A stretch of 55,633 bases of DNA from a virus. Below are positions 1 through 55,633 of the stretch, piece by piece. Both the position numbers and the translations under genes were made by a program. Under the pieces are notes generated by a model. It ran no database searches. It worked only from the letters and a program-made list of their open reading frames with translations, and was not told the DNA's origin. Positions within the stretch are counted from its first letter, which is position 1, and the number at the start of each line of letters is the position of its first letter. Location of the stretch: positions 1 through 55,633 of IMG/VR virus record IMGVR_UViG_3300043410_000581, one strand, 5' to 3'.

Positions 1-27
1 CGTTATTCTCTTTTGCTGTATGTATCT

Positions 28-51
28 ATTATAATGCCTACCACCGACATT
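28..51 (-). promoter_or_regulatory. Left-arm promoter P1 (AATGTC-N12-TATAAT)
   Basis: Read on the minus strand, the box AATGTC (51-46) is followed after 12 bp by TATAAT (33-28). It drives a gene whose start codon lies beyond the left edge; only its leader with an AGAGAA ribosome-site candidate is present in bases 1-27. Confidence 0.8.
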
Positions 52-60
52 TTACAATAG

Positions 61-218
61 GAAAGGGGGTTTCGTAACATAATCGTAACATAAGTTCAGA
101 TCGAAGGGGGTCGGCACTTTTCCAGGGTATGGAGAAGGAGCCTTTTACCGTCATGCTCAGGACCCCTGCAGGAAAGAAAGGAATTAAGACCTGCAGGTGT
201 CTTATCCAAACATGTTGA
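61..218. other. Intergenic module E1
   Basis: Non-coding stretch downstream of the 160-aa gene. It has direct CGTAACAT repeats (75-95), GGGGGTCGGC at 106-115 and two copies of the 8-bp palindrome CCTGCAGG at 165-172 and 190-197, 25 bp apart. The GTAAC and GTCGGC elements recur in the other left-arm gaps. Confidence 0.55.
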
Positions 219-701
219 CTAGTTGTCTTCGGAAGTTACGTCCTCAACGTCATAGTCCAAGTGCCAAAGGTTCTCACCATAGGCAGAGATGTCAAGACCG
301 TCAACGCTAACGTTGTACGAAATGTCATCCAAGTCTTCGAAGATTGAGACCTCAACGCTACCAGAGAAGTTGATAGTTCCCTGAACAGAGATAGACTTAG
401 TCAGTTCAATCTCCATTGCTTCTGCGAGTTCCTTCAAGAAATCCTCGTCCACGTTGTCGTGGTTTTCAAGGATAAGGTTCTTGACGTTGCTCTTCAATGC
501 TTCGATTGCTGCTTTTGCGTTTACCCAGCGGTCTCGCATAATGTTGTGGTCAGTAATCCAACTGTCTCGCTGTCCAGTCAGGGTTTCGATTTGCTCCTTG
601 AGTTGAGCAAGTACAGGGTGATTAGGGATTACTGTTTCACCAAGTACAAGACTAGCAGGGATAGGGTCAGGTACAAGATTTCCGTTTTCGTCATAAGCCA
701 T
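219..701 (-). CDS. Hypothetical protein, 160 aa, central coiled coil
   Basis: I do not recognise a named family. The N-terminal 30 residues are proline-rich, residues about 31-75 are helical with a heptad-like pattern (LAQLKEQIETL onward), residues 80-105 are acidic-helical, and the C-terminal 50 residues look beta-rich with a conserved-looking VSVDGLDISAYGENLWHLDYD. The start at 701 is supported by GAAAGGAAAAAAT just upstream and promoter P2 at the standard distance. It is one of the larger left-arm genes and is monocistronic. Function unknown; it is presumably an early or middle host-interaction gene judging only by position. Confidence 0.8.
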   Translation of the reverse strand: MAYDENGNLVPDPIPASLVLGETVIPNHPVLAQLKEQIETLTGQRDSWITDHNIMRDRWVNAKAAIEALKSNVKNLILENHDNVDEDFLKELAEAMEIELTKSISVQGTINFSGSVEVSIFEDLDDISYNVSVDGLDISAYGENLWHLDYDVEDVTSEDN

Positions 702-731
702 TATTTTTTCCTTTCGATTGGCTGTGTTTCT

Positions 732-755
732 ATTATAAGGGATACCTACGACATT
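732..755 (-). promoter_or_regulatory. Left-arm promoter P2
   Basis: AATGTC (755-750), 12 bp, TATAAT (737-732) on the minus strand. The box touches the TAA stop of the upstream gene (757-755). Serves the 160-aa gene. Confidence 0.85.
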
Positions 756-1018
756 TATTCGATGTCGTTGGCAATGCTTTCCAGTTCCTCAATGGTCTTC
801 ACCAGTTCAGCCTGAGCGTCTTCGGTGAGGGTAAGGCAAACAGTTCCAGAAACTGCCTGAGCAGAGATAGCCATAGCAAACTGAGCAAGGGCAGAGAGAA
901 ACTCGTCGCTGTCCACCTCGGTTCGCATAGCGTCAAGACCACCAGCCATCATAGCCACAAAGGGGTTGTCGCAAGCCTCGGTAGCAACCTGCTTCATTCC
1001 AAATGCGATGTCCAACAT
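755..1018 (-). CDS. Hypothetical protein, 87 aa
   Basis: An alanine-rich helical protein beginning MLDIAFGMKQVATEA and ending in an acidic helix (AELVKTIEELESIANDIE). The reading frame stays open upstream to 1069, but that extension is the translated promoter P3 and ribosome site. ATG at 1018 is chosen because GAAAGGAAAAT ends a few bases before it. The stop codon touches the -30 box of the next promoter. No family recognised. Confidence 0.8.
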   Translation of the reverse strand: MLDIAFGMKQVATEACDNPFVAMMAGGLDAMRTEVDSDEFLSALAQFAMAISAQAVSGTVCLTLTEDAQAELVKTIEELESIANDIE

Positions 1019-1046
1019 AATTTTCCTTTCGTTTGTTGATAGTTCT

Positions 1047-1070
1047 ATTATACAGGTGACCACTGACATT
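1047..1070 (-). promoter_or_regulatory. Left-arm promoter P3
   Basis: AATGTC (1070-1065), 12 bp, TATAAT (1052-1047), minus strand; serves the 87-aa gene. Confidence 0.85.
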
Positions 1071-1085
1071 ATAGGGATTTGTGGA

Positions 1086-1147
1086 GCGTTTCGTAAGCTT
1101 CGTAACCTGATCGTTACATTTGGGGGTCGGCTCCCCGAAGGGAGCAG
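1086..1147. other. Intergenic module E2 with GAGC hairpin
   Basis: Contains the inverted repeat GTAAC-N6-GTTAC near 1100-1120, GGGGGTCGGC (1122-1131) and a 6-bp hairpin GCTCCC-CGAA-GGGAGC at 1130-1145. Read on the minus strand the loop is UUCG closed by C-G, an unusually stable tetraloop. It directly follows the stop of the next gene and is a likely terminator, though it lacks a U tract. Confidence 0.6.
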
Positions 1148-1148
1148 G

Positions 1149-1640
1149 TTACCCTACTACCCCTGGGTCTAGTGTGGTTGCCCATTCCGCAAGGTATTCA
1201 TCAGGGCTAGGCAAATCATCTAAATCGTGTTCAAGAGTGTATCCGCCATAAGTAGAGATAAACTTTTTGGTTTGAAAGTTGAGGGTGTAAACTGCTTCAC
1301 AAAACAATTCGTCATTCTCAAAGTCGCTGGCATCAACTAGGAATAAATCGTTACTATAAGCAACATAGCCTAGAATGTCCGCACAGGTATCACGAGATAG
1401 AGTTGGATAAACTTCACTAACAGGCTGTTCACTAGCGGCTAGTAGTGAGTTGATGTTATCAATCTCTTTATCAGTTAGAAAGTATAGTTTAGGCAACTTA
1501 CTCTCAATAAGTCTGTGGTTCTCTGCGTGGTAGAGAGCAGTAACTCCCTGTCCGCTAGGGTATCCGTCCCATTGTCCGTATTGAGCAACCTTGACTACGC
1601 CATCTCGGTCAATTACCTTGGTTAGATTACGAGTTCCCAT
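1149..1640 (-). CDS. Conserved phage protein with MGTRNLT N-terminus, 163 aa
   Basis: The N-terminus MGTRNLTKVIDRDGVVKVAQ followed by YGQWDGYPSGQG matches a conserved uncharacterised family found in many phages of unrelated hosts; its biochemical role is not known to me. The C-terminal half carries FQTKKFISTYGGYTLEHDLDDLPSPDEYLAEWA. The start at 1640 follows a GAAAGGAAACACTA ribosome site and promoter P4. It is monocistronic and is followed at once by the E2 hairpin. Family match is from memory; a database search would settle it. Confidence 0.85.
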   Translation of the reverse strand: MGTRNLTKVIDRDGVVKVAQYGQWDGYPSGQGVTALYHAENHRLIESKLPKLYFLTDKEIDNINSLLAASEQPVSEVYPTLSRDTCADILGYVAYSNDLFLVDASDFENDELFCEAVYTLNFQTKKFISTYGGYTLEHDLDDLPSPDEYLAEWATTLDPGVVG

Positions 1641-1666
1641 TAGTGTTTCCTTTCGTTGATAGTCTA

Positions 1667-1690
1667 ATTATACTGGTAGGGTCAGACATT
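1667..1690 (-). promoter_or_regulatory. Left-arm promoter P4
   Basis: AATGTC (1690-1685), 12 bp, TATAAT (1672-1667), minus strand; serves the MGTRNLT gene. It begins one base past the stop of the 56-aa gene upstream. Confidence 0.85.
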
Positions 1691-1861
1691 TTACTCTACC
1701 GAAACTTCTAGCCATTCCCAAACATCACCATTGATAATGTCTTCATTAGCCATTTGTTTAGCATAGTCAATCATTTCATCTTCAGTCATGTCTTCAAACA
1801 ATTCTGCGTGGTCTTCTTCAGGGTAGTATTCAAATCTAAGACTAACAGTAATCTTTTCCAT
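1691..1861 (-). CDS. Hypothetical acidic protein, 56 aa
   Basis: Begins MEKITVSLRFEYYPEEDHAE and ends WEWLEVSVE. Third gene of a three-gene unit: its ATG overlaps the TAA of the 70-aa gene by one base (TAATG), so translation is probably coupled. Strongly acidic (many E and D), no cysteines, no membrane segment. A small acidic protein could be an inhibitor or a DNA mimic, but nothing in the sequence proves that. No family recognised. Confidence 0.75.
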   Translation of the reverse strand: MEKITVSLRFEYYPEEDHAELFEDMTEDEMIDYAKQMANEDIINGDVWEWLEVSVE

Positions 1862-2073
1862 TACTCATACTCACTTTCGATTTCGTTTACAAAGTCATCA
1901 TCACCATCAAGGATAGCGATAGCGTATTCCATCTTCATTGAATCTGGCAGGGAATCAAGGATATCCCATTGCTTATTGGTCAGGGCATCAGTATCAAAAG
2001 TAATGGTATCCTCACAGGCAGAGAACGAACCATCACCAGAGATGTAAGCCTTACGGCTGTGGAAATCATACAT
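1861..2073 (-). CDS. Hypothetical acidic protein, 70 aa
   Basis: Begins MYDFHSRKAYISGDGSFSAC and continues with an acidic helical half (NKQWDILDSLPDSMKMEYAIAILDGDDDFVNEIESEYE). Middle gene of the unit 2174-1691, joined by TAATG overlaps on both sides. The NKQWDILDSLPDSMK stretch looks like a small helical protein-binding motif. Function unknown. Confidence 0.78.
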   Translation of the reverse strand: MYDFHSRKAYISGDGSFSACEDTITFDTDALTNKQWDILDSLPDSMKMEYAIAILDGDDDFVNEIESEYE

Positions 2074-2174
2074 TAGTATCCTGCTTTCTCAAAAATGTCT
2101 AGTAGTTCATCTAGGGTTGATTCTGGTAGGGTGTCCAGAACATCTTGGTCAATGACATCAGCAAAGAGTTTCAT
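2073..2174 (-). CDS. Hypothetical microprotein, 33 aa
   Basis: Sequence begins MKLFADVIDQDVLDTLPEST and ends LLDIFEKAGY. First gene of the three-gene unit; it follows promoter P5 and a GAAAGGAAAACA ribosome site and its TAA overlaps the next ATG. The short length is supported by the perfect promoter, ribosome site and coupling signals. Predicted to be one or two acidic helices; function unknown. Confidence 0.72.
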   Translation of the reverse strand: MKLFADVIDQDVLDTLPESTLDELLDIFEKAGY

Positions 2175-2198
2175 TGTTTTCCTTTCGTTTATAGTTCC

Positions 2199-2222
2199 AT
2201 TATACATTAGGGGTCTGACATT
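2199..2222 (-). promoter_or_regulatory. Left-arm promoter P5
   Basis: AATGTC (2222-2217), 12 bp, TATAAT (2204-2199), minus strand; heads the 33-70-56 aa gene unit. Confidence 0.85.
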
Positions 2223-2225
2223 ATA

Positions 2226-2300
2226 GGGATTTGGGAAAGGTTTTTTAATATCGTAACCTGGTAGGCAGCTGGTGGGGTCGGCACCCCGAAGGGGTAGCCA
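2226..2300. other. Intergenic module E3
   Basis: GATTTGGGAAA, then ATCGTAACC (2250-2258), GGGGTCGGC (2274-2282) and a 5-bp hairpin ACCCC-GAA-GGGGT (2283-2295) just after the stop region of the GP88-like gene. Same order of parts as in E1, E2 and E4; probable terminator plus upstream regulatory sequence. Confidence 0.55.
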
Positions 2301-2305
2301 AAGGG

Positions 2306-3022
2306 CTACTTTTTACTAGCAGAGAACAGAATGTCATTCCTAGCAAAAACACACTGTGAGCAAGTAACGCAAGCACTACCCTTTTCAGTAATCATAGCAA
2401 TCTTGCGATTGTTTTCAGGGCAAGGGACAGCAGACTTTTCCTGTTGCTCGTTGAAGTCTGCCTTACCAGTAGCAAAATCCTTAGCAAGATAAGCAAGTTT
2501 TACGCCATAGATACGCTTCAATTCCCAAGCAAGAACCTTGTTAGCAGAATCAGCAGAGAAATACAGAGCAAGGTTAGGAATGTTTACCAAGATAGGCACA
2601 GCAAAGTCTGAACGAGTGTATGCCCAGAATTGAACATCAGGGTTTAGACGGATAACAAATGCCCAAGCCCTAGCATAGTCCTCACTAAAGAAGTCGCCAT
2701 CCCAGTGGATACGGAATAACTTTTCCGCATTACGCTTTTCGCAATCTGCCTTGAAGTCTTGAATCATCTCGTCAATCAGAGCAATCATTCCGAGAGTATC
2801 AGTAGCCAGTAGTTGCTCATAGTTGCTAACCAATACTTGACGAACACCCTTGAACACCTTTTCAAGTTTTCCAGCATAGCAGATAGTCTCACAGACAGAG
2901 GTAGCCCCAGGGCAGGAATAAGCCTTACCACTAGGCAAGCCAAAAGTGTTAGCGATAGAGGCTTGAGTGCCAGCCTTGTTTACAGCGTTAGCAACTTTAC
3001 GGTCTTTAGAGCGAGTGAGCAT
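2306..3022 (-). CDS. GP88-like cysteine-rich protein, 238 aa
   Basis: The N-terminal region has SLPSGK-type spacing followed by YSCPGATSVCETICYAGKLE (cysteines within residues about 36-48), and the C-terminus has CPENN and CVTCSQCVF, giving seven clustered cysteines that could bind a metal or Fe-S centre. This resembles the Gene product 88 (GP88) family of mycobacteriophages, a family without an established function. The central part (RIHWDGDFFSEDYARAWA) is well conserved in such proteins as I recall them. ATG at 3022 (MLTRSKDRK) is chosen; the open frame to 3082 is only promoter P6 and leader. Largest gene of the left arm; monocistronic. Confidence 0.75.
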   Translation of the reverse strand: MLTRSKDRKVANAVNKAGTQASIANTFGLPSGKAYSCPGATSVCETICYAGKLEKVFKGVRQVLVSNYEQLLATDTLGMIALIDEMIQDFKADCEKRNAEKLFRIHWDGDFFSEDYARAWAFVIRLNPDVQFWAYTRSDFAVPILVNIPNLALYFSADSANKVLAWELKRIYGVKLAYLAKDFATGKADFNEQQEKSAVPCPENNRKIAMITEKGSACVTCSQCVFARNDILFSASKK

Positions 3023-3047
3023 TTGGTTTCCTTTTCTTGATAATACA

Positions 3048-3071
3048 ATTATACACCTGACCACTGACATT
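3048..3071 (-). promoter_or_regulatory. Left-arm promoter P6
   Basis: AATGTC (3071-3066), 12 bp, TATAAT (3053-3048), minus strand; serves the GP88-like gene. Confidence 0.85.
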
Positions 3072-3091
3072 TTAGGGAACATCTTAAACGT

Positions 3092-3138
3092 GTCGTAAGT
3101 CGATCTTGCAGCTAGGGGGTCGGCTCCCCCTGTGGGGG
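3092..3138. other. Intergenic module E4
   Basis: Contains GTCGTAAGTCGATCTTGCAG, then GGGGGTCGGC and a hairpin CCCCC-TGT-GGGGG (3126-3138) that directly follows the stop of the 40-aa gene at 3143. Probable terminator without a U tract. Confidence 0.55.
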
Positions 3139-3142
3139 TAGA

Positions 3143-3265
3143 CTAGAGGAAGTCTATGATGTCACCATCAAATCTAGCGTCATCAAGATAGTCTTGCAAC
3201 TCAAGATAACTAATCTCTCCCTTGGCTGCTTGGTCAAACAATTCTTGGATGTATGCTTCGTCCAT
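3143..3265 (-). CDS. Hypothetical acidic microprotein, 40 aa
   Basis: Begins MDEAYIQELFDQAAKGEISY and ends DDARFDGDIIDFL. Its ATG overlaps the TGA of the 123-aa gene by one base (TGATG), so it is probably made by translational coupling from promoter P7. Helical and acidic; no family recognised. Confidence 0.72.
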   Translation of the reverse strand: MDEAYIQELFDQAAKGEISYLELQDYLDDARFDGDIIDFL

Positions 3266-3636
3266 CAGTCTTCCTCTTCCTCTAGAATTTCAAAGGTGAA
3301 CAACGCACCCATTTCGTCATGTGAACGGCGAACGACATTGAAAGTATTTTCTTCAGGGTCAAAGTCAAACTCAAGGCTGAAGTCACCATTCAAGACTAAC
3401 TTGTCAAGGATAGTTGCTGGAGTTGCCATTGCGTATCCTGAAACATGGTTCCAATTCATGTTGGTTCCGTTTATCTTGATAGGCTGAGTGTCATCAACAT
3501 TGTTCTTGGTCTGCCATTCACCAATTAGCCATGACACATCTTCTTTCTGCCATTCCCAGCAGTCGCCATAGCAGTTGAGTTCAACGCCATCTTCATCTTC
3601 TCCGCAAACACAGTTGCTTTCAATAATTGCTTTCAT
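3265..3636 (-). CDS. Hypothetical protein, 123 aa, N-terminal cysteine cluster
   Basis: Residues 1-27 contain four cysteines (CVC at 9-11, CYGDC at 22-26), a possible zinc site; the rest contains a tryptophan-rich helix (WEWQKEDVSWLIGEWQTKN) and a beta-rich acidic C-terminus. Start at 3636 follows GGAAAGGAAAACC and promoter P7. First gene of a two-gene unit. No family recognised. Confidence 0.8.
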   Translation of the reverse strand: MKAIIESNCVCGEDEDGVELNCYGDCWEWQKEDVSWLIGEWQTKNNVDDTQPIKINGTNMNWNHVSGYAMATPATILDKLVLNGDFSLEFDFDPEENTFNVVRRSHDEMGALFTFEILEEEED

Positions 3637-3658
3637 GGTTTTCCTTTCCTAGGGTTCA

Positions 3659-3682
3659 ATTATACAGGCAGGGTATGACATT
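3659..3682 (-). promoter_or_regulatory. Left-arm promoter P7
   Basis: AATGTC (3682-3677), 12 bp, TATAAT (3664-3659), minus strand. The box overlaps the stop codon (3683-3681) of the upstream basic gene. Confidence 0.85.
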
Positions 3683-3851
3683 ATAGGGATTCGTTGATAG
3701 CCTTGCGAATGTTGGCAGACCTAGTGCCTTTTCGGTGTTCAGGAACAACGATAGTGTGCTTGGTGAGCAATAGGTTTTTGAACAACTCAGCAGAGTGAGC
3801 CTTGCGAGTAGCCTCAGCAAGTTTGTTTAGTGGTTTCTTTCTTTTCTTCAT
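3681..3851 (-). CDS. Hypothetical basic protein, 56 aa, leaderless
   Basis: Begins MKKRKKPLNKLAEATRKAHS; lysine/arginine-rich, with a second basic patch (PEHRKGTRSANIRK), so nucleic-acid binding is plausible. Unlike its neighbours it has no GAAAGGAAA ribosome site: ATG at 3851 sits 6 bp after the -10 of promoter P8, so the mRNA is probably leaderless. An ATG further upstream (3869) lies across the promoter itself and is rejected. Confidence 0.7.
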   Translation of the reverse strand: MKKRKKPLNKLAEATRKAHSAELFKNLLLTKHTIVVPEHRKGTRSANIRKAINESL

Positions 3852-3857
3852 AGTCCT

Positions 3858-3881
3858 ATTATACATCAACCCTCCGACATT
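3858..3881 (-). promoter_or_regulatory. Left-arm promoter P8 (leaderless type)
   Basis: AATGTC (3881-3876), 12 bp, TATAAT (3863-3858), minus strand; only 6 bp separate the -10 from the ATG at 3851. Confidence 0.82.
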
Positions 3882-3884
3882 TAA

Positions 3885-3960
3885 CAGGGTTTTGGGAAAT
3901 ATTTTTTAAGGTTTTTAATGTCGATCTTGCCGAGAGCCGCCGACCCCCGAAGGGGGCTGA
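3885..3960. other. Intergenic module E5
   Basis: GGTTTTGGGAAAT, GTCGATCTTGCCG and a hairpin CCCCC-GAA-GGGGG at 3944-3956. The GCCGAC core is in the opposite orientation to E1-E4. The hairpin immediately follows the stop of the 38-aa gene at 3961. Confidence 0.5.
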
Positions 3961-4077
3961 TTAGCCTACTGACTTTGCTACTCGCTCAACCTGTTCTGGT
4001 GTTGCGATAGCAAAGAAAGCCTTAGCAAGAGTTTCGTAGTCAGCGATTTCCTCAAGTTTGCCAAATGAGATTTCCAT
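3961..4077 (-). CDS. Hypothetical microprotein, 38 aa
   Basis: Begins MEISFGKLEEIADYETLAKA and ends IATPEQVERVAKSVG. It lies 11 bp downstream of the 60-aa gene, and its ribosome site (GAAAGGAACACA) overlaps that gene's stop codon, so both are read from P9. Helical; function unknown. Confidence 0.7.
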   Translation of the reverse strand: MEISFGKLEEIADYETLAKAFFAIATPEQVERVAKSVG

Positions 4078-4088
4078 TGTGTTCCTTT

Positions 4089-4271
4089 CTAGGCGAAGCG
4101 TGGGTCAAGCAGGTCTGGGCGGAAGTGGGACAGCAGGGTGGCGTAGTCGCTAATCTGTTTCATACGAGGGTCAACCTCATCATCCTCAGTAGAGGCACGA
4201 CCACCTTTCAGGACAGCCTCCATCTCGTCCATTAGGCGAGAGCATTCAACTGACATTGCTTCGAAGTCCAT
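4089..4271 (-). CDS. Hypothetical acidic protein, 60 aa
   Basis: Begins MDFEAMSVECSRLMDEMEAV. Start at 4271 is set by GAAAGGAAACCCA and promoter P9; the open frame continuing to 4319 is the promoter. Residues 20-35 include a GGRASTEDDEVDP linker, then a helical C-terminus with RPDLLDPRFA. First gene of a two-gene unit with the 38-aa gene. No family recognised. Confidence 0.75.
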   Translation of the reverse strand: MDFEAMSVECSRLMDEMEAVLKGGRASTEDDEVDPRMKQISDYATLLSHFRPDLLDPRFA

Positions 4272-4296
4272 TGGGTTTCCTTTCGTTGATAAGACT

Positions 4297-4320
4297 ATTA
4301 TACAACGAGCCACTGACATT
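4297..4320 (-). promoter_or_regulatory. Left-arm promoter P9
   Basis: AATGTC (4320-4315), 12 bp, TATAAT (4302-4297), minus strand; serves the 60- and 38-aa genes. Confidence 0.85.
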
Positions 4321-4326
4321 TTACAA

Positions 4327-4438
4327 GAGGATTTGGGGAAAATCGGGATCTTTTTTAATGCTTTCGTAACTAGATCCAGAGCTGGGCGGTCGGCTCCCTG
4401 TGGATAACTTGGGGGGTAGCTGTGGATAACTACCCCCC
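4327..4438. repeat. Intergenic module E6 with paired DnaA boxes
   Basis: GATTTGGGGAAAATCG, TTTCGTAACTAGATCC and GGTCGGCTCC precede two perfect DnaA boxes (TGTGGATAA on plus, TTATCCACA on minus) at 4399-4407 and 4421-4429, 22 bp apart. The second box fills the loop of a 9-bp hairpin, GGGGGGTAG (4411-4419) with CTACCCCCC (4430-4438). The hairpin follows the stop of the 75-aa gene. Confidence 0.8.
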
Positions 4439-4451
4439 CTCACCATACCTG

Positions 4452-4679
4452 TTAGGCTACTACATACTTAGTAGCAACCTCACTAGGGCGAGCAATGACC
4501 TGCGACCATTCCTCTGGCTTTCCGTCCTCAAGACGAACAGCGTAGCCAACATAGGCTTCGTTAGGCTGGATACCCTGACCAAGACGAGCCTTGATACCAA
4601 CAGGGGCATCAACCTGCTCAACAACCTTGCCAACATACTTGTTGTCGTGGGTCTTGATAGTCATTCCGATAAGGTTCAT
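4452..4679 (-). CDS. Hypothetical protein, 75 aa, small beta-barrel-like
   Basis: Begins MNLIGMTIKTHDNKYVGKVV and has alternating hydrophobic strands (VGYAVRLEDGKPEEWSQVIARPSEV), resembling a small beta-barrel such as an SH3-like or PRC-barrel-like fold; this is an impression from pattern only. Start at 4679 follows AAAGAAAAGAGAAATAA and the degenerate promoter P10. Downstream is the hairpin and DnaA-box pair. Function unknown. Confidence 0.75.
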   Translation of the reverse strand: MNLIGMTIKTHDNKYVGKVVEQVDAPVGIKARLGQGIQPNEAYVGYAVRLEDGKPEEWSQVIARPSEVATKYVVA

Positions 4680-4694
4680 TTATTTCTCTTTTCT

Positions 4695-4718
4695 TTATTA
4701 GGGGTTGATACTGACTTA
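4695..4718 (-). promoter_or_regulatory. Left-arm promoter P10 (degenerate)
   Basis: TAAGTC (4718-4713), 12 bp, TAATAA (4700-4695), minus strand. Weaker match to both boxes but the same spacing; serves the 75-aa gene. Confidence 0.55.
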
Positions 4719-4859
4719 TTTGCTAGGGGTTTTATTTGCTCTTGCGAGGCTCACACCTGCTAGGCTCATTCAGTATCTCTGTTTTGTTTATATTTATATT
4801 TTACAGGCTAGTTAGTGATTTGTCAAGGCGACACGCCGTAGTTTCCAAAACTTTTTTAT
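4719..4859. other. Intergenic stretch with TACGGCGTGTC repeat
   Basis: 141 bp without a credible gene. It contains the repeat GACACGCCGTA (4830-4840), also found at 5237-5247 and 7987-7997, and an AT-rich tail. A 17-codon frame near 4717-4769 has no ribosome site. Confidence 0.5.
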
Positions 4860-5003
4860 TTATTTTTGGTGTTCTTCAGTAAAGGTGAAGTATCCCTCAC
4901 GCTTGCTAGGGACTTTGTGAAAACGCTTAAGCTTTCCATACAGATTAGGGGCAAGCACACCAAGACCATTACACTCTGGACAAGGGGTTAGATTATCAAA
5001 CAT
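4860..5003 (-). CDS. Small zinc-finger-like protein, 47 aa
   Basis: Begins MFDNLTPCPECNGLGVLAPN: the CPECNGLG segment is a DnaJ-type CxxCxGxG half-site. Only one such pair is present, so a zinc site would need a second molecule or histidines (HKVP, EEHQK). The rest is basic (YGKLKRFHKVPSKREG). Start at 5003 is set by AAAAGGAAAGAA and P11; the longer open frame to 5051 is the promoter. Function unknown. Confidence 0.75.
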   Translation of the reverse strand: MFDNLTPCPECNGLGVLAPNLYGKLKRFHKVPSKREGYFTFTEEHQK

Positions 5004-5028
5004 TTCTTTCCTTTTCTTTTCTAAGTCT

Positions 5029-5052
5029 ATTATAGCGTGACCCTCTGACATT
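5029..5052 (-). promoter_or_regulatory. Left-arm promoter P11
   Basis: AATGTC (5052-5047), 12 bp, TATAAT (5034-5029), minus strand. The box touches the stop of the upstream 40-aa gene. Confidence 0.85.
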
Positions 5053-5174
5053 TAACCTTTGACTTTTGCGTCTGGGTGGTCTTTGAGAAACTTTGTCAAG
5101 TCAAGAATGTGGATTGCCGAAACAACCTTAGAGCCGTTTTCTAGTGAGTATTCGAATAGGGTGTACTTGCTCAT
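5052..5174 (-). CDS. Hypothetical protein, 40 aa (duplicate pair A)
   Basis: Begins MSKYTLFEYSLENGSKVVSA and continues IHILDLTKFLKDHPDAKVKG. It is a clear paralogue of the 39-aa gene at 5765-5884 (about 30 of 39 positions identical), with four genes of other families between them. Start at 5174 follows AAAAGGAAAACACAA and P12. Predicted as two strands and a helix ending in HPDAKVK. Function unknown. Confidence 0.8.
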   Translation of the reverse strand: MSKYTLFEYSLENGSKVVSAIHILDLTKFLKDHPDAKVKG

Positions 5175-5204
5175 TTGTGTTTTCCTTTTCTTCTTTATGT
5201 ATTC

Positions 5205-5228
5205 ATTATAGCAAGGGGGTACGACATT
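5205..5228 (-). promoter_or_regulatory. Left-arm promoter P12
   Basis: AATGTC (5228-5223), 12 bp, TATAAT (5210-5205), minus strand; serves the 40-aa gene of pair A. Module E7 with a LexA box lies just upstream. Confidence 0.85.
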
Positions 5229-5236
5229 TTAGGTAC

Positions 5237-5347
5237 GACACGCCGTAAATCTGGAAAGTTTTTTCTTATCGTAACCAATTTGTTATAATCGAACATTTGT
5301 TCGAAAACGCCGACCCCTGTGGATAACTTTCGATCAGCTGTGGATAA
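5237..5347. repeat. Intergenic module E7: LexA box and paired DnaA boxes
   Basis: Order on plus: GACACGCCGTA repeat (5237-5247), TCGTAACC, plus-strand TGTTATAAT (5281-5289), a perfect LexA/SOS palindrome TCGAACATTTGTTCGA (5289-5304), GCCGACCCC (5309-5317), DnaA boxes TGTGGATAA at 5318-5326 and 5339-5347, 21 bp apart. The second DnaA box directly abuts the stop codon of the 41-aa gene. Confidence 0.85.
5289..5304. promoter_or_regulatory. LexA (SOS) box 1
   Basis: TCGAACATTTGTTCGA is a perfect match to the actinobacterial/Gram-positive LexA consensus TCGAAC-N4-GTTCGA. It abuts a plus-strand extended -10 (TGTTATAAT, 5281-5289) and lies about 60 bp upstream of minus-strand promoter P12. Binding by host LexA is inferred from the sequence only. 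Confidence 0.8.
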
Positions 5348-5473
5348 CTAGAAGGGTATGTTATCTCGCTCTGCCTGGCGGTATCCAATTCCCTTAGCAA
5401 CTTTATAAGTAGTAAAAACAAGAATGATGTCCACAAGCAAGTTGAAGCCATTGTAGAAAATAATTTCGTTCAT
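5348..5473 (-). CDS. Small membrane protein, 41 aa
   Basis: Begins MNEIIFYNGFNLLVDIILVF with one predicted membrane helix at residues 10-25, then a basic/polar tail (KVAKGIGYRQAERDNIPF). Third gene of the unit 5714-5348; its ATG overlaps the TAA of the zinc-ribbon gene by one base. The stop is directly followed by a DnaA box. Function unknown. Confidence 0.75.
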   Translation of the reverse strand: MNEIIFYNGFNLLVDIILVFTTYKVAKGIGYRQAERDNIPF

Positions 5474-5625
5474 TAGTTAGTCTCCTTTAGGTATTCCAAA
5501 AAGTCATAGGTTTCACTTGCTTCGGTTAGGGTCATTAGTCCCTTATAGTCCTGGCATTCAGGGCATACCATTACGCTAGGGTTGTAGATGTTTTCACAAA
5601 ATACACAAACTCGTTCTTCGTTCAT
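5473..5625 (-). CDS. Small zinc-ribbon protein, 50 aa
   Basis: Begins MNEERVCVFCENIYNPSVMV and continues CPECQDYKGLMTL: two CxxC pairs (C7/C10 and C21/C24) separated by ten residues, a typical rubredoxin-knuckle zinc ribbon. The C-terminal half is an acidic helix. Coupled by TAATG overlaps to the genes on both sides. A protein- or nucleic-acid-binding adaptor is plausible. Confidence 0.8.
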   Translation of the reverse strand: MNEERVCVFCENIYNPSVMVCPECQDYKGLMTLTEASETYDFLEYLKETN

Positions 5626-5714
5626 TATTTACCTTCCTTCTTTTCGGCTTCCAATTTGATGGCGTTCTCACGAACAATTTGAGCCATCATTGCTTTTAGT
5701 TGCTTTTCGTTCAT
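5625..5714 (-). CDS. Hypothetical microprotein, 29 aa
   Basis: Begins MNEKQLKAMMAQIVRENAIK and ends LEAEKKEGK; a single charged amphipathic helix. First gene of a three-gene unit, preceded by AAAAGGAAAATCAA and promoter P13, and its TAA overlaps the next ATG. The signals support it as real despite the length. Confidence 0.7.
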   Translation of the reverse strand: MNEKQLKAMMAQIVRENAIKLEAEKKEGK

Positions 5715-5740
5715 TTGATTTTCCTTTTCTATCTAAGATT

Positions 5741-5764
5741 AGTTTAGCACTACCCTACGACATT
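5741..5764 (-). promoter_or_regulatory. Left-arm promoter P13 (TGC-TAAACT type)
   Basis: AATGTC (5764-5759), 12 bp ending in TGC, then TAAACT (5746-5741), minus strand. The weak -10 hexamer is preceded by an extended -10 TGC. Confidence 0.82.
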
Positions 5765-5884
5765 TTACTGCTTGACTTTTGCGTCAGGGTGTTCACGAAG
5801 AAACTTGCCAAGGTCAAGAATGTGAATGGCAGAAACAACCTGCTTGCCATTGAAGTCGTATTCGAATAGTGTATATTTGCTCAT
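5765..5884 (-). CDS. Hypothetical protein, 39 aa (duplicate pair A)
   Basis: Begins MSKYTLFEYDFNGKQVVSAI and continues HILDLGKFLREHPDAKVKQ; paralogue of the 40-aa gene at 5052-5174. It has its own promoter P14 and AAAAGGAAAATCAA ribosome site. The two copies share protein sequence better than flanking DNA, so the duplication is not recent. Function unknown. Confidence 0.8.
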   Translation of the reverse strand: MSKYTLFEYDFNGKQVVSAIHILDLGKFLREHPDAKVKQ

Positions 5885-5910
5885 TTGATTTTCCTTTTCT
5901 TTATAAATCT

Positions 5911-5934
5911 AGTTTAGCATAGGGGTCAGACATT
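5911..5934 (-). promoter_or_regulatory. Left-arm promoter P14 (TGC-TAAACT type)
   Basis: AATGTC (5934-5929), 12 bp ending in TGC, TAAACT (5916-5911), minus strand. Confidence 0.82.
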
Positions 5935-6060
5935 TTAGCAAGTGTGAGTTGCTATTGCCTGTTCCAATTCAGCGATAGTTTTGCCCATCTCAAACTTTCC
6001 ACAAGTCTCGCAATCGGTTGACTCATAGAATCTGTCGTTCCAGTGGTTTGTGACTTTCAT
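5935..6060 (-). CDS. Hypothetical protein, 41 aa, CxxC motif
   Basis: Begins MKVTNHWNDRFYESTDCETC and ends AIATHTC. Cysteines at 17 and 20 plus HTC at the C-terminus could form a C2HC zinc site. Start at 6060 follows GAAAGGAAAAAG. The upstream region offers both AATGTA-N12-TATAGA (P15) and a TTGACA-like hexamer. Function unknown. Confidence 0.75.
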   Translation of the reverse strand: MKVTNHWNDRFYESTDCETCGKFEMGKTIAELEQAIATHTC

Positions 6061-6074
6061 CTTTTTCCTTTCTA

Positions 6075-6098
6075 TCTATAACTATCTAATCATACATT
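6075..6098 (-). promoter_or_regulatory. Left-arm promoter P15 (variant)
   Basis: AATGTA (6098-6093), 12 bp, TATAGA (6080-6075), minus strand. A TTGACA lies just upstream and could pair with TTAGAT at 17 bp instead, so the exact promoter is ambiguous. Confidence 0.5.
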
Positions 6099-6120
6099 AT
6101 TGGGTTTGTCAATAGCAAAA

Positions 6121-6223
6121 CACCTTTTGTTACCATTTCGTTATAATTGGGGATCGATCTTGTGCTACGTAAATCGAACAAATGTTCGAAGGGGTCGGCT
6201 CCTGTGGATAACTCTGTGGATAA
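6121..6223. repeat. Intergenic module E8: LexA box and paired DnaA boxes
   Basis: Order on plus: TTGTTACC, TTATAATTGG, GGATCGATCTTG, LexA palindrome TCGAACAAATGTTCGA (6174-6189), GGGGTCGGCTCC, DnaA boxes TGTGGATAA at 6203-6211 and 6215-6223, 12 bp apart. Same parts as E7 with the GTCGGC core inverted. The region lies between the 41-aa and 40-aa genes and has no credible gene. Confidence 0.85.
6174..6189. promoter_or_regulatory. LexA (SOS) box 2
   Basis: TCGAACAAATGTTCGA is again a perfect TCGAAC-N4-GTTCGA palindrome. A plus-strand TATAAT lies 26 bp to its left (6142-6147); minus-strand promoter P15 lies about 75 bp to its left. Confidence 0.8.
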
Positions 6224-6247
6224 GTCAGAGTCGATCCGCCAGGGTAG

Positions 6248-6370
6248 TTACTTAGCCAACTTTTTACTAAGGGCAAGCAATTCCTCAAATTCAGTCATAG
6301 ACATAAACTCATCTCCCTTAGCAATTCGCATAAGTTCGTTGTATCGAATTTTCATTTCGTTCTTGCTCAT
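6248..6370 (-). CDS. Hypothetical protein, 40 aa (duplicate pair B)
   Basis: Begins MSKNEMKIRYNELMRIAKGD and continues EFMSMTEFEELLALSKKLAK. Paralogue of the 40-aa gene at 7433-7555 (33 of 40 positions identical). Two predicted helices. Preceded by AAAGGAAAATAAA and promoter P16. Function unknown. Confidence 0.8.
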   Translation of the reverse strand: MSKNEMKIRYNELMRIAKGDEFMSMTEFEELLALSKKLAK

Positions 6371-6381
6371 TTTATTTTCCT

Positions 6382-6435
6382 TTACTGATTAGCCAGAATG
6401 ATTACTAAGATTATGATACCAAAGACCACAGACAT
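6382..6435 (-). CDS. Possible hydrophobic micro-ORF, 17 aa
   Basis: A frame encoding MSVVFGIIILVIILANQ starts directly after the TAA of the 66-aa gene (GAATAAATG) and ends just before the ribosome site of the 40-aa gene. AGGAA lies upstream at a usable distance. However, its ATG is the ATG of promoter box P16, so it may be an accident. A similar tiny membrane frame occurs at 7239-7295. Confidence 0.2.
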   Translation of the reverse strand: MSVVFGIIILVIILANQ

Positions 6436-6436
6436 T
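6413..6436 (-). promoter_or_regulatory. Left-arm promoter P16
   Basis: AATGTC (6436-6431), 12 bp, TATCAT (6418-6413), minus strand; serves the 40-aa gene of pair B. Confidence 0.7.
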
Positions 6437-6636
6437 TATTCCTGCTCATTTCCCCAAAGGCGAACAATGAGAACAACGGAAAAGATGATGAAGCCAAATC
6501 CACCAATTAGGAACGGAAACATTCCAAGACCCTCAAGACCAGTCTTGCCAATTTCATCAAGACCAGACTTAGCAATGAAGAAGAAGATGGTGGCGAGGGT
6601 AGTGATGATGATGTTACGCTTGATAGTTACAGACAT
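6436..6636 (-). CDS. Membrane protein, 66 aa, two helices
   Basis: Begins MSVTIKRNIIITTLATIFFF. Two membrane helices are predicted, at residues about 8-21 and 41-58, the second followed by RLWGNEQE. Start at 6636 follows AAAAGGAAAATCTA and promoter P17; the long open frame to 6840 is read-through of the neighbouring gene's antisense. Two-helix topology and size would fit a holin, but nothing else supports that and no lysin gene is nearby. Confidence 0.75.
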   Translation of the reverse strand: MSVTIKRNIIITTLATIFFFIAKSGLDEIGKTGLEGLGMFPFLIGGFGFIIFSVVLIVRLWGNEQE

Positions 6637-6664
6637 TAGATTTTCCTTTTCTTTTGATAGTTTG

Positions 6665-6688
6665 ATTTTAGCAGATACCACTGACATT
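6665..6688 (-). promoter_or_regulatory. Left-arm promoter P17 (TGC-TAAAAT type)
   Basis: AATGTC (6688-6683), 12 bp ending in TGC, TAAAAT (6670-6665), minus strand. Confidence 0.8.
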
Positions 6689-6898
6689 TTAGGCAGACAT
6701 TCCAAGTTCTGCCCTAGTCTTTTCACCATTCCAAAGTTGAGCAACGAATACGCCAACCTGTTCATCAGTGTATTCAGTCTGGCTAGCAAGCAGGGTAGCG
6801 TAGTATTCTTCATCACGCTTGATAGCAGAAGCGTCATCACTGAATGGGGCAGTCCAAGTGTCTAGTTTTGCTTCGATTAGTTTTGGTAGAATGTTCAT
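6689..6898 (-). CDS. Hypothetical protein, 69 aa
   Basis: Begins MNILPKLIEAKLDTWTAPFS; a mostly helical, acidic protein with EYTDEQVGVFVAQLWNGEKT near the C-terminus, resembling an EF-hand-free helix-loop-helix. Start at 6898 follows AAAAGGAAAACAAA and promoter P18. Its stop is one base before the P17 box. No family recognised. Confidence 0.8.
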   Translation of the reverse strand: MNILPKLIEAKLDTWTAPFSDDASAIKRDEEYYATLLASQTEYTDEQVGVFVAQLWNGEKTRAELGMSA

Positions 6899-6924
6899 TT
6901 TGTTTTCCTTTTCTCTATACCTAT

Positions 6925-6948
6925 ATTATAAGCACAGCCTAAGACATT
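6925..6948 (-). promoter_or_regulatory. Left-arm promoter P18 (with TTGACA)
   Basis: AATGTC (6948-6943), 12 bp, TATAAT (6930-6925), minus strand. Uniquely, TTGACA lies immediately upstream of the box, 18 bp from the -10, so this site also fits a canonical sigma70 promoter. Confidence 0.82.
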
Positions 6949-6967
6949 TGTCAAGTATATTTAGAAA

Positions 6968-7061
6968 AATAATTATAACGAATTTGGGGAAAATCGTTAT
7001 CAAACTTAACTTGACAAAAGCTTGAAAAGGTGCCGACCCCTGTGGATAAGTCTGTGGATAA
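6968..7061. repeat. Intergenic module E9 with paired DnaA boxes
   Basis: Order on plus: ATTATAACG, AATTTGGGGAAAATCGTTAT, GCCGACCCC (7032-7040), DnaA boxes TGTGGATAA at 7041-7049 and 7053-7061, 12 bp apart. The last box abuts the stop codon of the 35-aa gene, exactly as in E7. No LexA box here. Confidence 0.8.
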
Positions 7062-7169
7062 CTACTTACCCCATTCCTTTATCATCTCAACCTGGAGACC
7101 TAGCAATTCTTCTGCAGACATTGTCTCAATATCTTTAGAACCATTAGCCGAAATAATTTGAATTCCCAT
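7062..7169 (-). CDS. Hypothetical microprotein, 35 aa
   Basis: Begins MGIQIISANGSKDIETMSAE and ends LLGLQVEMIKEWGK. Start at 7169 follows GAAAGGTAATAAA and promoter P19; stop is followed by a DnaA box. Predicted strand plus helix. Function unknown. Confidence 0.7.
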   Translation of the reverse strand: MGIQIISANGSKDIETMSAEELLGLQVEMIKEWGK

Positions 7170-7193
7170 TTTATTACCTTTCGTTATATAAGT

Positions 7194-7217
7194 ACTTTAG
7201 CATTACCCTCTGACAGT
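7194..7217 (-). promoter_or_regulatory. Left-arm promoter P19 (variant)
   Basis: ACTGTC (7217-7212), 12 bp ending in TGC, TAAAGT (7199-7194), minus strand. Confidence 0.65.
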
Positions 7218-7238
7218 GGAGGGTATCGATCGGGGTAG

Positions 7239-7295
7239 TTATTGGATAAACATCCAAACAGCCAACAGACAAAACATTACAGCAACAACCTCCAT
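7239..7295 (-). CDS. Possible membrane microprotein, 18 aa
   Basis: MEVVAVMFCLLAVWMFIQ is a single hydrophobic helix. Its ATG overlaps the TAA of the 45-aa gene by one base (TAATG), the coupling arrangement used throughout this arm, and the frame fills an otherwise empty gap. No independent ribosome site. Single-helix peptides of this size are known to regulate membrane proteins, but the call rests on coupling and hydrophobicity only. Confidence 0.4.
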   Translation of the reverse strand: MEVVAVMFCLLAVWMFIQ

Positions 7296-7432
7296 TAGAA
7301 CACCAGTCCCCAACCCATGATTAGACCCTTTTCATAGAGACCTTTGTAGAAATTACGAACAGCGTCTTTATGCTCAGGGTCAAAAGAATAGTCAATTTGC
7401 TTACCGTCTAGAGTGATGATTTCAATAGTCAT
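7295..7432 (-). CDS. Hypothetical protein, 45 aa
   Basis: Begins MTIEIITLDGKQIDYSFDPE and ends YEKGLIMGWGLVF. Its ATG directly follows the TAA of the upstream pair-B gene (TAAATG), so both belong to one unit from promoter P20. Predicted two strands and a helix. Function unknown. Confidence 0.72.
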   Translation of the reverse strand: MTIEIITLDGKQIDYSFDPEHKDAVRNFYKGLYEKGLIMGWGLVF

Positions 7433-7555
7433 TTACTTACCCAACTTCTTTGATAGTGCCAATAGTTCTTCGAACTCGGTCATGCTCATGTAGTCATCGC
7501 CCTTAGCGATACGCATTAGTTCGTTATAGCGAGACTTCATTTCTAGAGTAGTCAT
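7433..7555 (-). CDS. Hypothetical protein, 40 aa (duplicate pair B)
   Basis: Begins MTTLEMKSRYNELMRIAKGD and continues DYMSMTEFEELLALSKKLGK; 33 of 40 residues match the gene at 6248-6370. Differences sit at the N-terminus. Follows AAAAGGAAAACA and promoter P20. Function unknown; retention of two copies with separate promoters suggests a dose or timing difference. Confidence 0.8.
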   Translation of the reverse strand: MTTLEMKSRYNELMRIAKGDDYMSMTEFEELLALSKKLGK

Positions 7556-7579
7556 TGTTTTCCTTTTCTTTATATGATT

Positions 7580-7603
7580 AGTTTAGCATGGGGGTATGAC
7601 ATT
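7580..7603 (-). promoter_or_regulatory. Left-arm promoter P20 (TGC-TAAACT type)
   Basis: AATGTC (7603-7598), 12 bp ending in TGC, TAAACT (7585-7580), minus strand. Confidence 0.82.
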
Positions 7604-7606
7604 GAA

Positions 7607-7780
7607 CTACATCTTAGCGTAGCCAATGCTGTATCCGTATTTCCATCCTGCTATTGAGGGGTGGCTAACAATAGCCTTTACCTCTGCCTCAGTAGTAGCA
7701 GAGAACTTGTGAACAGAGAACGAAACACCATCCTCACGAGAGCCTCGCTTGGTGATGATTACTGTGTTGAATTCGAACAT
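7607..7780 (-). CDS. Hypothetical protein, 57 aa
   Basis: Begins MFEFNTVIITKRGSREDGVS and ends HPSIAGWKYGYSIGYAKM. Mixed alpha/beta pattern (strand, strand, helix AEVKAIVSHP, strand). Start at 7780 follows GAAAGGAAAAATAA and P21. No family recognised. Confidence 0.75.
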   Translation of the reverse strand: MFEFNTVIITKRGSREDGVSFSVHKFSATTEAEVKAIVSHPSIAGWKYGYSIGYAKM

Positions 7781-7805
7781 TTATTTTTCCTTTCTTTATG
7801 TATTT

Positions 7806-7829
7806 AGTTTAGCACTAGGGGCAGACATT
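7806..7829 (-). promoter_or_regulatory. Left-arm promoter P21 (TGC-TAAACT type)
   Basis: AATGTC (7829-7824), 12 bp ending in TGC, TAAACT (7811-7806), minus strand. Confidence 0.82.
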
Positions 7830-7831
7830 TA

Positions 7832-7924
7832 TTACTTTTTTAGCAACTTAGCAATGTCAGTGCTAAAGTTTGCCCACACTACTACTACTACTGATACTAC
7901 TACAATTACTACTACTTCAAACAT
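7832..7924 (-). CDS. Valine-run membrane microprotein, 30 aa
   Basis: Begins MFEVVVIVVVSVVVVVWANF and ends STDIAKLLKK: a membrane helix made almost only of valine, encoded largely by repeated GTA codons (trinucleotide tract in 7878-7919), with a basic tail. Start at 7924 follows AAAAGGAAAAGAAA and P22. The promoter, ribosome site and basic tail argue that it is a gene and not just a microsatellite. Confidence 0.65.
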   Translation of the reverse strand: MFEVVVIVVVSVVVVVWANFSTDIAKLLKK

Positions 7925-7951
7925 TTTCTTTTCCTTTTCCTTTATGTATCT

Positions 7952-7975
7952 ATTATAAGCACAAGGGCAGACATT
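7952..7975 (-). promoter_or_regulatory. Left-arm promoter P22
   Basis: AATGTC (7975-7970), 12 bp, TATAAT (7957-7952), minus strand; last promoter of the array, serving the valine-rich microprotein. Confidence 0.85.
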
Positions 7976-8123
7976 ACGCAAGTCAAGACACGCCGTATTT
8001 GATAACAAATTGATAACGTTAGGGGGTGTGTAGTGTCCGCACTATTTATTTGGTTTTGTTGTTTTAAATGTACGCATCGTACATCTATTCAAAATATTCA
8101 GATTTTGTCAAACTCAAATTTTT
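7976..8123. other. Intergenic stretch E10
   Basis: 148 bp without a gene. It holds GACACGCCGTA (7987-7997), the direct repeat TTGATAAC, a TAGTG/CACTA hairpin (8031-8044) and the inverted repeat TGTACG-CAT-CGTACA (8069-8083). On the minus strand the last one is followed by TTTAAAA and could end the DUF3307 operon transcript. Confidence 0.5.
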
Positions 8124-8459
8124 TCAGATTTTTGCCAGGTACAAAATTAACAAATATGTCAACGCATGAAGAAGCTGATCTGCACCAAAGTAAATCCAAT
8201 ACATACGATCTGCCTGTGTGAGATTCTTTGATAGCTTTGTCTTGATGTAATCCACATTGTGATGAATAGCAAAATCTAAGCAAGCGAGGGTAGCTGCAAG
8301 AGACAAAGGCATAAACCACATAAGAACAGTAAGGGTAAATACCATATGAATAAGAGAATGGTCTAGATAAAGGTATTTTTGCTTATGTTTAGCCATATAG
8401 TTTGTCTGAAATACAAAATCTGCGAGGTAATGCTTAACAAAAAGTAACATTAACATCAT
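8124..8459 (-). CDS. DUF3307-like integral membrane protein, 111 aa
   Basis: Features of the DUF3307 family are visible: an N-terminal helix with HYLADFVFQTNYMAKHK, then DHSLIHMVFTL, a middle helix with DFAIHHNVDYIKTKL, and YFGADQLLHALTYLLILYLA near the end. Three to four membrane helices carry conserved histidines and aspartates (H29/H33-like, HHNVDYIK, DQLLH). DUF3307 has no established function. It is the last of four genes read from the promoter near 8916-8944; its ATG overlaps the upstream TGA by four bases (ATGA). It shows an AT-richer composition than the array genes. Confidence 0.82.
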   Translation of the reverse strand: MMLMLLFVKHYLADFVFQTNYMAKHKQKYLYLDHSLIHMVFTLTVLMWFMPLSLAATLACLDFAIHHNVDYIKTKLSKNLTQADRMYWIYFGADQLLHALTYLLILYLAKI

Positions 8460-8593
8460 TTTTCATCCTTACTGTCCATCTGCTCTTTGATCAGCTTCTC
8501 CGTCTGCTTCTTGACCTTAGCTCTAGGATTAGCCATAAGCACACAGCACTTACAAAACTGCTTTTCTAGGTGGGTAACACCAAATTGTTTCAT
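8456..8593 (-). CDS. Hypothetical basic protein, 45 aa, CxCC motif
   Basis: Begins MKQFGVTHLEKQFCKCCVLM, with FCKCC near residues 13-17, then a lysine-rich amphipathic helix (PRAKVKKQTEKLIKEQMDSK). ATG at 8593 is preferred over 8596 because of AGGAGAATG spacing and because its A overlaps the upstream TGA. Cytoplasmic; possibly metal-binding. Function unknown. Confidence 0.68.
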   Translation of the reverse strand: MKQFGVTHLEKQFCKCCVLMANPRAKVKKQTEKLIKEQMDSKDEK

Positions 8594-8691
8594 CATTCTC
8601 CTAGTAAATATTTGACGGTAGCCATAAAAATAGCCATAAATGTTGGAATAGCAACAACAGCAAGCAATAAAACAACTATTTTACGGACCAT
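8593..8691 (-). CDS. Single-helix membrane protein, 32 aa
   Basis: Begins MVRKIVVLLLAVVAIPTFMA and ends IFMATVKYLLGE. One or two short hydrophobic helices with a proline break. Start at 8691 overlaps the upstream gene by 11 bp; its TGA overlaps the next ATG. Function unknown; small membrane proteins dominate this operon. Confidence 0.68.
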   Translation of the reverse strand: MVRKIVVLLLAVVAIPTFMAIFMATVKYLLGE

Positions 8692-8893
8692 GCTTATGCC
8701 ATTCTTCATCATCTCCACAAATAGCACAGACGCTATCGTTGTATGCATCGAAATCATTTGGTTCACCTACGTCTGAAAACTTGTTAACAGTCCATTTAAT
8801 GACAAAACCAACAGTAACAACAACAATAATTGCTGGGATTACGTAAATTAACGTAAAGAAAAAGATTAAAAGTAAAAAGAATACAAATTCCAT
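8681..8893 (-). CDS. Membrane protein with C-terminal zinc-binding motif, 70 aa
   Basis: Begins MEFVFFLLLIFFFTLIYVIP with a long hydrophobic region to residue about 33, then a cytoplasmic tail containing CAICGDDEEWHKHGP, which has two cysteines and two histidines suited to a zinc site. ATG at 8893 is preferred because AGGAGAG lies just upstream. First gene of the four-gene operon. Confidence 0.75.
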   Translation of the reverse strand: MEFVFFLLLIFFFTLIYVIPAIIVVVTVGFVIKWTVNKFSDVGEPNDFDAYNDSVCAICGDDEEWHKHGP

Positions 8894-8915
8894 GTCTCTC
8901 CTATGGTAGGTTTTA

Positions 8916-8944
8916 AGTATAGCATAAAATTTTGGGGTACACAA
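8916..8944 (-). promoter_or_regulatory. Sigma70-like promoter of the membrane-protein operon
   Basis: On the minus strand: TTGTGT (8944-8939), 17 bp, TATACT (8921-8916), with TGC before the -10. It differs from the AATGTC promoters and is paired with an AGGAGAG ribosome site, so this operon is probably controlled separately. Confidence 0.65.
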
Positions 8945-9120
8945 GAGCGAAGCTCTCTTGATGAACTTATAAGCAAAACACCCATTAGCCTATAAAGAAA
9001 CTATTTTAGTATAACAAAACCCTATATTTGCTTATATGTTCATTTTAGACCATAGTAGAGTTCGTCGGATATAGTTTAAATCGCTTCTAGGGGCATCTGA
9101 GGGCTTCCTGGAAGGTGTTT

Positions 9121-9164
9121 TGTAACCGATCGTACACATTAGAAAATGTAACCGAACGTACACA
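9121..9164. repeat. 18-bp direct repeat pair TGTAACCGAWCGTACACA
   Basis: Copies at 9121-9138 and 9147-9164 differ at one base (T/A at position 10) and are offset by 26 bp. They resemble the GTAACCTGATCGTTACA element of module E2. Likely tandem binding sites for a regulator. Confidence 0.75.
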
Positions 9165-9214
9165 AAGTTAAAGCAGAACATATTCGTCATTAAAGCCTGT
9201 AATGGAGGATATCT

Positions 9215-9265
9215 TATGCATTACACTGCAATGTTTTATATCTGTTTATTGCATTAGACTGCAAT
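9215..9265. repeat. Two dyad operators ATTGCA-N6-TGCAAT
   Basis: ATTGCATTAGACTGCAAT (9248-9265) is a perfect 6-bp inverted repeat. The first copy, with TATGCA-TTACAC-TGCAAT ending at 9232, has one mismatch. The copies are 33 bp apart, about three helical turns. Confidence 0.7.
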
Positions 9266-9392
9266 ATTTATCCATATGGCTACGTTAGTAGCATGTTTGG
9301 ATGTGGGGTTCTCTATATCACGCCGACCTCTTTACCGCCGAGTTTTTACCGCCGTGCTTTATAACAGAAATGTAACAACTTAAAAAATAATG

Positions 9393-9398
9393 TATAAT
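9393..9398 (+). promoter_or_regulatory. -10 box of first right-arm gene
   Basis: TATAAT lies 9 bp before the ATG at 9408 and no ribosome site is present, so the mRNA is leaderless or nearly so. No clear -35. Confidence 0.6.
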
Positions 9399-9407
9399 AG
9401 AAATATT

Positions 9408-9701
9408 ATGGATTTGCAAACCCTAGTCGCTATCATTGTCAGTATTAGTACTGTCCTGTCAACACTGGTTGTTGGTGTACGCTGGCTAGTCAAGCATTAT
9501 TTTGATGACATCAAGCACGAGCTAAAGCCTAATAGTGGTTTATCAATGAAAGATCAGGTAAACAGAATGGAAAAGGATATCCTAGCTATTAAATCAGAAA
9601 ACGTCAGAGGCGAAGAAGCTCATGCAAGACTAGATAATAAAATAGATCATCTAACTCAGATGTTTGTAGAGTATGTAGCACATCAGAATGCAAAGAAGTA
9701 A
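9408..9701 (+). CDS. Membrane-anchored coiled-coil protein, 97 aa
   Basis: Begins MDLQTLVAIIVSISTVLSTL: one membrane helix at residues 5-27, then a basic stretch and a coiled coil (residues 45-90, MKDQVNRMEKDILAIKSENV...). Start at 9408 is chosen because an upstream ATG at 9390 lies across the -10 box. Similar helix-plus-coiled-coil proteins occur near the structural genes of actinophages and have been suggested as holin-like or lysis-associated; this remains a guess here. It has its own promoter and terminator, so it is monocistronic. Confidence 0.78.
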   Translation: MDLQTLVAIIVSISTVLSTLVVGVRWLVKHYFDDIKHELKPNSGLSMKDQVNRMEKDILAIKSENVRGEEAHARLDNKIDHLTQMFVEYVAHQNAKK

Positions 9702-9721
9702 GAACCCCTAAATAAAAAAAC

Positions 9722-9757
9722 AATCGTCAAGCATTGACTTGGCGATTATTATTTATT
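9722..9757 (+). terminator. Intrinsic terminator
   Basis: Ten-pair stem AATCGTCAAG (9722-9731) with CTTGGCGATT (9738-9747), loop of six, followed by an AT-rich tract with several T runs. Ends the membrane-coiled-coil gene. Confidence 0.75.
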
Positions 9758-9911
9758 ATTATTATATATAAACTATATATCTTATAAGTTATATATCTTA
9801 TATATTTATATATAGTCTTTTGCCCCCTACCCCCATATTTATATATAATAGCACATCTAAAAACTTTGTCAAGACCTTTTTAAGTAAATTTTATATAACG
9901 ATCTTGTAACT

Positions 9912-9939
9912 TTGATATTTCAGGCTGATATGATATACT
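9912..9939 (+). promoter_or_regulatory. Promoter of the hairpin transcript
   Basis: TTGATA (9912-9917), 16 bp, TATACT (9934-9939) preceded by TGA (extended -10). The expected start near 9946 is the first base of the hairpin stem. Confidence 0.65.
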
Positions 9940-9945
9940 ATTAGT

Positions 9946-10000
9946 GGCTAGATCTGAATGTCTCTCTCATACCCACCTTTCAGGTCTAGCCTTTCTATTT
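9946..10000 (+). ncRNA. Candidate short hairpin RNA or leader attenuator
   Basis: A 13-bp stem (9946-9958 with 9979-9991; one G-U pair) encloses a 20-nt pyrimidine-rich loop and is followed by CTTTCTATTT. A good promoter starts exactly at the stem. It could be a stable small RNA or the leader of the fibre operon with built-in termination. Confidence 0.45.
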
Positions 10001-10013
10001 ATATAATCTGTGA

Positions 10014-10019
10014 TATAAT
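10014..10019 (+). promoter_or_regulatory. Extended -10 of fibre operon
   Basis: TGTGATATAAT ends 9 bp before the ATG at 10029. The same TTGTGATATAAT-like string precedes the genes at 17829 and 27079. Confidence 0.65.
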
Positions 10020-10028
10020 TTAAGTACT

Positions 10029-10409
10029 ATGGCAGCTACATATGGTGCAAATCCTACTAACATTCAATGGACAGTCGTCCGTGGTGATACCGCCAAACTT
10101 CGTATTGAGTTTCTTGAAAGCGATGAGACTACAGCACAGGACACATCTACTTGGGTTTATGCTGCCAGCACATTTGATGTGAAAAGCAATACATCTAGCG
10201 AACTCCAAACTGTAGCTGGCGATGGGTATGTAGACATTATTGCTTCTCCAGAATTAACAGCAACATGGGGAGCCACAAGAACTAGCACTACAGTAGCAGA
10301 ACTATCTTTTGACCTACAGGTCACTATTGATGCAGAAACAGTGTGGACTCCGATTATTGGAAAGATTGCGGTACTACCAGATGTTACCGTTAATCCAATA
10401 GTTCCGTAA
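10029..10409 (+). CDS. Fibre-base/baseplate-like beta protein, 126 aa
   Basis: Begins [20 protein letters not shown]; the [15 protein letters not shown] pattern followed by D-T-S-T-W and alternating strands resembles the immunoglobulin-like N-terminal domain of BppU-type baseplate/fibre proteins. The whole protein is beta-rich with no cysteines. It overlaps the collagen-like fibre gene by one base (TAATG), so it is probably the fibre's attachment or companion domain made as a separate chain. Leaderless or nearly so. Family assignment is tentative. Confidence 0.65.
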
Positions 10410-12760
10410 TGTCAATAATCAGAATAACAAATTCGCCAGCAAACACAGACGTAAATGTTATCAATATAGGATCTAGCTCTGATGTCGTAAAGGTTAGCAC
10501 AGTATCTGATGCAAGTCCAGTTATTCGTATTGCATCTACTGCTAATCCTGGGTCTATTAAAATTATTTCAGATTCCCCAGAAAATACAACCTCAATCAAA
10601 CTTACTCCATATCCTGGAACTCAAGGTCCAAAGGGATTAATAGGAGACACTGGACCTACAGGTCCTCAAGGTATTCAGGGTATTGCAGGTCTAGATGGCG
10701 TTGATGGCTCAATAGGTGCAACAGGTCCCACTGGTCCTCAAGGTCTGCAAGGTCCTACTGGAGCCACTGGCTTGCAAGGTATTCAAGGTGTACAAGGGGC
10801 AACAGGACCACAGGGACCAATTGGATATACAGGTATTCAAGGTATTCAGGGTGTACAAGGCATTCAAGGTATAGCAGGTGCTACAGGATCTCAAGGACCA
10901 ACAGGCTCTACTGGACCTCAAGGTGTTCAAGGTATTCAAGGTCTCAGAGGAGAAACTGGCTCTACTGGTCCAAGAGGTCCTATTGGCTATACAGGTCCAC
11001 AAGGTGCAACAGGTCAACAAGGTTCGACTGGACCTACAGGACCTAGAGGTCTTCAGGGAGATCAGGGTATTCAGGGACCAACTGGAGCAGCAAGCACAAT
11101 AGCAGGTCCGACTGGTGCAACAGGACCTAGAGGTTTACAGGGTGAGCAAGGTGTTCAAGGACTAATAGGTCTGACTGGACCTACAGGAGCTAGAGGTGCT
11201 ACTGGATCCACTGGAGCTACAGGAGATCAAGGTATCCAAGGTCCAATAGGACCAACAGGCTCTCAAGGTGCTATTGGTCCACAAGGACCGCAGGGTATTC
11301 AGGGAGATAGAGGTCCAACAGGAAGCACAGGTCCTACAGGAGCAATTGGTGTTACTGGTCCTAGAGGTGCTGCTGGTCCTCAAGGTGTGCAAGGTCCAAT
11401 AGGTTTGCCAGGAGATGACGGACCTACAGGTCCAACTGGTTCTCAAGGTCCTAGAGGATATAAGGGCGATACAGGACCTCAAGGTCCAACTGGTGCTACT
11501 GGTGCACAAGGTTCTACTGGACCGCAAGGTACTTCAATTAATTTTATAGGCTCAGTCGCTACCCCAGAACTATTACCACTATTCTCTGATGTAAACGATG
11601 CATATGTCGTTGATTCAAATGGAGATCTTTATGTTTGGAATGGTTCTACATGGACAAACGTTGGTCAGATAGTTGGACCACAAGGTGAGTCTGGACCAAC
11701 AGGTCCTGCTGGAGAGCAAGGTGTCACTGGACCAACTGGACCACAAGGAGAAATTGGTCCTACTGGTTCTACAGGTTTGCAAGGAATTCAGGGACCTACA
11801 GGTGCACAAGGTATTCAAGGTATAGATGGACCTACTGGTCCTACTGGTTCTCAAGGAAGTGTTGGTACAACTGGTCCACAGGGATTACAGGGACCAACTG
11901 GTTCTCAGGGACCTACAGGAGCACAGGGACCAATCGGTCTGACTGGAAATGATGGACCTACAGGACCTATCGGATCAATTGGTCCTACAGGATCTCAAGG
12001 TATTCAGGGTATTCAAGGAGATATTGGACCTACTGGTCCTCAAGGTACTCAGGGTCCAACAGGACCACAGGGTATTCAAGGCTCACAAGGTCCAACTGGT
12101 CCTCAAGGAATACAAGGGATCATCGGTCCAACAGGACCAACTGGAGCAACAGGTGCTGACTCTACAGTAGCAGGTCCGACTGGTCCACAAGGTTCCCAAG
12201 GTGCAATAGGTCCAACAGGACCACAAGGAGATTTAGGACCTACTGGTCCACAAGGTATTCAAGGAATTCAAGGAGGTGCTGGACCCCAAGGTCCAACAGG
12301 ACCAACTGGTCCACAAGGAGATGTTGGTCTAACAGGTGAACAAGGTATTCAGGGTATTCAGGGTGAGCCAGGTGTAGATGGTCCTACAGGTCCACAGGGA
12401 AGTATTGGTCCTACAGGACCAGAAGGTGCAACAGGACCAACAGGACCTCAAGGCACTCAAGGACCTGCTGGATTAGACGGTGTGAATGGCGTAGATGGAT
12501 CAACAGGTCCGATAGGACCTACAGGACCTGCAGGTGTAAGTGGACTGGATGGTGCAACTGGTGCTATTGGTCCAACAGGACCTACAGGTAGCCAGGGTAT
12601 TCAGGGACCAACAGGACCATCTGGAATCCTAACAGCAACAAGCCCAATAGTGTATAATGGTACTACTAAGGATGTTTCATTAGATGCCTCGGCATTAGAG
12701 ACAATCCTAGACATTGTTTACATCAGGATAGATGGAACAATTGACGGAGGAACACCATAA
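10409..12760 (+). CDS. Collagen-like fibre protein, 783 aa
   Basis: Residues about 1-70 form a beta-rich anchor domain. From residue 72 to about 725 the protein is almost entirely Gly-X-Y triplets (GPTGPQG, GIQG, GATG), broken once at about 377-425 by a non-collagen insert containing [20 protein letters not shown], a small domain common in such fibres. The C-terminal 50 residues ([20 protein letters not shown]...) are the likely trimerisation or tip domain. Collagen repeats in phages form long trimeric triple helices on the virion. TAATG overlaps join it to both neighbours. The repeats make the DNA prone to length change. Confidence 0.93.
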
Positions 12761-14637
12761 TGACAGTTATTCAGCACAGAAGAGGAACCACTGCTGAGTG
12801 GGCTGCTTCGTCATACATTCTTGAGGCTGGAGAACTTGGTCTTGATACAACCCTAATGAAAATCAAGATTGGTGATGGAACTACCGCTTGGAGTGGGCTA
12901 GATTTTATTGGCGGTGCTGATGGGGGTCTTCTTCCAACTGGAGGAACAGCAGGTCAAATTCTTGCAAAAGATTCTTCAACAGATTACGATGCATCATGGA
13001 TCGACAACTACGCCGTACAAATTAAACATGAGGTAAAGCTCGGTGAGGCAATTGCTAAGGGTCAGGCTGTTTATGTAAGTTCTGCCAATGGAACAAACAT
13101 GATTGTTTCAAAAGCATCAAACGATGCCGAAGCCACATCGTCTAAAACCATGGGTCTACTTGAAACTGGTGGCTCTACAAATGATTTTGTAAAGGTAATC
13201 ACAGAAGGTCTTTTAGCAGGTTTTGACACATCTGCTGCTACTGCTGGAGACCCAGTCTGGCTGGGTACTTCTGGTAACTTAATTTATGGTCTAATAAATA
13301 AGCCACATGCACCAGCACATCTAGTGTTTATTGGTATTGTTACAAGATCACATGCCACACAAGGAGAAATCTTTGTTAGACCACAAAACGGATACGAAGT
13401 AGATGAACTTCACGATGCATTAATTACATCTAAAACAGACAAAGACCTATTTTCATATGAAGCATCAAGCGGTCTTTGGAAAAATAAGTCTTTTGCAACA
13501 CTTGGTCTAGCAACTCTTGCATCACCAACTTTTACTGGGGTACCTGAAGCACCAACTGCATCAGCAGGAACAAATACAACACAATTAGCTACAACAGCTT
13601 TCGTTGGTACTGCAGTAGCAAACCTAGTATCATCTGCCCCAAGCACACTTGACACATTGAATGAGCTTGCAACCGCACTTGGAAATGATGCAAACTTTGC
13701 TACTACAGTAACCAATTCACTTTCTGGAAAGGCTAACCTTACTGGAGGAAACTCTTTAACTGGACTACAAACACTTGCACCATCATCAAACTCAACATCA
13801 GCACTTAGAATTAATTCAGTATCTGGAATGACAGCAAATCCACTTGTCATGTTTGATAGTGGTGCATCACAACGTTTTGCAGTTAGCGAATTCGGAACTA
13901 CCCTGATTGGTAACGGTACAGCACTGGCTGGAAGACTTGGAGTTCATTCTGGAACAGCAACAACTATCGGTGCTGTTATTCGTGGATCAGCATCTCAAAG
14001 TGCATCACTACAAGAATGGCAAAATTCAGCAGGAACTATGTTAGCAAAGGTAGATGCATCTGGAAATACTACAGCAGCATCATTTGTAAAAACTGGAGGA
14101 GCCTCAGATCAATTCTTAAAGGCAGATGGATCAACAGATAGTTCAACATATCTTACTACATCATCAGCATTACTTACATATTTGCCATTGGCTGGTGGAA
14201 CTATGACTGGTGATTTGCTTTTAAATAATGCAAAATCTGCAAACTTCTACGACACAACGGTTTCTGGTGGAGCCAGAGTTGGTAGAGTTATTGGTACTGG
14301 TGGAATATTTTATGTGCAAGCTGGTATTGATGCAACAGATACAGCAGCAAGAATTATTCTTGGTAGAACTGCATCATCATCTAACGTTTCTCAGATTAAT
14401 CTTCGTGGAGATGCAATAACTGCAGAAGGAACGCTTACAGTAACTGGACTTATTACAGCTAACAATGGTATTGCAGGAGCAACAGCTAAAAATATGACAG
14501 TTGTATCTTCATATTCTGGAACTACATTCAATGGAACAAAAGTCGTCATGACAGCGTCTCAGGCTTCAGCAGCAGTGCCAACAACAAGACCAGATACAAC
14601 AGCTTTGTCTGCTGGAGACATTTGGATTAGCTGGTAG
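12760..14637 (+). CDS. Tail fibre protein, 625 aa
   Basis: Begins [20 protein letters not shown] and continues ELGLDTTLMKIKIGDGTTAW, the typical N-terminus of many phage tail-fibre and head-fibre proteins. Around residues 245-330 it has the fibre motif TNTTQLATTAFV followed by LDTLNELATALGNDANFATT; further on FLKADGSTDSSTYLTT and LPLAGGTMTGDLLLNN, also classic fibre repeats. It ends AGDIWISW, a tail shared with the fibre ending at 19250. Trimeric beta-structured receptor-binding fibre is likely. Joined by TAATG to the collagen gene. Confidence 0.88.
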   Translation: MTVIQHRRGTTAEWAASSYILEAGELGLDTTLMKIKIGDGTTAWSGLDFIGGADGGLLPTGGTAGQILAKDSSTDYDASWIDNYAVQIKHEVKLGEAIAKGQAVYVSSANGTNMIVSKASNDAEATSSKTMGLLETGGSTNDFVKVITEGLLAGFDTSAATAGDPVWLGTSGNLIYGLINKPHAPAHLVFIGIVTRSHATQGEIFVRPQNGYEVDELHDALITSKTDKDLFSYEASSGLWKNKSFATLGLATLASPTFTGVPEAPTASAGTNTTQLATTAFVGTAVANLVSSAPSTLDTLNELATALGNDANFATTVTNSLSGKANLTGGNSLTGLQTLAPSSNSTSALRINSVSGMTANPLVMFDSGASQRFAVSEFGTTLIGNGTALAGRLGVHSGTATTIGAVIRGSASQSASLQEWQNSAGTMLAKVDASGNTTAASFVKTGGASDQFLKADGSTDSSTYLTTSSALLTYLPLAGGTMTGDLLLNNAKSANFYDTTVSGGARVGRVIGTGGIFYVQAGIDATDTAARIILGRTASSSNVSQINLRGDAITAEGTLTVTGLITANNGIAGATAKNMTVVSSYSGTTFNGTKVVMTASQASAAVPTTRPDTTALSAGDIWISW

Positions 14638-14645
14638 GAGGCTAA

Positions 14646-16610
14646 ATGACAGCACAATCATTCTCTACTGGTGGAACAACAAACAGCCCATTTACCTCTG
14701 GTGCTTCTGGTACTGACGAAGTTTCAAGATATATTCCATTCAATGACCAAAAGTCTCCATTATCTGGAGCATTCCCTGCTACAGGTACCCCAGGATATTC
14801 TACAGGTGCAGGATTACTTGGAACAGAGGTAGTAAGAAGCGATGGTCTTAGATACAGACCAATTATGTTTTATAGCTTGTCTATGCCATTTACAGCATCG
14901 TCAGCATCTATAGACCTCCAGATATCCCCAAATGCTGATGCTTCTGGTGGTACTCAAAGTGCTGGATTTACTGTAGCATCTACAGTAACCTGGGATAGAA
15001 ATGATTTAGCTACAGCAACTTCAGCACTACAGTATGCAGTTTCTCAGTGCACAACAGCAGATGCAGCATCAACATTCTATCTTGGATTTAATAAGAATGA
15101 CTCGGTAACTGTTACGTTTAGACGTGGAGCATCATCAAATACAACGATTGCACCAAACGGTATCTATGAAGATGGTGTACTTGATACAGTTAACTGGGGT
15201 GGTACAGCTCTTAGGGCAACAGTATCATGGGGACATATTCCAAACCACCCAACGTCACTTACTGCAACTACTGGTTCGGCTCCAGGTGAAGTAAATCTCT
15301 CATGGACAGCTCCAACAGACAGTGGTGGTTGGGGTATTTATGGTTACAGAATTGCATATAAGCAGGTTGGTGGAAGCACATGGTCTGTATATGGAACAAA
15401 TACATACCTGTCTCCATCTGCAACAGGTGGAACAACAGAAACTGTTCGTGGTTTAGTTCCTGGACAACAATATCAGTTTGTTGTAGCAGCATTAAATCAG
15501 GTATGCGACAGATATGCTGGACAATCAATTTATCCAGATTCTAGGTTTGCAGACTTCACATCAACTACTGCACACACAGGACAGAACTCAAACATTGTAA
15601 CAGGAACTGCTGCATCCATGCCAACAGTTGCTGCCAAGTTTGGAGTACACAACGGAACATCATTTGTAAAAACAACACCACAGGCTTATAATGGATCATC
15701 ATTCGTTAATGGAGTGCCATATGTATTTGATGGAACATATTGGCAACGATCACTAAGCATTACTGGTGGAACAGTATCCACATATACAAGCGGTGGAGTT
15801 GTTTATACTGTAAGAACTTTTACTGGAGAAGAAGAGCTTGTCATTAATGAATGCCAGGCTGGAATATCTGTTGACTATCTAGTAGTCGCAGGTGGCGGTG
15901 GAGGCGGTGGTCGCTACATGGGCGGCGGAGGCGGAGCTGGAGGAATGAGATCTGGATCCGCAACACTAACGGCAGGAGCTTATCCTATCTTTGTTGGTGC
16001 TGGTGGTGCAGGTGGTGGAACTCAAGATAGAGGACGACCAGGAAAAGATAGTTCATTTAATGGTATCGTCTCCAAAGGTGGAGGCGGTGGTGGTGCACAT
16101 ATCTGGTCTTCTGGTGGATATGCTGCTGGAATGGTTGGTGGGTCTGGAGGAGGAACATCTGGATATGCCCTGATCAACGTGCCAGCCTTTGGTGCAGCAG
16201 CAGGAACTGCAGGTCAGGGAAATGCTGGTGGTGTGGGAGCTACATATGGTGCTGGAGGAGGCGGAGGTGCTGGAGGAGTTGGATCAAACGGAACTGCTGG
16301 TAAGGGTGGAGCTGGAGGAATCGGTGCAACAAGCACAATAACTGGATCGTCTGTATATTATGCTGGCGGAGGCGGTGGAGGTTCCTATACTACTGGATCT
16401 CCTGGTGCTCTTGGTGGTACTGGTGGTGGAGGTAACGGTGCTCCAGGACCAAACACTACAGCTGGTGGAGTATCTACTGCTGGAACAAACGGTCTTGGTG
16501 GCGGTGGTGGTGGAGCCAATGGATACGGTACTGCTACAGGTGCGACAGATGGATCAAATGGCGGTAGCGGAGTTGTGATTATTAGATACGCCTCTGGCTT
16601 TACTGTATAA
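14646..16610 (+). CDS. Minor tail / adhesin protein with FN3 and glycine-rich domains, 654 aa
   Basis: N-terminal 190 residues are beta-rich. Residues about 200-305 form a fibronectin type III domain (PNHPTSLTATTGSAPGEVNL, SWTAPTDSGG, GYRIAYKQ, RGLVPGQQYQFVVAALN). From about 418 (VDYLVVAGGGGGGG) to the end is a glycine-rich domain with blocks of five to seven glycines, like the polyglycine-helix tips of some phage adhesins. It ends SGVVIIRYASGF. This is probably the receptor-contacting tip. RBS GGAGG is 5 bp before the ATG. Glycine blocks may serve as host-range variable loops. Confidence 0.85.
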   Translation: MTAQSFSTGGTTNSPFTSGASGTDEVSRYIPFNDQKSPLSGAFPATGTPGYSTGAGLLGTEVVRSDGLRYRPIMFYSLSMPFTASSASIDLQISPNADASGGTQSAGFTVASTVTWDRNDLATATSALQYAVSQCTTADAASTFYLGFNKNDSVTVTFRRGASSNTTIAPNGIYEDGVLDTVNWGGTALRATVSWGHIPNHPTSLTATTGSAPGEVNLSWTAPTDSGGWGIYGYRIAYKQVGGSTWSVYGTNTYLSPSATGGTTETVRGLVPGQQYQFVVAALNQVCDRYAGQSIYPDSRFADFTSTTAHTGQNSNIVTGTAASMPTVAAKFGVHNGTSFVKTTPQAYNGSSFVNGVPYVFDGTYWQRSLSITGGTVSTYTSGGVVYTVRTFTGEEELVINECQAGISVDYLVVAGGGGGGGRYMGGGGGAGGMRSGSATLTAGAYPIFVGAGGAGGGTQDRGRPGKDSSFNGIVSKGGGGGGAHIWSSGGYAAGMVGGSGGGTSGYALINVPAFGAAAGTAGQGNAGGVGATYGAGGGGGAGGVGSNGTAGKGGAGGIGATSTITGSSVYYAGGGGGGSYTTGSPGALGGTGGGGNGAPGPNTTAGGVSTAGTNGLGGGGGGANGYGTATGATDGSNGGSGVVIIRYASGFTV

Positions 16611-16611
16611 T
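16606..16611 (+). promoter_or_regulatory. -10 box, leaderless start
   Basis: TATAAT lies 6 bp before the ATG at 16618 and overlaps the previous stop codon (16608-16610). Confidence 0.6.
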
Positions 16612-16617
16612 ATACAT

Positions 16618-16761
16618 ATGAATACTTATAAAATTTCTATCAATGGGTTGAATGAATCATTCATTATAGATGCAGAGACAGAATCAGATGCAGTAGAGCA
16701 AGTGAAAGTATTGACTCAACTAGAAGTGTTGTCTGGAGATATCGAACTGGTTCAAAATTGA
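16618..16761 (+). CDS. Hypothetical protein, 47 aa
   Basis: Begins MNTYKISINGLNESFIIDAE and ends LEVLSGDIELVQN; strand-strand-helix-strand pattern. Leaderless from the -10 at 16606. Its TGA overlaps the TTG start of the glycosyltransferase (TTGA), so the two are coupled; it may be a small partner of that enzyme. No family recognised. Confidence 0.75.
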   Translation: MNTYKISINGLNESFIIDAETESDAVEQVKVLTQLEVLSGDIELVQN

Positions 16762-17807
16762 AAATAGCAGTTTATACTATTGCACTTAATGAGGAACAGT
16801 TTGTAAAAGATTGGCAAGATTCTGCCAAGGAAGCAGACTACCTCCTGATAGCAGATACTGGTTCTACAGATAATACAGTTGCTATTGCAAAAAGTCTTGG
16901 AATCAACGTAATTGAGATTTCGATATCCCCTTGGAGATTTGATGATGCTCGCAATGCATCTCTAGCTTCTTTGCCAAAAGATATAGATATGTGCATATCT
17001 CTTGACATGGATGAAGTTTTGGTTCCAGGATGGCGTGAAAAACTTGAAGGTATTAAAGCAGGAACAACTCGTCCTAGATATAAATATACATGGTCATGGA
17101 CAAAAGATGGAGAGCCTGGACTTCAGTATGGGGGAGACAAGATTCACTCTCGTCATGGATACCGTTGGAAACATCCAGTGCATGAAGTTTTGGTTGCTGA
17201 CAGAATTACTGAAGTGCAAGAATGGATAAGTCTTGAAATTGAGCACTATCCAGATGAGTCAAAAAGTCGTGGACAGTATTTGCCACTACTTGAGTTGGCA
17301 GTAAGCGAGTCACCAACTGATGACAGAAACGTATACTACTTAGCACGTGAATACTTTTTCAATAGAATGTATGACAAAGCAAAGACAATGTTTGAGAATC
17401 ACCTCAGACTTCCGTCTGCAACATGGGGACCAGAAAGAGCTGCATCATATAGATATTTAGCTAAGTGTGATCCAGAGAATGCAGAGGAATGTTTAAGACG
17501 TGCATACCAAGAAGCTCCTGGTAGAAGAGAAGCTCTTGTAGAGCTTTCAGAATATTACTATAAAAAGCAAGACTGGAATAGATGCTTGTTCTATGCCATT
17601 GGTGCCCTAGAAACTAAGGAAAAGCCACTAGACTATCTTTGTGAAGACTTTGCCTGGGGGTCACTACCACACGACCTAGCAGCAATTGCAGCATATAATC
17701 TTGGGGACATTGGAGAAGCAATACGCCAAACAGAACTAGCAATGCTGACAAATAATGACCCAAGGCTAGTTTGGAATCTAAACCACTATCTGTCAATATA
17801 TAAATAG
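16758..17807 (+). CDS. Family 2 glycosyltransferase, 349 aa
   Basis: N-terminal GT-A domain: MKIAVYTIALNEEQFVKDWQ, then LLIADTGSTDNTVAIAKSLG (nucleotide-sugar site), FDDARNASL and CISLDMDEVLVPGW, where DMD is the metal-binding DxD. The C-terminal half (from about 190) is helical and TPR-like (YYLAREYFFNRMYDKAKTMF, YRYLAKCDPENAEECL). Uses a TTG start overlapping the previous stop. Lying among fibre genes, it most likely glycosylates a virion tip protein or alters the host receptor; both are inference. Confidence 0.9.
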   Translation: MKIAVYTIALNEEQFVKDWQDSAKEADYLLIADTGSTDNTVAIAKSLGINVIEISISPWRFDDARNASLASLPKDIDMCISLDMDEVLVPGWREKLEGIKAGTTRPRYKYTWSWTKDGEPGLQYGGDKIHSRHGYRWKHPVHEVLVADRITEVQEWISLEIEHYPDESKSRGQYLPLLELAVSESPTDDRNVYYLAREYFFNRMYDKAKTMFENHLRLPSATWGPERAASYRYLAKCDPENAEECLRRAYQEAPGRREALVELSEYYYKKQDWNRCLFYAIGALETKEKPLDYLCEDFAWGSLPHDLAAIAAYNLGDIGEAIRQTELAMLTNNDPRLVWNLNHYLSIYK

Positions 17808-17816
17808 TTATTGTGA

Positions 17817-17822
17817 TATAAT
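17817..17822 (+). promoter_or_regulatory. Extended -10, leaderless start
   Basis: TTGTGATATAAT with the hexamer at 17817-17822, 6 bp before the ATG at 17829. No ribosome site. Confidence 0.7.
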
Positions 17823-17828
17823 TTAGGT

Positions 17829-19250
17829 ATGCCAGAATCGTATCCTCAGTCAGGAGCAGCAAGCTTCCTGCCAATCACAATACCCTCACTAAGCGATACA
17901 GCTAACGTACAGGATGCATTCAAAAGCTTTTATTACAATGACTTTGATCCAACAGATATTAATAATACGACAGCAGATCTAAAATCTACAACAAATTCTG
18001 TAGCTTCATATTTAAGACAGCTTTTCGATGTAAAGGCTAACTATACAGACAAGCTTAGTGTTTTTGCATCTACATCATCTGCAGAATTTTATGGAGTACT
18101 TTCAGATAAGACTGGAACAGGTCTAGCAGTTTTTCAGACTAGCCCAACTCTGATTACTCCAACACTTGGTGTAGCATTAGCAACAAGCATTAATGGAACT
18201 GTAATTCCAACAAGTAAAACTCTAGTAACAACAGCAGACACTACGACAGTTACAAATACAATGCTTGCTGGATCTATTACAAATGAGAAACTTCTAAACT
18301 CAACCATTTCTGGTGTGGCTTTGGGAGCAACACTTAACGCTCTTTCTGCAGGTACAGGAATCACACTTTCTGGAGGGTACAATGGATCATCTGCAAAAAC
18401 TGTAGCAGTAGATAGTACAGTAATTAGAACAACTACTACAGCATCAAGCGGTCAGGTAATCACCTTTGACGGTGCAAACATTGTATGGAAGGCTGTAAGC
18501 GAACTTCCTGGAACAATTGAAAATGCAACCAATGCTGTTTATGCAACTAGTGCAGGTTCAGCAACAACTGCAACAACTGCAACTAATGCCATCAATACAG
18601 GAATTACAAATGATGCAGCTACATCTTCATCAGTTTATCCTACATGGGTTACAGCAAACACTGGAAACCTTCCAACAAAGACAACCTCAACAAAGCTTTC
18701 TTTCGTACCTTCAACAGGTATTCTAAGTGCTACTGGATTCAGTGGACTATTTGGTGGACTTACACTTACTGCAGTAACTACTGGATTCACGGCAGCTGGT
18801 GGAACATCAGCATCAAAGACCCTGACTGTATCTGAGTCTATTGTTCTTACATCTACAGACTCTGTAAACTCTAGAACACTTAACATTGGTCTTGGTGGAA
18901 CTCTTGGTTCCGCAGCGTTTACACCATCAACTGACTACATTGCATCATCTGTATCAAAGACAGGTACTGGAAACCTGGTATACGCTACTAGCCCTACACT
19001 TGTAACGCCAATCCTTGGAGTAGCGACTGCAACAAGCATCAACCAAACAGTTATTCCTACAAACAAAACTCTAGTAGCGACAGATACATCATCAACAATT
19101 GCAGCAAGCACAACTGGAAATGCTGCTTCAGCAACCGTGGCTACAAAGGGTGCAAGATCTGGAGCCTCGTCATACCAGCAAGTTTTTGTTTCTCAAGCAG
19201 ATCCAGCAACATATGCTACTCCTGCTGCTGGTGACATCTGGATGTGGTAG
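17829..19250 (+). CDS. Tail fibre protein with internal duplication, 473 aa
   Basis: N-terminal 80 residues (MPESYPQSGAASFLPITIPS...) look like a virion-attachment domain. A block KTGTG-AVFQTSPTLITPTLG-ATSINGTVIPTSKTLV at about residues 94-134 is repeated at about 377-417 (KTGTGNLVYATSPTLVTPIL). The middle is threonine/alanine/serine-rich and beta-fibrous. The end is AAGDIWMW, matching the C-terminus of the 625-aa fibre (AGDIWISW). Transcribed from its own extended -10, leaderless. Confidence 0.85.
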   Translation: MPESYPQSGAASFLPITIPSLSDTANVQDAFKSFYYNDFDPTDINNTTADLKSTTNSVASYLRQLFDVKANYTDKLSVFASTSSAEFYGVLSDKTGTGLAVFQTSPTLITPTLGVALATSINGTVIPTSKTLVTTADTTTVTNTMLAGSITNEKLLNSTISGVALGATLNALSAGTGITLSGGYNGSSAKTVAVDSTVIRTTTTASSGQVITFDGANIVWKAVSELPGTIENATNAVYATSAGSATTATTATNAINTGITNDAATSSSVYPTWVTANTGNLPTKTTSTKLSFVPSTGILSATGFSGLFGGLTLTAVTTGFTAAGGTSASKTLTVSESIVLTSTDSVNSRTLNIGLGGTLGSAAFTPSTDYIASSVSKTGTGNLVYATSPTLVTPILGVATATSINQTVIPTNKTLVATDTSSTIAASTTGNAASATVATKGARSGASSYQQVFVSQADPATYATPAAGDIWMW

Positions 19251-19253
19251 TAC

Positions 19254-20405
19254 ATGGTACAGTATAATGATGCTTTTAGCGGTAGAGCTAATATCAGCTT
19301 AAGGCTTACAGTAACAGAAACACCAAGCTCTAGTACAAATAGGTCCACAATTAGCTGGACACTACAGGCAGTTGAAACAGCAAGCCAGCCATCATATCTG
19401 TATGATCCAGTAGCAACAGCATCACTAACATTTACTTTTGATTCAACTGTATCTGGTCAATCACTTGTTTCTGGATACGACATGACCCCATCAATTCCAA
19501 ATTGGGAGTATGACTTTTCTGCTTCTGGAAATCAAACAAAAACATTGGGTACTGGCTCGTTTATAGTAAACCACAACACACTTGGTCAAGGAAAGATTAA
19601 GGTAACAGCGACTGCAAACGATCCTGCTGGAAACCTTGGATCCGCAACAATTACAACACAAACAATTACACTTACAGATTTTTCTATTCTTGCTGTGGCT
19701 GCTAATCCAAGTCTGGATAGGTCTGGAACAGACATTGTTGTATCAAGACCAACACCTACAACATCTACTGGTGGATCTCAGACATTCGTAACATGGCTAA
19801 GTAAGAACGGTGAGGCAGCTACAAATATTGGAACAACAACTCCAATAACAGTTACGTCATTATCTACTGACTATGCATCAGCATATGTTGTTTCATCATT
19901 TGATGGAAATACAGCTACATCATCAACTGTAAATATTTATGGTGTTCCATTTGCACCAACAGCACCAACAATATCAAATGTTGTTACAACAAGTCTCACC
20001 CTAACATGGACTGCACCTGGAAATAATGGTTCAGCAATTACTGGATATGTTATTGAAGCAAGCACAGATGATGGTGGTACATGGACAGCAATAGATACTA
20101 CAGGAACATCAACTACAAGAAATCTGACAAATCTAACAATTGCAGCAACATACACATTTAGAATTATAGCTGTAAATGGTATTGGTGCTTCAGCACCAAG
20201 TTCTGCATCAGTATCGCAGTTTATTTCTGCATATGGATATAGGTTTACATCTGGAACAACAAAGGTTGCTATAAAAACAGCAGCTAGATATACAGGTATT
20301 TCAACAGATGTCGTAACAGTTGAAGGAACAGACTACACAGGCTGGAAGCTAATGCCGAATGTTCTTAAGTATCAAAATGGTGCCTGGGTTCCGTTAGAGA
20401 CATAA
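19254..20405 (+). CDS. Minor tail protein with FN3 domain, 383 aa
   Basis: Residues 1-150 are beta-rich (NISLRLTVTETPSSSTNRST), resembling domains of actinophage and streptococcal-phage minor tail proteins. Residues about 225-320 form a fibronectin III domain (APTAPTISNVVTTSLTLTWT, GSAITGYVIEASTDDGGTWT). The last 60 residues (YGYRFTSGTTKVAIKTAARY) are a small C-terminal domain. Three bases separate it from the previous fibre gene. Probably part of the tail tip. Confidence 0.82.
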   Translation: MVQYNDAFSGRANISLRLTVTETPSSSTNRSTISWTLQAVETASQPSYLYDPVATASLTFTFDSTVSGQSLVSGYDMTPSIPNWEYDFSASGNQTKTLGTGSFIVNHNTLGQGKIKVTATANDPAGNLGSATITTQTITLTDFSILAVAANPSLDRSGTDIVVSRPTPTTSTGGSQTFVTWLSKNGEAATNIGTTTPITVTSLSTDYASAYVVSSFDGNTATSSTVNIYGVPFAPTAPTISNVVTTSLTLTWTAPGNNGSAITGYVIEASTDDGGTWTAIDTTGTSTTRNLTNLTIAATYTFRIIAVNGIGASAPSSASVSQFISAYGYRFTSGTTKVAIKTAARYTGISTDVVTVEGTDYTGWKLMPNVLKYQNGAWVPLET

Positions 20406-20407
20406 AA

Positions 20408-20437
20408 AATACCCCCAGATATTTCACTGGGGGTATT
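20408..20437. terminator. Bidirectional terminator between convergent genes
   Basis: 11-bp perfect stem AATACCCCCAG (20408-20418) with CTGGGGGTATT (20427-20437), loop of eight, flanked by A run on the left and T-rich sequence on the right. Serves both the fibre operon and the lysin gene. Confidence 0.85.
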
Positions 20438-20440
20438 CTG

Positions 20441-21067
20441 TTAGTTTGTTTCCACTATTCGTGTATATGATGCCCAAGCATTATTTTCATTAGCTACTTT
20501 ATCAACATCATCAATTACAGTATCTCTGTATGGGTTATATGCATGTAGCACTTTTCCATCTCCAATATAGATACCGATGTGAAACGAGTAATCTATGCTT
20601 CCATAGTGGAATGAAACCAGGTCTCCGATCTTTGGATGCTTAACCCTTTTACCAGATCTTGCTTCAACACTAGCTGAGTGGTATAGTTCAATACCTTGTT
20701 GTAAATAGAACCATCTAACTAGACCAGAGCAATCCCAGTAACCAGGAGTTTCTCCATATCCATATTGTGACCCTACATACTTCCTTAGCTTTTTGATTGC
20801 CTTATCCATAAGCAAGCTATTGTTGTCAAGCTTTTCTTGAAGAACTCTTTGCTTTTCAGCTTCAAGTTCTATCTTAGCTGCCTGTTCAGCAATAATACCT
20901 TCAGGCTCTTGCTTGGAAAGTAAAAGATCCATCAAAGAAACTTTGTCTGGACCTATGGTTTCATTATTTAGTTTTAGTGGTGTTGCACTAGCTGGAGAGC
21001 CAGAGCAAGTCGTAAGTGCAATTGTTAATATAAAAGCACCTACAGCAGCAAATTTTTTATTTTTCAT
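20441..21067 (-). CDS. NlpC/P60 cell-wall endopeptidase (endolysin candidate), 208 aa
   Basis: Residues 1-28 are a signal peptide (KNKK, hydrophobic core, cleavage likely after PASA; LTTC is a poor lipobox). Residues 58-95 form a helical/coiled linker. The NlpC/P60 domain spans about 91-205, with catalytic Cys113 in YWDCSGLVRWF, His163 in SFHIGIYIGDG and a third polar residue likely His175 (VLHAY). Such enzymes cut peptidoglycan stem peptides. It is the only minus-strand gene in the right arm and has its own promoter, structured leader and AAGGAGG ribosome site. A virion-tip hydrolase or a secreted factor are alternatives. Confidence 0.9.
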   Translation of the reverse strand: MKNKKFAAVGAFILTIALTTCSGSPASATPLKLNNETIGPDKVSLMDLLLSKQEPEGIIAEQAAKIELEAEKQRVLQEKLDNNSLLMDKAIKKLRKYVGSQYGYGETPGYWDCSGLVRWFYLQQGIELYHSASVEARSGKRVKHPKIGDLVSFHYGSIDYSFHIGIYIGDGKVLHAYNPYRDTVIDDVDKVANENNAWASYTRIVETN

Positions 21068-21095
21068 TGCTACCTCCTTATTTTTATGTTGTTAC

Positions 21096-21237
21096 GGTAT
21101 TTAAAAATACCCTGGCAGACAATATTCTTCAGGTAGTAGAATATCTCCTTGAGTATGCCAGTGATGTCACTTTGTTGTTACTCTGTTTGTCACTATGTTC
21201 CTCTTAGAACAAATGACTTCCTTTCGGAAGTCGTTCT
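21096..21237 (-). promoter_or_regulatory. Structured 5' leader of the lysin gene
   Basis: Three hairpins in the predicted 170-nt leader: a GACTTCC-GAAA-GGAAGTC GNRA hairpin extended by AGAAC/GTTCT (21206-21237), a nested hairpin with outer CTGGCA/TGCCAG (21112-21117, 21156-21161) and inner ATATTCT/AGAATAT, and GGTATTT-AA-AAATACC (21096-21111). They precede the ribosome site AAGGAGG. Such a leader could delay lysin translation or stabilise the mRNA. Confidence 0.6.
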
Positions 21238-21240
21238 ACA

Positions 21241-21246
21241 ATTATA
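21241..21246 (-). promoter_or_regulatory. Extended -10 of lysin gene
   Basis: TGCTATAAT on the minus strand (hexamer 21246-21241). An ATAGTC lies 12 bp upstream, faintly like the left-arm box. Confidence 0.55.
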
Positions 21247-21256
21247 GCACTAATTC

Positions 21257-21284
21257 TTGACTATTTGCAAGTATTTGCTATAAT
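21257..21284 (+). promoter_or_regulatory. Canonical promoter TTGACT-N16-TATAAT
   Basis: TTGACT (21257-21262), 16 bp, TATAAT (21279-21284) with TGC before it. Divergent from the lysin promoter. Serves the 74-aa gene, which has a GGAGG ribosome site. Confidence 0.8.
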
Positions 21285-21309
21285 GGTAATATAGATAAAT
21301 GGAGGACGC

Positions 21310-21534
21310 ATGTCAATCAACTTTGCAGAACTGCTAAATGCAGACCAAAAGCTAGCACTAATTGAGGGTAAGATCCAGCAATTAGCACTAGAAGGATACC
21401 AGCTACAGATTAACAAGATTGCTCTTGGCAATATAGATGGTGCACAAGAATCAATAGCAATGCTAGATGCCAATATTGCAACCATTGCAGCAGCAATCTC
21501 AGCATATCAAGAAGAACTAAATAATCTAAAATAA
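21310..21534 (+). CDS. Helical protein, 74 aa
   Basis: Begins MSINFAELLNADQKLALIEG; almost entirely helical with coiled-coil periodicity (IEGKIQQLALEGYQLQINKI, AMLDANIATIAAAISAYQEE). GGAGGA lies 6 bp upstream of the ATG. No membrane segment. Located between lysin and the giant tail protein; function unknown. Confidence 0.78.
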   Translation: MSINFAELLNADQKLALIEGKIQQLALEGYQLQINKIALGNIDGAQESIAMLDANIATIAAAISAYQEELNNLK

Positions 21535-21573
21535 AAATACTCTTGTGTGCTAAAATGGACTAGGTGATAATAA

Positions 21574-24500
21574 TTGTCTAGTCCATCAAACTTATATGCA
21601 GAAAAAATCTATGCAGAGCAGCCAATCGCACTCTGGGCATTAGATGACAGCTGTGCGTTTGCATCGTATATGCCAGACTCAAGCCTTCATCTAGAATCTT
21701 GGACAAGATCTGGAGGAACCAGCTTTGCTGCAATACCAGAAGATACAGATCCATACCCTAAAATTTCTGGTGCTAGCTACACAGAGCTTATTACCTCTGG
21801 CAACGTAACCCTGACATCTCCAACAACAATATCATCTTCAGTCAATTTTTCGGCTGGTATGTGGGTAAATCCACAGACAGCTATTACTAGTATAAAGTTT
21901 ACAGTTGGCTCACTATCAAAAGAATTTGTACTTACAGGAAGAGAAGATGAATGGATATATCTAAGCCACATCTTTGAAGTATCATCACCAGTAACAGGTC
22001 AAAATTTTGTAATTGACATTACTCACTCTGGAATAGCAGCAACAGTATATCTTAATGGATTTTCTATTGGAATAAACCAGCATCTATATGGTGCTAGTAC
22101 AGTTGGTGTACAGCTAGAGTCAGCCATTGGATCTTTGTACGGAGTAGAGGCATTTGAGTATGGTCTAGGGCAACACTCTGGATGGTACATAGGAAATAAC
22201 TCAACCAAGAAACTTTATGCAACACAATCATCTATGCCATTGGTATATGGGGCAAACCTATCAACTAAAATAATTAAAAACCCAGACGGTCCATCACTTG
22301 TTGTTCCAGGAATGGGATTCTTAAACCAATCAGCAAAAGCACAAACATTAGTCTTTGAAGCATGGATGAGAATAAGAACAGATGGTAGAGTGCAGACTAG
22401 CCCTTCAAGGATTATGGGACCAATCGCCTCAGCTGATGGACTGTATGTAGATGGGCAAAACTTAATTTTAAAAGTTGGAAAATCGTATGCATCACACTAT
22501 GTGGGCGAGTGGTTTAGACCAATGCTGGTAAATATAGAGTATACAGAAGACAATGTAAACTTGTTTATAAATGGTGAGCTTGTGGCTTTTATTGCAATTG
22601 ATGCAGTAGACCTATCTTCTATAGACGATGACTACATTGGCTTCTATGTAAACGGTAACATAGAATATATAGACATTGACTGTATAGCCGTATACCCATA
22701 TAGAATGACACCAGTTCTTGCAAAACGTAGATTTGGTTATGGTCAGGCTGTATCCCTGCCATCAGAAATTGAGACCGCATATTCTGGAAAGCAGATTCAG
22801 ATTGACTACACCTTCGCAGGGTATTCATCAGACTACTCATATCCAAAGATTGAGTCTTGGTCATCATCTACATCTGAGAACATGTCTATAGTAAAAAATA
22901 CAATGGGTTCTCCAAAGCACATAAAGCCAACCATAGTGCTATCTGACACGTTAATGAAGAGTCTTCAAGACACATCAAAGTGGGAGTCTGACCAGGCAAC
23001 AGCAAATGCAGTATCAGACACATATCCATTCATAAAGATGAACCCAACATCCGAATGGGACGGCATTAATGGATATATGTATCTAAGCTCAATGAGACAA
23101 GGAAATCTGCCAATCCCAGCATCATTCTTTGTCGTATGTGAAGCAAACTCATCATACTCTGATAAAGATCAGGTAGTCTTTAGGATTCAGGATAAAGAAA
23201 ATTTGGACAGTGTTTCAGCAGTTCTGTCTGGTACAACCCTAACATATGCATATAACGTTAGAGGGTCTCAAGGTATTTTTGCAACAAAGACAGTATCTTC
23301 TGGAGCCAAGTTTGTAGCTGGAATAGATTTTGTGTCAATTTTATCAAGTAATGACACACCAACATATGTAAAAAGATTCTTGTTATCAAGATCAAGGCTA
23401 TCTCTATTCTTTGGTGGCGATTATGCTGGATCAGATGCATCAATATCAACAACGTTTATGGGCAAGATATACAAAGCTAGCCTATGCTCTGGAATCAATT
23501 ATGTGAAACAGGAAATGTCATCATTATTTGTTTCTGGAATTGCCACGGTAACTAATGTTTCACAATTCATGGCATTAAAGTCAAGCTATGAATTTTCACT
23601 AGTAAAGCAATCATTCGCATCTGAAAATGTATACACTGCAGAAGTATCATCAATGTCATACTGGCAAGACTACATCCCATTATCAAAGTTTGCAAAGCAG
23701 ATTACCTTGGAGAACGGAACAGTTAGCTATGTAACGGATATGATTCAGATATCTCTAGACGTTGCACAATCATCAAAAATAACATCTGGTAAAATAGATT
23801 CATCAAGCATGAATGTAAAGACATATGTGTATTTCTTTAATTCACAAACTGCTAGACTGCTAGCGTCATTCTCTGAAAATGTTGGAATGTCAACAGTTCT
23901 TCTAAACTCAAATAAGGTAATAGATGCACGATCAAGTTGGATGAATAAAAGGTTTGAGGTTGTAGACGGAACGGTGATCCTTCCACCACAAACTGGTCAA
24001 TCAGACATCTACATGGCAACGGTAGTTGAAACATACACTAAGTCAGTAGATAGACTACCAGTTAAAATAAGATCTATTGAATATGCTGCACAAACATTCA
24101 ATAGAAAGACATCACCAAGCTTCAATAAGGTATATGCTAAAAAGATTGGGACAAGGTCTCAAACATCTGACATTTACATGTATGCAGAATCTGCTGGAAC
24201 CTATGACTATTCAGCATATAACCCAGTAGCAATATCTAAGACAATGTCTCCGTACCTATACCTGACTAATAAGACTGGCATCAAAGTTCTTGACTCATAC
24301 TCAACATCAAATGATCGTGGCATCTATATTCCAGTAAACCCAAATGCAGATAAGCAATATGTTGTCTCATTGCTTTCTATGTACCTATTGTTCAATGACC
24401 AGCAATTCTCTAGTGAGATGACAATAGCTGAAGTATACGATGTACGATATTCAAAACTTAGAATTGTAGCAAAAGCAACTAATGATTCAAAGGTTGCAAA

Positions 24501-25011
24501 GATTTCAGTACTTCAGTACGTATCAGGTTCTTGGGTAGAACTTTCAAATATTGAAATGTACGTAAATGGAGTCTACACCGCATCTCCAACAATATCTGCT
24601 GGGGAATGGGCAAACATTGGAATTCTATTTATATCTAATCCACTAGACTTCTCTAACAGCTCAGAGCATAAGATTGAAATTGTTGGAAGCATTTTGGTAA
24701 ACAACATATCGTACTACCAGCTAAGACCAGAAGAGCTTGCACAGCAGCTTCTTCCAAATGAGTGGAATGACTATGATACAGAATATCTTTGGAGTCAAAC
24801 AGATACAGAAAAGACATGGTCACAGATAGCAGCCTCTGAGGCGTTTACAAGACCAGAGCTTTCTCCACAAACTATTTCTAAGATTTACAGTGGAACAAAT
24901 AGAATTTTGGCAACATCAGACACAGATCTGTCTGGTATTTCGTTAACAGGATACAAGTATGATGTCATTAATGATATTGTTTGGCAGAATAGTATTAACA
25001 TAGTCACATAG
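21574..25011 (+). CDS. Large minor tail protein with LamG-like domains, 1145 aa
   Basis: Starts with TTG at 21574, preceded by AGGTGATAATAA. The first 100 residues (SNLYAEKIYAEQPIALWALD) and residues about 245-400 (LVFEAWMRIRTDGRVQTSPS, LFINGELVAFIAIDAVDLSS) show the alternating-strand pattern of concanavalin/LamG sandwiches used by actinophage minor tail proteins, including SIGSLYG-like and YIDIDCIAVYPYRMT motifs. The rest is long beta-rich sequence ending near TEYLWSQTDTEKTWSQIAAS. Probably a carbohydrate-binding tail-tip or fibre component. Lying upstream of the portal is unusual for such a gene. Confidence 0.8.
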   Translation: MSSPSNLYAEKIYAEQPIALWALDDSCAFASYMPDSSLHLESWTRSGGTSFAAIPEDTDPYPKISGASYTELITSGNVTLTSPTTISSSVNFSAGMWVNPQTAITSIKFTVGSLSKEFVLTGREDEWIYLSHIFEVSSPVTGQNFVIDITHSGIAATVYLNGFSIGINQHLYGASTVGVQLESAIGSLYGVEAFEYGLGQHSGWYIGNNSTKKLYATQSSMPLVYGANLSTKIIKNPDGPSLVVPGMGFLNQSAKAQTLVFEAWMRIRTDGRVQTSPSRIMGPIASADGLYVDGQNLILKVGKSYASHYVGEWFRPMLVNIEYTEDNVNLFINGELVAFIAIDAVDLSSIDDDYIGFYVNGNIEYIDIDCIAVYPYRMTPVLAKRRFGYGQAVSLPSEIETAYSGKQIQIDYTFAGYSSDYSYPKIESWSSSTSENMSIVKNTMGSPKHIKPTIVLSDTLMKSLQDTSKWESDQATANAVSDTYPFIKMNPTSEWDGINGYMYLSSMRQGNLPIPASFFVVCEANSSYSDKDQVVFRIQDKENLDSVSAVLSGTTLTYAYNVRGSQGIFATKTVSSGAKFVAGIDFVSILSSNDTPTYVKRFLLSRSRLSLFFGGDYAGSDASISTTFMGKIYKASLCSGINYVKQEMSSLFVSGIATVTNVSQFMALKSSYEFSLVKQSFASENVYTAEVSSMSYWQDYIPLSKFAKQITLENGTVSYVTDMIQISLDVAQSSKITSGKIDSSSMNVKTYVYFFNSQTARLLASFSENVGMSTVLLNSNKVIDARSSWMNKRFEVVDGTVILPPQTGQSDIYMATVVETYTKSVDRLPVKIRSIEYAAQTFNRKTSPSFNKVYAKKIGTRSQTSDIYMYAESAGTYDYSAYNPVAISKTMSPYLYLTNKTGIKVLDSYSTSNDRGIYIPVNPNADKQYVVSLLSMYLLFNDQQFSSEMTIAEVYDVRYSKLRIVAKATNDSKVAKISVLQYVSGSWVELSNIEMYVNGVYTASPTISAGEWANIGILFISNPLDFSNSSEHKIEIVGSILVNNISYYQLRPEELAQQLLPNEWNDYDTEYLWSQTDTEKTWSQIAASEAFTRPELSPQTISKIYSGTNRILATSDTDLSGISLTGYKYDVINDIVWQNSINIVT

Positions 25012-25016
25012 TATGG

Positions 25017-25022
25017 TATACT
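25017..25022 (+). promoter_or_regulatory. Extended -10 before the portal operon
   Basis: TGGTATACT with hexamer at 25017-25022; 7 bp to the ATG at 25030, so leaderless. A GTG at 25024 would start inside the promoter spacing. Confidence 0.65.
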
Positions 25023-25029
25023 AGTGGTT

Positions 25030-25401
25030 ATGGATAAAGTAATACAGGGACCACTTGGTAAGACTCGTGTGAGAGTTATAGAGGAGAAGTTCTCCGATGC
25101 AGGTATTTACGTATGGCAGCTGCCTTCAGGTAAGTACTTCACAGACGGCGAAGGTAGTGCATTGAGCATCGAATCAATGATTAACGATACCGCCAAGATT
25201 AAAGAATTGACAGAAGCAGCAGCATACTATGGTCAGCCAGAAGGTAAGCCAGTATTCTTCTCAAACATTCGTAAAATTTCAGATGAAGAATACACAGAGC
25301 AACAGGACAGAATGGCACAGGGATTCATCCCATCTGCAAATGACTTAGGTGCCCTGATCGCTGCAAAGAATACACATGACATGTATGGAAGTGAAGACTA
25401 A
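25030..25401 (+). CDS. Hypothetical protein upstream of portal, 123 aa
   Basis: Begins MDKVIQGPLGKTRVRVIEEK; N-terminal strands (GIYVWQLPSGKYFTDGEG), then helix (INDTAKIKELTEAAAYYG) and a C-terminal part with SDEEYTEQQDRMAQGFIPSA. Its TAA overlaps the portal ATG by one base. A GTG six bases upstream is less likely as start. Position suggests a head-assembly or packaging helper; no family recognised. Confidence 0.75.
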   Translation: MDKVIQGPLGKTRVRVIEEKFSDAGIYVWQLPSGKYFTDGEGSALSIESMINDTAKIKELTEAAAYYGQPEGKPVFFSNIRKISDEEYTEQQDRMAQGFIPSANDLGALIAAKNTHDMYGSED

Positions 25402-27014
25402 TGAGCGAAATTTCACGTATTCCAATTAAGGACGACTCTTTCCTAAAGGGAGAGATTTTTGACCCATCAGCAGAATTTAAAGCTATGGACCCATTCAATA
25501 AAGACTGGGCAGATGTTCGTAAGTATGCAGGTATTGAGCAAAACTTCAAGCGTCGTGCAGATAGACTAATTGAAAAGCAACAGGTTTCTGATGCGTACAT
25601 GGATTCAGCTCTAGCTATCCAGGGTGGTAGGGAAGATGCTAAGTCAAAAGCTATTAACCCAGGAATAGTCTACAGAAATGCTTACGGTCTATTTGACGTT
25701 ATCACACCACCATACAATCTAAACGAACTTGCAAACTACTATGACACATCATTTGCTAACCACGCTGCTATCGATGCAAAGGTTGAAAACACTGTTGGTC
25801 TAGGCTATGATTTTGCGGTATCTAAGAATACACTGATAAAGCTTGAAGATGTTAATGACAAAGATAAACTAAGCAAGGCTCGTAAAAAGATTGAACGCCT
25901 AAAGATCCAGCTTCGTGACTGGTTAGAAAGCCTCAATGATGACGAAAGTTTTACAAGCATTCTTGAGAAAGTAATGACAGATGTAAATGCAACTGGCAAT
26001 GGATACATTGAAATTGGTCGCACCATTAAGGGTGAGATTGGTTACGTTGGTCACATTCCATCTACTACAATGCGTGTACGTCGTCTACACGATGGCTTTG
26101 TTCAGATGATTGGTAACAAGGTTACATACTTCCGTAACTTTGGTGCTAATAACCCAAACCCAATTACTGGAGACAAGCGTCCAAACGAGATTATTCACAT
26201 CAAGGAATATTCTCCACTAAATACATTCTATGGTGTACCTGACGTTATCGCTGCTATGCCAGCACTAATCGGTGACTCACTTGCAGCACAGTATAATATC
26301 GACTACTTCCAAAATAAGGCTGTACCACGCTACATTGTGACACTTAAGGGAGCACAGCTGTCAGCAGAGGCAGAAGATAAGTTATTCCGCTTCTTGCAGA
26401 CAGGTCTAAAGGGGCAGAACCACCGTACCCTATACATCCCACTTCCTGGAGACTCAGACACAAATAAGGTTGAGTTCAGAATGGACCCAATCGAAAGCGG
26501 TGTACAGGAAGCATCATTTAACGATTACCGTGTACGTAACCGTGACGACATTCTTATTGCTCACCAGGTTCCTCTATCTAAGATTGGTGGTGGAGATGCA
26601 TCTGCTATTGCAGCAGCAATTGCTCAAGACCGTACATTCAAGGAGCAGGTAACTCGTCCAGAACAGACCAAACTTGAGAAGGTACTTAACAAGATCATTC
26701 GTGAAAAGACAGACATTCTTGAAATCAAGTTTAACGAACTTACCCTCACAGACGAAGTGTCACAGTCACAAATTGATGAACGATACATTCGCAATAAGGT
26801 TGTTACTCCTAATGAAATTCGTGAGAAGCTTGGTCTTCCACAGGTTGATGGTGGAGACGACATGGTAGAGCTTACAGCTCGCCAAGCAGCAGATGCTTCA
26901 GCTAATACACGACAAACAAGACAGCGAGATGCAGAACGCACAGCTAACCAGTCAGACGGAGAAGCAACTACTACTGGAAGAAACCCACAGGGAGAGGGAA
27001 GAGCTACACAATAA
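25401..27014 (+). CDS. Portal protein, 537 aa
   Basis: Matches phage portal proteins of the HK97/PBSX type: PYNLNELANYYDTSFANHAA (about 95-115), ATGNGYIEIGRTIKGEIGYV, the clip/stem region PNEIIHIKEYSPLNTFYGVP (about 255-275), then AAQYNIDYFQNKAVPRYIVT, and RNRDDILIAHQVPLSKIGGG near residue 380-395. The C-terminal 60 residues are polar and glutamine/arginine-rich (low complexity). Forms the dodecameric DNA gate at one capsid vertex. Joined by TAATG to the 123-aa gene. Length is usual for the family. Confidence 0.93.
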   Translation: MSEISRIPIKDDSFLKGEIFDPSAEFKAMDPFNKDWADVRKYAGIEQNFKRRADRLIEKQQVSDAYMDSALAIQGGREDAKSKAINPGIVYRNAYGLFDVITPPYNLNELANYYDTSFANHAAIDAKVENTVGLGYDFAVSKNTLIKLEDVNDKDKLSKARKKIERLKIQLRDWLESLNDDESFTSILEKVMTDVNATGNGYIEIGRTIKGEIGYVGHIPSTTMRVRRLHDGFVQMIGNKVTYFRNFGANNPNPITGDKRPNEIIHIKEYSPLNTFYGVPDVIAAMPALIGDSLAAQYNIDYFQNKAVPRYIVTLKGAQLSAEAEDKLFRFLQTGLKGQNHRTLYIPLPGDSDTNKVEFRMDPIESGVQEASFNDYRVRNRDDILIAHQVPLSKIGGGDASAIAAAIAQDRTFKEQVTRPEQTKLEKVLNKIIREKTDILEIKFNELTLTDEVSQSQIDERYIRNKVVTPNEIREKLGLPQVDGGDDMVELTARQAADASANTRQTRQRDAERTANQSDGEATTTGRNPQGEGRATQ

Positions 27015-27063
27015 CAAAAATTGTGATATAATAAAACGTAACAATTTTGTTATAAAAAGGCTC

Positions 27064-27069
27064 TATAAT
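27064..27069 (+). promoter_or_regulatory. -10 box before protease gene
   Basis: TATAAT 9 bp before the ATG at 27079; another TTGTGATATAAT occurs at 27021-27032. Either could start the capsid operon transcript. Confidence 0.5.
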
Positions 27070-27078
27070 ATTATTACC

Positions 27079-28353
27079 ATGACAATTATTTCTAAAGCAC
27101 ACTTCGATGTAGACGGCGACTCAGTCCGCATTTCAATGCCATTCGCTAAGGTGGATGCAGAGCGTCGAATCGTCTCTGGCTTTGCAACATTGGACAATGT
27201 AGATCGTCAGAATGACATCGTAACCCCAGAAGCCTCTCTAAAGGCTTTCTCAAAGTTCAAGGGTAATATCCGTGAGATGCACCAACCATCAGCAGTTGGA
27301 AAGATGGTATCATTCAAAGAAGACAAGTACTTTGATCCAGAGAGCAAGACTTTCTATTCAGGTATCTATGTTTCAGCATATGTTTCTAAGGGTGCACAGG
27401 ATGCATGGGAAAAGGTTCTAGATGGAACCTATTCAGGATTCTCAATTGGTGGCAGAATGAATGACTGTGAGAAGGCTTACGACGAGAAGCTTGACAAGGT
27501 TATTCAGATTATCAAAGACTATGACTTGCTAGAGCTATCACTTGTAGATACCCCAGCAAACCAGTTTGCAAGCATTTTATCAGTTGAAAAAGTAGACGGT
27601 ATTGACAAAGTAAGTGGAGATATTGTAAACTTAGATATTGAGAATGTTTTTTGGGATAAGGACTCTGGACTCGTAACTGTTTCTTCAGACGAGTTAGCAG
27701 TTAGCCCAGTATCAGGTATTCCAATGACCAACATTGGGTTTGTTGAAAAGTCAGACTCTGACAAAGTAGACATGATTAAGTTCTTAGTTGATAGTGCTAA
27801 AGGCATTAACGTCACTAAGATGACACAGGAGGGTAACATGACAGAAGAAAACACTACAGATGCTCCTGCAACTGACGAAGTTGTAGAAGAGGTCGCTGTT
27901 ATTGAAGAAATCGCTCCAGAGGCAGATGCCATTATCGATACCACTGCAGAAGAAGTCGAAAAGGCTGACAAGCCAAAAGACGAAGAAGCTGCAGAGGGTG
28001 AGATGGATGCTACAGAATCTTCTCAAGATGAGGAAGAAGAAGCTGTAAAGAAGTCAGACGAAATCTCTGACATGAAAGAATCTATTACATCAGCCTTTAG
28101 CGAAATTCTAGAGGTAATCAAGGCACAAGCTGCTGAAATTACCGAGCTAAAGAAATCACTCGGACACGTATCAGCCCAGATCGCTGACGCTGAGGGTGAC
28201 TTTAATAATCTTGGAAAGTCTATTGCTGCACTAGAGGCAGACACAGCTTTCCGTAAGTCTGGCGATCTCGGAGAGATCGTACAGGAACCAGCAATGGTTG
28301 AAAAATCAGTATGGGGCGGACGTTTCCTCACAACATCCGATATACTAAAATAG
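27079..28353 (+). CDS. Prohead protease with fused C-terminal scaffold domain, 424 aa
   Basis: Begins MTIISKAHFDVDGDSVRISM. Residues 1-175 are an HK97-type prohead protease (peptidase S78-like): GFATLDNVDRQNDIVTPEAS, the histidine in NIREMHQPSAVG, the serine in YSGFSIGGR and LLELSLVDTPANQ. Residues about 250-424 are acidic then coiled-coil (SEILEVIKAQAAEITELKKS), as expected of a scaffold domain. A strong internal start at 27838 may release the scaffold separately. Start at 27079 is chosen over upstream in-frame codons, which lie in the portal tail and promoter. Confidence 0.9.
   Translation: MTIISKAHFDVDGDSVRISMPFAKVDAERRIVSGFATLDNVDRQNDIVTPEASLKAFSKFKGNIREMHQPSAVGKMVSFKEDKYFDPESKTFYSGIYVSAYVSKGAQDAWEKVLDGTYSGFSIGGRMNDCEKAYDEKLDKVIQIIKDYDLLELSLVDTPANQFASILSVEKVDGIDKVSGDIVNLDIENVFWDKDSGLVTVSSDELAVSPVSGIPMTNIGFVEKSDSDKVDMIKFLVDSAKGINVTKMTQEGNMTEENTTDAPATDEVVEEVAVIEEIAPEADAIIDTTAEEVEKADKPKDEEAAEGEMDATESSQDEEEEAVKKSDEISDMKESITSAFSEILEVIKAQAAEITELKKSLGHVSAQIADAEGDFNNLGKSIAALEADTAFRKSGDLGEIVQEPAMVEKSVWGGRFLTTSDILK
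27838..28353 (+). CDS. Nested scaffold protein from internal start, 171 aa
   Basis: In-frame ATG at 27838 (MTEENTTDAPATDEVVEEVA) lies 4 bases after the perfect ribosome site AGGAGGG (27827-27833), inside the protease gene. The product would be the acidic plus coiled-coil domain alone. Lambda C/Nu3 uses the same nested arrangement for its scaffold. Seen directly: the site and frame; inferred: its use. Confidence 0.65.
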   Translation: MTEENTTDAPATDEVVEEVAVIEEIAPEADAIIDTTAEEVEKADKPKDEEAAEGEMDATESSQDEEEEAVKKSDEISDMKESITSAFSEILEVIKAQAAEITELKKSLGHVSAQIADAEGDFNNLGKSIAALEADTAFRKSGDLGEIVQEPAMVEKSVWGGRFLTTSDILK

Positions 28354-28391
28354 TATCAAAAAATAACAAAAATTTCATGGAGGTGAAAATA

Positions 28392-29483
28392 ATGTCGGAA
28401 GAAATTCAAAAAAATAATCCAGGTGCTACCTACCCTAACGCAGAGGGTGGTTTCGCAGCTGGTGGTATTGGTGGAGTTACTGATCCTGGTTTTGCGTTCG
28501 TTGGGAACACAGCAGATGCAAACTTTGGTCTAACCACAGGTCCTAACGCAGTTAACCCATCAGCTACCGAAAATCCAAACTATCCAGGTGCTGGTATCCT
28601 ACGTCCTGAACAGGCTCGCCGTTTTATCGACTATGTTTGGGATGCAACTACACTTGCTAACGACGGACGCAGAGTAACAATGCGAGCTAACACAATGGAA
28701 CTTGAAAAGGTTAACGTTGGAGAGCGTGTTGTTCGTGCAGCTAACCAGGGTGACGCATCATTCACAAACGCTGGAGCGACATTCTCAAAGGTGGAGCTTA
28801 CTACAAAGAAGCTACGTCTTGACTGGGAAGTTTCAGCAGAAGCACTTGAGGACAATATCGAAGGTGGTGCTCTTGAGGATCACCTAGTACGTCTTATGAC
28901 TACTGCTTTTGGTAACGACATCGAAGATCTCGCTATCAATGGTGCAGCTGGTTCATCAGACGCATTCCTTGGCATCATGCCTGGATTCATCAACACCATT
29001 CAGAACGATGGCTACGCTCACGAAGCCGTTGTTGGTGCTGGTGCAGACTGGACCACAGAGGACATGCAGAAGCTAATCCTAGCTCTCCCACGTCGCTACC
29101 GTGCTCTTCAGAGTGGACTTAAGTTCTACGCAGGAACCGATACCTTTGCAAACATTGTAAAGAACAACGGAACTGTTTGGGACTCAATCGGTTCAACTGA
29201 GGCTGCTCGTGGTTCATACCTAGGAGGAATTGACCAGACCGTTGGTGGTGCTCGTCAGACTCGTGTTCTAGGTGTTCCAGTGCTTGAAGTTCCTTACTAC
29301 CCTGCAGACTATGTAGATCTTACATTCCCTGCAAACCGTATTTGGGGATTCCAGCGTGACATCACCGTCAACCGCTTCTACGTTCCAAAGAAGGACACAA
29401 TTGAATACACCGTATTCGTCCGCTTCGGAATCAACTGGGAAGAGCAAGACGCTGTTGCATTCGCAACCAAGTCAGCTTCCTAA
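28392..29483 (+). CDS. Major capsid protein, HK97 fold, 363 aa
   Basis: Begins MSEEIQKNNPGATYPNAEGG with RBS GGAGGTG seven bases upstream. A flexible N-terminal 70 residues precede RRFIDYVWDATTLANDGRRV, TKKLRLDWEVSAEALEDNIE, the helix DHLVRLMTTAFGNDIEDLAI and the C-terminal GVPVLEVPYYPADY and TVNRFYVPKKDTIEYTVFVR, an order typical of HK97-fold capsid proteins. There is no long N-terminal scaffold domain, consistent with the scaffold being fused to the protease. Codons are GC-richer than in neighbours, as expected of a highly expressed gene, and a strong terminator follows. Confidence 0.93.
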   Translation: MSEEIQKNNPGATYPNAEGGFAAGGIGGVTDPGFAFVGNTADANFGLTTGPNAVNPSATENPNYPGAGILRPEQARRFIDYVWDATTLANDGRRVTMRANTMELEKVNVGERVVRAANQGDASFTNAGATFSKVELTTKKLRLDWEVSAEALEDNIEGGALEDHLVRLMTTAFGNDIEDLAINGAAGSSDAFLGIMPGFINTIQNDGYAHEAVVGAGADWTTEDMQKLILALPRRYRALQSGLKFYAGTDTFANIVKNNGTVWDSIGSTEAARGSYLGGIDQTVGGARQTRVLGVPVLEVPYYPADYVDLTFPANRIWGFQRDITVNRFYVPKKDTIEYTVFVRFGINWEEQDAVAFATKSAS

Positions 29484-29506
29484 TAAGTAGATGACACCCA
29501 TTGAGG

Positions 29507-29540
29507 GGGGGTAGGGATAATACCCTACCCCCTTCTTTTA
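29507..29540 (+). terminator. Strong intrinsic terminator after capsid gene
   Basis: Perfect 10-bp stem GGGGGTAGGG (29507-29516) with CCCTACCCCC (29523-29532), loop of six, then TTCTTTTA. Confidence 0.92.
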
Positions 29541-29546
29541 ATTTAA

Positions 29547-29555
29547 TGCTATAAT
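29547..29555 (+). promoter_or_regulatory. Extended -10 of connector operon
   Basis: TGCTATAAT just after the capsid terminator; ribosome site AAGGAGG follows before the ATG at 29576. Confidence 0.7.
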
Positions 29556-29575
29556 TAATAAGACAAGGAGGGATC

Positions 29576-29917
29576 ATGACAGAAATTATCAATGATTCAA
29601 ATGAGGAAGCTGTAGTAGCAGAAGAAGTTACAGAAGCTCCTGTAGATGCAGTAGCAGAAGAAGTAGCAGAGGCTCCAGTTGCCGAACCTGTCGCTGAAGA
29701 GAAGCCAAAGGCTAAAAAGGCTAAGGCTGAAAAGGTTGTAGGTGCAGAAGAAGTTGTTGCACTATTCTCAGAAAGTAACTATTCATGGGATATAGTAGGC
29801 AAGCTAAAGACTGGCTATAACTTTGTAACAAAGTCAGAGGCTGACCAATGGCTATCTGGAACACTTAAGGTTCGTCTAGCAACACCAGAAGAGATTGCTG
29901 CAAAGGCGGCAAATTAA
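29576..29917 (+). CDS. Hypothetical head protein, 113 aa
   Basis: N-terminal 45 residues are acidic, alanine/valine-rich (EEVAEAPVAEPVAEEKPKAK), followed by a lysine/alanine linker and a compact C-terminal domain (VVALFSESNYSWDIVGKLKT, FVTKSEADQWLSGTLKVRLA). Lies between capsid and head-tail adaptor, two bases from the next ATG. Could be a decoration or head-completion protein; not recognised. Confidence 0.75.
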   Translation: MTEIINDSNEEAVVAEEVTEAPVDAVAEEVAEAPVAEPVAEEKPKAKKAKAEKVVGAEEVVALFSESNYSWDIVGKLKTGYNFVTKSEADQWLSGTLKVRLATPEEIAAKAAN

Positions 29918-29919
29918 TA

Positions 29920-31074
29920 ATGGAAATTCTTAGAGTCCCACCATATCCAATTGTAACGTCTTGGGATGTACCAGACGCTAATCACGCATACATAATCTAT
30001 GTTGAGGATGTGGTGGACCACTCTATTGAGACCAACTCTGTTACTTCAGATGCCAACGCAAAAGTAACATATACACTGCCACGCTCAAAGGTACAGTTTG
30101 ACCGTGACTTTGTTTTTAGAGTATATGACACAGATCTTAACGGAGAAATTGTTGTAGACTCAAACCTAACTGTCTATAGACCATATGTAGACCCAAACAT
30201 GCTTGGTTCAAATGCAACAGAGGTAGACGATTACAAGCACTGGGAAATAATTGCTCGTGCAATCATGGACTCGTACCTTCAGAATGACTCTGCAAATGGA
30301 GAAGGTTTTTATAACCACAAGCTAATTGTCCAGGGTGTAGGAGAAGGAACAGACTACTATCCAATTTGGCACAATCCAAAGCGTATCCTAAAGGTATATG
30401 AAAACAATATTCTTGTTTACAATGGAGAAGACGTAGCCCTCAATGTTATATCTTCACAACCATCAATGCCAGAAGGACACAACCTCTACGAAACATCATC
30501 TGAAAACAACTTCGCTGTTGGAGACATGGTTACGTTTACAGGCTTTACTCCAGAAGAATATAATGGAACATTCAAGGTTGAAGAGGTATGGTCAAATACA
30601 ACATTCAGAATCAAAAAGGATTTTATTGACAATACAGTAACCCAGTATGGAACAGTTCAAAGATTGTGGAACACAAAATTTGCTATTTCTGCAAATAATT
30701 CAGCTATTATAAAAGTTATTTCTGGAGAGATGAACAGATTTGAAAGTGCCCCTCAGAGGCTCCCACTGGCTGCTGGAGATCTAAACTATTACGGAAGGTC
30801 TGGAACATCGTTCCCTCGTGGATATGACTACACATTCATTCTTGACGTTGGGTACAAGGCTGTTCCACCAGATGTTGAGAAGGCTGCTATCATGCTTATC
30901 AATGACCTTAAGTGTGGAAACAATGAATACTGGAAGCGTTTTGTTACACAGTACAATACCGATCAGTTCAGCATCAAGTACGCACCAGAATTTTTGAAGG
31001 GTACTGGTAACCTGATTGTCGATAAGATTCTAGATGGATATAAGGGTAATGTAATTAAACCAGGGGTGATCTAA
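29920..31074 (+). CDS. Head-tail adaptor, 384 aa
   Basis: The C-terminal 90 residues (VPPDVEKAAIMLINDLKCGN, YWKRFVTQYNTDQFSIKYAP, GNLIVDKILDGYKGN) resemble the helical gp6-type adaptor fold. The protein is much longer than the usual 100-200 residues: an N-terminal beta domain (about 1-85) and a central insert (about 135-240, IWHNPKRILKVYENNILVYN) are added. Position after the capsid gene and before the stopper fits. Overlaps the next ATG by one base. Confidence 0.75.
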   Translation: MEILRVPPYPIVTSWDVPDANHAYIIYVEDVVDHSIETNSVTSDANAKVTYTLPRSKVQFDRDFVFRVYDTDLNGEIVVDSNLTVYRPYVDPNMLGSNATEVDDYKHWEIIARAIMDSYLQNDSANGEGFYNHKLIVQGVGEGTDYYPIWHNPKRILKVYENNILVYNGEDVALNVISSQPSMPEGHNLYETSSENNFAVGDMVTFTGFTPEEYNGTFKVEEVWSNTTFRIKKDFIDNTVTQYGTVQRLWNTKFAISANNSAIIKVISGEMNRFESAPQRLPLAAGDLNYYGRSGTSFPRGYDYTFILDVGYKAVPPDVEKAAIMLINDLKCGNNEYWKRFVTQYNTDQFSIKYAPEFLKGTGNLIVDKILDGYKGNVIKPGVI

Positions 31075-31526
31075 TGCCTGGTTGCGAAACAACTCCTGAC
31101 TTCATCTTTCCATTATCAGTAGATATCTACTATCCCATAGTTACAACAGGTGGGTACGGAGATATGAAACGCCAATGGGTATTTGACAGAACAATCTCCT
31201 GCTTCTTCTCTAGCCCATCTAGCAAGACAAAAGAGGAAATTCTACCAGAAGCAAAAATTGTAGTAGATACTGCAATCATCGGCAGAGTTAGATCAGACAT
31301 AACACAGTCATCTAGAGGTACCTTTAATTCTACAACTAACATTCTTTTGACAAACATCAGAGATAGAAGTGGAAACATTATCTATAACGAATCGTCTGGT
31401 CCAAGAGTCGGTCTTGCTACTGTTTTTGAAGTAGCCACCTTTTCTCCAGTTGTTGGTCCACTTGGATCAACGGAGTACTATAAGGTAGTATTGAGACGCT
31501 CAGAAAACCAGGCGGTAGATGTATGA
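31074..31526 (+). CDS. Head closure (stopper) protein candidate, 150 aa
   Basis: Begins MPGCETTPDFIFPLSVDIYY; beta-rich (KRQWVFDRTISCFFSSP, NSTTNILLTNIRDRSGNIIY, TEYYKVVLRRSE). Size and place between adaptor and tail-completion gene match head-closure proteins. The call is positional; sequence is not diagnostic. Four-base overlap with the next gene (ATGA). Confidence 0.68.
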   Translation: MPGCETTPDFIFPLSVDIYYPIVTTGGYGDMKRQWVFDRTISCFFSSPSSKTKEEILPEAKIVVDTAIIGRVRSDITQSSRGTFNSTTNILLTNIRDRSGNIIYNESSGPRVGLATVFEVATFSPVVGPLGSTEYYKVVLRRSENQAVDV

Positions 31527-32200
31527 TAGGTGCTAAGTTTGACGATGCTAAGTTTTTCTCAGAACTAAGCAATATAGTCCAATATGCAGAAGGATACCTA
31601 GACGGTGCACAGCTAGGCAAAACACAAATGCTTTCAAAGATTGGTAAAACAATGAAAGAGATTTTGGAAGAGTTTATAGATGTAAATGCTAGGATAGATC
31701 CATCATCACTACATCACGTATATGAATGGTACCAGTCTGGAAGCCCTGCAGCAAGACTATTCGACATAGATTATTCTGTTACAAAAGGTGGACTATCATT
31801 TGGGTATACCTTTAGCCAGTCACGAAGCATAGCAAATGGCTCACATACCCCATTTTACGATAAAGCATCAATCATGGAAAATGGCATACCAGTAACTATC
31901 AAACCAGTATCAGCTAAGGTTCTAGCGTTTGACAATAATGGAGAAACAATATTCACAAAGGGACCAATCACAATTGACAATCCTGGAGGAGACAACGTTC
32001 AGGGATCTTTTGCAGAAATCTTTGATGATTTCTTTTCAAAATATCTTACACAATCATATCTAGTAGATAGTGGATTCACTAGACATCTATCTACTCCAAT
32101 AGATTTCAAAAATAATCTAGCAAAGGGTAAAACTGGCGGTAGATCAGTAGGTAAACAAATAGGGTATAATTGGATAGTAAAGGCAGGTGACAAACTATAA
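31523..32200 (+). CDS. Tail-completion / gp10-like protein candidate, 225 aa
   Basis: N-terminal helices (AKFFSELSNIVQYAEGYLDG, MLSKIGKTMKEILEEFIDVN) followed by LHHVYEWYQSGSPAARLFDI and a basic C-terminus (NNLAKGKTGGRSVGKQIGYN) look like HK97 gp10-type neck proteins that join head and tail. Starts with ATG overlapping the previous TGA. Assignment is by pattern and gene order. Confidence 0.65.
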   Translation: MIGAKFDDAKFFSELSNIVQYAEGYLDGAQLGKTQMLSKIGKTMKEILEEFIDVNARIDPSSLHHVYEWYQSGSPAARLFDIDYSVTKGGLSFGYTFSQSRSIANGSHTPFYDKASIMENGIPVTIKPVSAKVLAFDNNGETIFTKGPITIDNPGGDNVQGSFAEIFDDFFSKYLTQSYLVDSGFTRHLSTPIDFKNNLAKGKTGGRSVGKQIGYNWIVKAGDKL

Positions 32201-32727
32201 TGAGTAGAACGTCAATCTTAAACACACCAGCACTATGGGTGAACCATTATTTGCAAGAAAAGCTTGCTGATCTTGGTTTTGAATCCGTACCATTTTTTCC
32301 AACAACACCATCTACGATTAATGACCTAACAGAGTTCTTTCCAGAGGGTGGCGTTATGTGTACATACGACAGACTTATAAGACTTCGTAAGTCACCATTC
32401 CCACACATTAAGTGTGAGCAATTACTTTATTATTTTTACGCTACAGCAGAAAACTCTGTGCCAAACATGGTAAGAATAACAGAGCAATCCCTAAGACTGC
32501 TTGACCGTGAAGATGAGTCAGCAGAAGAAATTAATGAATGGCAAAAGGGTAAGACAATCATAGTTGAGGGTGAGACTCTAGAGCCAAACTTTAGGTTCCA
32601 CAAATTTAAGCTATTCCAATTGCAGGAGTCAAGAGACATCATTAACTTTGCTACAGCAAAAACTTATGGTGGAAATAAACTTATCATCGAATTCGACTAT
32701 CACCTGATAGAAAACCCAAATGCGTAA
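32200..32727 (+). CDS. Tail terminator candidate, 175 aa
   Basis: Begins MSRTSILNTPALWVNHYLQE; alpha/beta pattern with HIKCEQLLYYFYATAENSVP, helix VRITEQSLRLLDREDESAEE and a C-terminal strand IIEFDYHLIENPNA. It is the last gene before the major tail protein, the usual place of the tail terminator. Sequence similarity cannot be confirmed by eye. Confidence 0.65.
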   Translation: MSRTSILNTPALWVNHYLQEKLADLGFESVPFFPTTPSTINDLTEFFPEGGVMCTYDRLIRLRKSPFPHIKCEQLLYYFYATAENSVPNMVRITEQSLRLLDREDESAEEINEWQKGKTIIVEGETLEPNFRFHKFKLFQLQESRDIINFATAKTYGGNKLIIEFDYHLIENPNA

Positions 32728-32733
32728 AACGTA

Positions 32734-32744
32734 TGGTATACTTA
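32734..32744 (+). promoter_or_regulatory. Extended -10 of major tail protein gene
   Basis: ATGGTATACT (TGG-TATACT) about 55 bp before the ATG at 32799. The leader has a CCTCT/AGAGG pairing around A-rich sequence, which could cover the AGAGGTG ribosome site. Confidence 0.55.
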
Positions 32745-32798
32745 TAACGAGGAAACAAAGCCCCTCTATTCTATAGAAAGAAAAAGAGGTGACTAATT

Positions 32799-33437
32799 AT
32801 GGCATATACACGTGGAGATTCAGCACAGATCATCGTTGGTGCTGCTGCTTTTTTCGTTAGTAAGGTTGCAGAGGCTACTGCCCCTGTATTCGTTGCAGAC
32901 GAAGACTACAAGACAACAGTATCAGATGACACTACAAACTGGAGAAACGTCGGTTATACCAGCAACGGTCTTGAGCTACAGTTCGAACCTGACTTCGGTG
33001 AAGTCAAGGTCGACCAGCTTCTTGACGTTGCAAAGCTCTTCAAGCAGGGTATGAAGGTTTCTATGAAGACTAGCTTCGCAGAAGCAACTCTTGAGAACCT
33101 TCTCCTAGCGATCGCTCAAAAAGATGGCGATCTAACAGGACACACTGAAGGAGCTGCACAAGTAGGTTCAGAACTTGAACTTAAGTCTGGAGAACTTGGA
33201 GAGTATCCTCTAGAGCGTCAGATTATCGCAATCGGTGCTTCAGAGGAAGCAGGTTCGCTTGCTGGAACTGGTACATCATCACAGCGTGTTTACACTGCAT
33301 ACCGTGCCCTTTCAATTGAAAGTGTTACAGTATCAGCTAAACGTGATGAAGCTACTATGTTTGAGGTTAATTTCCGTCTACTACCAGATGAACTTGGTGT
33401 TTACGGTAAGATCGTTGACCGCACTTACACAGCATAA
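32799..33437 (+). CDS. Major tail protein, 212 aa
   Basis: Begins MAYTRGDSAQIIVGAAAFFV; contains TNWRNVGYTSNGLELQFEPD, FGEVKVDQLLDVAKLFKQGM and TSFAEATLENLLLAIAQKDG, a pattern characteristic of siphophage tail tube subunits, then a beta-rich C-terminal part (AYRALSIESVTVSAKRDEAT, FEVNFRLLPDEL). Own promoter and strong terminator, AGAGGTG ribosome site, and GC-rich codons fit high expression. Forms stacked hexamers around the tape measure. Confidence 0.9.
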   Translation: MAYTRGDSAQIIVGAAAFFVSKVAEATAPVFVADEDYKTTVSDDTTNWRNVGYTSNGLELQFEPDFGEVKVDQLLDVAKLFKQGMKVSMKTSFAEATLENLLLAIAQKDGDLTGHTEGAAQVGSELELKSGELGEYPLERQIIAIGASEEAGSLAGTGTSSQRVYTAYRALSIESVTVSAKRDEATMFEVNFRLLPDELGVYGKIVDRTYTA

Positions 33438-33454
33438 TAACTTAATAACAGAGA

Positions 33455-33487
33455 CTACCCTGGCTTCGGCTGGGGTAGTTTTCTTTT
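33455..33487 (+). terminator. Terminator after major tail protein
   Basis: Stem ACTACCC (33455-33461) with GGGTAGT (33474-33480), containing an inner GCTTCGGC, then TTTTCTTTTT. Confidence 0.9.
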
Positions 33488-33492
33488 TGCGG

Positions 33493-33498
33493 TATAAT
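33493..33498 (+). promoter_or_regulatory. -10 box, leaderless start of chaperone gene
   Basis: TATAAT with 6 bp to the ATG at 33505; no ribosome site. Confidence 0.65.
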
Positions 33499-33504
33499 TA
33501 AAGA

Positions 33505-34218
33505 ATGCCTACAGAAATATATAAAACTACAACAATCTACACAATAGATGGAGACAAGATTTTTGTCACCCCACTGAAGATAAAATACATGAAGCAGTTC
33601 ATGCAAGAGTTTGATGAAATTAAAAAGTCAACAAGTGACTCAGAATCAATGGAGGTGTTAGCCAAGTGCTGCCTAGTAACTATGCAACAATATTATCCAT
33701 CAATAATGACAATAGAACAACTAGAGGACAGCTTTGACCTGGACACAATTTATACTATTATAGATTTTGGTGCTGGAATAAAAATAAAAAAGAGTGCAGA
33801 AGAGTCTAGTAGTACTACAGAAGAGACAACTATCGTAAAGGACAAGGGAAGTAGCTGGGAAGACCTGGACCTAGTAAAGCTAGAGTCAGAGGCGTTCCTA
33901 CTCGGTATATGGAAAGACTATGACGAACTAGAGTCGTCTCTATGTATGCAAGAACTAACAGCCATCCTTGAAGCAAAGAGAGAGTCAGATTATGAAGAGA
34001 AGAAGTTCCTGGCAGCCATCCAGGGCGTAGACTTAGAGGCAGAAAATAACAAGGGTGGAGAAGACAAGTGGGAAGCCATGAAGGCTCGTGTTGCTGCAAA
34101 GGTTAGTGGCATAGAGAATAGCGGTGGAAACGATATTACATCATTCACTGGTCAAAAGGCAAAGAAGGCTGGATTCGGTATTGGAATGGGTCTAGCTTAC
34201 GAAAAGATAGAATCATAA
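33505..34218 (+). CDS. Long tail-assembly chaperone (G-T like), 237 aa
   Basis: Residues 1-92 (TIDGDKIFVTPLKIKYMKQF, EVLAKCCLVTMQQYYPSIMT, FDLDTIYTIIDFGAGIKIKK) are the chaperone domain shared with the next gene. Residues 115-237 (SSWEDLDLVKLESEAFLLGI, FLAAIQGVDLEAENN) resemble the T-type extension. Usually a short and a long form arise from one gene by a -1 frameshift; here the long form is the zero-frame product. An A-AAA-AAG heptamer at 33786-33792 at the domain junction would give a 101-aa short form by -1 slip. Leaderless. Confidence 0.78.
   Translation: MPTEIYKTTTIYTIDGDKIFVTPLKIKYMKQFMQEFDEIKKSTSDSESMEVLAKCCLVTMQQYYPSIMTIEQLEDSFDLDTIYTIIDFGAGIKIKKSAEESSSTTEETTIVKDKGSSWEDLDLVKLESEAFLLGIWKDYDELESSLCMQELTAILEAKRESDYEEKKFLAAIQGVDLEAENNKGGEDKWEAMKARVAAKVSGIENSGGNDITSFTGQKAKKAGFGIGMGLAYEKIES
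33786..33792 (+). promoter_or_regulatory. Candidate -1 ribosomal slip site A-AAA-AAG
   Basis: In the reading frame the codons ATA AAA AAG give the heptamer A-AAA-AAG. After a -1 slip, five codons (GAG TGC AGA AGA GTC) precede TAG at 33807-33809, giving a 101-residue product equal in length to the neighbouring short chaperone. No stimulatory structure was verified. Confidence 0.4.
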
Positions 34219-34229
34219 AAGTTTATCTT

Positions 34230-34237
34230 ATGATATA
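34230..34237 (+). promoter_or_regulatory. Extended -10 before short chaperone
   Basis: ATGATATAAT (TGA-TATAAT) upstream of an AGGAGG ribosome site and the TTG start at 34268. Highly expressed second chaperone copy is suggested. Confidence 0.6.
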
Positions 34238-34267
34238 ATTTAAATAGTCGAAAACAGGAGGAACCAA

Positions 34268-34573
34268 TTGACTACAACAATTAATGAACAAAAAGAGATC
34301 GTACTACTTGATGGTACAAAGATTGTGGCTCGTCCACTAAAGATTTCACTACTTAAAGAGTTTATGAAGACTTTTGATGGTATTGCGGATGTTGCTGAGG
34401 ACAACGAAAAATCCTTGGACGTTCTTCTTAAGTGTGTTGCGATCGCACTGAAGCAGTACGCTCCTGATACTGAAGGAAAGGATCTTGAAGAAATTCTTGA
34501 TCTGCCTACTGTCTACGCAATTGTAGAAGAGGCATCAGGCATCAAGCTAGGCGACAGCCTACTTAGAGCCTAA
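34268..34573 (+). CDS. Short tail-assembly chaperone (G like), 101 aa
   Basis: TTG start with AGGAGGAACCAA upstream. Sequence (INEQKEIVLLDGTKIVARPL, KISLLKEFMKTFDGIADVAE, SLDVLLKCVAIALKQYAPDT, LDLPTVYAIVEEASGIKLGD) aligns over its full length with residues 1-92 of the upstream long chaperone. It lacks the T extension. So the short form has its own gene. Immediately precedes the tape-measure gene, as chaperones do. Confidence 0.82.
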   Translation: MTTTINEQKEIVLLDGTKIVARPLKISLLKEFMKTFDGIADVAEDNEKSLDVLLKCVAIALKQYAPDTEGKDLEEILDLPTVYAIVEEASGIKLGDSLLRA

Positions 34574-34594
34574 AAATAAAAGAGGTGTAAATGA

Positions 34595-37500
34595 ATGGCT
34601 GATATCCAATCCAATATTAGTGTCAATATAGACACTAGTGGTGCTTTAGCAAGCCTAAAAGCTCTACAGGGTCAGATATCAGCCTTCCACCAGCAGATGT
34701 CAAAATCTGGTGCTCTAGCAGCATCAGAGATGTCTAAGATGCAGAATAGCCTAATGAATGGCATTAACCGTTCAGGGCAGTTCGATGCAAGACTAAAAAC
34801 AATCAAGACTACAACAGAATCATTCACTGAGGCTCTTGAAAAGAACAAGCTCTCCATGGGAGAATACTTTAGGTATGCTGGAGCAGCTACAAAAGACTTT
34901 GGAAAACTCTTTGGTAAAGAGTTCGACACAATTGAGAAGGTAGCTCGTGAAAGAGTAAAAGACCTTCAGACCCAATACATTAAAATGGGTCGTGATGCAA
35001 ATGGTGCAATGAAGGCTATTTCCATCAGACCACTTACCCTTGACCTAGATGATGCATCTACTAAAATGCAAATTGCTGCACAAAGACAGCAAATCCTAAA
35101 CCAGGTTCTTAAGCAAGGTTCTACACAGATGCTTAACTGGGGCAAGAATACTCAGTGGGCTGGTCGTCAGCTTATGGTTGGTTTTACTGTACCACTAACT
35201 ATGCTTGGACAAATTGCTGGCAAGACATTCATGCAGATGGAAGAGCAAGTAATTAAGTTCCAGCGTGTTTATGGAGACTTCTCAACTACAACTCAGCAAA
35301 CTAAGGAAATGACCACAGAGGTCACAAACCTTGCTAAAGCTTTTACAAAGTATGGCGTATCTGTATCTGACACAATGGGTATGGCTGCAGATGCAGCAGC
35401 AATGGGTAAGGTAGGAGCAGACCTTCTAGCCCAGGTACAATCAGCAACAGAGCTTTCAGTTCTCGGTGGCATTGATCAGAAACAAGCACTTGAAACAACC
35501 ATCTCTCTTACAAATGCTTTTGGTATTGCTACAGACCAGCTAAAGAGCAAGATTAACTTCTTGAACGTTGTAGAAAACCAAACCGTAACATCCATTGAAG
35601 ACTTGACTATTGCTATTCCAAAGGCTGCCCCTGTTATTAAGCAGCTTGGTGGTAACGTAGAAGACCTAGCATTCTTCCTAACAGCAATGAAGGAAGGTGG
35701 AATTGACGCAGCAGAAGGTGCTAACGCACTTAAGTCTGGTATTGCATCTATCATTAACCCAACTAAGAAGGCATCAGACATGCTTTCTGGTTTTGGTATT
35801 AACATTAAGGGTATCGTAGAAGCAAACAAGGGCGATGTCAAGGGCATGGTTATGGGTGTTGCAGAAGCACTCAACACACTTGACCCACTAAAGAGAGCAC
35901 AGGCAATTGAACAGCTATTCGGTAAGTTCCAGTTTGCTCGTATTTCAACTCTATTCAAGAACATCACAGATGTCAACTCTCAGGCAACAAAGGTTGCTGC
36001 ACTAGCTGCACAGGGTCCAGAGGCATCTGCTATCCTGGCTCAACGAGAGCTTAAGAAAATCGAAGAGTCTCCAATGTTCAAATTCAAGAAGGCATTGGAA
36101 GACCTTAAGACAGAACTTGTTCCACTTGGAGAACAGTTCCTAAAGATTGTAACACCAATTGCTGAATTTGTAAAGAAGGCTCTAGAAGGCTTTAATAATC
36201 TTAGTGATGGAGTAAAGGGGGTAGTTGGAAACATTGCTCTATGGCTTGGCGGTATTGGTCCAATCGCAATTATGACAATTGGTCTTATTGCTAACGGTGT
36301 TGCAAATATGATTAAGATTTTCGCAACAATTAAGGGATTCCTAAATGGTGTTGGCAAGGGCACACAAGACCTAGGCTCACAAACATCATACATGACATCA
36401 AAGCAGGTAGAAGCTGCAGCAGTAGCAGCATCACTTGACCAGGTTCACTCAAAGCTACGTCAGACATTTACAGCAGAAGCTGGTGCCGTAGCTAACCTAA
36501 CTACACAGCTTGAAAAGGCTGTAGCAGCACAGAAGCAGTTTGGATGGACTCCTGGTGCAATGCCAGGTGCAGCTGGTAAGGGTCGCAAGAAGTTTGCAGC
36601 TGGTGGTATGGTTGTTGGTCCAGGTGGACCAAAGGATGATCTAGTACCAACAGACCTGTCAAATGGAGAAGCTGTTATTGACGCAGCAACAGTAAAGAAA
36701 AACCCAAGAATTATTGGTGCTTTGTTTGCTGGTAAGAAGATTAACATTCCAGGGTATGCAAGTAACAATAGAGGAGCATTTAGATCTTCTGGACCAGTAA
36801 CAGCAGATACACCAAGCCAATATGAAAATGTATTTGCACACATTGCAGATCCAATCGCTATGACCCTTGAAGACTTTGTTAAGAAGCTCAAGGCTGCTGG
36901 TCAGGCTATTCCAGCAGATATTCAAAGAAAGCTAGATGCAGGATTTGAAAAGGCATCTGTTAGAACATACGGCGGACTAGGCTTTGAAACAAGACAGTCT
37001 TACAATGATGCCATGAAGCCAGGTAGAGCTGGCGTTGTTCCAAAAGACTTTATTAAGGATTTTGAAGACCGTGGACTAGATAAATGGAAGACATCATTAA
37101 AGGTAGCTGGTATAAATCTATCAGACGTTTCTGATGAGTTGGGTCAGCTAGATAAGTCAATTGTAGATCAAATTAAAAATGCTCAAAAACTAGACAAAAA
37201 CTTTGTTGTTACAGATAAAGCAATTGCAGACTTTACAGAAGTAGCTCTCAAACCACTTCGTGAAAAGGGAAGCCAGCTAGCAGCAGGATTTGATAAAGCA
37301 AAGAAGACAGTTACTGAAGTTCGTGGAAACACTACACAGGCTATAGCATCAGCAGCTGGTTACCGAGCAGAGCCAGGTCGTCCAGGATACTACATTAATG
37401 ACAAATATTCAGAAGGTGACAAAGACTATAGAGTTAATACTGGAAGACTAGTTAAGATTGGTGGAGGTGCCAAGGGCAAGACATCTCGTGGTGTTCTAGG

Positions 37501-40462
37501 TGGAGCTACCATGGACGACTTCACAGTTGAAGGAATCAAGGAATCAACAGATCAAAGATCACCATCCAGAAAGGCTAAAAAAGCTGGAGAGATGATTGGT
37601 ATTGGTGCTCTGCAGGGTATTGGCGAAGTAGCCAAAAAAGCAGGAACCCAAGCACAAAAAGATTCTATCGCATTAGCTTCAGCTACAAAGGCTGCATATG
37701 CAAAAGACTCTATTCTTAGAAACCTAACCATTCAGAAAAAGCAAGCAGAGATGATGGGTGCAAACACAGCATCTATCGAACAAGAAATTGCTGCTAGAAG
37801 AAAGGCTATCGCTGCTGAAATAAAGAATGCTGCTGCAGTAGACACTGCAACAAATGCAACAAAGTCTCAAGGATTTACAGGATCTGCTCCACTACCTGCT
37901 GGATACCAAGGACCTATTGGACCAAACGATAAGCGTAAGGGTAATGGACTTGGTTCTAGAATTCTTGGTGGTATCAAGGGCGTTGGTGGCAAGATCATGG
38001 GTGGTGGCGTTGCTTCTGGAATGGGTCTGGGTATGGCTGGTATGGCTGTTGGAATGATCCCTGGTATGGAGGGCGTAGGTTCAGCGATCTCTATGGCTGG
38101 TATGATCCCAAGCCTACTTCCAATGCTTGCAAACCCAATTGGAGCCACTGTGGCTGCCCTGGGACTTCTGACGGTAGGTATTATAGCTCTTAACGCAGCT
38201 AATGAAGAAAACAAGAGAAAGCAAATTGCTCTTGGTAATGCATCTGTAATGTCTGCAGATAAGATGATCAAGGTCTCTAAGGATCTTGGAACAGTTACTG
38301 CAACAGAAGCAAGAAGAAGTAGCCAAACAGCATCTATCGCAGGTATCTCAGAAAAGGATATGGGACAAGCAGCATCATATCTTGAAACAGATTCTGGTAA
38401 GGCAATGCTTGCAGACATTAAAACACAAAAAGAAGGTGGCAAGACAGACTCTGAAATTGCTAACTCAACTGTCAATAATCTAGCAAACCTTGTATCACAG
38501 GGAGCAATGTCAAAGGAAATAGCTTCTGGAATTCTAACTGCAATGGGGCAGAAGACAGGAAACTTTGCACTTACAGCATCTACATCACAACTTCAAAATC
38601 TTACATCTGGAAAGACAACAGATGTAGGTGCATCAACAGTTAAGGGTGTAAAAGAATCTTATGGAAACCTGGAGCCAACAACAGTTTCAACATATCGTGG
38701 AGAGTTCAGCACTCTTCCTACAATGATGCCCAAACTTCGTGAAGGTGCAGTAGCGACATCAAATGCATATGCTCAGATTGTTGGTCAAGCAGATATTCTT
38801 AACCAGAAACTAAAGAGTAATCAGATTACTCAAGAAGAATATAACGTAGAGATTACTGAAAATAAGAAGCAGCAAAAAGAAGTATCTGACCAAATTCTTA
38901 AAATTAAAAACACTATGGGTGCATCTGAATGGAATGATACCTTCACAAAGAATATTAAAGAATCTTTTGGTGAAGATAGCGAAGCAGCAAAGACAGCAGA
39001 TAAGATTAATGCACTTGGAGATAGCGACTTTAAGACAAACATGCAAATCAATCTTGAATCTGGTGCACTCACTCCAGATGTTGTAAACAAATTTATTGAG
39101 ATGCAAACAGCAGACGCAAACTTTGGAAAAATGTATACTGCTTCTGTTGCTGTAAATGGGCAAACAGAAACTGACAATCTGGTCATTGCCATGCTTGTTG
39201 CTGGAAAAGACCAAGCCCAGATCGATGCTGTTCTGAAGGTTGCATCAGACAATCCAGAAGCAATGTCCATTATTAACACTTTTACAAGTCGTGCAGGAAC
39301 ATTGGGAATTAGCCTTGGAGATATAGATCTTACAAATCTAGACAAGCTAAAGCTAATTAATGATGAGTATACCAAAATAGCTGACATGACAAAAAATGGA
39401 CCAATCACTCTTGAGATGGTTACAAAAACAGCAGGTTTCGAAGGATTTAAGGCAAATGCAGAATGGTTCAATGGTCTTCCAAAAGAACAACAGGCATGGG
39501 CAATGCAATACTATATCACTGTAAAAGATACAATCACTGGCGACGACATTAATGCATACATTAAAGCACACAGCCTAGGAGGAAGTGAGGCATTTGCAAA
39601 TTCATCTACTGGACAAATGATTCTTGCAGACCAGGGCACAAGAGATAGTGCTGCAAGTGCGATTGCGTCACAAAGAACAAGGACTGCACTTAACGCTCAG
39701 GTAAGCTCTGGTGCATTCAACACTGGCGGTAGCAGTGGTGGCGGTGGTGGTGGCTCCACAGCACCAACAAAATCAGATAAGATCAGTGCAGCCCTATCAA
39801 TTATTGGTCGCAAAGAAGACAAAATCAATAAGGCATATGATGAAAGACTCAAAGCACTTGATAAAATTCAGGCAGCCAATGATAAGATTAACCAGCAGAA
39901 GAAGGATCAGCTTGACATAGCAGATGCACTTTCAAAGGGTGATATTGGTGCTGCAGCACGAGCACAACAACAGGCTCGTGAAACTGCACAAGCAAATGCT
40001 CTACAAGAACAGCGTGATAGAATGACAGCTGCTCGTGATGCACAGATTAAGGGTCTAAAGGTTAATGGAATGACTAGAGACCAGATGGAAGCTTGGCAGC
40101 GTTCTCAAGAGAATACTGCAGATAACAAAACACTTGGCTCGTTCCACCTCGCAACTGGTGGTATGGTTCCAAATACTCAGTACCTAGCTCTTGGTGGAAA
40201 GCCAAAGGGAACCGACACAATTGCAGCTATGCTTACACCAGGAGAGTTTGTAGTTAAGAAGTCAGCAGTCAACAAGATTGGCTCTGGCAACATGAGCAAA
40301 ATTAATAGAGGAGAACTTCCTACAAACGCTGGCGGTTCAGTGTATAATTATAGTATCAATGTTAGTGTTAAGTCAGATGCAGACCCAGATAAGATTGCAA
40401 ATGTAGTTATGACAAAGATTAAGAATATTGAAAACCAGGGTATGAAGGGGGATAAGGCATAA
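34595..40462 (+). CDS. Tail tape measure protein, 1955 aa
   Basis: The largest gene. Residues 1-150 are helical; about 195-480 form the TP901-type tape-measure core (MLNWGKNTQWAGRQLMVGFT, KAFTKYGVSVSDTMGMAADA, AFFLTAMKEGGIDAAEGANA). Hydrophobic segments lie at about 545-575 and 1140-1205. The motif GGMV..GGP/K..D.....NGEAVI at about 669-700 recurs at about 1855-1888 (ALGGKPKGTDTIAAMLTPGE, FVVKKSAV). A (G)6 linker is near 1715. At about 0.15 nm per residue the tail would be near 290 nm. RBS GAGGTG. Confidence 0.93.
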   Translation: MADIQSNISVNIDTSGALASLKALQGQISAFHQQMSKSGALAASEMSKMQNSLMNGINRSGQFDARLKTIKTTTESFTEALEKNKLSMGEYFRYAGAATKDFGKLFGKEFDTIEKVARERVKDLQTQYIKMGRDANGAMKAISIRPLTLDLDDASTKMQIAAQRQQILNQVLKQGSTQMLNWGKNTQWAGRQLMVGFTVPLTMLGQIAGKTFMQMEEQVIKFQRVYGDFSTTTQQTKEMTTEVTNLAKAFTKYGVSVSDTMGMAADAAAMGKVGADLLAQVQSATELSVLGGIDQKQALETTISLTNAFGIATDQLKSKINFLNVVENQTVTSIEDLTIAIPKAAPVIKQLGGNVEDLAFFLTAMKEGGIDAAEGANALKSGIASIINPTKKASDMLSGFGINIKGIVEANKGDVKGMVMGVAEALNTLDPLKRAQAIEQLFGKFQFARISTLFKNITDVNSQATKVAALAAQGPEASAILAQRELKKIEESPMFKFKKALEDLKTELVPLGEQFLKIVTPIAEFVKKALEGFNNLSDGVKGVVGNIALWLGGIGPIAIMTIGLIANGVANMIKIFATIKGFLNGVGKGTQDLGSQTSYMTSKQVEAAAVAASLDQVHSKLRQTFTAEAGAVANLTTQLEKAVAAQKQFGWTPGAMPGAAGKGRKKFAAGGMVVGPGGPKDDLVPTDLSNGEAVIDAATVKKNPRIIGALFAGKKINIPGYASNNRGAFRSSGPVTADTPSQYENVFAHIADPIAMTLEDFVKKLKAAGQAIPADIQRKLDAGFEKASVRTYGGLGFETRQSYNDAMKPGRAGVVPKDFIKDFEDRGLDKWKTSLKVAGINLSDVSDELGQLDKSIVDQIKNAQKLDKNFVVTDKAIADFTEVALKPLREKGSQLAAGFDKAKKTVTEVRGNTTQAIASAAGYRAEPGRPGYYINDKYSEGDKDYRVNTGRLVKIGGGAKGKTSRGVLGGATMDDFTVEGIKESTDQRSPSRKAKKAGEMIGIGALQGIGEVAKKAGTQAQKDSIALASATKAAYAKDSILRNLTIQKKQAEMMGANTASIEQEIAARRKAIAAEIKNAAAVDTATNATKSQGFTGSAPLPAGYQGPIGPNDKRKGNGLGSRILGGIKGVGGKIMGGGVASGMGLGMAGMAVGMIPGMEGVGSAISMAGMIPSLLPMLANPIGATVAALGLLTVGIIALNAANEENKRKQIALGNASVMSADKMIKVSKDLGTVTATEARRSSQTASIAGISEKDMGQAASYLETDSGKAMLADIKTQKEGGKTDSEIANSTVNNLANLVSQGAMSKEIASGILTAMGQKTGNFALTASTSQLQNLTSGKTTDVGASTVKGVKESYGNLEPTTVSTYRGEFSTLPTMMPKLREGAVATSNAYAQIVGQADILNQKLKSNQITQEEYNVEITENKKQQKEVSDQILKIKNTMGASEWNDTFTKNIKESFGEDSEAAKTADKINALGDSDFKTNMQINLESGALTPDVVNKFIEMQTADANFGKMYTASVAVNGQTETDNLVIAMLVAGKDQAQIDAVLKVASDNPEAMSIINTFTSRAGTLGISLGDIDLTNLDKLKLINDEYTKIADMTKNGPITLEMVTKTAGFEGFKANAEWFNGLPKEQQAWAMQYYITVKDTITGDDINAYIKAHSLGGSEAFANSSTGQMILADQGTRDSAASAIASQRTRTALNAQVSSGAFNTGGSSGGGGGGSTAPTKSDKISAALSIIGRKEDKINKAYDERLKALDKIQAANDKINQQKKDQLDIADALSKGDIGAAARAQQQARETAQANALQEQRDRMTAARDAQIKGLKVNGMTRDQMEAWQRSQENTADNKTLGSFHLATGGMVPNTQYLALGGKPKGTDTIAAMLTPGEFVVKKSAVNKIGSGNMSKINRGELPTNAGGSVYNYSINVSVKSDADPDKIANVVMTKIKNIENQGMKGDKA

Positions 40463-41271
40463 TGGCAACAGCAAACTATATGGACGGAAGAGTCAAGTAC
40501 AAAAGACCGCAAGCCGTTATCTTTGCAGATAACCCAGGCACACTTGACACAGTGTGGACATCATCTGGAAGAACAGCAACTCTAACATCTGGTGGAACAA
40601 CGTTCGTAGCACTTAATGGTATATCTGGCATGTATGTTGGTCAATCATTCCAGGTAACAAGCGGTGCTGGTGCATTCGGAACAAATGCAAAGATTACTGC
40701 TATTAATCAGCAGACATTAGTCGTTACAGTATCAGTCCCACATGCAACTACTGGCTCAGTAGTATTCCGCACAGGAAGTATTTCATATGTTCCAGAAGGA
40801 ACAGAGTTCGTAAACTTTATTGTTCTATCAGACCACAATAGATCACCAATCGATATCTCTACAGACCGTATTGAAAAGCGTGAACGTATGGTGAATGGGC
40901 GTATGCGTTCATACCACGTTGTTGACAAAATTAAGTTTGGTCTATCATGGGACATGCTTCCATCAAGAGCATTCTATACAACACCAACTTTTAATTCAAG
41001 TGGAAAGCCAAACATAGAGCCATACACAGTAGATGGCGGTGCAGGTGGTAATGATCTGCTAAAATGGTATGAGGATCATGTTGGATCTTTTTGGGTGTAC
41101 CTTGCATATGACAAGTACACAGCAATAGGAACAGATGCAGCAGCATATGGGCACATGAACCAATATAACCAGGTAATTGAAATGTACACATCAGATTTCT
41201 CTCACAATGTTAAAACAAGAGGGAGCCTATTCGATATGTGGGATGTTTCAATTTCCCTAGAAGAGGCATAG
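40462..41271 (+). CDS. Distal tail protein candidate, 269 aa
   Basis: Directly follows the tape measure with a one-base TAATG overlap, the usual place of the Dit/distal tail protein. Beta-rich: YVPEGTEFVNFIVLSDHNRS, DISTDRIEKRERMVNGRMRS, FGLSWDMLPSRAFY and a C-terminal DFSHNVKTRGSLFDMWDVSI typical of small phage beta-sandwich tail proteins. An inserted domain (residues about 28-105, SGRTATLTSGGTTFVALNGI) interrupts the N-terminal sandwich. Positional call supported by size. Confidence 0.72.
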   Translation: MATANYMDGRVKYKRPQAVIFADNPGTLDTVWTSSGRTATLTSGGTTFVALNGISGMYVGQSFQVTSGAGAFGTNAKITAINQQTLVVTVSVPHATTGSVVFRTGSISYVPEGTEFVNFIVLSDHNRSPIDISTDRIEKRERMVNGRMRSYHVVDKIKFGLSWDMLPSRAFYTTPTFNSSGKPNIEPYTVDGGAGGNDLLKWYEDHVGSFWVYLAYDKYTAIGTDAAAYGHMNQYNQVIEMYTSDFSHNVKTRGSLFDMWDVSISLEEA

Positions 41272-41272
41272 T

Positions 41273-44200
41273 ATGTGGAATAGTATAAATAACGTAGTAG
41301 AAGATTACTTAGAAACTTCATCGACAATCCGTTCACAGTCATTGGTGACTGCTGAGTGGAATTTAAACATGATTGATAATGTTAGCGAAATTGGTAACTA
41401 TAGACATAGACCAAGCAGTGCTGACGGAGACTCTGACTTTATTTATAACATAGTAGCTCCAGCATTTATAAGAGAGACAAGTTCTGCTCATGGAAGCTCT
41501 TTTTACTACGGTGCAACAGATGCAGATATAGTAGTTGACGGAGGGTTTGATGAAAACAATGACCCAATCATCTTTACAACAATAAAGAAAAAGATGAAGG
41601 CTCTATTCTCCCTAGAAGACTGCCTTGGCAGATTCCGACCACGTTCTGGAATTAATAAGGTGATCTACTTTGACGGTAAATACTTAAACCGTGTACACGC
41701 TGATATGGCACGTCAACCAAGATTTTATTTCCCAACACCAGACGACAAGTTTAAGTACTGGACATCCTATAGAACTGAGGGTAGGGCAATACAGCTAGAG
41801 TCAACAGTTACCAAGGTATACGTAACAGAAACAGTTAATGGACAAAAGATAACTAGAATAAAAGCACCACTGAATGGATTCAAGGCTGGAGATTCTGTTT
41901 CATTTACAGATACAGGAATAGCTGCACTAGATGGAAAATCATTTGTAGTTAGTTCATCTAGCTCTAACTACATAAAGATATATGGAGATATTTCTGCAAC
42001 CATTCAAACAGTAGCTAATGGAATTGCCTCATCAACATCTATGCAAAATTCTACAAGAGGATTTTCGTATAGAGAAGGAGAAGACTTCCTAATTGATGAT
42101 GCTGCACCATTCGTAGTTTACAAAGAGACTGTGCCAGCAAACAGGATTACAGTTAAGATGCAGACCAAGGTTGGCGAAATCGATTTGGGACCATATTACG
42201 ATACAGATGGAAATGAATATGATGATCCATTCTTTGACAAAGACGGAAACCGTGTAAAAGAGACACCACTTGACTGGAAGATTCAGACACTAGATTCTGG
42301 GAATCAGTGGGTAGATGCATATGACTTTGCACTAAATCCATATGATATCCCATCACACGGACATGTTGAAATGTCATATGGATTAAACGTTCCAGAGACA
42401 ACAGTAAACATATCAAATCTAAGAGAGATCTTCCTAATAGCTGGAACAATTTCTTCATCATCAGCACTTCCAGATGCAGCACCAGAAGGATACGCATATC
42501 TTGTAACAGAGATTAATGGACCTGGAACAATTTATGTAGCCTACCATGACAATTTGGGGTTCGCAGGATATGACTCATTTGATGCTGTATATGCATGGTA
42601 TCTGTCAAACCAAGAGATTCCAACAAATACATCAAGCTTCGTAACTGACTTTACCAATCCAGCATTCTATATGCAAGATGGTATTAAAAAGTATAGAGAT
42701 ATTCAGTATATCAATGGTATGAGAATTGTAGTAAAGTCAATGACTGCAGAGAATGCGTCATTCGACCTTATTGAGATGTCACCAAGACTGGCTGCAAATA
42801 TCACAGACATGACACAAAAAATTTCTCTGCAAAAACATGCATCAGACCTTGGTTCAAGCGGTATGCCTGTTGGTCAGCTACTAGCTTCTACAGGAACACT
42901 AAGTCTTTTCGACTTTGACCAATCTTTTAACAAGAATAACCCAGACAGCATGGTTGCTAACCTATCTTCAAAGAATCTTCAGATTAAGGTATACGAAAGC
43001 CTATTCCCAGGTAATGGAATAGTCTACAATATTCCAATTAAGACATTATACGCAGACGGATTCCCAGAATCAAATGATGAGTCTAGAGAAGTCACGATAA
43101 AGATTAGAGACCTGTTCTTCTACTTTGAGTCAGTCAAAGCACCAGAACTTCTAATTCCAAACTGCTCACTAAGCATGGCTGTATCATGTCTAATGGATTC
43201 AATTGGATTCTCAAACTATACATTCAAGCGTCCAGATGGCGAAACAAAGGAAGCAGTAATTCCGTACTTCTTTGTTGGACCAGATACCACAGTTGCTCAG
43301 GTACTAGAAGATCTAGCAGTATCTACACAGACAGCGATGTTCTTTGACGAATATAACAATTTAATTCTAATGTCGAAAGAATACATGATGCCAAAGAATG
43401 AAGACGTTAGACCAACAGACTTTACTTTTGTTGGTGACGATACATCTCTTGCAAACATTATGCAAATCCAGTCCATTGATGATGACGTTTATAATGATGG
43501 AAAGATTGTTTATGAAACAAAGTATATTCAAAGATCATATTCATCTCTAGCACAGGCTGGTCACATTGATCAAGACAAGACATGGATATATAAGCCAGTC
43601 CTACTTTGGGAGGTATCTCCAGAAGAGAATACAAAGTCATGGAATGATGAATCTGCCAAGCAGTCTTCATACACACTTTCTGCAATTCCTCTAGACACAA
43701 CACTTACAGCAGATCTTCCACAAGTTGTAAATGGAGTAATAGTAAACAATGTGATGGACCTAGGTGAAGCCGTATATTGGCTATCTCGTTACAATGGATA
43801 CTTCTATGCAAATGGAGAAATCATTCAATTTGATGCAGTTCAATACAATGTTGCCAATGTTGGCAATGTTTGGATTTCAGATGTAGAGGAATACCAGAAG
43901 TATTTTGCTAATATTCCTTTTGGTGGTAAGATTTACCCAACAGGCTTAGTTAGAATTTTTGCAGAACCATTCTACAACAGCACAACTAATACACTAAAGG
44001 AAGGTGCTGTAGCCAAGCATGGTCGTGCACAATTTGGTACAGATGCAGTATTGCACCAGGCAGGTCTAGATTCTACATGGGTAGAAGATAAAAACAAGAA
44101 GACATTCTTGATGAACAGCTCTTTAATGTTTAATGGTGGAACAGTTCCAGATACATATCAAAACGTATCTTCTGGAAATCTCAATTCTGCAACAAGAGTA

Positions 44201-45823
44201 AAGATTGGATACGCTACTGTAAATGGAGTTATAAAGAATTACCTAAGTGCCAACTCTGTTAAAGAAACAGAAGCAAATAACTCTAAAGACTCAACAGTTC
44301 CAGGAACAATCCAAAGCTCCGCACTAGTTCTTGACGGTCCAACATACCCATCTGGATATAACCCACAACAGTTTGTTCAGTATGTATATAAGCCAATGGC
44401 AGACTCATACCAGCACTTTTCAACTAGAATGAGAATTATTGGATCAATGGAAGACGAAAAGGCTAAGTCTCAGTCACCTGTTGGTAGCACACCATACTAT
44501 AAAGTAAATGGAGAAAACGTTGGTGGTTCATCTGGCGGTATTGCAATTTGGGTAGACCCAGCAACTAACTGCGGATACTATTACGAAATCGTAGCATTGA
44601 CAGACACAGAAGTAAATGCATTTACTGGAACTGCAGAAGCAATTAACACAGTATTCTTCTATAAGATTCAGGCAGCTGCAGATGGTACAGCAATTCCAAT
44701 TGTTCTTTGGTCTGGTCTAACTCCAATCATCTGTGATGATGGACGATTCACTGGTCAGGCTAGAATGACTACAGAAAAGAATCCGACGGTATATGATTTG
44801 GGAGTAGAGTTCTCAATTAAAGACAGCGATAACGTTAAGTTTAACCTATACATGAATGACGAAATGATTGCAACGGTTACAGATAAAGATAGACTGCAGC
44901 AAAAGAATGGAATCTCCTTGTTTGTTCGTGGTTCAGCAAGAGCAATGTTTGAAAACGTATTTGCCATTAAGCAAAATTATTCAGATGAAAGATCTGGAAA
45001 ACTTAATGCACCAGTAAGCTCGGCATTTGGATTTACTAATCCATCATCTACTGTAGCATCTAGACGATTCTCTTTAAGCGGTGCCATTAAGAGCACAGTG
45101 CTAGATGGATTGTCAAACGTATATGAGCCACAGTACAACATGTACTTTGAAGAGTTTGGAACTATCATGAGAGAGTGTGCATACTTCAACATTAAGTACG
45201 ATAAGGCGTATCCTGCACTCTACGCAAAAATGTCTCCAACATTCAATAACAATCAGGGATACGCTGTGTCTGGATTTACAGCAAATGCCTTTGGTGCTCA
45301 GTTCTTGCTGTTCAATACAACAGATACAGTTCTTAGCCTAGACAGTGGTAGTGGAAACTATCTAAGAATTCAGGGAGTTACATTTACACAAAACTCTCGC
45401 CACGACCTAACTGTGGACGAATTCTTCTCTGACGCTGGAGATCTTTCTGACCCAGAATACAGAGACGGAAAAGTCTACAATGCTAAGTACGATGAGTCAT
45501 ACGATGATCTCAAAAAGAATAGATTATCATATGGAAAGAAATCTTTCACACTAGATGCACCATACATCCAAACACAAGATGCAGCAAAAGACATGATGAC
45601 ATGGCTTGTTGGAAAGATAATGAAGCCACGCAAGGCAGTAGGTCTTGAAGTGTTCTCAATGCCACATCTTCAGCTTGGGGACATTGTGGAAATCCAGTTT
45701 AATAAAGACGGTATTGGTCAGGTCTCTAAATCATCTTCTGGAAGATACGTAATCTACTCAATAGAGTATAATAGAGATAATAATGGTCCATCAACCATTA
45801 TGCACTTAAGCGAGGTAAAATAA
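41273..45823 (+). CDS. Baseplate hub / tail-associated minor tail protein, 1516 aa
   Basis: Starts one base after the previous stop. The C-terminal region (AAKDMMTWLVGKIMKPRKAV, LGDIVEIQFNKDGIGQVSKS, RYVIYSIEYNRDN) and the middle part (LLIPNCSLSMAVSCLMDSIG, TQTAMFFDEYNNLILMSKEY) resemble gp27-like hub proteins of actinophages. Residues about 1000-1250 form a sandwich-like insert (GIAIWVDPATNCGYYYEIVA, NLYMNDEMIATVTDKDRLQQ), possibly a LamG-type domain. Probably closes the tube and carries the fibres. Confidence 0.78.
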   Translation: MWNSINNVVEDYLETSSTIRSQSLVTAEWNLNMIDNVSEIGNYRHRPSSADGDSDFIYNIVAPAFIRETSSAHGSSFYYGATDADIVVDGGFDENNDPIIFTTIKKKMKALFSLEDCLGRFRPRSGINKVIYFDGKYLNRVHADMARQPRFYFPTPDDKFKYWTSYRTEGRAIQLESTVTKVYVTETVNGQKITRIKAPLNGFKAGDSVSFTDTGIAALDGKSFVVSSSSSNYIKIYGDISATIQTVANGIASSTSMQNSTRGFSYREGEDFLIDDAAPFVVYKETVPANRITVKMQTKVGEIDLGPYYDTDGNEYDDPFFDKDGNRVKETPLDWKIQTLDSGNQWVDAYDFALNPYDIPSHGHVEMSYGLNVPETTVNISNLREIFLIAGTISSSSALPDAAPEGYAYLVTEINGPGTIYVAYHDNLGFAGYDSFDAVYAWYLSNQEIPTNTSSFVTDFTNPAFYMQDGIKKYRDIQYINGMRIVVKSMTAENASFDLIEMSPRLAANITDMTQKISLQKHASDLGSSGMPVGQLLASTGTLSLFDFDQSFNKNNPDSMVANLSSKNLQIKVYESLFPGNGIVYNIPIKTLYADGFPESNDESREVTIKIRDLFFYFESVKAPELLIPNCSLSMAVSCLMDSIGFSNYTFKRPDGETKEAVIPYFFVGPDTTVAQVLEDLAVSTQTAMFFDEYNNLILMSKEYMMPKNEDVRPTDFTFVGDDTSLANIMQIQSIDDDVYNDGKIVYETKYIQRSYSSLAQAGHIDQDKTWIYKPVLLWEVSPEENTKSWNDESAKQSSYTLSAIPLDTTLTADLPQVVNGVIVNNVMDLGEAVYWLSRYNGYFYANGEIIQFDAVQYNVANVGNVWISDVEEYQKYFANIPFGGKIYPTGLVRIFAEPFYNSTTNTLKEGAVAKHGRAQFGTDAVLHQAGLDSTWVEDKNKKTFLMNSSLMFNGGTVPDTYQNVSSGNLNSATRVKIGYATVNGVIKNYLSANSVKETEANNSKDSTVPGTIQSSALVLDGPTYPSGYNPQQFVQYVYKPMADSYQHFSTRMRIIGSMEDEKAKSQSPVGSTPYYKVNGENVGGSSGGIAIWVDPATNCGYYYEIVALTDTEVNAFTGTAEAINTVFFYKIQAAADGTAIPIVLWSGLTPIICDDGRFTGQARMTTEKNPTVYDLGVEFSIKDSDNVKFNLYMNDEMIATVTDKDRLQQKNGISLFVRGSARAMFENVFAIKQNYSDERSGKLNAPVSSAFGFTNPSSTVASRRFSLSGAIKSTVLDGLSNVYEPQYNMYFEEFGTIMRECAYFNIKYDKAYPALYAKMSPTFNNNQGYAVSGFTANAFGAQFLLFNTTDTVLSLDSGSGNYLRIQGVTFTQNSRHDLTVDEFFSDAGDLSDPEYRDGKVYNAKYDESYDDLKKNRLSYGKKSFTLDAPYIQTQDAAKDMMTWLVGKIMKPRKAVGLEVFSMPHLQLGDIVEIQFNKDGIGQVSKSSSGRYVIYSIEYNRDNNGPSTIMHLSEVK

Positions 45824-46338
45824 TGGCAGCAGTCTTAGTAGTTAAACCAGCAGTTCCACCTAAAAAAGATAGGGCTGCCTCTAAGGTGGTTAAGGTTGCA
45901 ACATCGAACCTATTTATTACAGACCAACGTGTAGAGCAGACAGACCTAATGGCAGATGCTATTCTTGAGGATATTGGTGGACAAGAGCTTATTAATATAA
46001 CCAGGAATGACCTTTTGAATGGTCAGAATGTAACCTACAACGTAATAGAGAACCTAGAATCGACTCAAAGAAAGTTTAACCCAGGTGAGCTAATTAAGCT
46101 TCAGAGCACATCTTCAGATTTTTTCGAGTCATTCTCCCTAGACCTAAACGATTTTACTCCAAACTTTGGAACTGGGGTAATAGATGCTGGAGTAAATGCT
46201 GGACAAAACTCTGGAGAGATAGTCTACGTTGACCCAGATACAGGTAATCTCATTATCAATACAATTAATTTATCAGACAATCTTGTTCTGGAGGTGAGCT
46301 TTGTATCATACTCAGATATCTCTTCAACAGAGGTTTAA
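45823..46338 (+). CDS. Minor tail protein, 171 aa
   Basis: Begins MAAVLVVKPAVPPKKDRAAS, a proline/lysine-rich arm, followed by beta-rich sequence with LINITRNDLLNGQNVTYNVI and NLIINTINLSDNLVLEVSFV. TAATG overlap with the hub gene suggests a stoichiometric partner. The unfolded N-terminal arm could insert into the hub. No family recognised. Confidence 0.72.
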   Translation: MAAVLVVKPAVPPKKDRAASKVVKVATSNLFITDQRVEQTDLMADAILEDIGGQELINITRNDLLNGQNVTYNVIENLESTQRKFNPGELIKLQSTSSDFFESFSLDLNDFTPNFGTGVIDAGVNAGQNSGEIVYVDPDTGNLIINTINLSDNLVLEVSFVSYSDISSTEV

Positions 46339-46341
46339 TGA

Positions 46342-46347
46342 TACAAT
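46342..46347 (+). promoter_or_regulatory. -10 box (TGA-TACAAT), leaderless start
   Basis: TACAAT preceded by TGA, 6 bp before the ATG at 46354; no ribosome site. Confidence 0.6.
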
Positions 46348-46353
46348 ATTAAT

Positions 46354-47463
46354 ATGATAACTAACAAGGGAAAGTCTGTAATCTCCAAATACATGATTGG
46401 TCAAACATCAGCATATGCTTCATATCTTGCAATTGGGTGTGGACCAGCACCACTAAAACCAACAGACACTATTGACGTAGAATCGCTTAAAACAAAGGAA
46501 ACGCTAGATTTTGAAACTCTAAGAGTTCCGATTACTTCTAGAGGATATGTAACGCAGGTAATCGATGGAACCCCAGTTTCTCAGCTAGTTCTTACTGCAC
46601 AGCTTCCTGCAGAAAGCAGTTATGGAATAACAGAGGTGGGCATCTATCCTGCACTGTCAAACCCTGTTGCTGTTGGAAACGACAGTAGAATGCTACTCAC
46701 CTTTGACAACAATGAGGCATGGCTTGTTCGTGACACCATCCCAGCAACACCAACATCAACAATTATCGTAGATGGTCAAATCAATGAAACTACACCAACA
46801 ACAATTTTTGCAAATTTGCTAGATCCAGTTATCACAAACCAAACTAGAATTCTTCACAACGAAGCACCACGTAACGGTTCAACATCATTGGTTACTCCAG
46901 GAAACCTGTCAACATTTTCAGGTACAACACCACAGGCTGGAAAGTATTTAGTCATTACAAATCCTGGCATCAATCTTAGCCAAAGCTCTCCAAAGGACAA
47001 GCTTAAGATTGCATTTTCAGTAATGCCAAAAACAATGCTATCTTCTGTTTCTGGAACTGCGAAGATTGTTGTAGAGTTTGGAAACCAAGAGGGTATTGGT
47101 GTAGGTGGATACGCACGAGCAATATATTCTGTAAACATAACAGATCCTGTTGGAGGAGCGACACCATCAAGATACTTCACAGCATCAATCGACATCAAAG
47201 ACCTAGTGCAATCTGGATTCTCTTGGGCAGATGCAACATACATTAAAGTCTTCGTATATGCTGGTGCAGACAATATCGTAGCTCTAGACGGAATGAGGGT
47301 AGACAATGTCTCATCAGAAAGCCCTGTATACGGTCTAGTCGGATATACAGTCATCAAGAACCTTCTGACAACTTCTGGGGGTACTCCAGGTGCGGTCCCA
47401 ATTGTAAAAGATAAGGACAAGACAAGCCTAATTGAATTTAGGTTCCAAGTGAGTGTAGGATAA
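46354..47463 (+). CDS. Minor tail / fibre protein, 369 aa
   Basis: N-terminal 100 residues (MITNKGKSVISKYMIGQTSA, YASYLAIGCGPAPL, SSYGITEVGIYPALSNPV) match the pattern of fibre-base proteins that begin with a conserved ISKYL..Q..YA..IA motif. The middle is a long beta sandwich (GKYLVITNPGINLSQSSPKD, ADATYIKVFVYAGADNIVAL), perhaps carbohydrate-binding. Leaderless. Overlaps the next ATG by one base. Confidence 0.75.
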   Translation: MITNKGKSVISKYMIGQTSAYASYLAIGCGPAPLKPTDTIDVESLKTKETLDFETLRVPITSRGYVTQVIDGTPVSQLVLTAQLPAESSYGITEVGIYPALSNPVAVGNDSRMLLTFDNNEAWLVRDTIPATPTSTIIVDGQINETTPTTIFANLLDPVITNQTRILHNEAPRNGSTSLVTPGNLSTFSGTTPQAGKYLVITNPGINLSQSSPKDKLKIAFSVMPKTMLSSVSGTAKIVVEFGNQEGIGVGGYARAIYSVNITDPVGGATPSRYFTASIDIKDLVQSGFSWADATYIKVFVYAGADNIVALDGMRVDNVSSESPVYGLVGYTVIKNLLTTSGGTPGAVPIVKDKDKTSLIEFRFQVSVG

Positions 47464-48239
47464 TGACTACACCAGATATCAATATCCAAAAGATTCCTGT
47501 ACAAAAGGAGAGCCTCCCATATCTTGACTCAGACAATAACTATTTAGTTAGATATAGAATTAGAACAGAAGATGGTAACTCCTCAACTTCATGGTCTCCA
47601 GTATACAAAGCTAAAAAGCAGTCAATTGACAAATTTTTTAATCCTACAACTGGAACACACAATGCAAATGAGCGTGAAATTAAGTCTCACGGAAAGTCCA
47701 TAGATGTTAGCTGGAAAATTAAAAACGGAGACCTAGTCTCAATTCCAGAGCAAATAGACGGACTCCCACTTGATGCCTACGTTAGATGGGGAGGCAAAAT
47801 TGTAGCATATACATCTTCTGGTGACACAAGAACAATTACTGTTAATTATGACCATAATTTTTATGTTGGACAGGTCATTACAGCAGAAGGTGCTACAGAA
47901 GACCAGCAGACTAATTATACTGTTACTTATATTCACCCAACCAATCCACGTCAGTTTCAGGTAGTTACTAGCACACCAACAAATATTGCCGTTGGTAATA
48001 GGCTATGGAGCCGTTGGGAGTTTATTGCGACAATTACAGGAAACAGCTTCTCTGTACCTATCCCAGATTCACACCAATCAAGGGTAGAGTCTGGTGTGCC
48101 AATGGAAAGGTATGCAGAGTTTATGGTACATCTAGCCACATTTAAAAAAGACAGGCAAGAGACTACACCAGAAACCCTCATATTCTATTCAGAGTCAATA
48201 TCAACAAAGGCACAATATGATGCTGGTAGTATCGTATAG
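47463..48239 (+). CDS. Minor tail protein, 258 aa
   Basis: Begins MTTPDINIQKIPVQKESLPY; residues about 22-50 (NNYLVRYRIRTEDGNSSTSW, SPVYKAKK) resemble a fibronectin-like strand pair, residues 75-205 alternate strands (VRWGGKIVAYTSSGDTRTIT) with a repeated WEFIATITGNSFSVPIPDSH near 180-200. Tip component by position. No specific family recognised. Confidence 0.72.
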   Translation: MTTPDINIQKIPVQKESLPYLDSDNNYLVRYRIRTEDGNSSTSWSPVYKAKKQSIDKFFNPTTGTHNANEREIKSHGKSIDVSWKIKNGDLVSIPEQIDGLPLDAYVRWGGKIVAYTSSGDTRTITVNYDHNFYVGQVITAEGATEDQQTNYTVTYIHPTNPRQFQVVTSTPTNIAVGNRLWSRWEFIATITGNSFSVPIPDSHQSRVESGVPMERYAEFMVHLATFKKDRQETTPETLIFYSESISTKAQYDAGSIV

Positions 48240-48246
48240 TTTGTGT

Positions 48247-48252
48247 TATAAT
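48247..48252 (+). promoter_or_regulatory. Extended -10 (TGT-TATAAT), leaderless start
   Basis: TTTGTGTTATAAT, hexamer 48247-48252, 6 bp before the ATG at 48259. Confidence 0.68.
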
Positions 48253-48258
48253 TAACCT

Positions 48259-48687
48259 ATGGCAAATATTCCTATCCCACAACAGGGTCAACCAATCGAC
48301 TATCAGTACATCTATCAGATTGTCGATAACCTAAATGAAATCTCTACTAAGATTAATTCCAAGTTTAGCGAGTCACGATTCGACAATGGAACGATCAAGG
48401 AAAAGCACAGGCTCAATGACCTAGCTGTTGATGCTGGAACTAAGGACTATTCTGCATCAGACTCTAAGGGTGCAATTTGGGGTACTCACAATTTTGGAAT
48501 TACTTTTAAGTATCCACCAGTAGTGACTGCCACAATTACCGATCCAACTGGAAATAAGGCTTGCTGGGTAACTACAATGTCTGGAACAACTTCATCTATT
48601 CAGTATTACGTTTGGTTCAGAGATAAGGGATCATCAGCTGTTGCTGGAAAGATCCACTTCCAGGCTATCGGTATTCCAGAAATCTAG
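48259..48687 (+). CDS. Minor tail / fibre-tip protein, 142 aa
   Basis: N-terminal helical region (YQYIYQIVDNLNEISTKINS) is a probable trimeric coiled coil; the C-terminal 75 residues (IWGTHNFGITFKYPPVVTAT, QYYVWFRDKGSSAVAGKIHF, QAIGIPEI) match the H-type receptor-tip domain seen at the end of many phage fibres (putative GDSVN-like fold: FG.TFK.PPVV.AT). Leaderless. Likely a short fibre. Confidence 0.75.
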   Translation: MANIPIPQQGQPIDYQYIYQIVDNLNEISTKINSKFSESRFDNGTIKEKHRLNDLAVDAGTKDYSASDSKGAIWGTHNFGITFKYPPVVTATITDPTGNKACWVTTMSGTTSSIQYYVWFRDKGSSAVAGKIHFQAIGIPEI

Positions 48688-48695
48688 GATATCTG

Positions 48696-49226
48696 ATGGC
48701 GTATAGGACGAGAGACGAATACAACAAGGCACCAGTAATTCCTGGAAATAAGAAGGTCTGGTTTTTGAACGGAGACCTTGTTAGGGTGCATCACCTGAAT
48801 AGATCAAACAACATCATGTCAGTATATAACATTGTTAAAGACCAAATTGAAAGTTGTCTTGTCGGTGATTTTAAAAAGAACCGTGAACGTGCATACACAG
48901 TTGGACAGACTGCAGACCTGGTAAACCGTCATAAGAAATATATGCCACAATTGGTCAAGAGAGGCGTTCTTCCACCTCCTACAGGCTCTCAAAAAGGCGG
49001 AGAGACAGCCTGGCAAGTAAGAAGTTATTACTCAGAGTCGCAAGTTCGTGATCTTCGTGATATACTTGCTTCATACCATATGGGAACTCCTAGAAAGGAT
49101 GGTCTCATAACCAACAATATGACACCTTCAAAACAGGAGTTGACAAGGCGTATGGGAGATGGTATACTTACATATACAAGGACAGAAGATGGGCGTTTTA
49201 TCCCAATCTGGTCTGAAACATTATAA
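48696..49226 (+). CDS. MerR-like DNA-binding protein, 176 aa
   Basis: Residues about 67-125 contain a winged helix-turn-helix of MerR/excisionase type: AYTVGQTADLVNRHKKYMPQ, LVKRGVLPPP and AWQVRSYYSESQVRDLRDIL. The N-terminal 60 residues (KKVWFLNGDLVRVHHLNRSN) form a small beta domain. It sits at the junction of tail and replication genes, so it could regulate either, or act in replication. No effector domain is evident. Candidate regulator for the unusual promoters, untested. Confidence 0.78.
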   Translation: MAYRTRDEYNKAPVIPGNKKVWFLNGDLVRVHHLNRSNNIMSVYNIVKDQIESCLVGDFKKNRERAYTVGQTADLVNRHKKYMPQLVKRGVLPPPTGSQKGGETAWQVRSYYSESQVRDLRDILASYHMGTPRKDGLITNNMTPSKQELTRRMGDGILTYTRTEDGRFIPIWSETL

Positions 49227-49227
49227 T
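49222..49227 (+). promoter_or_regulatory. -10 box before replication module
   Basis: TATAAT overlapping the stop of the MerR-like gene; AAGGAGAGAC precedes the ATG at 49242. Confidence 0.55.
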
Positions 49228-49241
49228 CCATAAGGAGAGAC

Positions 49242-49448
49242 ATGGAAAACGAAACTAAAGTAACAGTTACTCTTGGCTATACCCTTAACCTTGGTAACTT
49301 CCAATCACTACGCATTGATCTTGGCGTAACTGATTCACGACGTGATGGTGAAAACATCAACGAGGCATTTGAGCGTGTCTATAGCTTTGTAGAAGCCAAG
49401 CTAGGTGAAAAAGTACGAGAGTCGCAGGACGAAGTAGAGGGTAAGTAA
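49242..49448 (+). CDS. Hypothetical protein, 68 aa
   Basis: Begins MENETKVTVTLGYTLNLGNF and continues QSLRIDLGVTDSRRDGENINE; a beta hairpin followed by a helix (AFERVYSFVEAKLGEKVRES). Similar small proteins occur beside replication genes of actinophages in my recollection, without known role. One-base overlap (TAATG) with the next gene. First gene of the replication module. Confidence 0.78.
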   Translation: MENETKVTVTLGYTLNLGNFQSLRIDLGVTDSRRDGENINEAFERVYSFVEAKLGEKVRESQDEVEGK

Positions 49449-49756
49449 TGGCTGAACGCAAAGACCGAATGGCTTTGCTCAGTCGCTATGCAAAATTGCA
49501 TACAAAACACTACGAGCAAAGGGTTACGCTTAACCTAAACGTTGAGCAGTGGGCTGCAGATGCTCTTATCGAATCATATGGTATGCCAGAGTGCTACGAC
49601 CTACTTGAGTACTATTTCGGGGTAGCCCAGACACCCACCTGGAAGTACTTCGCAAACTATGCTGACAAGATTATCGATGCTAGAGAGCAATACGAACAAG
49701 ATATTAAGGAGAGAGCCGAACGCCGAGCTAAGGCAAAGGACTGGTTAAATGAGTAA
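49448..49756 (+). CDS. Helical protein next to helicase, 102 aa
   Basis: Begins MAERKDRMALLSRYAKLHTK; all-helical, with EQWAADALIESYGMPECYDL and a charged C-terminal coiled coil (EQYEQDIKERAERRAKAKDW). It overlaps the helicase gene by 8 bp. Small helical proteins at this position can be helicase loaders, so that is the leading guess, but no AAA+ or known loader motif is present. Confidence 0.72.
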   Translation: MAERKDRMALLSRYAKLHTKHYEQRVTLNLNVEQWAADALIESYGMPECYDLLEYYFGVAQTPTWKYFANYADKIIDAREQYEQDIKERAERRAKAKDWLNE

Positions 49757-50969
49757 TACAGAATCAAAACTAATTTCTGCTGTACTGCAGGACAAGCAAG
49801 TTCACGTACTGCTACAGGCAAACGTGGACAACATCCTACGTACCCATAATGATATTTGGCAATTCATTCGTAACTATTCTGAGATGAATGGAACTGTACC
49901 ACCTGTATCGCTTGTTGTAGACAAGTTCCGTGATTTCTCTCCTATCGATGGTGTTGGTGCTACCAAGTATCACCTAGAAGAATTGCAGTCAGAGTTCCTT
50001 ACAGATAGTCTAAAAGATATTCTTCGCACCACAGCTGGTGAAGTACAGTCTGGTCAGGGAGTGAAGGCTCTTGAAGAACTAATTACTCAGACATCTGCAC
50101 TCAAAAAGAATACATCTGTAATTCGTGACATTGACGTTATTGACATTGAGGATGCAGTTGCGTATTACGAAAATGTAAAGAAGCAGAATGAAATCGGTTC
50201 TATTGGTATCAAGACTGGTCTTGCTGGATTCGATAACTATCTACCTGCTGGTATTACTCCAGGTCAGCTAGGCGTATTTCTGGCATATCCAGGTATCGGT
50301 AAGTCGTGGATGGCTCTCTACTTTGCTGTACAGGCTTGGAAGCAGGGTAAATCACCACTAATCATCTCCCTTGAAATGAGTGAGACTGAAGTCCGTAACC
50401 GTGTATTTACAATCATGGGTGAAGGTCTTTGGTCACACCGTAAGCTTTCTGCTGGTCTCGTAGAGACAGAAGATCTTCGTCGTTGGCACGGTAAGGAGCT
50501 TGCTGGTAAGCCAGAGTTCCACATCATCTCAAACGATGGCGGTGGAGAAGTAACTCCATCAGTTATCCGTGGTAAGATTGACCAGTATAAGCCAGACCTT
50601 ATTATCGTGGACTACTTGCAGCTTATGTCTCCAAACCAGAAGTCAGACAATGAGACTGTTCGTATGAAGAACCTTTCTCGTGAGCTAAAGCTTATGGCTA
50701 TCTCTGAGGAAATGCCAATCATTGCCATCTCGTCAGCAACACCAGACGATGTTAACAAGCTTGATACTGTTCCTACACTTGGGCAGACTGCTTGGTCACG
50801 CCAGATTGCCTACGATGCTGACTGGGTTCTTGCTCTAGGTCGTGCCACTAACTCTGACATTATCGAATGCGTGTTCCGCAAGAACCGTAACGGATTTATG
50901 GGTGAGTTCATTGTACAGGCTGACTTCGACAAGGGTTGGTACAAGTACAAAGACTACGAGGATAATTAA
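49749..50969 (+). CDS. DnaB-like replicative helicase, 406 aa
   Basis: RecA-type motor domain from about residue 150: Walker A in LAYPGIGKSWMALYFA (179-187), LIISLEMSETEVRNRV, Walker B LIIVDYLQLM (284-293, D288) and the C-terminal FRKNRNGFMGEF arginine region. The N-terminal 120 residues are helical and may match the DnaB N-domain. GTTP-like TAWSRQIAYDADWVLAL is the motif 3 area. Unwinds DNA ahead of the phage polymerase. Length is slightly below the bacterial DnaB norm, usual for phages. Confidence 0.9.
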   Translation: MSNTESKLISAVLQDKQVHVLLQANVDNILRTHNDIWQFIRNYSEMNGTVPPVSLVVDKFRDFSPIDGVGATKYHLEELQSEFLTDSLKDILRTTAGEVQSGQGVKALEELITQTSALKKNTSVIRDIDVIDIEDAVAYYENVKKQNEIGSIGIKTGLAGFDNYLPAGITPGQLGVFLAYPGIGKSWMALYFAVQAWKQGKSPLIISLEMSETEVRNRVFTIMGEGLWSHRKLSAGLVETEDLRRWHGKELAGKPEFHIISNDGGGEVTPSVIRGKIDQYKPDLIIVDYLQLMSPNQKSDNETVRMKNLSRELKLMAISEEMPIIAISSATPDDVNKLDTVPTLGQTAWSRQIAYDADWVLALGRATNSDIIECVFRKNRNGFMGEFIVQADFDKGWYKYKDYEDN

Positions 50970-50976
50970 AATATGT

Positions 50977-50982
50977 TATACT
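50977..50982 (+). promoter_or_regulatory. Extended -10 of nuclease gene, leaderless
   Basis: ATGTTATACT (TGT-TATACT), hexamer 50977-50982, 6 bp before the ATG at 50989. Confidence 0.65.
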
Positions 50983-50988
50983 TGGATT

Positions 50989-51429
50989 ATGAAAACATGC
51001 AAAAGATGCAACATAGAGAAATCTCTAGAAGATTTTTTCTCTAATAAGAAACGAAAAGATGGTGTGTCAACATATTGCAAGGTATGCCAGCTAGAGTATC
51101 AAAGACAGAGATATAACGATCCAGAGAGTCACAAGCAACACAAAATGGATAGAAATATCTATCTAAAAAACAGAAAAGATTCTGTTAGGAAATGGTATCT
51201 TAAAACTACATATGGGTTAACACCAGAAGAATACGAATTGCTATATTCTAAAAATGATGGCAAATGCTATATATGTTTAGAGAAAAAGGACTACTACCTG
51301 CATGTTGACCATGACCATGATACTGGAGCTATCCGTGGATTGCTATGCAATAATTGCAATCGTGGATTAGGTCTTTTCAAAGACAACAAAGAGTCTTTGC
51401 TTAGAGCAGTACAGTATCTAGAAAACTAG
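50989..51429 (+). CDS. Endonuclease VII-type HNH nuclease, 146 aa
   Basis: N-terminal CxxC pairs (MKTCKRCNIEKSLEDFF; C4/C7 and C30/C33 in YCKVCQLE) form one zinc ribbon. The C-terminal domain YGLTPEEYELLYSKNDGKCY, ICLEKKDYYLHVDHDHDTGA, IRGLLCNNCNRGLGLF is the recombination endonuclease VII family (His-Me finger; H105-H110, C93/C96/C120/C123, N124). Such enzymes resolve branched DNA or act as homing nucleases. It has its own leaderless promoter and lower GC than the flanking helicase and primase, so it may be a recent insertion. Confidence 0.88.
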   Translation: MKTCKRCNIEKSLEDFFSNKKRKDGVSTYCKVCQLEYQRQRYNDPESHKQHKMDRNIYLKNRKDSVRKWYLKTTYGLTPEEYELLYSKNDGKCYICLEKKDYYLHVDHDHDTGAIRGLLCNNCNRGLGLFKDNKESLLRAVQYLEN

Positions 51430-51430
51430 G

Positions 51431-51436
51431 TATAAT
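51431..51436 (+). promoter_or_regulatory. -10 box, leaderless start
   Basis: TATAAT 7 bp before the ATG at 51444, just after the nuclease stop. Confidence 0.55.
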
Positions 51437-51443
51437 AGTATGT

Positions 51444-51788
51444 ATGGATCACAGTCACCACAAGTCAATAAAGAGGTTCTCTCTGGATGGTATCATCAAG
51501 GATGATATCTCCATTGGGAGACTTCGCATTGAGTATGTCAAACTTCTTAATACAGAAATGCGACTAAATGGATATGCACCAAGACTTGACATAGACCCAA
51601 ACTTTACGATATACTATAACCACGACAAAGATTATTACGAATTTATATTATCAGTATATGGAACATATTTAGGAAGAAAACAGGTAGAATGGATAGAGGG
51701 AATAGACGGCACAGCTCTAGTGCCTACACAGAAGAGCAAATCAAAAGAGTTATCGCAGGATCAGGAATCAACATCGAATCAGAAGTAG
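51444..51788 (+). CDS. Hypothetical protein overlapping primase, 114 aa
   Basis: Begins MDHSHHKSIKRFSLDGIIKD; alpha/beta pattern (IGRLRIEYVKLLNTEMRLNG, YYNHDKDYYEFILSVYGTYL) and a polar C-terminal tail (PTQKSKSKELSQDQESTSNQ) encoded in the 100-bp overlap with the primase gene. The low-complexity tail suggests that the overlap arose by extension of this gene into the primase start. Function unknown. Confidence 0.75.
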   Translation: MDHSHHKSIKRFSLDGIIKDDISIGRLRIEYVKLLNTEMRLNGYAPRLDIDPNFTIYYNHDKDYYEFILSVYGTYLGRKQVEWIEGIDGTALVPTQKSKSKELSQDQESTSNQK

Positions 51789-52633
51789 ATTCTGACTATA
51801 TCATCTTTTGCCCTTTCCACAACAACTATCGTTCACCTGCTGGTGAAGTTGACAAGCGTTCTGGCTTCTTCTTTTGTTTCTCATGTCAGCATGTATCTGA
51901 CCTAACTGAACTCGTAATGCACACATCTGGTCGCACCTACTTTGAGGCGGTACGCTTCATTAAGTCTAAAGAGACTGAGTCTAATCTTGAACTACAGATT
52001 AATAAAGCACTAGTAGAGAAACAAGATTACTTACCATTTGACGAACTTGTTATCAAGCGTCTTAATAACCAAGCACTTGAGTCACCTCGTGCTATGCGAT
52101 ACTTTCAAGGCAGACTAATTACAGAAGACTCTGTAAAGCGTTTTGGTCTTGGATACTCTGAAAAGCAGGACATGGTAACTATTCCTGTAGCCTCACCAGA
52201 CGGAATGGACATCGGGTTTGTTGGTCGTTCCGTTGAGGGTAAAGAGTTTAAGAATACACCTGGACTACCAAAGTCAAAGGTATTATTCAATCTACATAGG
52301 GTAAAGACTGCTGGGAAGGTGTACGTTGTCGAATCATCATTCGATGCCATCCGTCTTGACCAGTGCGGTTTTCCTGCTGTAGCAACCTTGGGTGCAAACG
52401 TATCCAAAATTCAAACAGACCTACTTCAGAAGTATTTCAATAACATCATTGTTGTTGCTGATAACGATGAAGCTGGCGGTAATATGAAAGACAAGCTCAT
52501 TGAAAAGCTTGGTAATCGTGTAACTGTTATAACACTAGATAAGAAGTATAAAGATATTGGCGACATGTCAGATGAAGATATCAAGAATTTGGACGAAACA
52601 TTTGACAAAACCATTATCGGTATGCTACAATAA
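51689..52633 (+). CDS. DnaG-like primase, 314 aa
   Basis: Zinc-binding domain with C41, H44 (FCPFHNNYRS) and C63, C66 (FFCFSCQHVS), then RNA-polymerase core with TOPRIM signature VYVVESSFDAIRLDQCGFPA (E215) and VADNDEAGG (D258, D260). It lacks the C-terminal helicase-binding domain of bacterial DnaG, common in phages. ATG at 51689 follows AGGTAG; the start lies 100 bp inside the upstream gene, but conserved sequence begins at about residue 13, so at least 60 bp of overlap is unavoidable. Confidence 0.9.
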   Translation: MDRGNRRHSSSAYTEEQIKRVIAGSGINIESEVDSDYIIFCPFHNNYRSPAGEVDKRSGFFFCFSCQHVSDLTELVMHTSGRTYFEAVRFIKSKETESNLELQINKALVEKQDYLPFDELVIKRLNNQALESPRAMRYFQGRLITEDSVKRFGLGYSEKQDMVTIPVASPDGMDIGFVGRSVEGKEFKNTPGLPKSKVLFNLHRVKTAGKVYVVESSFDAIRLDQCGFPAVATLGANVSKIQTDLLQKYFNNIIVVADNDEAGGNMKDKLIEKLGNRVTVITLDKKYKDIGDMSDEDIKNLDETFDKTIIGMLQ

Positions 52634-52660
52634 TAATCCAACCAAATTAGGAGAAACAAT

Positions 52661-53314
52661 ATGAGTATCATTAGAGGGCTTAAAGACATCAACGCTATTG
52701 TTGACAAGCCAAAATTCGAAGGCACAGGACAGAAGGTCCGTTGGGTCAAGCTTGCAGATGGACAGTCTGCCAAGATCCGTTTCGTTGAGGAGCTAGATGC
52801 TGACTCAGCAAACTATTCGGAAGACCGTGGTCTTTCAGTAGTAATCGCAGAACACACAAATCCAAAGGATTACAAGCGTAAGGCTGCTTGTACAATCGAT
52901 TCAGAGGGTCGTTGCTACGGTTGTGAGATGGCTCGCAAGGAGCCTAAGTCTGGATGGCGTTCACGCCTTCGCTTCTACTGCAACGTTATCATTGATGACG
53001 GAACTGAAGACCCTTATGTAGCCGTATGGTCACAGGGCATCAGCAAGCAGTCAGCGTTCAACACAATTCGTGAGTATGCTCTTGAAACTGGTTCAGTATC
53101 GAACCTTGAGTGGAAGATTAAGCGTAATGGTCAGGGAACTGAAACCAGCTACACCTTGCTTCCTACCAAGCCAGATGCAGAGCCTTACACATGGGGTAGC
53201 ATCGAAGCATTCGATCTTGAGAAGGTCGTTCGTGAAGTTGCTTATGCAGAGCAGGAGAACTTCTACTTCGGCTTCGACGCTCCGTCACTCACCTCCAGTA
53301 ATTCAGACTGGTAA
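52661..53314 (+). CDS. Probable ssDNA-binding protein, 217 aa
   Basis: Begins MSIIRGLKDINAIVDKPKFE; contains KVRWVKLADGQSAKIRFVEE, cysteines in AACTIDSEGRCYGCEMARKE and a beta-rich OB-like core (RLRFYCNVIIDDGTEDPYVA), similar to phage single-strand binding proteins with a small zinc site. The C-terminus (LTSSNSDW) is short and only weakly acidic. Its place between primase and polymerase supports the role. RBS AGGAGA. The family call is by pattern. Confidence 0.7.
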   Translation: MSIIRGLKDINAIVDKPKFEGTGQKVRWVKLADGQSAKIRFVEELDADSANYSEDRGLSVVIAEHTNPKDYKRKAACTIDSEGRCYGCEMARKEPKSGWRSRLRFYCNVIIDDGTEDPYVAVWSQGISKQSAFNTIREYALETGSVSNLEWKIKRNGQGTETSYTLLPTKPDAEPYTWGSIEAFDLEKVVREVAYAEQENFYFGFDAPSLTSSNSDW

Positions 53315-53325
53315 AAACTATGAGC

Positions 53326-53348
53326 TGGGCATCTCTATAAACTGCCCA
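53326..53348 (+). terminator. Small hairpin before polymerase gene
   Basis: TGGGCA (53326-53331) pairs with TGCCCA (53343-53348), loop of 11, followed by CTTTCAAACTTTT. It may partly terminate or set mRNA ends between the binding protein and the polymerase. Confidence 0.45.
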
Positions 53349-53382
53349 CTTTCAAACTTTTAAAAATTAACGTAAGGATATA

Positions 53383-55633
53383 ATGAGTTACGCTGGACTT
53401 CACGTTCACACCCACTTCTCGCTTTTCGATGGAATTGCCACCCCACAGGAATATGTGGATCGTGCTGTAGAGATTGGGATGCCAGCCATCGCTATCACTG
53501 ACCATGGTTCGCTATCTGGACACCGTGAGATGTACCGAGTTGCTAAGGAAAAAGGTATCAAGCCTATTCTTGGAATTGAGGGGTACATTACCAAAGACCG
53601 CTTCGATCACGAAGACAAGAAAGACAAGAATGACCCCCTAGACCTAAACTATAACCACTTGGTTATCCTTGCAAAGAATGCAAAGGGTCTTGAGAACCTT
53701 AACAAACTAAACGAACTTGCCTGGACTGAGGGATTCTTCAAGAAGCCTCGCATGGACTGGAAGATTCTAGAAGAGTACAAGGAAGGTCTTGTAATTACCT
53801 CTGGCTGTCTATCTGGATACCTTGCAAAGGCAATTGAAGCAGACAACCTAGCTGCTGCTAAAATGCACCTCCAATGGGCTAAGGATACGTTTGGAGACGA
53901 TTACTACATTGAGGTTATGCCACATAACCCCCCAGAAGTAAACAAGCTCATTTTGGAGCTGGCGGATGAATTCAACCTAAAGCCAGTCGTCACTCCTGAC
54001 TGCCACCACTCTGACCCAGAGCAACGTGAAATCCAGGAACTCAAGCTTATCCTCAACTCTTATGCTAATAAGACTGTTAAGGATGTCAGCTATGCAGAGT
54101 CTGCAGAGATGGATAACCTTATGGACCGTCTAGACTACCTATATGGTGCAGACCGCCAAATGACATTCCGTGACTTCCAGATTCACTTGCTTTCAGATGC
54201 AGAGATGCACGAGGCTATGGAAGCCCAGGGTATCGTTCGTCAGGACATGTACGATAATACCATTGAGATCATGAACAAGGTAGAAGACTACGACATTCAG
54301 GACCACCTAGACTTGCTTCCTGCACAGTACCAGGATCCAGACAAGGAACTTCTGGACCTTGCTATGGAAGGTCTAAAAGAAAAAGGTCTAGACACCAAGG
54401 AAGATTATATTGCTCGTCTCCAAGAAGAGCTAGAGGTCATTAAGGATAAGAAGTTTGGTCCTTACTTCCTAGTTGTTCGAAACATGATTAACTGGGCTAA
54501 GAAAGAAGATATCATGGTAGGACCAGGTCGTGGTTCTGCTGCTGGTTCGCTACTCTGCTATGCCCTAGGCATTACAGACATTGACCCAATTGTTCACGGT
54601 CTTCTGTTCTTCCGATTCATCAACCCAGAGCGTAATGACTTCCCAGATATCGATACCGATATTCAGGATAGCCGTCGTGAAGACGTTAAGGACTACCTTG
54701 TACGTCAGTACCGTCACGTTGCATCTATCGCCACATTCCTTGAGTTCAAGGGTAAGGGTATTGTTCGTGACATTGCTCGTGTGTTGATGGTCCCACTTGC
54801 AGACGTTAACAAGGTACTTAAGGTTGTTGATGACTGGGATGACTACTGCACATCTAAGCAGACTGAATGGTTCCGTGAGAAGTATCCAGAGATTGAGGTC
54901 TATGGGGAGAAGCTTCGTGGTCGCATCCGTGGAACTGGTATTCACGCAGCTGGTGTTGTTACATCTAAGCTACCTATCTTTAAGTTTGCTCCATTGGAGA
55001 CTCGTACCAGCCCTGGAAACAAGGAACGTATCCCTGTTGTGGCGGTAGACATGGAAGAAGCAGAGCGTATTGGTCTAATCAAGATCGATGCTCTGGGTCT
55101 AAAGACTCTATCTGTTATTCAGGACACTCTCAAGATTATTGAGGAACGTACTGGTGACAATATTGACCTACATAAGATTGACATGGAAGACAAGAAGGTT
55201 TATGCCATGCTATCTGACGGTCTTACAAAGGGTGTCTTCCAGTGTGAAGCTACACCTTACACCAACCTACTCGTAAAGATGGGTATTAAAAGCTTTGCAG
55301 AGCTTGCTGCTTCGAACGCTCTAGTTCGCCCAGGTGCCATGAACACCATTGGTAAGGACTACATCGCTCGTAAGCACGGTAAGCAAAACCTTGATTACAA
55401 GCACACCAAGATGAAAGCATTCACGGAAGAGACATACGGATGTATCCTTTATCAGGAACAGGTTATGCTCGCATGTACTGAACTTGGTGGCATGACAATG
55501 GCAGAAGCGGACAAGGTCCGTAAGATCATTGGTAAGAAAAAGGATGCAAAAGAGTTCAAGCAGTTCCAGGACAAGTTCGTAGAGGGTGCTTCTCGCTACC
55601 TGTCTCCAAACATTGCAGAAGAACTATGGCACG
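53383..55633 (+). CDS. dnaE: DNA polymerase III alpha subunit (partial)
   Basis: ATG at 53383 with AAGGA just upstream; open to the right edge (750 codons), so the C-terminus is missing. N-terminal PHP domain: GLHVHTHFSLFDGIATPQEY, AIAITDHGSLSGHREMYRVA. The polymerase part has GPGRGSAAGSLLCYALGITD (about 379-398) and the catalytic aspartates in NDFPDIDTDIQDSRREDVKD (about 417-436), then RGTGIHAAGVVTSK and ALVRPGAMNTIGKDYIARKH. A C-family replicase, so the phage makes its own replication fork. Gene symbol by homology only; it is GC-richer than structural genes. Confidence 0.93.
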   Translation, partial: MSYAGLHVHTHFSLFDGIATPQEYVDRAVEIGMPAIAITDHGSLSGHREMYRVAKEKGIKPILGIEGYITKDRFDHEDKKDKNDPLDLNYNHLVILAKNAKGLENLNKLNELAWTEGFFKKPRMDWKILEEYKEGLVITSGCLSGYLAKAIEADNLAAAKMHLQWAKDTFGDDYYIEVMPHNPPEVNKLILELADEFNLKPVVTPDCHHSDPEQREIQELKLILNSYANKTVKDVSYAESAEMDNLMDRLDYLYGADRQMTFRDFQIHLLSDAEMHEAMEAQGIVRQDMYDNTIEIMNKVEDYDIQDHLDLLPAQYQDPDKELLDLAMEGLKEKGLDTKEDYIARLQEELEVIKDKKFGPYFLVVRNMINWAKKEDIMVGPGRGSAAGSLLCYALGITDIDPIVHGLLFFRFINPERNDFPDIDTDIQDSRREDVKDYLVRQYRHVASIATFLEFKGKGIVRDIARVLMVPLADVNKVLKVVDDWDDYCTSKQTEWFREKYPEIEVYGEKLRGRIRGTGIHAAGVVTSKLPIFKFAPLETRTSPGNKERIPVVAVDMEEAERIGLIKIDALGLKTLSVIQDTLKIIEERTGDNIDLHKIDMEDKKVYAMLSDGLTKGVFQCEATPYTNLLVKMGIKSFAELAASNALVRPGAMNTIGKDYIARKHGKQNLDYKHTKMKAFTEETYGCILYQEQVMLACTELGGMTMAEADKVRKIIGKKKDAKEFKQFQDKFVEGASRYLSPNIAEELWH

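Follow-up and report, generated by a model that had tools for sequence, protein, structure and literature searches.

A predicted promoter class with a fixed-distance box in the small-gene arrays of a family of actinobacterial phages

The predicted promoters of a compact small-gene array in an uncultured virus share a box that lies exactly 12 bp from the −10 element, and this promoter class is, as judged from sequence, family-wide. A search of the open-access literature, subscription journals not being covered, revealed no description of it. The original prediction of an undescribed phage regulon is upheld as to the lack of an open-access description, and is widened in that the element is not confined to one phage. 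The window, i.e., the whole 55,633-nt stretch of viral DNA analyzed, is a partial genome of a low-GC relative of the Stanwilliamsviridae, a family of Streptomyces phages; the portal protein is ca. 50% and the DnaB helicase ca. 39% identical to those of the Stanwilliamsviridae, and gene order and the leftward array are shared with them.

Box promoters of the window

A pattern search of the window for exact AATGTC-N12-TATAAT returned 13 matches, all on the minus strand within positions 28-7975, which reproduces the original observation; there were no exact matches outside this interval, and none to the reversed pattern used as a control. When up to two mismatches were allowed, 27 matches were obtained, versus 8.5 ± 2.7 in shuffled sequences. 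The shuffles, together with the reversed-pattern and reversed-box controls, lead us to reject a chance origin of the motif. In total, 20 TGTC promoters were found, 19 with an exact AATGTC and a 12-bp spacer and one with ACTGTC-N12-TAAAGT (7194-7217). The figure of 22 promoters of identical geometry given earlier is therefore too high, the 19 exact AATGTC boxes being confirmed. The statement that every transcription unit is headed by AATGTC holds for most units; it is slightly too strong because gene 4452-4679 has no box, being preceded by TTGACA-N17-TAAAAT, and gene 5935-6060 is preceded by TTGACA-N12-TATGAT, with GACA instead of TGTC. That one regulon of ca. 30 small genes shares a single geometry is supported. 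The sites are listed below; their promoter function is predicted.

28..51, minus strand: box promoter AATGTC-N12-TATAAT; the gene runs off the contig
732..755, minus strand: box promoter, +1 at 725, start codon 701, ORF of 160 aa
1047..1070, minus strand: box promoter, +1 at 1040, start codon 1018
1667..1690, minus strand: box promoter, +1 at 1660, start codon 1640
2199..2222, minus strand: box promoter, +1 at 2192, start codon 2174
3048..3071, minus strand: box promoter of a GP88-family gene, start codon 3022
3659..3682, minus strand: box promoter, start codon 3636
3858..3881, minus strand: box promoter, predicted +1 is the ATG at 3851
4297..4320, minus strand: box promoter, start codon 4271
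4798..4826, minus strand: canonical TTGACA-N17-TAAAAT without box, gene 4452-4679, long leader before 4679
5029..5052, minus strand: box promoter, start codon 5003
5205..5228, minus strand: box promoter, start codon 5174
5741..5764, minus strand: box promoter, −10 is TGC TAAACT, start codon 5714
5911..5934, minus strand: box promoter, TGC TAAACT, start codon 5884
6089..6112, minus strand: ambiguous TTGACA-N12-TATGAT (GACA at the TGTC position), gene 5935-6060
6413..6436, minus strand: box promoter, TGG TATCAT, start codon 6370
6665..6688, minus strand: box promoter, TGC TAAAAT, start codon 6636
6925..6948, minus strand: box promoter plus TTGACA-N18-TATAAT (TTGACA at 6954-6949), start codon 6898
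7194..7217, minus strand: variant box promoter ACTGTC-N12-TAAAGT, start codon 7169
7580..7603, minus strand: box promoter, TGC TAAACT, start codon 7555
7806..7829, minus strand: box promoter, TGC TAAACT, start codon 7780
7952..7975, minus strand: box promoter, outermost of the array, start codon 7924

The full box in the window is longer than AATGTC and reads [T/A]A-AATGTC-N-[G/T]-[A/T/C]-(GG or CC)-..., the dinucleotide at −21/−20 being GG or CC in all 19 AATGTC sites and mixed in none. The predicted +1 is an A in 18 of these 19 sites and, for most promoters of the window, lies 16-24 nt upstream of the start codon, leaving short, uniform leaders. Two pairs of genes within the array are paralogous (5052-5174 and 5765-5884; 6248-6370 and 7433-7555).

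Distribution and conservation of the element

A blind scan of IMG/VR with the longer form of the box, which covered viral contigs only, yielded 64 loci with at least three sites, and 63 of them encode array proteins of this family; homologues of these proteins were present in none of the 12 single-site loci. The box core is TGTC-N-G-W-(GG|CC)-Y, which is 10 bp long and extends from −28 to −19, and the consensus over 567 distinct sites is aaaTGTCaGtGGt. Across 78 array fragments the spacer between box and −10 was 12 bp in 599 sites, and 10, 11, 13, and 14 bp once each. On whole contigs, 153 pairs were found at 12 bp versus none at 8, 11, 13, or 14 bp, and the reversed-box control was flat. An A occupied +1 in 116 of 125 sites. 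Whereas the remaining spacer positions have been randomised, box, spacing, and +1 persist in contigs that have diverged strongly and in three genera of Streptomyces phages.

Motif discovery over this genome and its relatives, the check proposed with the original prediction, recovered the element de novo and unseeded in the window and in relatives G016, G010, and G014; in several contigs unseeded whole-genome discovery missed it, ribosome-binding sites dominating the output. Relatives G027, G021, and G032 were considered as genomes lacking the box and rejected as such, since those contigs contain no array genes.

In the three Streptomyces phage genera, TGTC followed after exactly 12 bp by an extended −10 is enriched (10 versus 0.46 per offset), which corrects an early impression that Jay2Jay has no box. 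Jay2Jay, MindFlayer, and Coruscant (Streptomyces phages of the Stanwilliamsviridae) carry a syntenic leftward small-gene array with TGTC-N12-extended −10 in a subset of promoters, among them one at 8410 in Jay2Jay; they differ in a TTG −35 still in place, with a spacer of 17 or 18 bp, and in a less pronounced TGTC element. Since box and −35 occur together in a minority of promoters, and do so as a rule in Streptomyces phages, the −35 is not in every case replaced by the box. The syntenic array of Jay2Jay lies inside an exact terminal repeat of 11,438 bp, and this location suggests that the array genes may be early rather than middle.

Relation of the box to the −35, the −10, and σ factors

A replacement of the −35 by the box, in line with the T4-like layout of the original prediction, is supported. 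The 567 distinct sites share no −35, positions −48 to −32 carrying at most 0.11 bit each, and a scan of positions 1-10500 for canonical −35/−10 pairs was at chance level (32 versus 25.4 ± 5.8 expected). Matches to the −35 of at least five in six positions were present in 23 of 65 box-less promoters (35%) versus 15 of 148 box promoters (10%; p = 2.6e-5); at looser thresholds, p ranged from 2.5e-7 to 1.6e-6. In this test the only anchors for a promoter were the start of the gene, the −10, and the A at +1, and near-identical upstream sequences were removed. The box-less TTTACA-N17-TATAAT promoters largely belong to one orthologous gene in 27 copies, and dereplication was therefore applied; p rises to 0.12 if it is done at 60% over the motif itself, where box promoters look alike. 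Since a near-consensus −35 is ca. four times more common in box-less array promoters, the box probably serves as a positive element in lieu of the −35.

A TGn extension accompanies 62 of 81 imperfect −10s versus 9 of 44 TATAAT elements (p = 1.4e-9). Such compensation of weak −10s points to a σA-type holoenzyme, as for a −10 read by σ70-type holoenzymes. Along with this compensation, the box promoters have the TATAAT-type −10 and the A at +1 of ordinary σA promoters; an assignment to ordinary −35/−10 promoters was rejected for most sites, a TTGACA-like −35 at 16-18 bp being present in ca. 10% of box promoters. Promoters of a phage-encoded σ factor were likewise rejected: region 2 (PF04542) was found in 0 of 18 large records and region 4 (PF04545) in 0 of 23 records above the family cut-off, with two weak sub-cut-off matches in one record, the window itself being a partial genome.

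Possible readers of the box and comparison with known systems

The motif, its fixed spacing, its conservation, the −35 trade-off, and the −10/TGn compensation are all read from sequence; that the box is read by a protein, that this protein activates, and that it is of phage origin we infer. On balance we lean towards the view that the array consists of factor-dependent promoters for small, probably early host-takeover genes, with a predicted activator on the box. Host RNA polymerase with its primary σ would recognise the initiator and the (extended) −10, mostly without contacting a −35, and a sequence-specific activator, bound to the 10-bp box instead, would touch polymerase in one fixed geometry. 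The activator would most likely be phage-encoded or phage-delivered. Timing speaks against an activator: if the array enters first, as its location in the terminal repeat of Jay2Jay suggests, a phage protein that has yet to be synthesised would not be ready in time for the first round. The factor could, however, enter with the virion or be made from the few box-less −35 promoters.

One candidate box-binding factor was annotated in the window:

48696..49226, plus strand: conserved protein with a MerR-like winged-helix DNA-binding domain

The original prediction singled out this protein; its MerR-like fold and conservation were confirmed, but no observation connects it with the box. The corresponding MerR-like protein of Jay2Jay is gp77. 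All 12 aquatic relatives with a length of 80 kb or more encode a WhiB, as does Jay2Jay. That the MerR-like protein and/or the conserved WhiB, a type of protein known to bind σA region 4, take part is only a guess. Bacterial genomes were scanned with both proteins to find the host, and no match was obtained. A more far-reaching scenario, which we regard as possible though doubtful, is a σ appropriation evolved independently across this actinobacterial phage family, in which a phage DNA-binding protein (possibly the MerR-like one), perhaps with a phage WhiB on σA region 4, directs host polymerase to the −35-replacing box and turns the whole takeover block on at once.

The box might instead be read directly by the host holoenzyme or a constitutive partner (RbpA, CarD), the array then consisting of very strong early promoters that need no phage factor. 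We consider this unlikely: σA holoenzymes are not known to make a sequence-specific contact at −28 to −19, recognition of the element is stricter than that of the −10, and multi-site loci occur, within the viral contigs scanned, almost only in this virus family. In its favor are the position of the Jay2Jay array in the terminal repeat, where early genes are expected, the −10/TGn compensation, which is that of an ordinary holoenzyme, and the precedent of T4 early promoters, which carry extra consensus beyond −35, TGn, and −10 and yet use host polymerase (PMC2988021).

Less probable still is that the box is an operator. A phage repressor sitting on the promoter spacer would then silence the early block at a later stage or in a carrier state, and the sites would be comparable to the abundant asymmetric operators found in cluster A mycobacteriophages. 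Numerous identical asymmetric sites, one at every promoter of a block and placed where a bound protein would obstruct polymerase, would suit a repressor, but it would need neither the exact 12-bp spacing (599 sites versus 4 at 10, 11, 13, and 14 bp) nor the −35 trade-off, as an operator would not make up for a missing −35. Finally, the paralogy of some array genes (the two pairs given above) would fit a single duplicated promoter cassette whose box and spacing are functionless relics; the randomisation of the remaining spacer positions around a preserved box, spacing, and +1 makes such an origin by ancestry very improbable.

Gene regulation in large virulent actinophages is largely undescribed so far, and several hundred aligned sites now delimit a class of promoters that share one fixed geometry and are conserved in uncultured viruses as well as in cultured Streptomyces phages; the mechanism is therefore testable now in Streptomyces lividans with Jay2Jay. 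If confirmed, the factor would represent a second, unrelated solution to the task performed in T4 by MotA and AsiA, and could suggest a role for the WhiB genes so common in actinophages. The box also provides a sequence signature by which this virus family may be recognised in raw metagenomes.

Among known systems, WhiB7 binds σA region 4 (PMC3905903), and WhiB genes are encoded by the aquatic relatives and Jay2Jay; WhiB7-type promoters of Actinobacteria, however, have an AT-rich motif upstream of the −35, whereas here positions −48 to −36 carry at most 0.11 bit and the box lies downstream of the −35 position. MerR-family promoters likewise have a site between the −35 and −10 positions, and a conserved MerR-like winged-helix protein is encoded here; they differ in a 19-20 bp −35/−10 spacing with a dyad, the present box being asymmetric and a −35 signal absent at any position. 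Takeover modules of the T4 early and SPO1/T5 terminal-repeat type share many small genes, many promoters, and extra consensus, as well as the terminal-repeat location seen in Jay2Jay; T4 early promoters have excellent −35 elements, which are mostly missing here.

The parallel drawn originally was with T4 middle promoters, in which a MotA box of the consensus (a/t)(a/t)(a/t)TGCTTtA replaces the −35 at a distance of 12 ± 1 bp to the −10 (PMC2988021). As regards layout the parallel stands: in both cases a phage box ca. 12 bp upstream of a σ70 −10 replaces the −35, and many promoters form one temporal class; an extended −10 in about half is a further common trait. It fails for box sequence, spacing tolerance, gene dispersal, and probably timing class. 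The box here is TGTC-N-GWSSY reaching −19 and does not match the MotA consensus; the spacing is exactly 12 bp; many −10s are imperfect, with TGn as compensation; and the genes form one compact block, in contrast to the dispersed T4 middle genes. A search for MotCF (PF09158) in 18 records gave no match, and neither did the control genomes. The logic appears to resemble MotA/AsiA σ appropriation, with a different box and no homologous factor found; judged by sequence, the analogy holds for logic, not for membership.

A promoter of fixed geometry

The sequence AATGTC-N12-TATAAT occurs in 13 exact copies in the window, all on the minus strand within positions 28-7975 and none elsewhere. When variation was allowed, TGTC (the box) was found exactly 12 bp from the -10 element in 20 predicted promoters, 19 with AATGTC and one with ACTGTC. 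The original prediction had listed 22 promoters of identical geometry; by the criteria applied here, the fixed-geometry set has 20 members, and the two surplus entries are of other types:

4826-4798, minus strand, box-less canonical promoter TTGACA-N17-TAAAAT
6112-6089, minus strand, promoter TTGACA-N12-TATGAT

In the window, 18 of the 19 AATGTC sites have A at the predicted transcription start (+1), seven bases past the -10 element. In 17 of the 20 box promoters, a start codon lies 16-24 nt past the predicted +1, after a AAAGGAAA-type ribosome-binding site; three promoters differ, namely the one at the contig edge, 3858-3881 (+1 coincides with ATG), and 6413-6436 (36 nt). Compared with these short leaders, the one between the box-less promoter at 4826-4798 and gene 4452-4679 is about 110 nt long (4680-4795).

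The consensus over 567 distinct sites reads aaaTGTCaGtGGt to -19, followed by (TGn)TAtAaT and A at +1; TGTC, G/T at -23, and S-S at -21/-20 were imposed by the search pattern, and the bases at -31 to -29, -24, -22, -19, TGn, and +1 were not. At -21/-20, the counts of GG, CC, GC, and CG over the relatives were 87, 54, 10, and 0, respectively, GC being rare and CG absent from this set. GG accompanies GTGGT, and CC accompanies GACCC; two recognition modes or DNA-shape readout are possible explanations of these alternatives.

The spacer between the box and the -10 element was 12 bp in 599 cases, with one case each at 10, 11, 13, and 14 bp, and whole-contig counting gave 153 occurrences at 12 bp versus none at 8, 11, 13, and 14 bp. 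In Jay2Jay, MindFlayer, and Coruscant, Streptomyces phages of three genera, TGTC is also found at exactly 12 bp (10 cases versus 0.46 expected per offset), with a TTG -35 element located at 17 or 18 bp. The box is thus tied to the -10 and not to the -35 element.

Distribution of the element and gene order

A motif search over relatives had been proposed with the original prediction; the same element was recovered in them with a PWM built from the window and, independently, by de novo motif discovery in three relative contigs (G016, G010, and G014). Among the first 15 relative contigs examined, the box was present in those having array genes (the small minus-strand genes headed by box promoters); its absence from the others (G027, G021, and G032) is explained by the lack of array genes on those contigs. 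When 2.9 million viral contigs were scanned blind for the pattern TGTCNGTGGTNNNNNGTATAAT, the matches listed came from at least 80 loci; 63 of the 64 with three or more sites, and none of the 12 one-site loci, encode array proteins of this family. One block per genome holds all sites (e.g., 18/18 in the window and 23/23 in G016). Sites on contigs of the same family do not count as independent, although the main tests were dereplicated or had large margins.

The window is an IMG/VR record that covers part of a genome. Its portal protein and DnaB are ca. 50% and ca. 39% identical, respectively, to those of Streptomyces phages (Stanwilliamsviridae and relatives), with which the window shares a gene order: a leftward small-gene block is followed by rightward genes for head and tail, helicase, primase, and SSB. 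The leftward block of Jay2Jay falls within an exact 11,438-bp terminal repeat, and array-gene orthologues (GP88, DUF932, and others) are common to this phage and the relatives of the window. By analogy with terminal-repeat takeover modules, we infer that the leftward block should be early. An actinobacterial host is suggested by the presence of a WhiB gene in relatives and by the kinship with Streptomyces phages, and the low GC suggests a low-GC lineage.

Paralogous small-gene pairs inside the array (5052-5174 and 5765-5884; 6248-6370 and 7433-7555) suggest array growth by duplication. Separately, the C-terminal part of ORF 50842-51429 resembles an HNH endonuclease by eye; a search for homologues in relatives gave nothing more than a short overlap in another frame.

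Other motifs in the array gaps

The window contains eight perfect DnaA boxes, TTATCCACA, all on the minus strand (0.67 expected), which form four pairs in intergenic array gaps and nowhere else in the window. It also contains two copies of a palindrome, CGAACNNNNGTTCG, that resembles the actinobacterial LexA (SOS) box (0.04 expected). A box-less canonical promoter precedes one orthologous 48-50 aa protein in 27 array fragments.

4399-4429, minus strand, DnaA-box pair
5318-5347, minus strand, DnaA-box pair
6203-6223, minus strand, DnaA-box pair
7041-7061, minus strand, DnaA-box pair
5290-5303, array gap, LexA-like palindrome
6175-6188, array gap, LexA-like palindrome
L250, L252, L255, L258, L264, and 22 further array fragments, TTTACA-N17-TATAAT promoter

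DnaA boxes are enriched in the arrays of G016 (12 versus 2 elsewhere) and G014 (8 versus 1); no such enrichment was seen in G010 or Jay2Jay, and the palindromes are absent from the relatives checked. The 48-50 aa protein shows similarity to the DNA-binding domain of Lsr2 (sub-threshold Pfam matches, E 0.006-0.09) and to the Lsr2-like protein encoded in the arrays of Streptomyces phages, and may act as an immediate-early anti-silencer. The array gaps also hold a repeated element, ACGGCGTGTCG/GACACGCCGT (e.g., at 5232-5242 and 7984-7994), which in many relatives is found close to several array promoters; Jay2Jay has copies as well.

Role of the box and comparison with T4 MotA

Promoters were picked solely by gene start, -10, and +1, and dereplicated on upstream sequence. 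A near-consensus -35 element was found in 35% of box-less versus 10% of box promoters (p=2.6e-5, dereplicated); the box therefore appears, at the sequence level, to take over the role of the -35 element. TGn was present in 62 of 81 promoters with an imperfect -10 and in 9 of 44 with a perfect one (p=1.4e-9), which is the usual compensation of sigma-70-type recognition.

Our best reading, which these sequence patterns make somewhat probable, is that host RNA polymerase carrying its primary sigma would work at the array promoters together with an activator, phage-encoded or delivered with the virion, that binds the box in one fixed geometry. Its main difficulty is timing, since an early block cannot await a newly made phage protein. 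The difficulty is eased if the activator enters with the DNA or comes from box-less promoters, which do occur (4826-4798 in the window, others in array fragments). Direct reading of the box by the host holoenzyme is unlikely, in our estimate. We give still less credence to the box being an operator for a repressor, which would not substitute for the -35 element as the box appears to, and very little to its being a relic of duplication.

WhiB and the MerR-like protein encoded at 48696-49226 (plus strand) are conjectural candidate factors. All 12 aquatic records of 80 kb or more encode WhiB, as does Jay2Jay; mycobacterial WhiB7 activates through binding sigma-A region 4 (PMC3905903). Counterparts of the 48696-49226 protein have 68-84% identity to it in 11 relatives and 23% in Jay2Jay. 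Its model is of moderate confidence (mean pLDDT 62, with ca. 70-85 over the greater part of residues 21-100 and 111-120), with best fold matches to MerR-family DNA-binding domains over a 60-residue domain only (probability up to 0.98, E ~0.1). None of 18 large records yielded a sigma region 2 domain; for sigma region 4, the only matches among 23 records were two weak ones in a single record, both under the family cut-off.

The open-access papers searched contained no earlier description of this promoter. MotCF gave no match in 18 records, in a search run without a positive control. T4 MotA boxes stand in for the -35 element at a distance of 12 +/- 1 bp to the -10 element (PMC2988021). The parallel with T4 drawn in the original prediction thus holds for the layout of the array box but not for its sequence, which fails the MotA-box test, and the array element is not classed as a MotA system.

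Follow-up and report, generated by a model that had tools for sequence, protein, structure and literature searches.

The small-gene array and its LexA-type and DnaA boxes

The window, meaning the whole stretch of 55,633 bases analysed here, is an IMG/VR virus contig that opens with an array of small minus-strand genes. Contig L083, identical to the window, extends the array by a further ~5.9 kb to the left. The features on which the following analysis draws are listed by position, all of them on the minus strand:

1-7980, minus strand: array of small genes, most with a promoter of their own
4399-4429, minus strand: two DnaA boxes spaced by 22 bp; a ggggggtag/ctacccccc hairpin has the second of them between its arms
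5052-5174, minus strand: 40-aa gene, MSKYTLFEYSLENGSKVVSAIHILDLTKFLKDHPDAKVKG, downstream of LexA-type box 1
5205-5210, minus strand: TATAAT, the -10 box of the promoter that follows composite 1
5223-5228, minus strand: AATGTC element of this promoter, with the -10 box 12 nt downstream
5271-5287, minus strand: tandem GTWAC-type box, TATAACAAATTGGTTAC, a GlnR/MtrA-like direct repeat with 11-bp pitch, 1 nt from LexA-type box 1
5271-5304, minus strand: candidate composite operator of 34 bp (LexA-type box, 1 nt, tandem activator-type box), with 23 distinct examples in viral contigs
5289-5304, minus strand: LexA-type box 1, perfect; TCGAACATTTGTTCGA as shown, TCGAACAAATGTTCGA on the gene strand
5318-5326 and 5339-5347, minus strand: DnaA-box pair beside LexA-type box 1, 21 bp apart
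5935-6060, minus strand: 41-aa gene, MKVTNHWNDRFYESTDCETCGKFEMGKTIAELEQAIATHTC, downstream of LexA-type box 2
6129-6145, minus strand: tandem GTWAC-type box, TATAACGAAATGGTAAC, 28 nt from LexA-type box 2
6174-6189, minus strand: LexA-type box 2, perfect; TCGAACAAATGTTCGA as shown, TCGAACATTTGTTCGA on the gene strand
6203-6211 and 6215-6223, minus strand: DnaA-box pair beside LexA-type box 2, 12 bp apart
7041-7061, minus strand: DnaA-box pair, 12 bp apart

Both LexA-type boxes are intergenic and lie in control regions of the array; their first bases precede the start codons (ATG) of the 40-aa and 41-aa genes by 130 nt (box 1) and 129 nt (box 2), respectively. The two perfect 16-mers of the original prediction were recovered at 5289-5304 and 6174-6189, and no other perfect TCGAAC-N4-GTTCGA site occurs in the window. 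Sites with at most two mismatches number five, against 0.90 expected, a count reached in none of 100 shuffles. The shorter core GAAC-N4-GTTC by itself is not significant in the window (2 against 0.70 expected), and the strength of the observation consequently rests on the full 16-bp site. Both boxes fit perfectly the LexA ChIP consensus of Streptomyces venezuelae, tCGAAC-N4-GNNCGa (PMC9380542). LexA targets in that species were taken from -200 to +100 of the start codon, with box positions extending to -199 (PMC9380542), and the boxes at -130 and -129 fall within this range. A divergent plus-strand promoter with TATAAT at 5284-5289 was considered and rejected, having no suitable -35 and not being kept in relatives.

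The boxes had further been placed in modules with DnaA-box pairs, and one pair does adjoin each of them (5318/5339 and 6203/6215). Perfect DnaA boxes (TTATCCACA) number eight in the window, in four pairs at 4399-7061, against 0.67 expected and with 0 of 100 shuffles reaching this count. Compared with a replication origin, where a compact cluster accompanies an AT-rich unwinding region, these pairs are scattered over four intergenic regions in 2.7 kb. The spacings of 12 or 21-22 bp correspond to one or two helix turns and are recurrent in the intergenic regions of the array; paired boxes also occur in related contigs (L084, L085, L093, L095, L096 and others). The strong hairpin with a DnaA box between its arms is found at 4413-4440.

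With regard to the host, the DnaB-like helicase is ~40% identical to those of Streptomyces phages such as Evy and Jay2Jay, and the array encodes GP88, a protein with homologues almost solely in phages of Mycobacterium and Streptomyces. Two related large genomes have the GP88 region inside repeats of 12.2 and 12.4 kb, with a copy at each end. An actinobacterium is consequently the very likely host, and the array probably represents a terminal, early-expressed region holding early or takeover genes. A search of bacterial genomes with the helicase gave as its sole match a distant one in an archaeal MAG. The Streptomyces phages of the Jay2Jay/Evy kind share with the window this level of helicase identity, and their GP88 homologue is found inside 12-kb terminal repeats; however, their terminal regions are without perfect LexA boxes and without the AATGTC promoter, which was not seen in any of the Streptomyces phage relatives, and their GC content is 53-54% compared with ~41% for the window, AT-rich for such a phage. 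None of ten array proteins searched against PHROGs gave a match. Paralogous proteins of 39-40 aa are encoded at 5052-5174 and 5765-5884 (SKYTLFEY..VVSAIHILDL..FL..HPDAKVK); they are kept in other arrays and belong to no known family.

Composition and recurrence of the 34-bp element

The AATGTC element occurs exactly 12 nt upstream of a TATAAT-like -10 box in 148 pairs in eight arrays (window 1-8000 on the minus strand, L084, L085, L086, L087, L090, L091 and L110). By its layout this combination appears to be a phage-type promoter with the element near -30, a position also occupied by the MotA box of T4 middle promoters.

The second component is the tandem GTWAC box. Repeats of this motif in the arrays form 31 pairs at exactly 11 bp, compared with 0-6 at other spacings; at site 1, ATAAC replaces the first GTAAC. 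GlnR and MtrA are OmpR-family regulators of actinobacteria, and the GTWAC-N6-GTWAC repeats have the form of their sites, the two names denoting here a type of site. The GlnR box of S. venezuelae reads GTnAC-n6-GTnAC (PMC10704036) and the MtrA direct repeat GtnAcC-n5-GTnAcn (PMC13189361). Tandem box and AATGTC element are mostly 38, 48 or 59 nt apart, with R = 0.87 at a period of 10.5 bp; other, apparently reversed copies cluster at 30-31, 41-42 and 51-52 nt. Such one-helix-turn steps are the arrangement needed by an activator that contacts RNA polymerase.

The main point, absent from the original prediction, is the fixed geometry between the two boxes. A LexA box with at most one mismatch lies exactly 1 nt from the tandem box in 7 of 68 cases, whereas 60 other offsets around the same 68 boxes yielded one LexA match at up to three mismatches. 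Six of these seven composites were fetched independently of the arrangement; the seventh (L269) came from a pattern that required part of it. Distances to the promoter of 47-48 and of 57-58 both occur, one helix turn apart, and over this step the LexA box and the tandem box shift jointly. Mirror scans of the viral collection gave the same picture. With the tandem box and the right LexA half fixed, the left half was present with at most one mismatch in 17 of 38 contigs against ~0.2 expected, and with the tandem box and the left half fixed, the right half was present at the same threshold in 14 of 15 contigs against 0.07 expected. Some of the scanned contigs are near copies of each other, and these counts are therefore not all independent; the scans used exact patterns and so missed degenerate sites. 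The 23 distinct composites pool the collection scans with the array examples.

The composite recurs in several phage lineages, related as well as unrelated, many of them without the AATGTC promoter. In one family it starts inside a stop codon, that of a gene judged RusA-like by eye, and several composites elsewhere carry TAGAAC, which uses the stop codon, or GTACGA, each one mismatch from the ideal. Several of the non-AATGTC composites are followed at 47-48 nt by a weak -10-like hexamer, and the distance from composite to -10 is 49-50 nt in three arrays and 60 nt in the window; the similarity of this apparent spacing across other lineages and arrays is suggestive only. A blast search of isolated-phage and plasmid records with the composite returned none at 80% coverage. 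Matches in Arthrobacter phage Qui and a Gordonia phage were rejected as chance, lying within coding sequence or covering half of the element only.

The LexA-type box also recurs when it plays no part in the sampling. Arrays of relatives were fetched through the unrelated protein GP88, with LexA disregarded, and contained three perfect boxes where 0.0 were expected (none in any of 60 shuffles) and eight with at most one mismatch against 0.4 expected (shuffle maximum 3). Among perfect 6-4-6 palindromes in these arrays TCGAAC is the most frequent 6-nt arm. A box within one mismatch is present in 6 of 14 arrays, the window counted; near-matches in L112/L123 and at some positions outside the arrays, apparently in coding sequence, were left out of the operator count. 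The box centres vary among phages (ATTT, AAAT, ACTT, AAAC and others) and site 1 lies outside every stretch that can be aligned with a non-identical relative, which argues against simple recent descent of one stretch. The association with the downstream gene is partial. Orthologues of the 40-aa gene have a LexA box at most 120 nt upstream in L085 and L110 and lack one in L086 and L087, so that the box goes with the activator site and not with a particular gene. 

Two further sequence contexts were observed around the boxes. In the first, the LexA box stands between copies of ATGAGCCTAGCAAATAAG, which are short ORF-like repeats, in four arrays (L110 at 7082, L224 at 13443, L193 at 525 and L171 at 2071), and part of this repeat is also found in the window near 4719-4775. 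In the second, seen in three phages where LexA and tandem boxes are not adjacent, the LexA box is followed by TTTACGTAGC (window 6146-6173, L084 6370-6400 and L090 4690).

Candidate binders and regulatory models

Searches for a LexA DNA-binding domain, an S24 peptidase and an OmpR-type DNA-binding domain found none in 18-19 related contigs, which are mostly incomplete and three of which exceed 100 kb, and the controls matched as expected. Host LexA and a host response regulator are consequently the likely binders. A tyrosine integrase (PF00589) was likewise not found in 19 relatives, and prophage-type LexA control was rejected on the lack of integrase, LexA and S24 proteins in these relatives; the phage may still be temperate through plasmid-like lysogeny. 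A RecA-like protein, of relevance to LexA cleavage, is encoded in 11 of the 19 related contigs (L084, L085, L090, L095 and others), namely every contig of at least 70 kb.

On balance, we consider it somewhat probable that host LexA blocks a phage promoter driven by a host response regulator until SOS cleavage. Both palindromes would then be operators for host LexA within small-gene control regions. At site 1 the LexA box would form one half of a rigid composite; the other half would be a direct repeat recognised by a host activator of the OmpR family (GlnR/MtrA kind), on a helix face from which the activator could touch promoter-bound RNA polymerase. Host LexA on its box, 1 nt off, would mask or obstruct this repeat and so hold transcription from the promoter down. 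For the Bacillus LexA dimer, protection of 18-20 bp is expected around a site of 14 bp (PMC4551915), and coverage of this extent at 1 nt would reach the neighbouring activator box. Upon damage to, or degradation of, host or phage DNA, RecA (that of the host or the phage RecA-like protein) would trigger cleavage of LexA, the activator would bind and the small gene would be expressed. Replication may be a further input, through the DnaA pairs on the far side. Site 2 may act less directly, as its two boxes are 28 nt apart, without the 1-nt geometry, and a direct steric effect is less likely there.

The analysis shows that the sites exist and are enriched, that their geometry is fixed and phased with the helix, that they recur in several lineages, and that no recognisable LexA- or OmpR-type protein is encoded in the relatives searched. 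The simplest model, exclusion by LexA until SOS, goes further: we infer host LexA and a GlnR/MtrA-type regulator as binders, repression by exclusion of the activator, and the event that acts as trigger during infection. The original reading of the palindromes as LexA operators is well supported at the level of sequence (the S. venezuelae consensus, the recurrence in relatives and the conservation of sequence rather than of a hairpin), and the proposal that phage genes sense host DNA damage fits the anatomy, with boxes 129-130 nt upstream and relatives that encode RecA-like proteins without LexA. Counting against the model, box 1 lies ~90 nt upstream of the expected transcription start, an unusual position for a repressor box unless it blocks an activator; moreover, the box is absent in 8 of 14 arrays, site 2 is without the 1-nt join, and one-mismatch TAGAAC/GTACGA variants occur.

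The same rigid 1-nt spacing would suit protein-protein contact as well as exclusion, and the LexA box leaves the promoter itself free, lying farther upstream than the activator site. LexA and its neighbour might therefore co-operate, with LexA stabilising the activator so that the genes are on in healthy cells and drop upon SOS. We regard this as unlikely. LexA is known mainly as a repressor, and co-activation by LexA on an OmpR-type box was not found in the literature searched. Still, a LexA box in S. venezuelae can accompany lower expression after damage, 78 of 175 LexA-linked units being down after mitomycin C (PMC9380542), and LexA could thus be a co-activator. Of similarly low probability is a phage-encoded regulator, instead of host LexA, recognising the palindrome or the whole 34-bp element. 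The presence of the composite in several phage lineages, and in none of the isolated-phage and plasmid records at 80% coverage, speaks for such a protein, which may have gone unrecognised in the incomplete relatives; however, the half-sites equal known host sites, and the domain searches described above recovered no LexA-type, S24 or OmpR-type protein in 18 relatives. Exclusion of a host activator by host LexA remains our preferred reading over both.

The original prediction also suggested that the sites might titrate LexA and thereby trigger host SOS. In its wider form, the phage boxes would be decoys that soak up LexA (SOS up) and DnaA (host replication stopped), for which we see a low probability. 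The eight DnaA and two LexA boxes within 2.7 kb are in keeping with such a function, and the homologous region is present in both 12-kb terminal repeats of related isolates, by which the copies would be doubled. Yet the two sites of the window, or two to four, face a host regulon of hundreds (498 ChIP peaks in S. venezuelae; PMC9380542), and decoys have no need for promoter phasing or a fixed activator-box distance, such that the 1-nt geometry is left unexplained. An RNA hairpin, e.g. a processing or terminator element, is very improbable. The palindrome can form a 6-bp stem, and L110 has a box in a 5' leader; however, most boxes are upstream of promoters, there is no Rfam match, and one-mismatch variants break the pairing, with 0 of 16 two-mismatch sites compensated, which favours recognition as DNA. 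The hairpin reading was rejected on the missing compensating changes and Rfam match. Chance palindromes, to which only the non-significant GAAC-N4-GTTC core would point, can practically be dismissed, as the full sites, the relatives and the fixed geometry are all above chance and the offset and mirror scans refute the notion statistically.

Known systems and wider significance

Control of phages by host LexA (mostly temperate ones, e.g. GIL01) and by host response regulators (CtrA, PhoB) is already known. In the Bacillus thuringiensis phage GIL01 the P1 promoter is repressed by host LexA with gp7; GIL01 and the window both carry, in a promoter region, a CGAAC-N4-GTTCG-type box for host LexA, and DNA damage, the signal in GIL01, is the signal proposed here (PMC4551915). 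However, GIL01 is temperate and its LexA sites, downstream of the start, maintain lysogeny (PMC4551915), whereas no integrase was found in relatives of the window, and the box, instead of occupying the promoter core, directly adjoins an activator-type box ahead of small-gene promoters. Sites of a host master response regulator are likewise packed into control regions of alphaproteobacterial phages, having evolved in several lineages, where CtrA sites are associated with 'lytic deferment', albeit with another host phylum and regulator, no LexA partner and no DnaA-site skew found (PMC9437464). Cyanophage Pho boxes bound by host PhoB similarly place lytic phage genes under a host two-component regulator, but concern a nutrient response with one regulator, and LexA or DnaA sites are not described there (PMC10976474). 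At the E. coli uvrB promoter DnaA and LexA jointly repress, and both types of box are found in one control region, as here; in that case the gene is bacterial, the boxes overlap and no OmpR-type box is described (PMC6015884). Actinobacterial GlnR/MtrA sites match the phage tandem boxes in repeat sequence and 11-bp pitch, although the known sites are in host genes and a LexA neighbour at 1 nt is not reported there (PMC10704036, PMC13189361). A LexA/GlnR-MtrA composite in phages was not encountered in the open-access literature searched.

It is quite possible, if short of probable, that the 34-bp LexA/response-regulator composite is a regulatory device common to many uncultivated actinophages, which together with the DnaA pairs would read host damage, signalling and replication state jointly and so time the takeover genes. 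The findings suggest that some genes of these phages are placed under host regulators of stress and signalling. Beyond the borrowing of a single regulator, what is new is a rigid two-site composite with a 1-nt join in viruses whose promoters otherwise differ. If true, it would amount to a two-input switch linking phage expression to SOS and a two-component-type regulator. The composite provides an exact DNA element for tests in laboratory actinobacteria and a signature for SOS-responsive phages in metagenomes.

Two other features of the stretch were observed alongside the operators. GGTCGGC/GCCGACC and CGACACGCCG are repeated in most intergenic regions of the array (window 109-9328) and also in relatives. 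The plus-strand genes open with a 783-aa protein (10409-12760, plus strand) that contains many collagen-like Gly-X-Y repeats.
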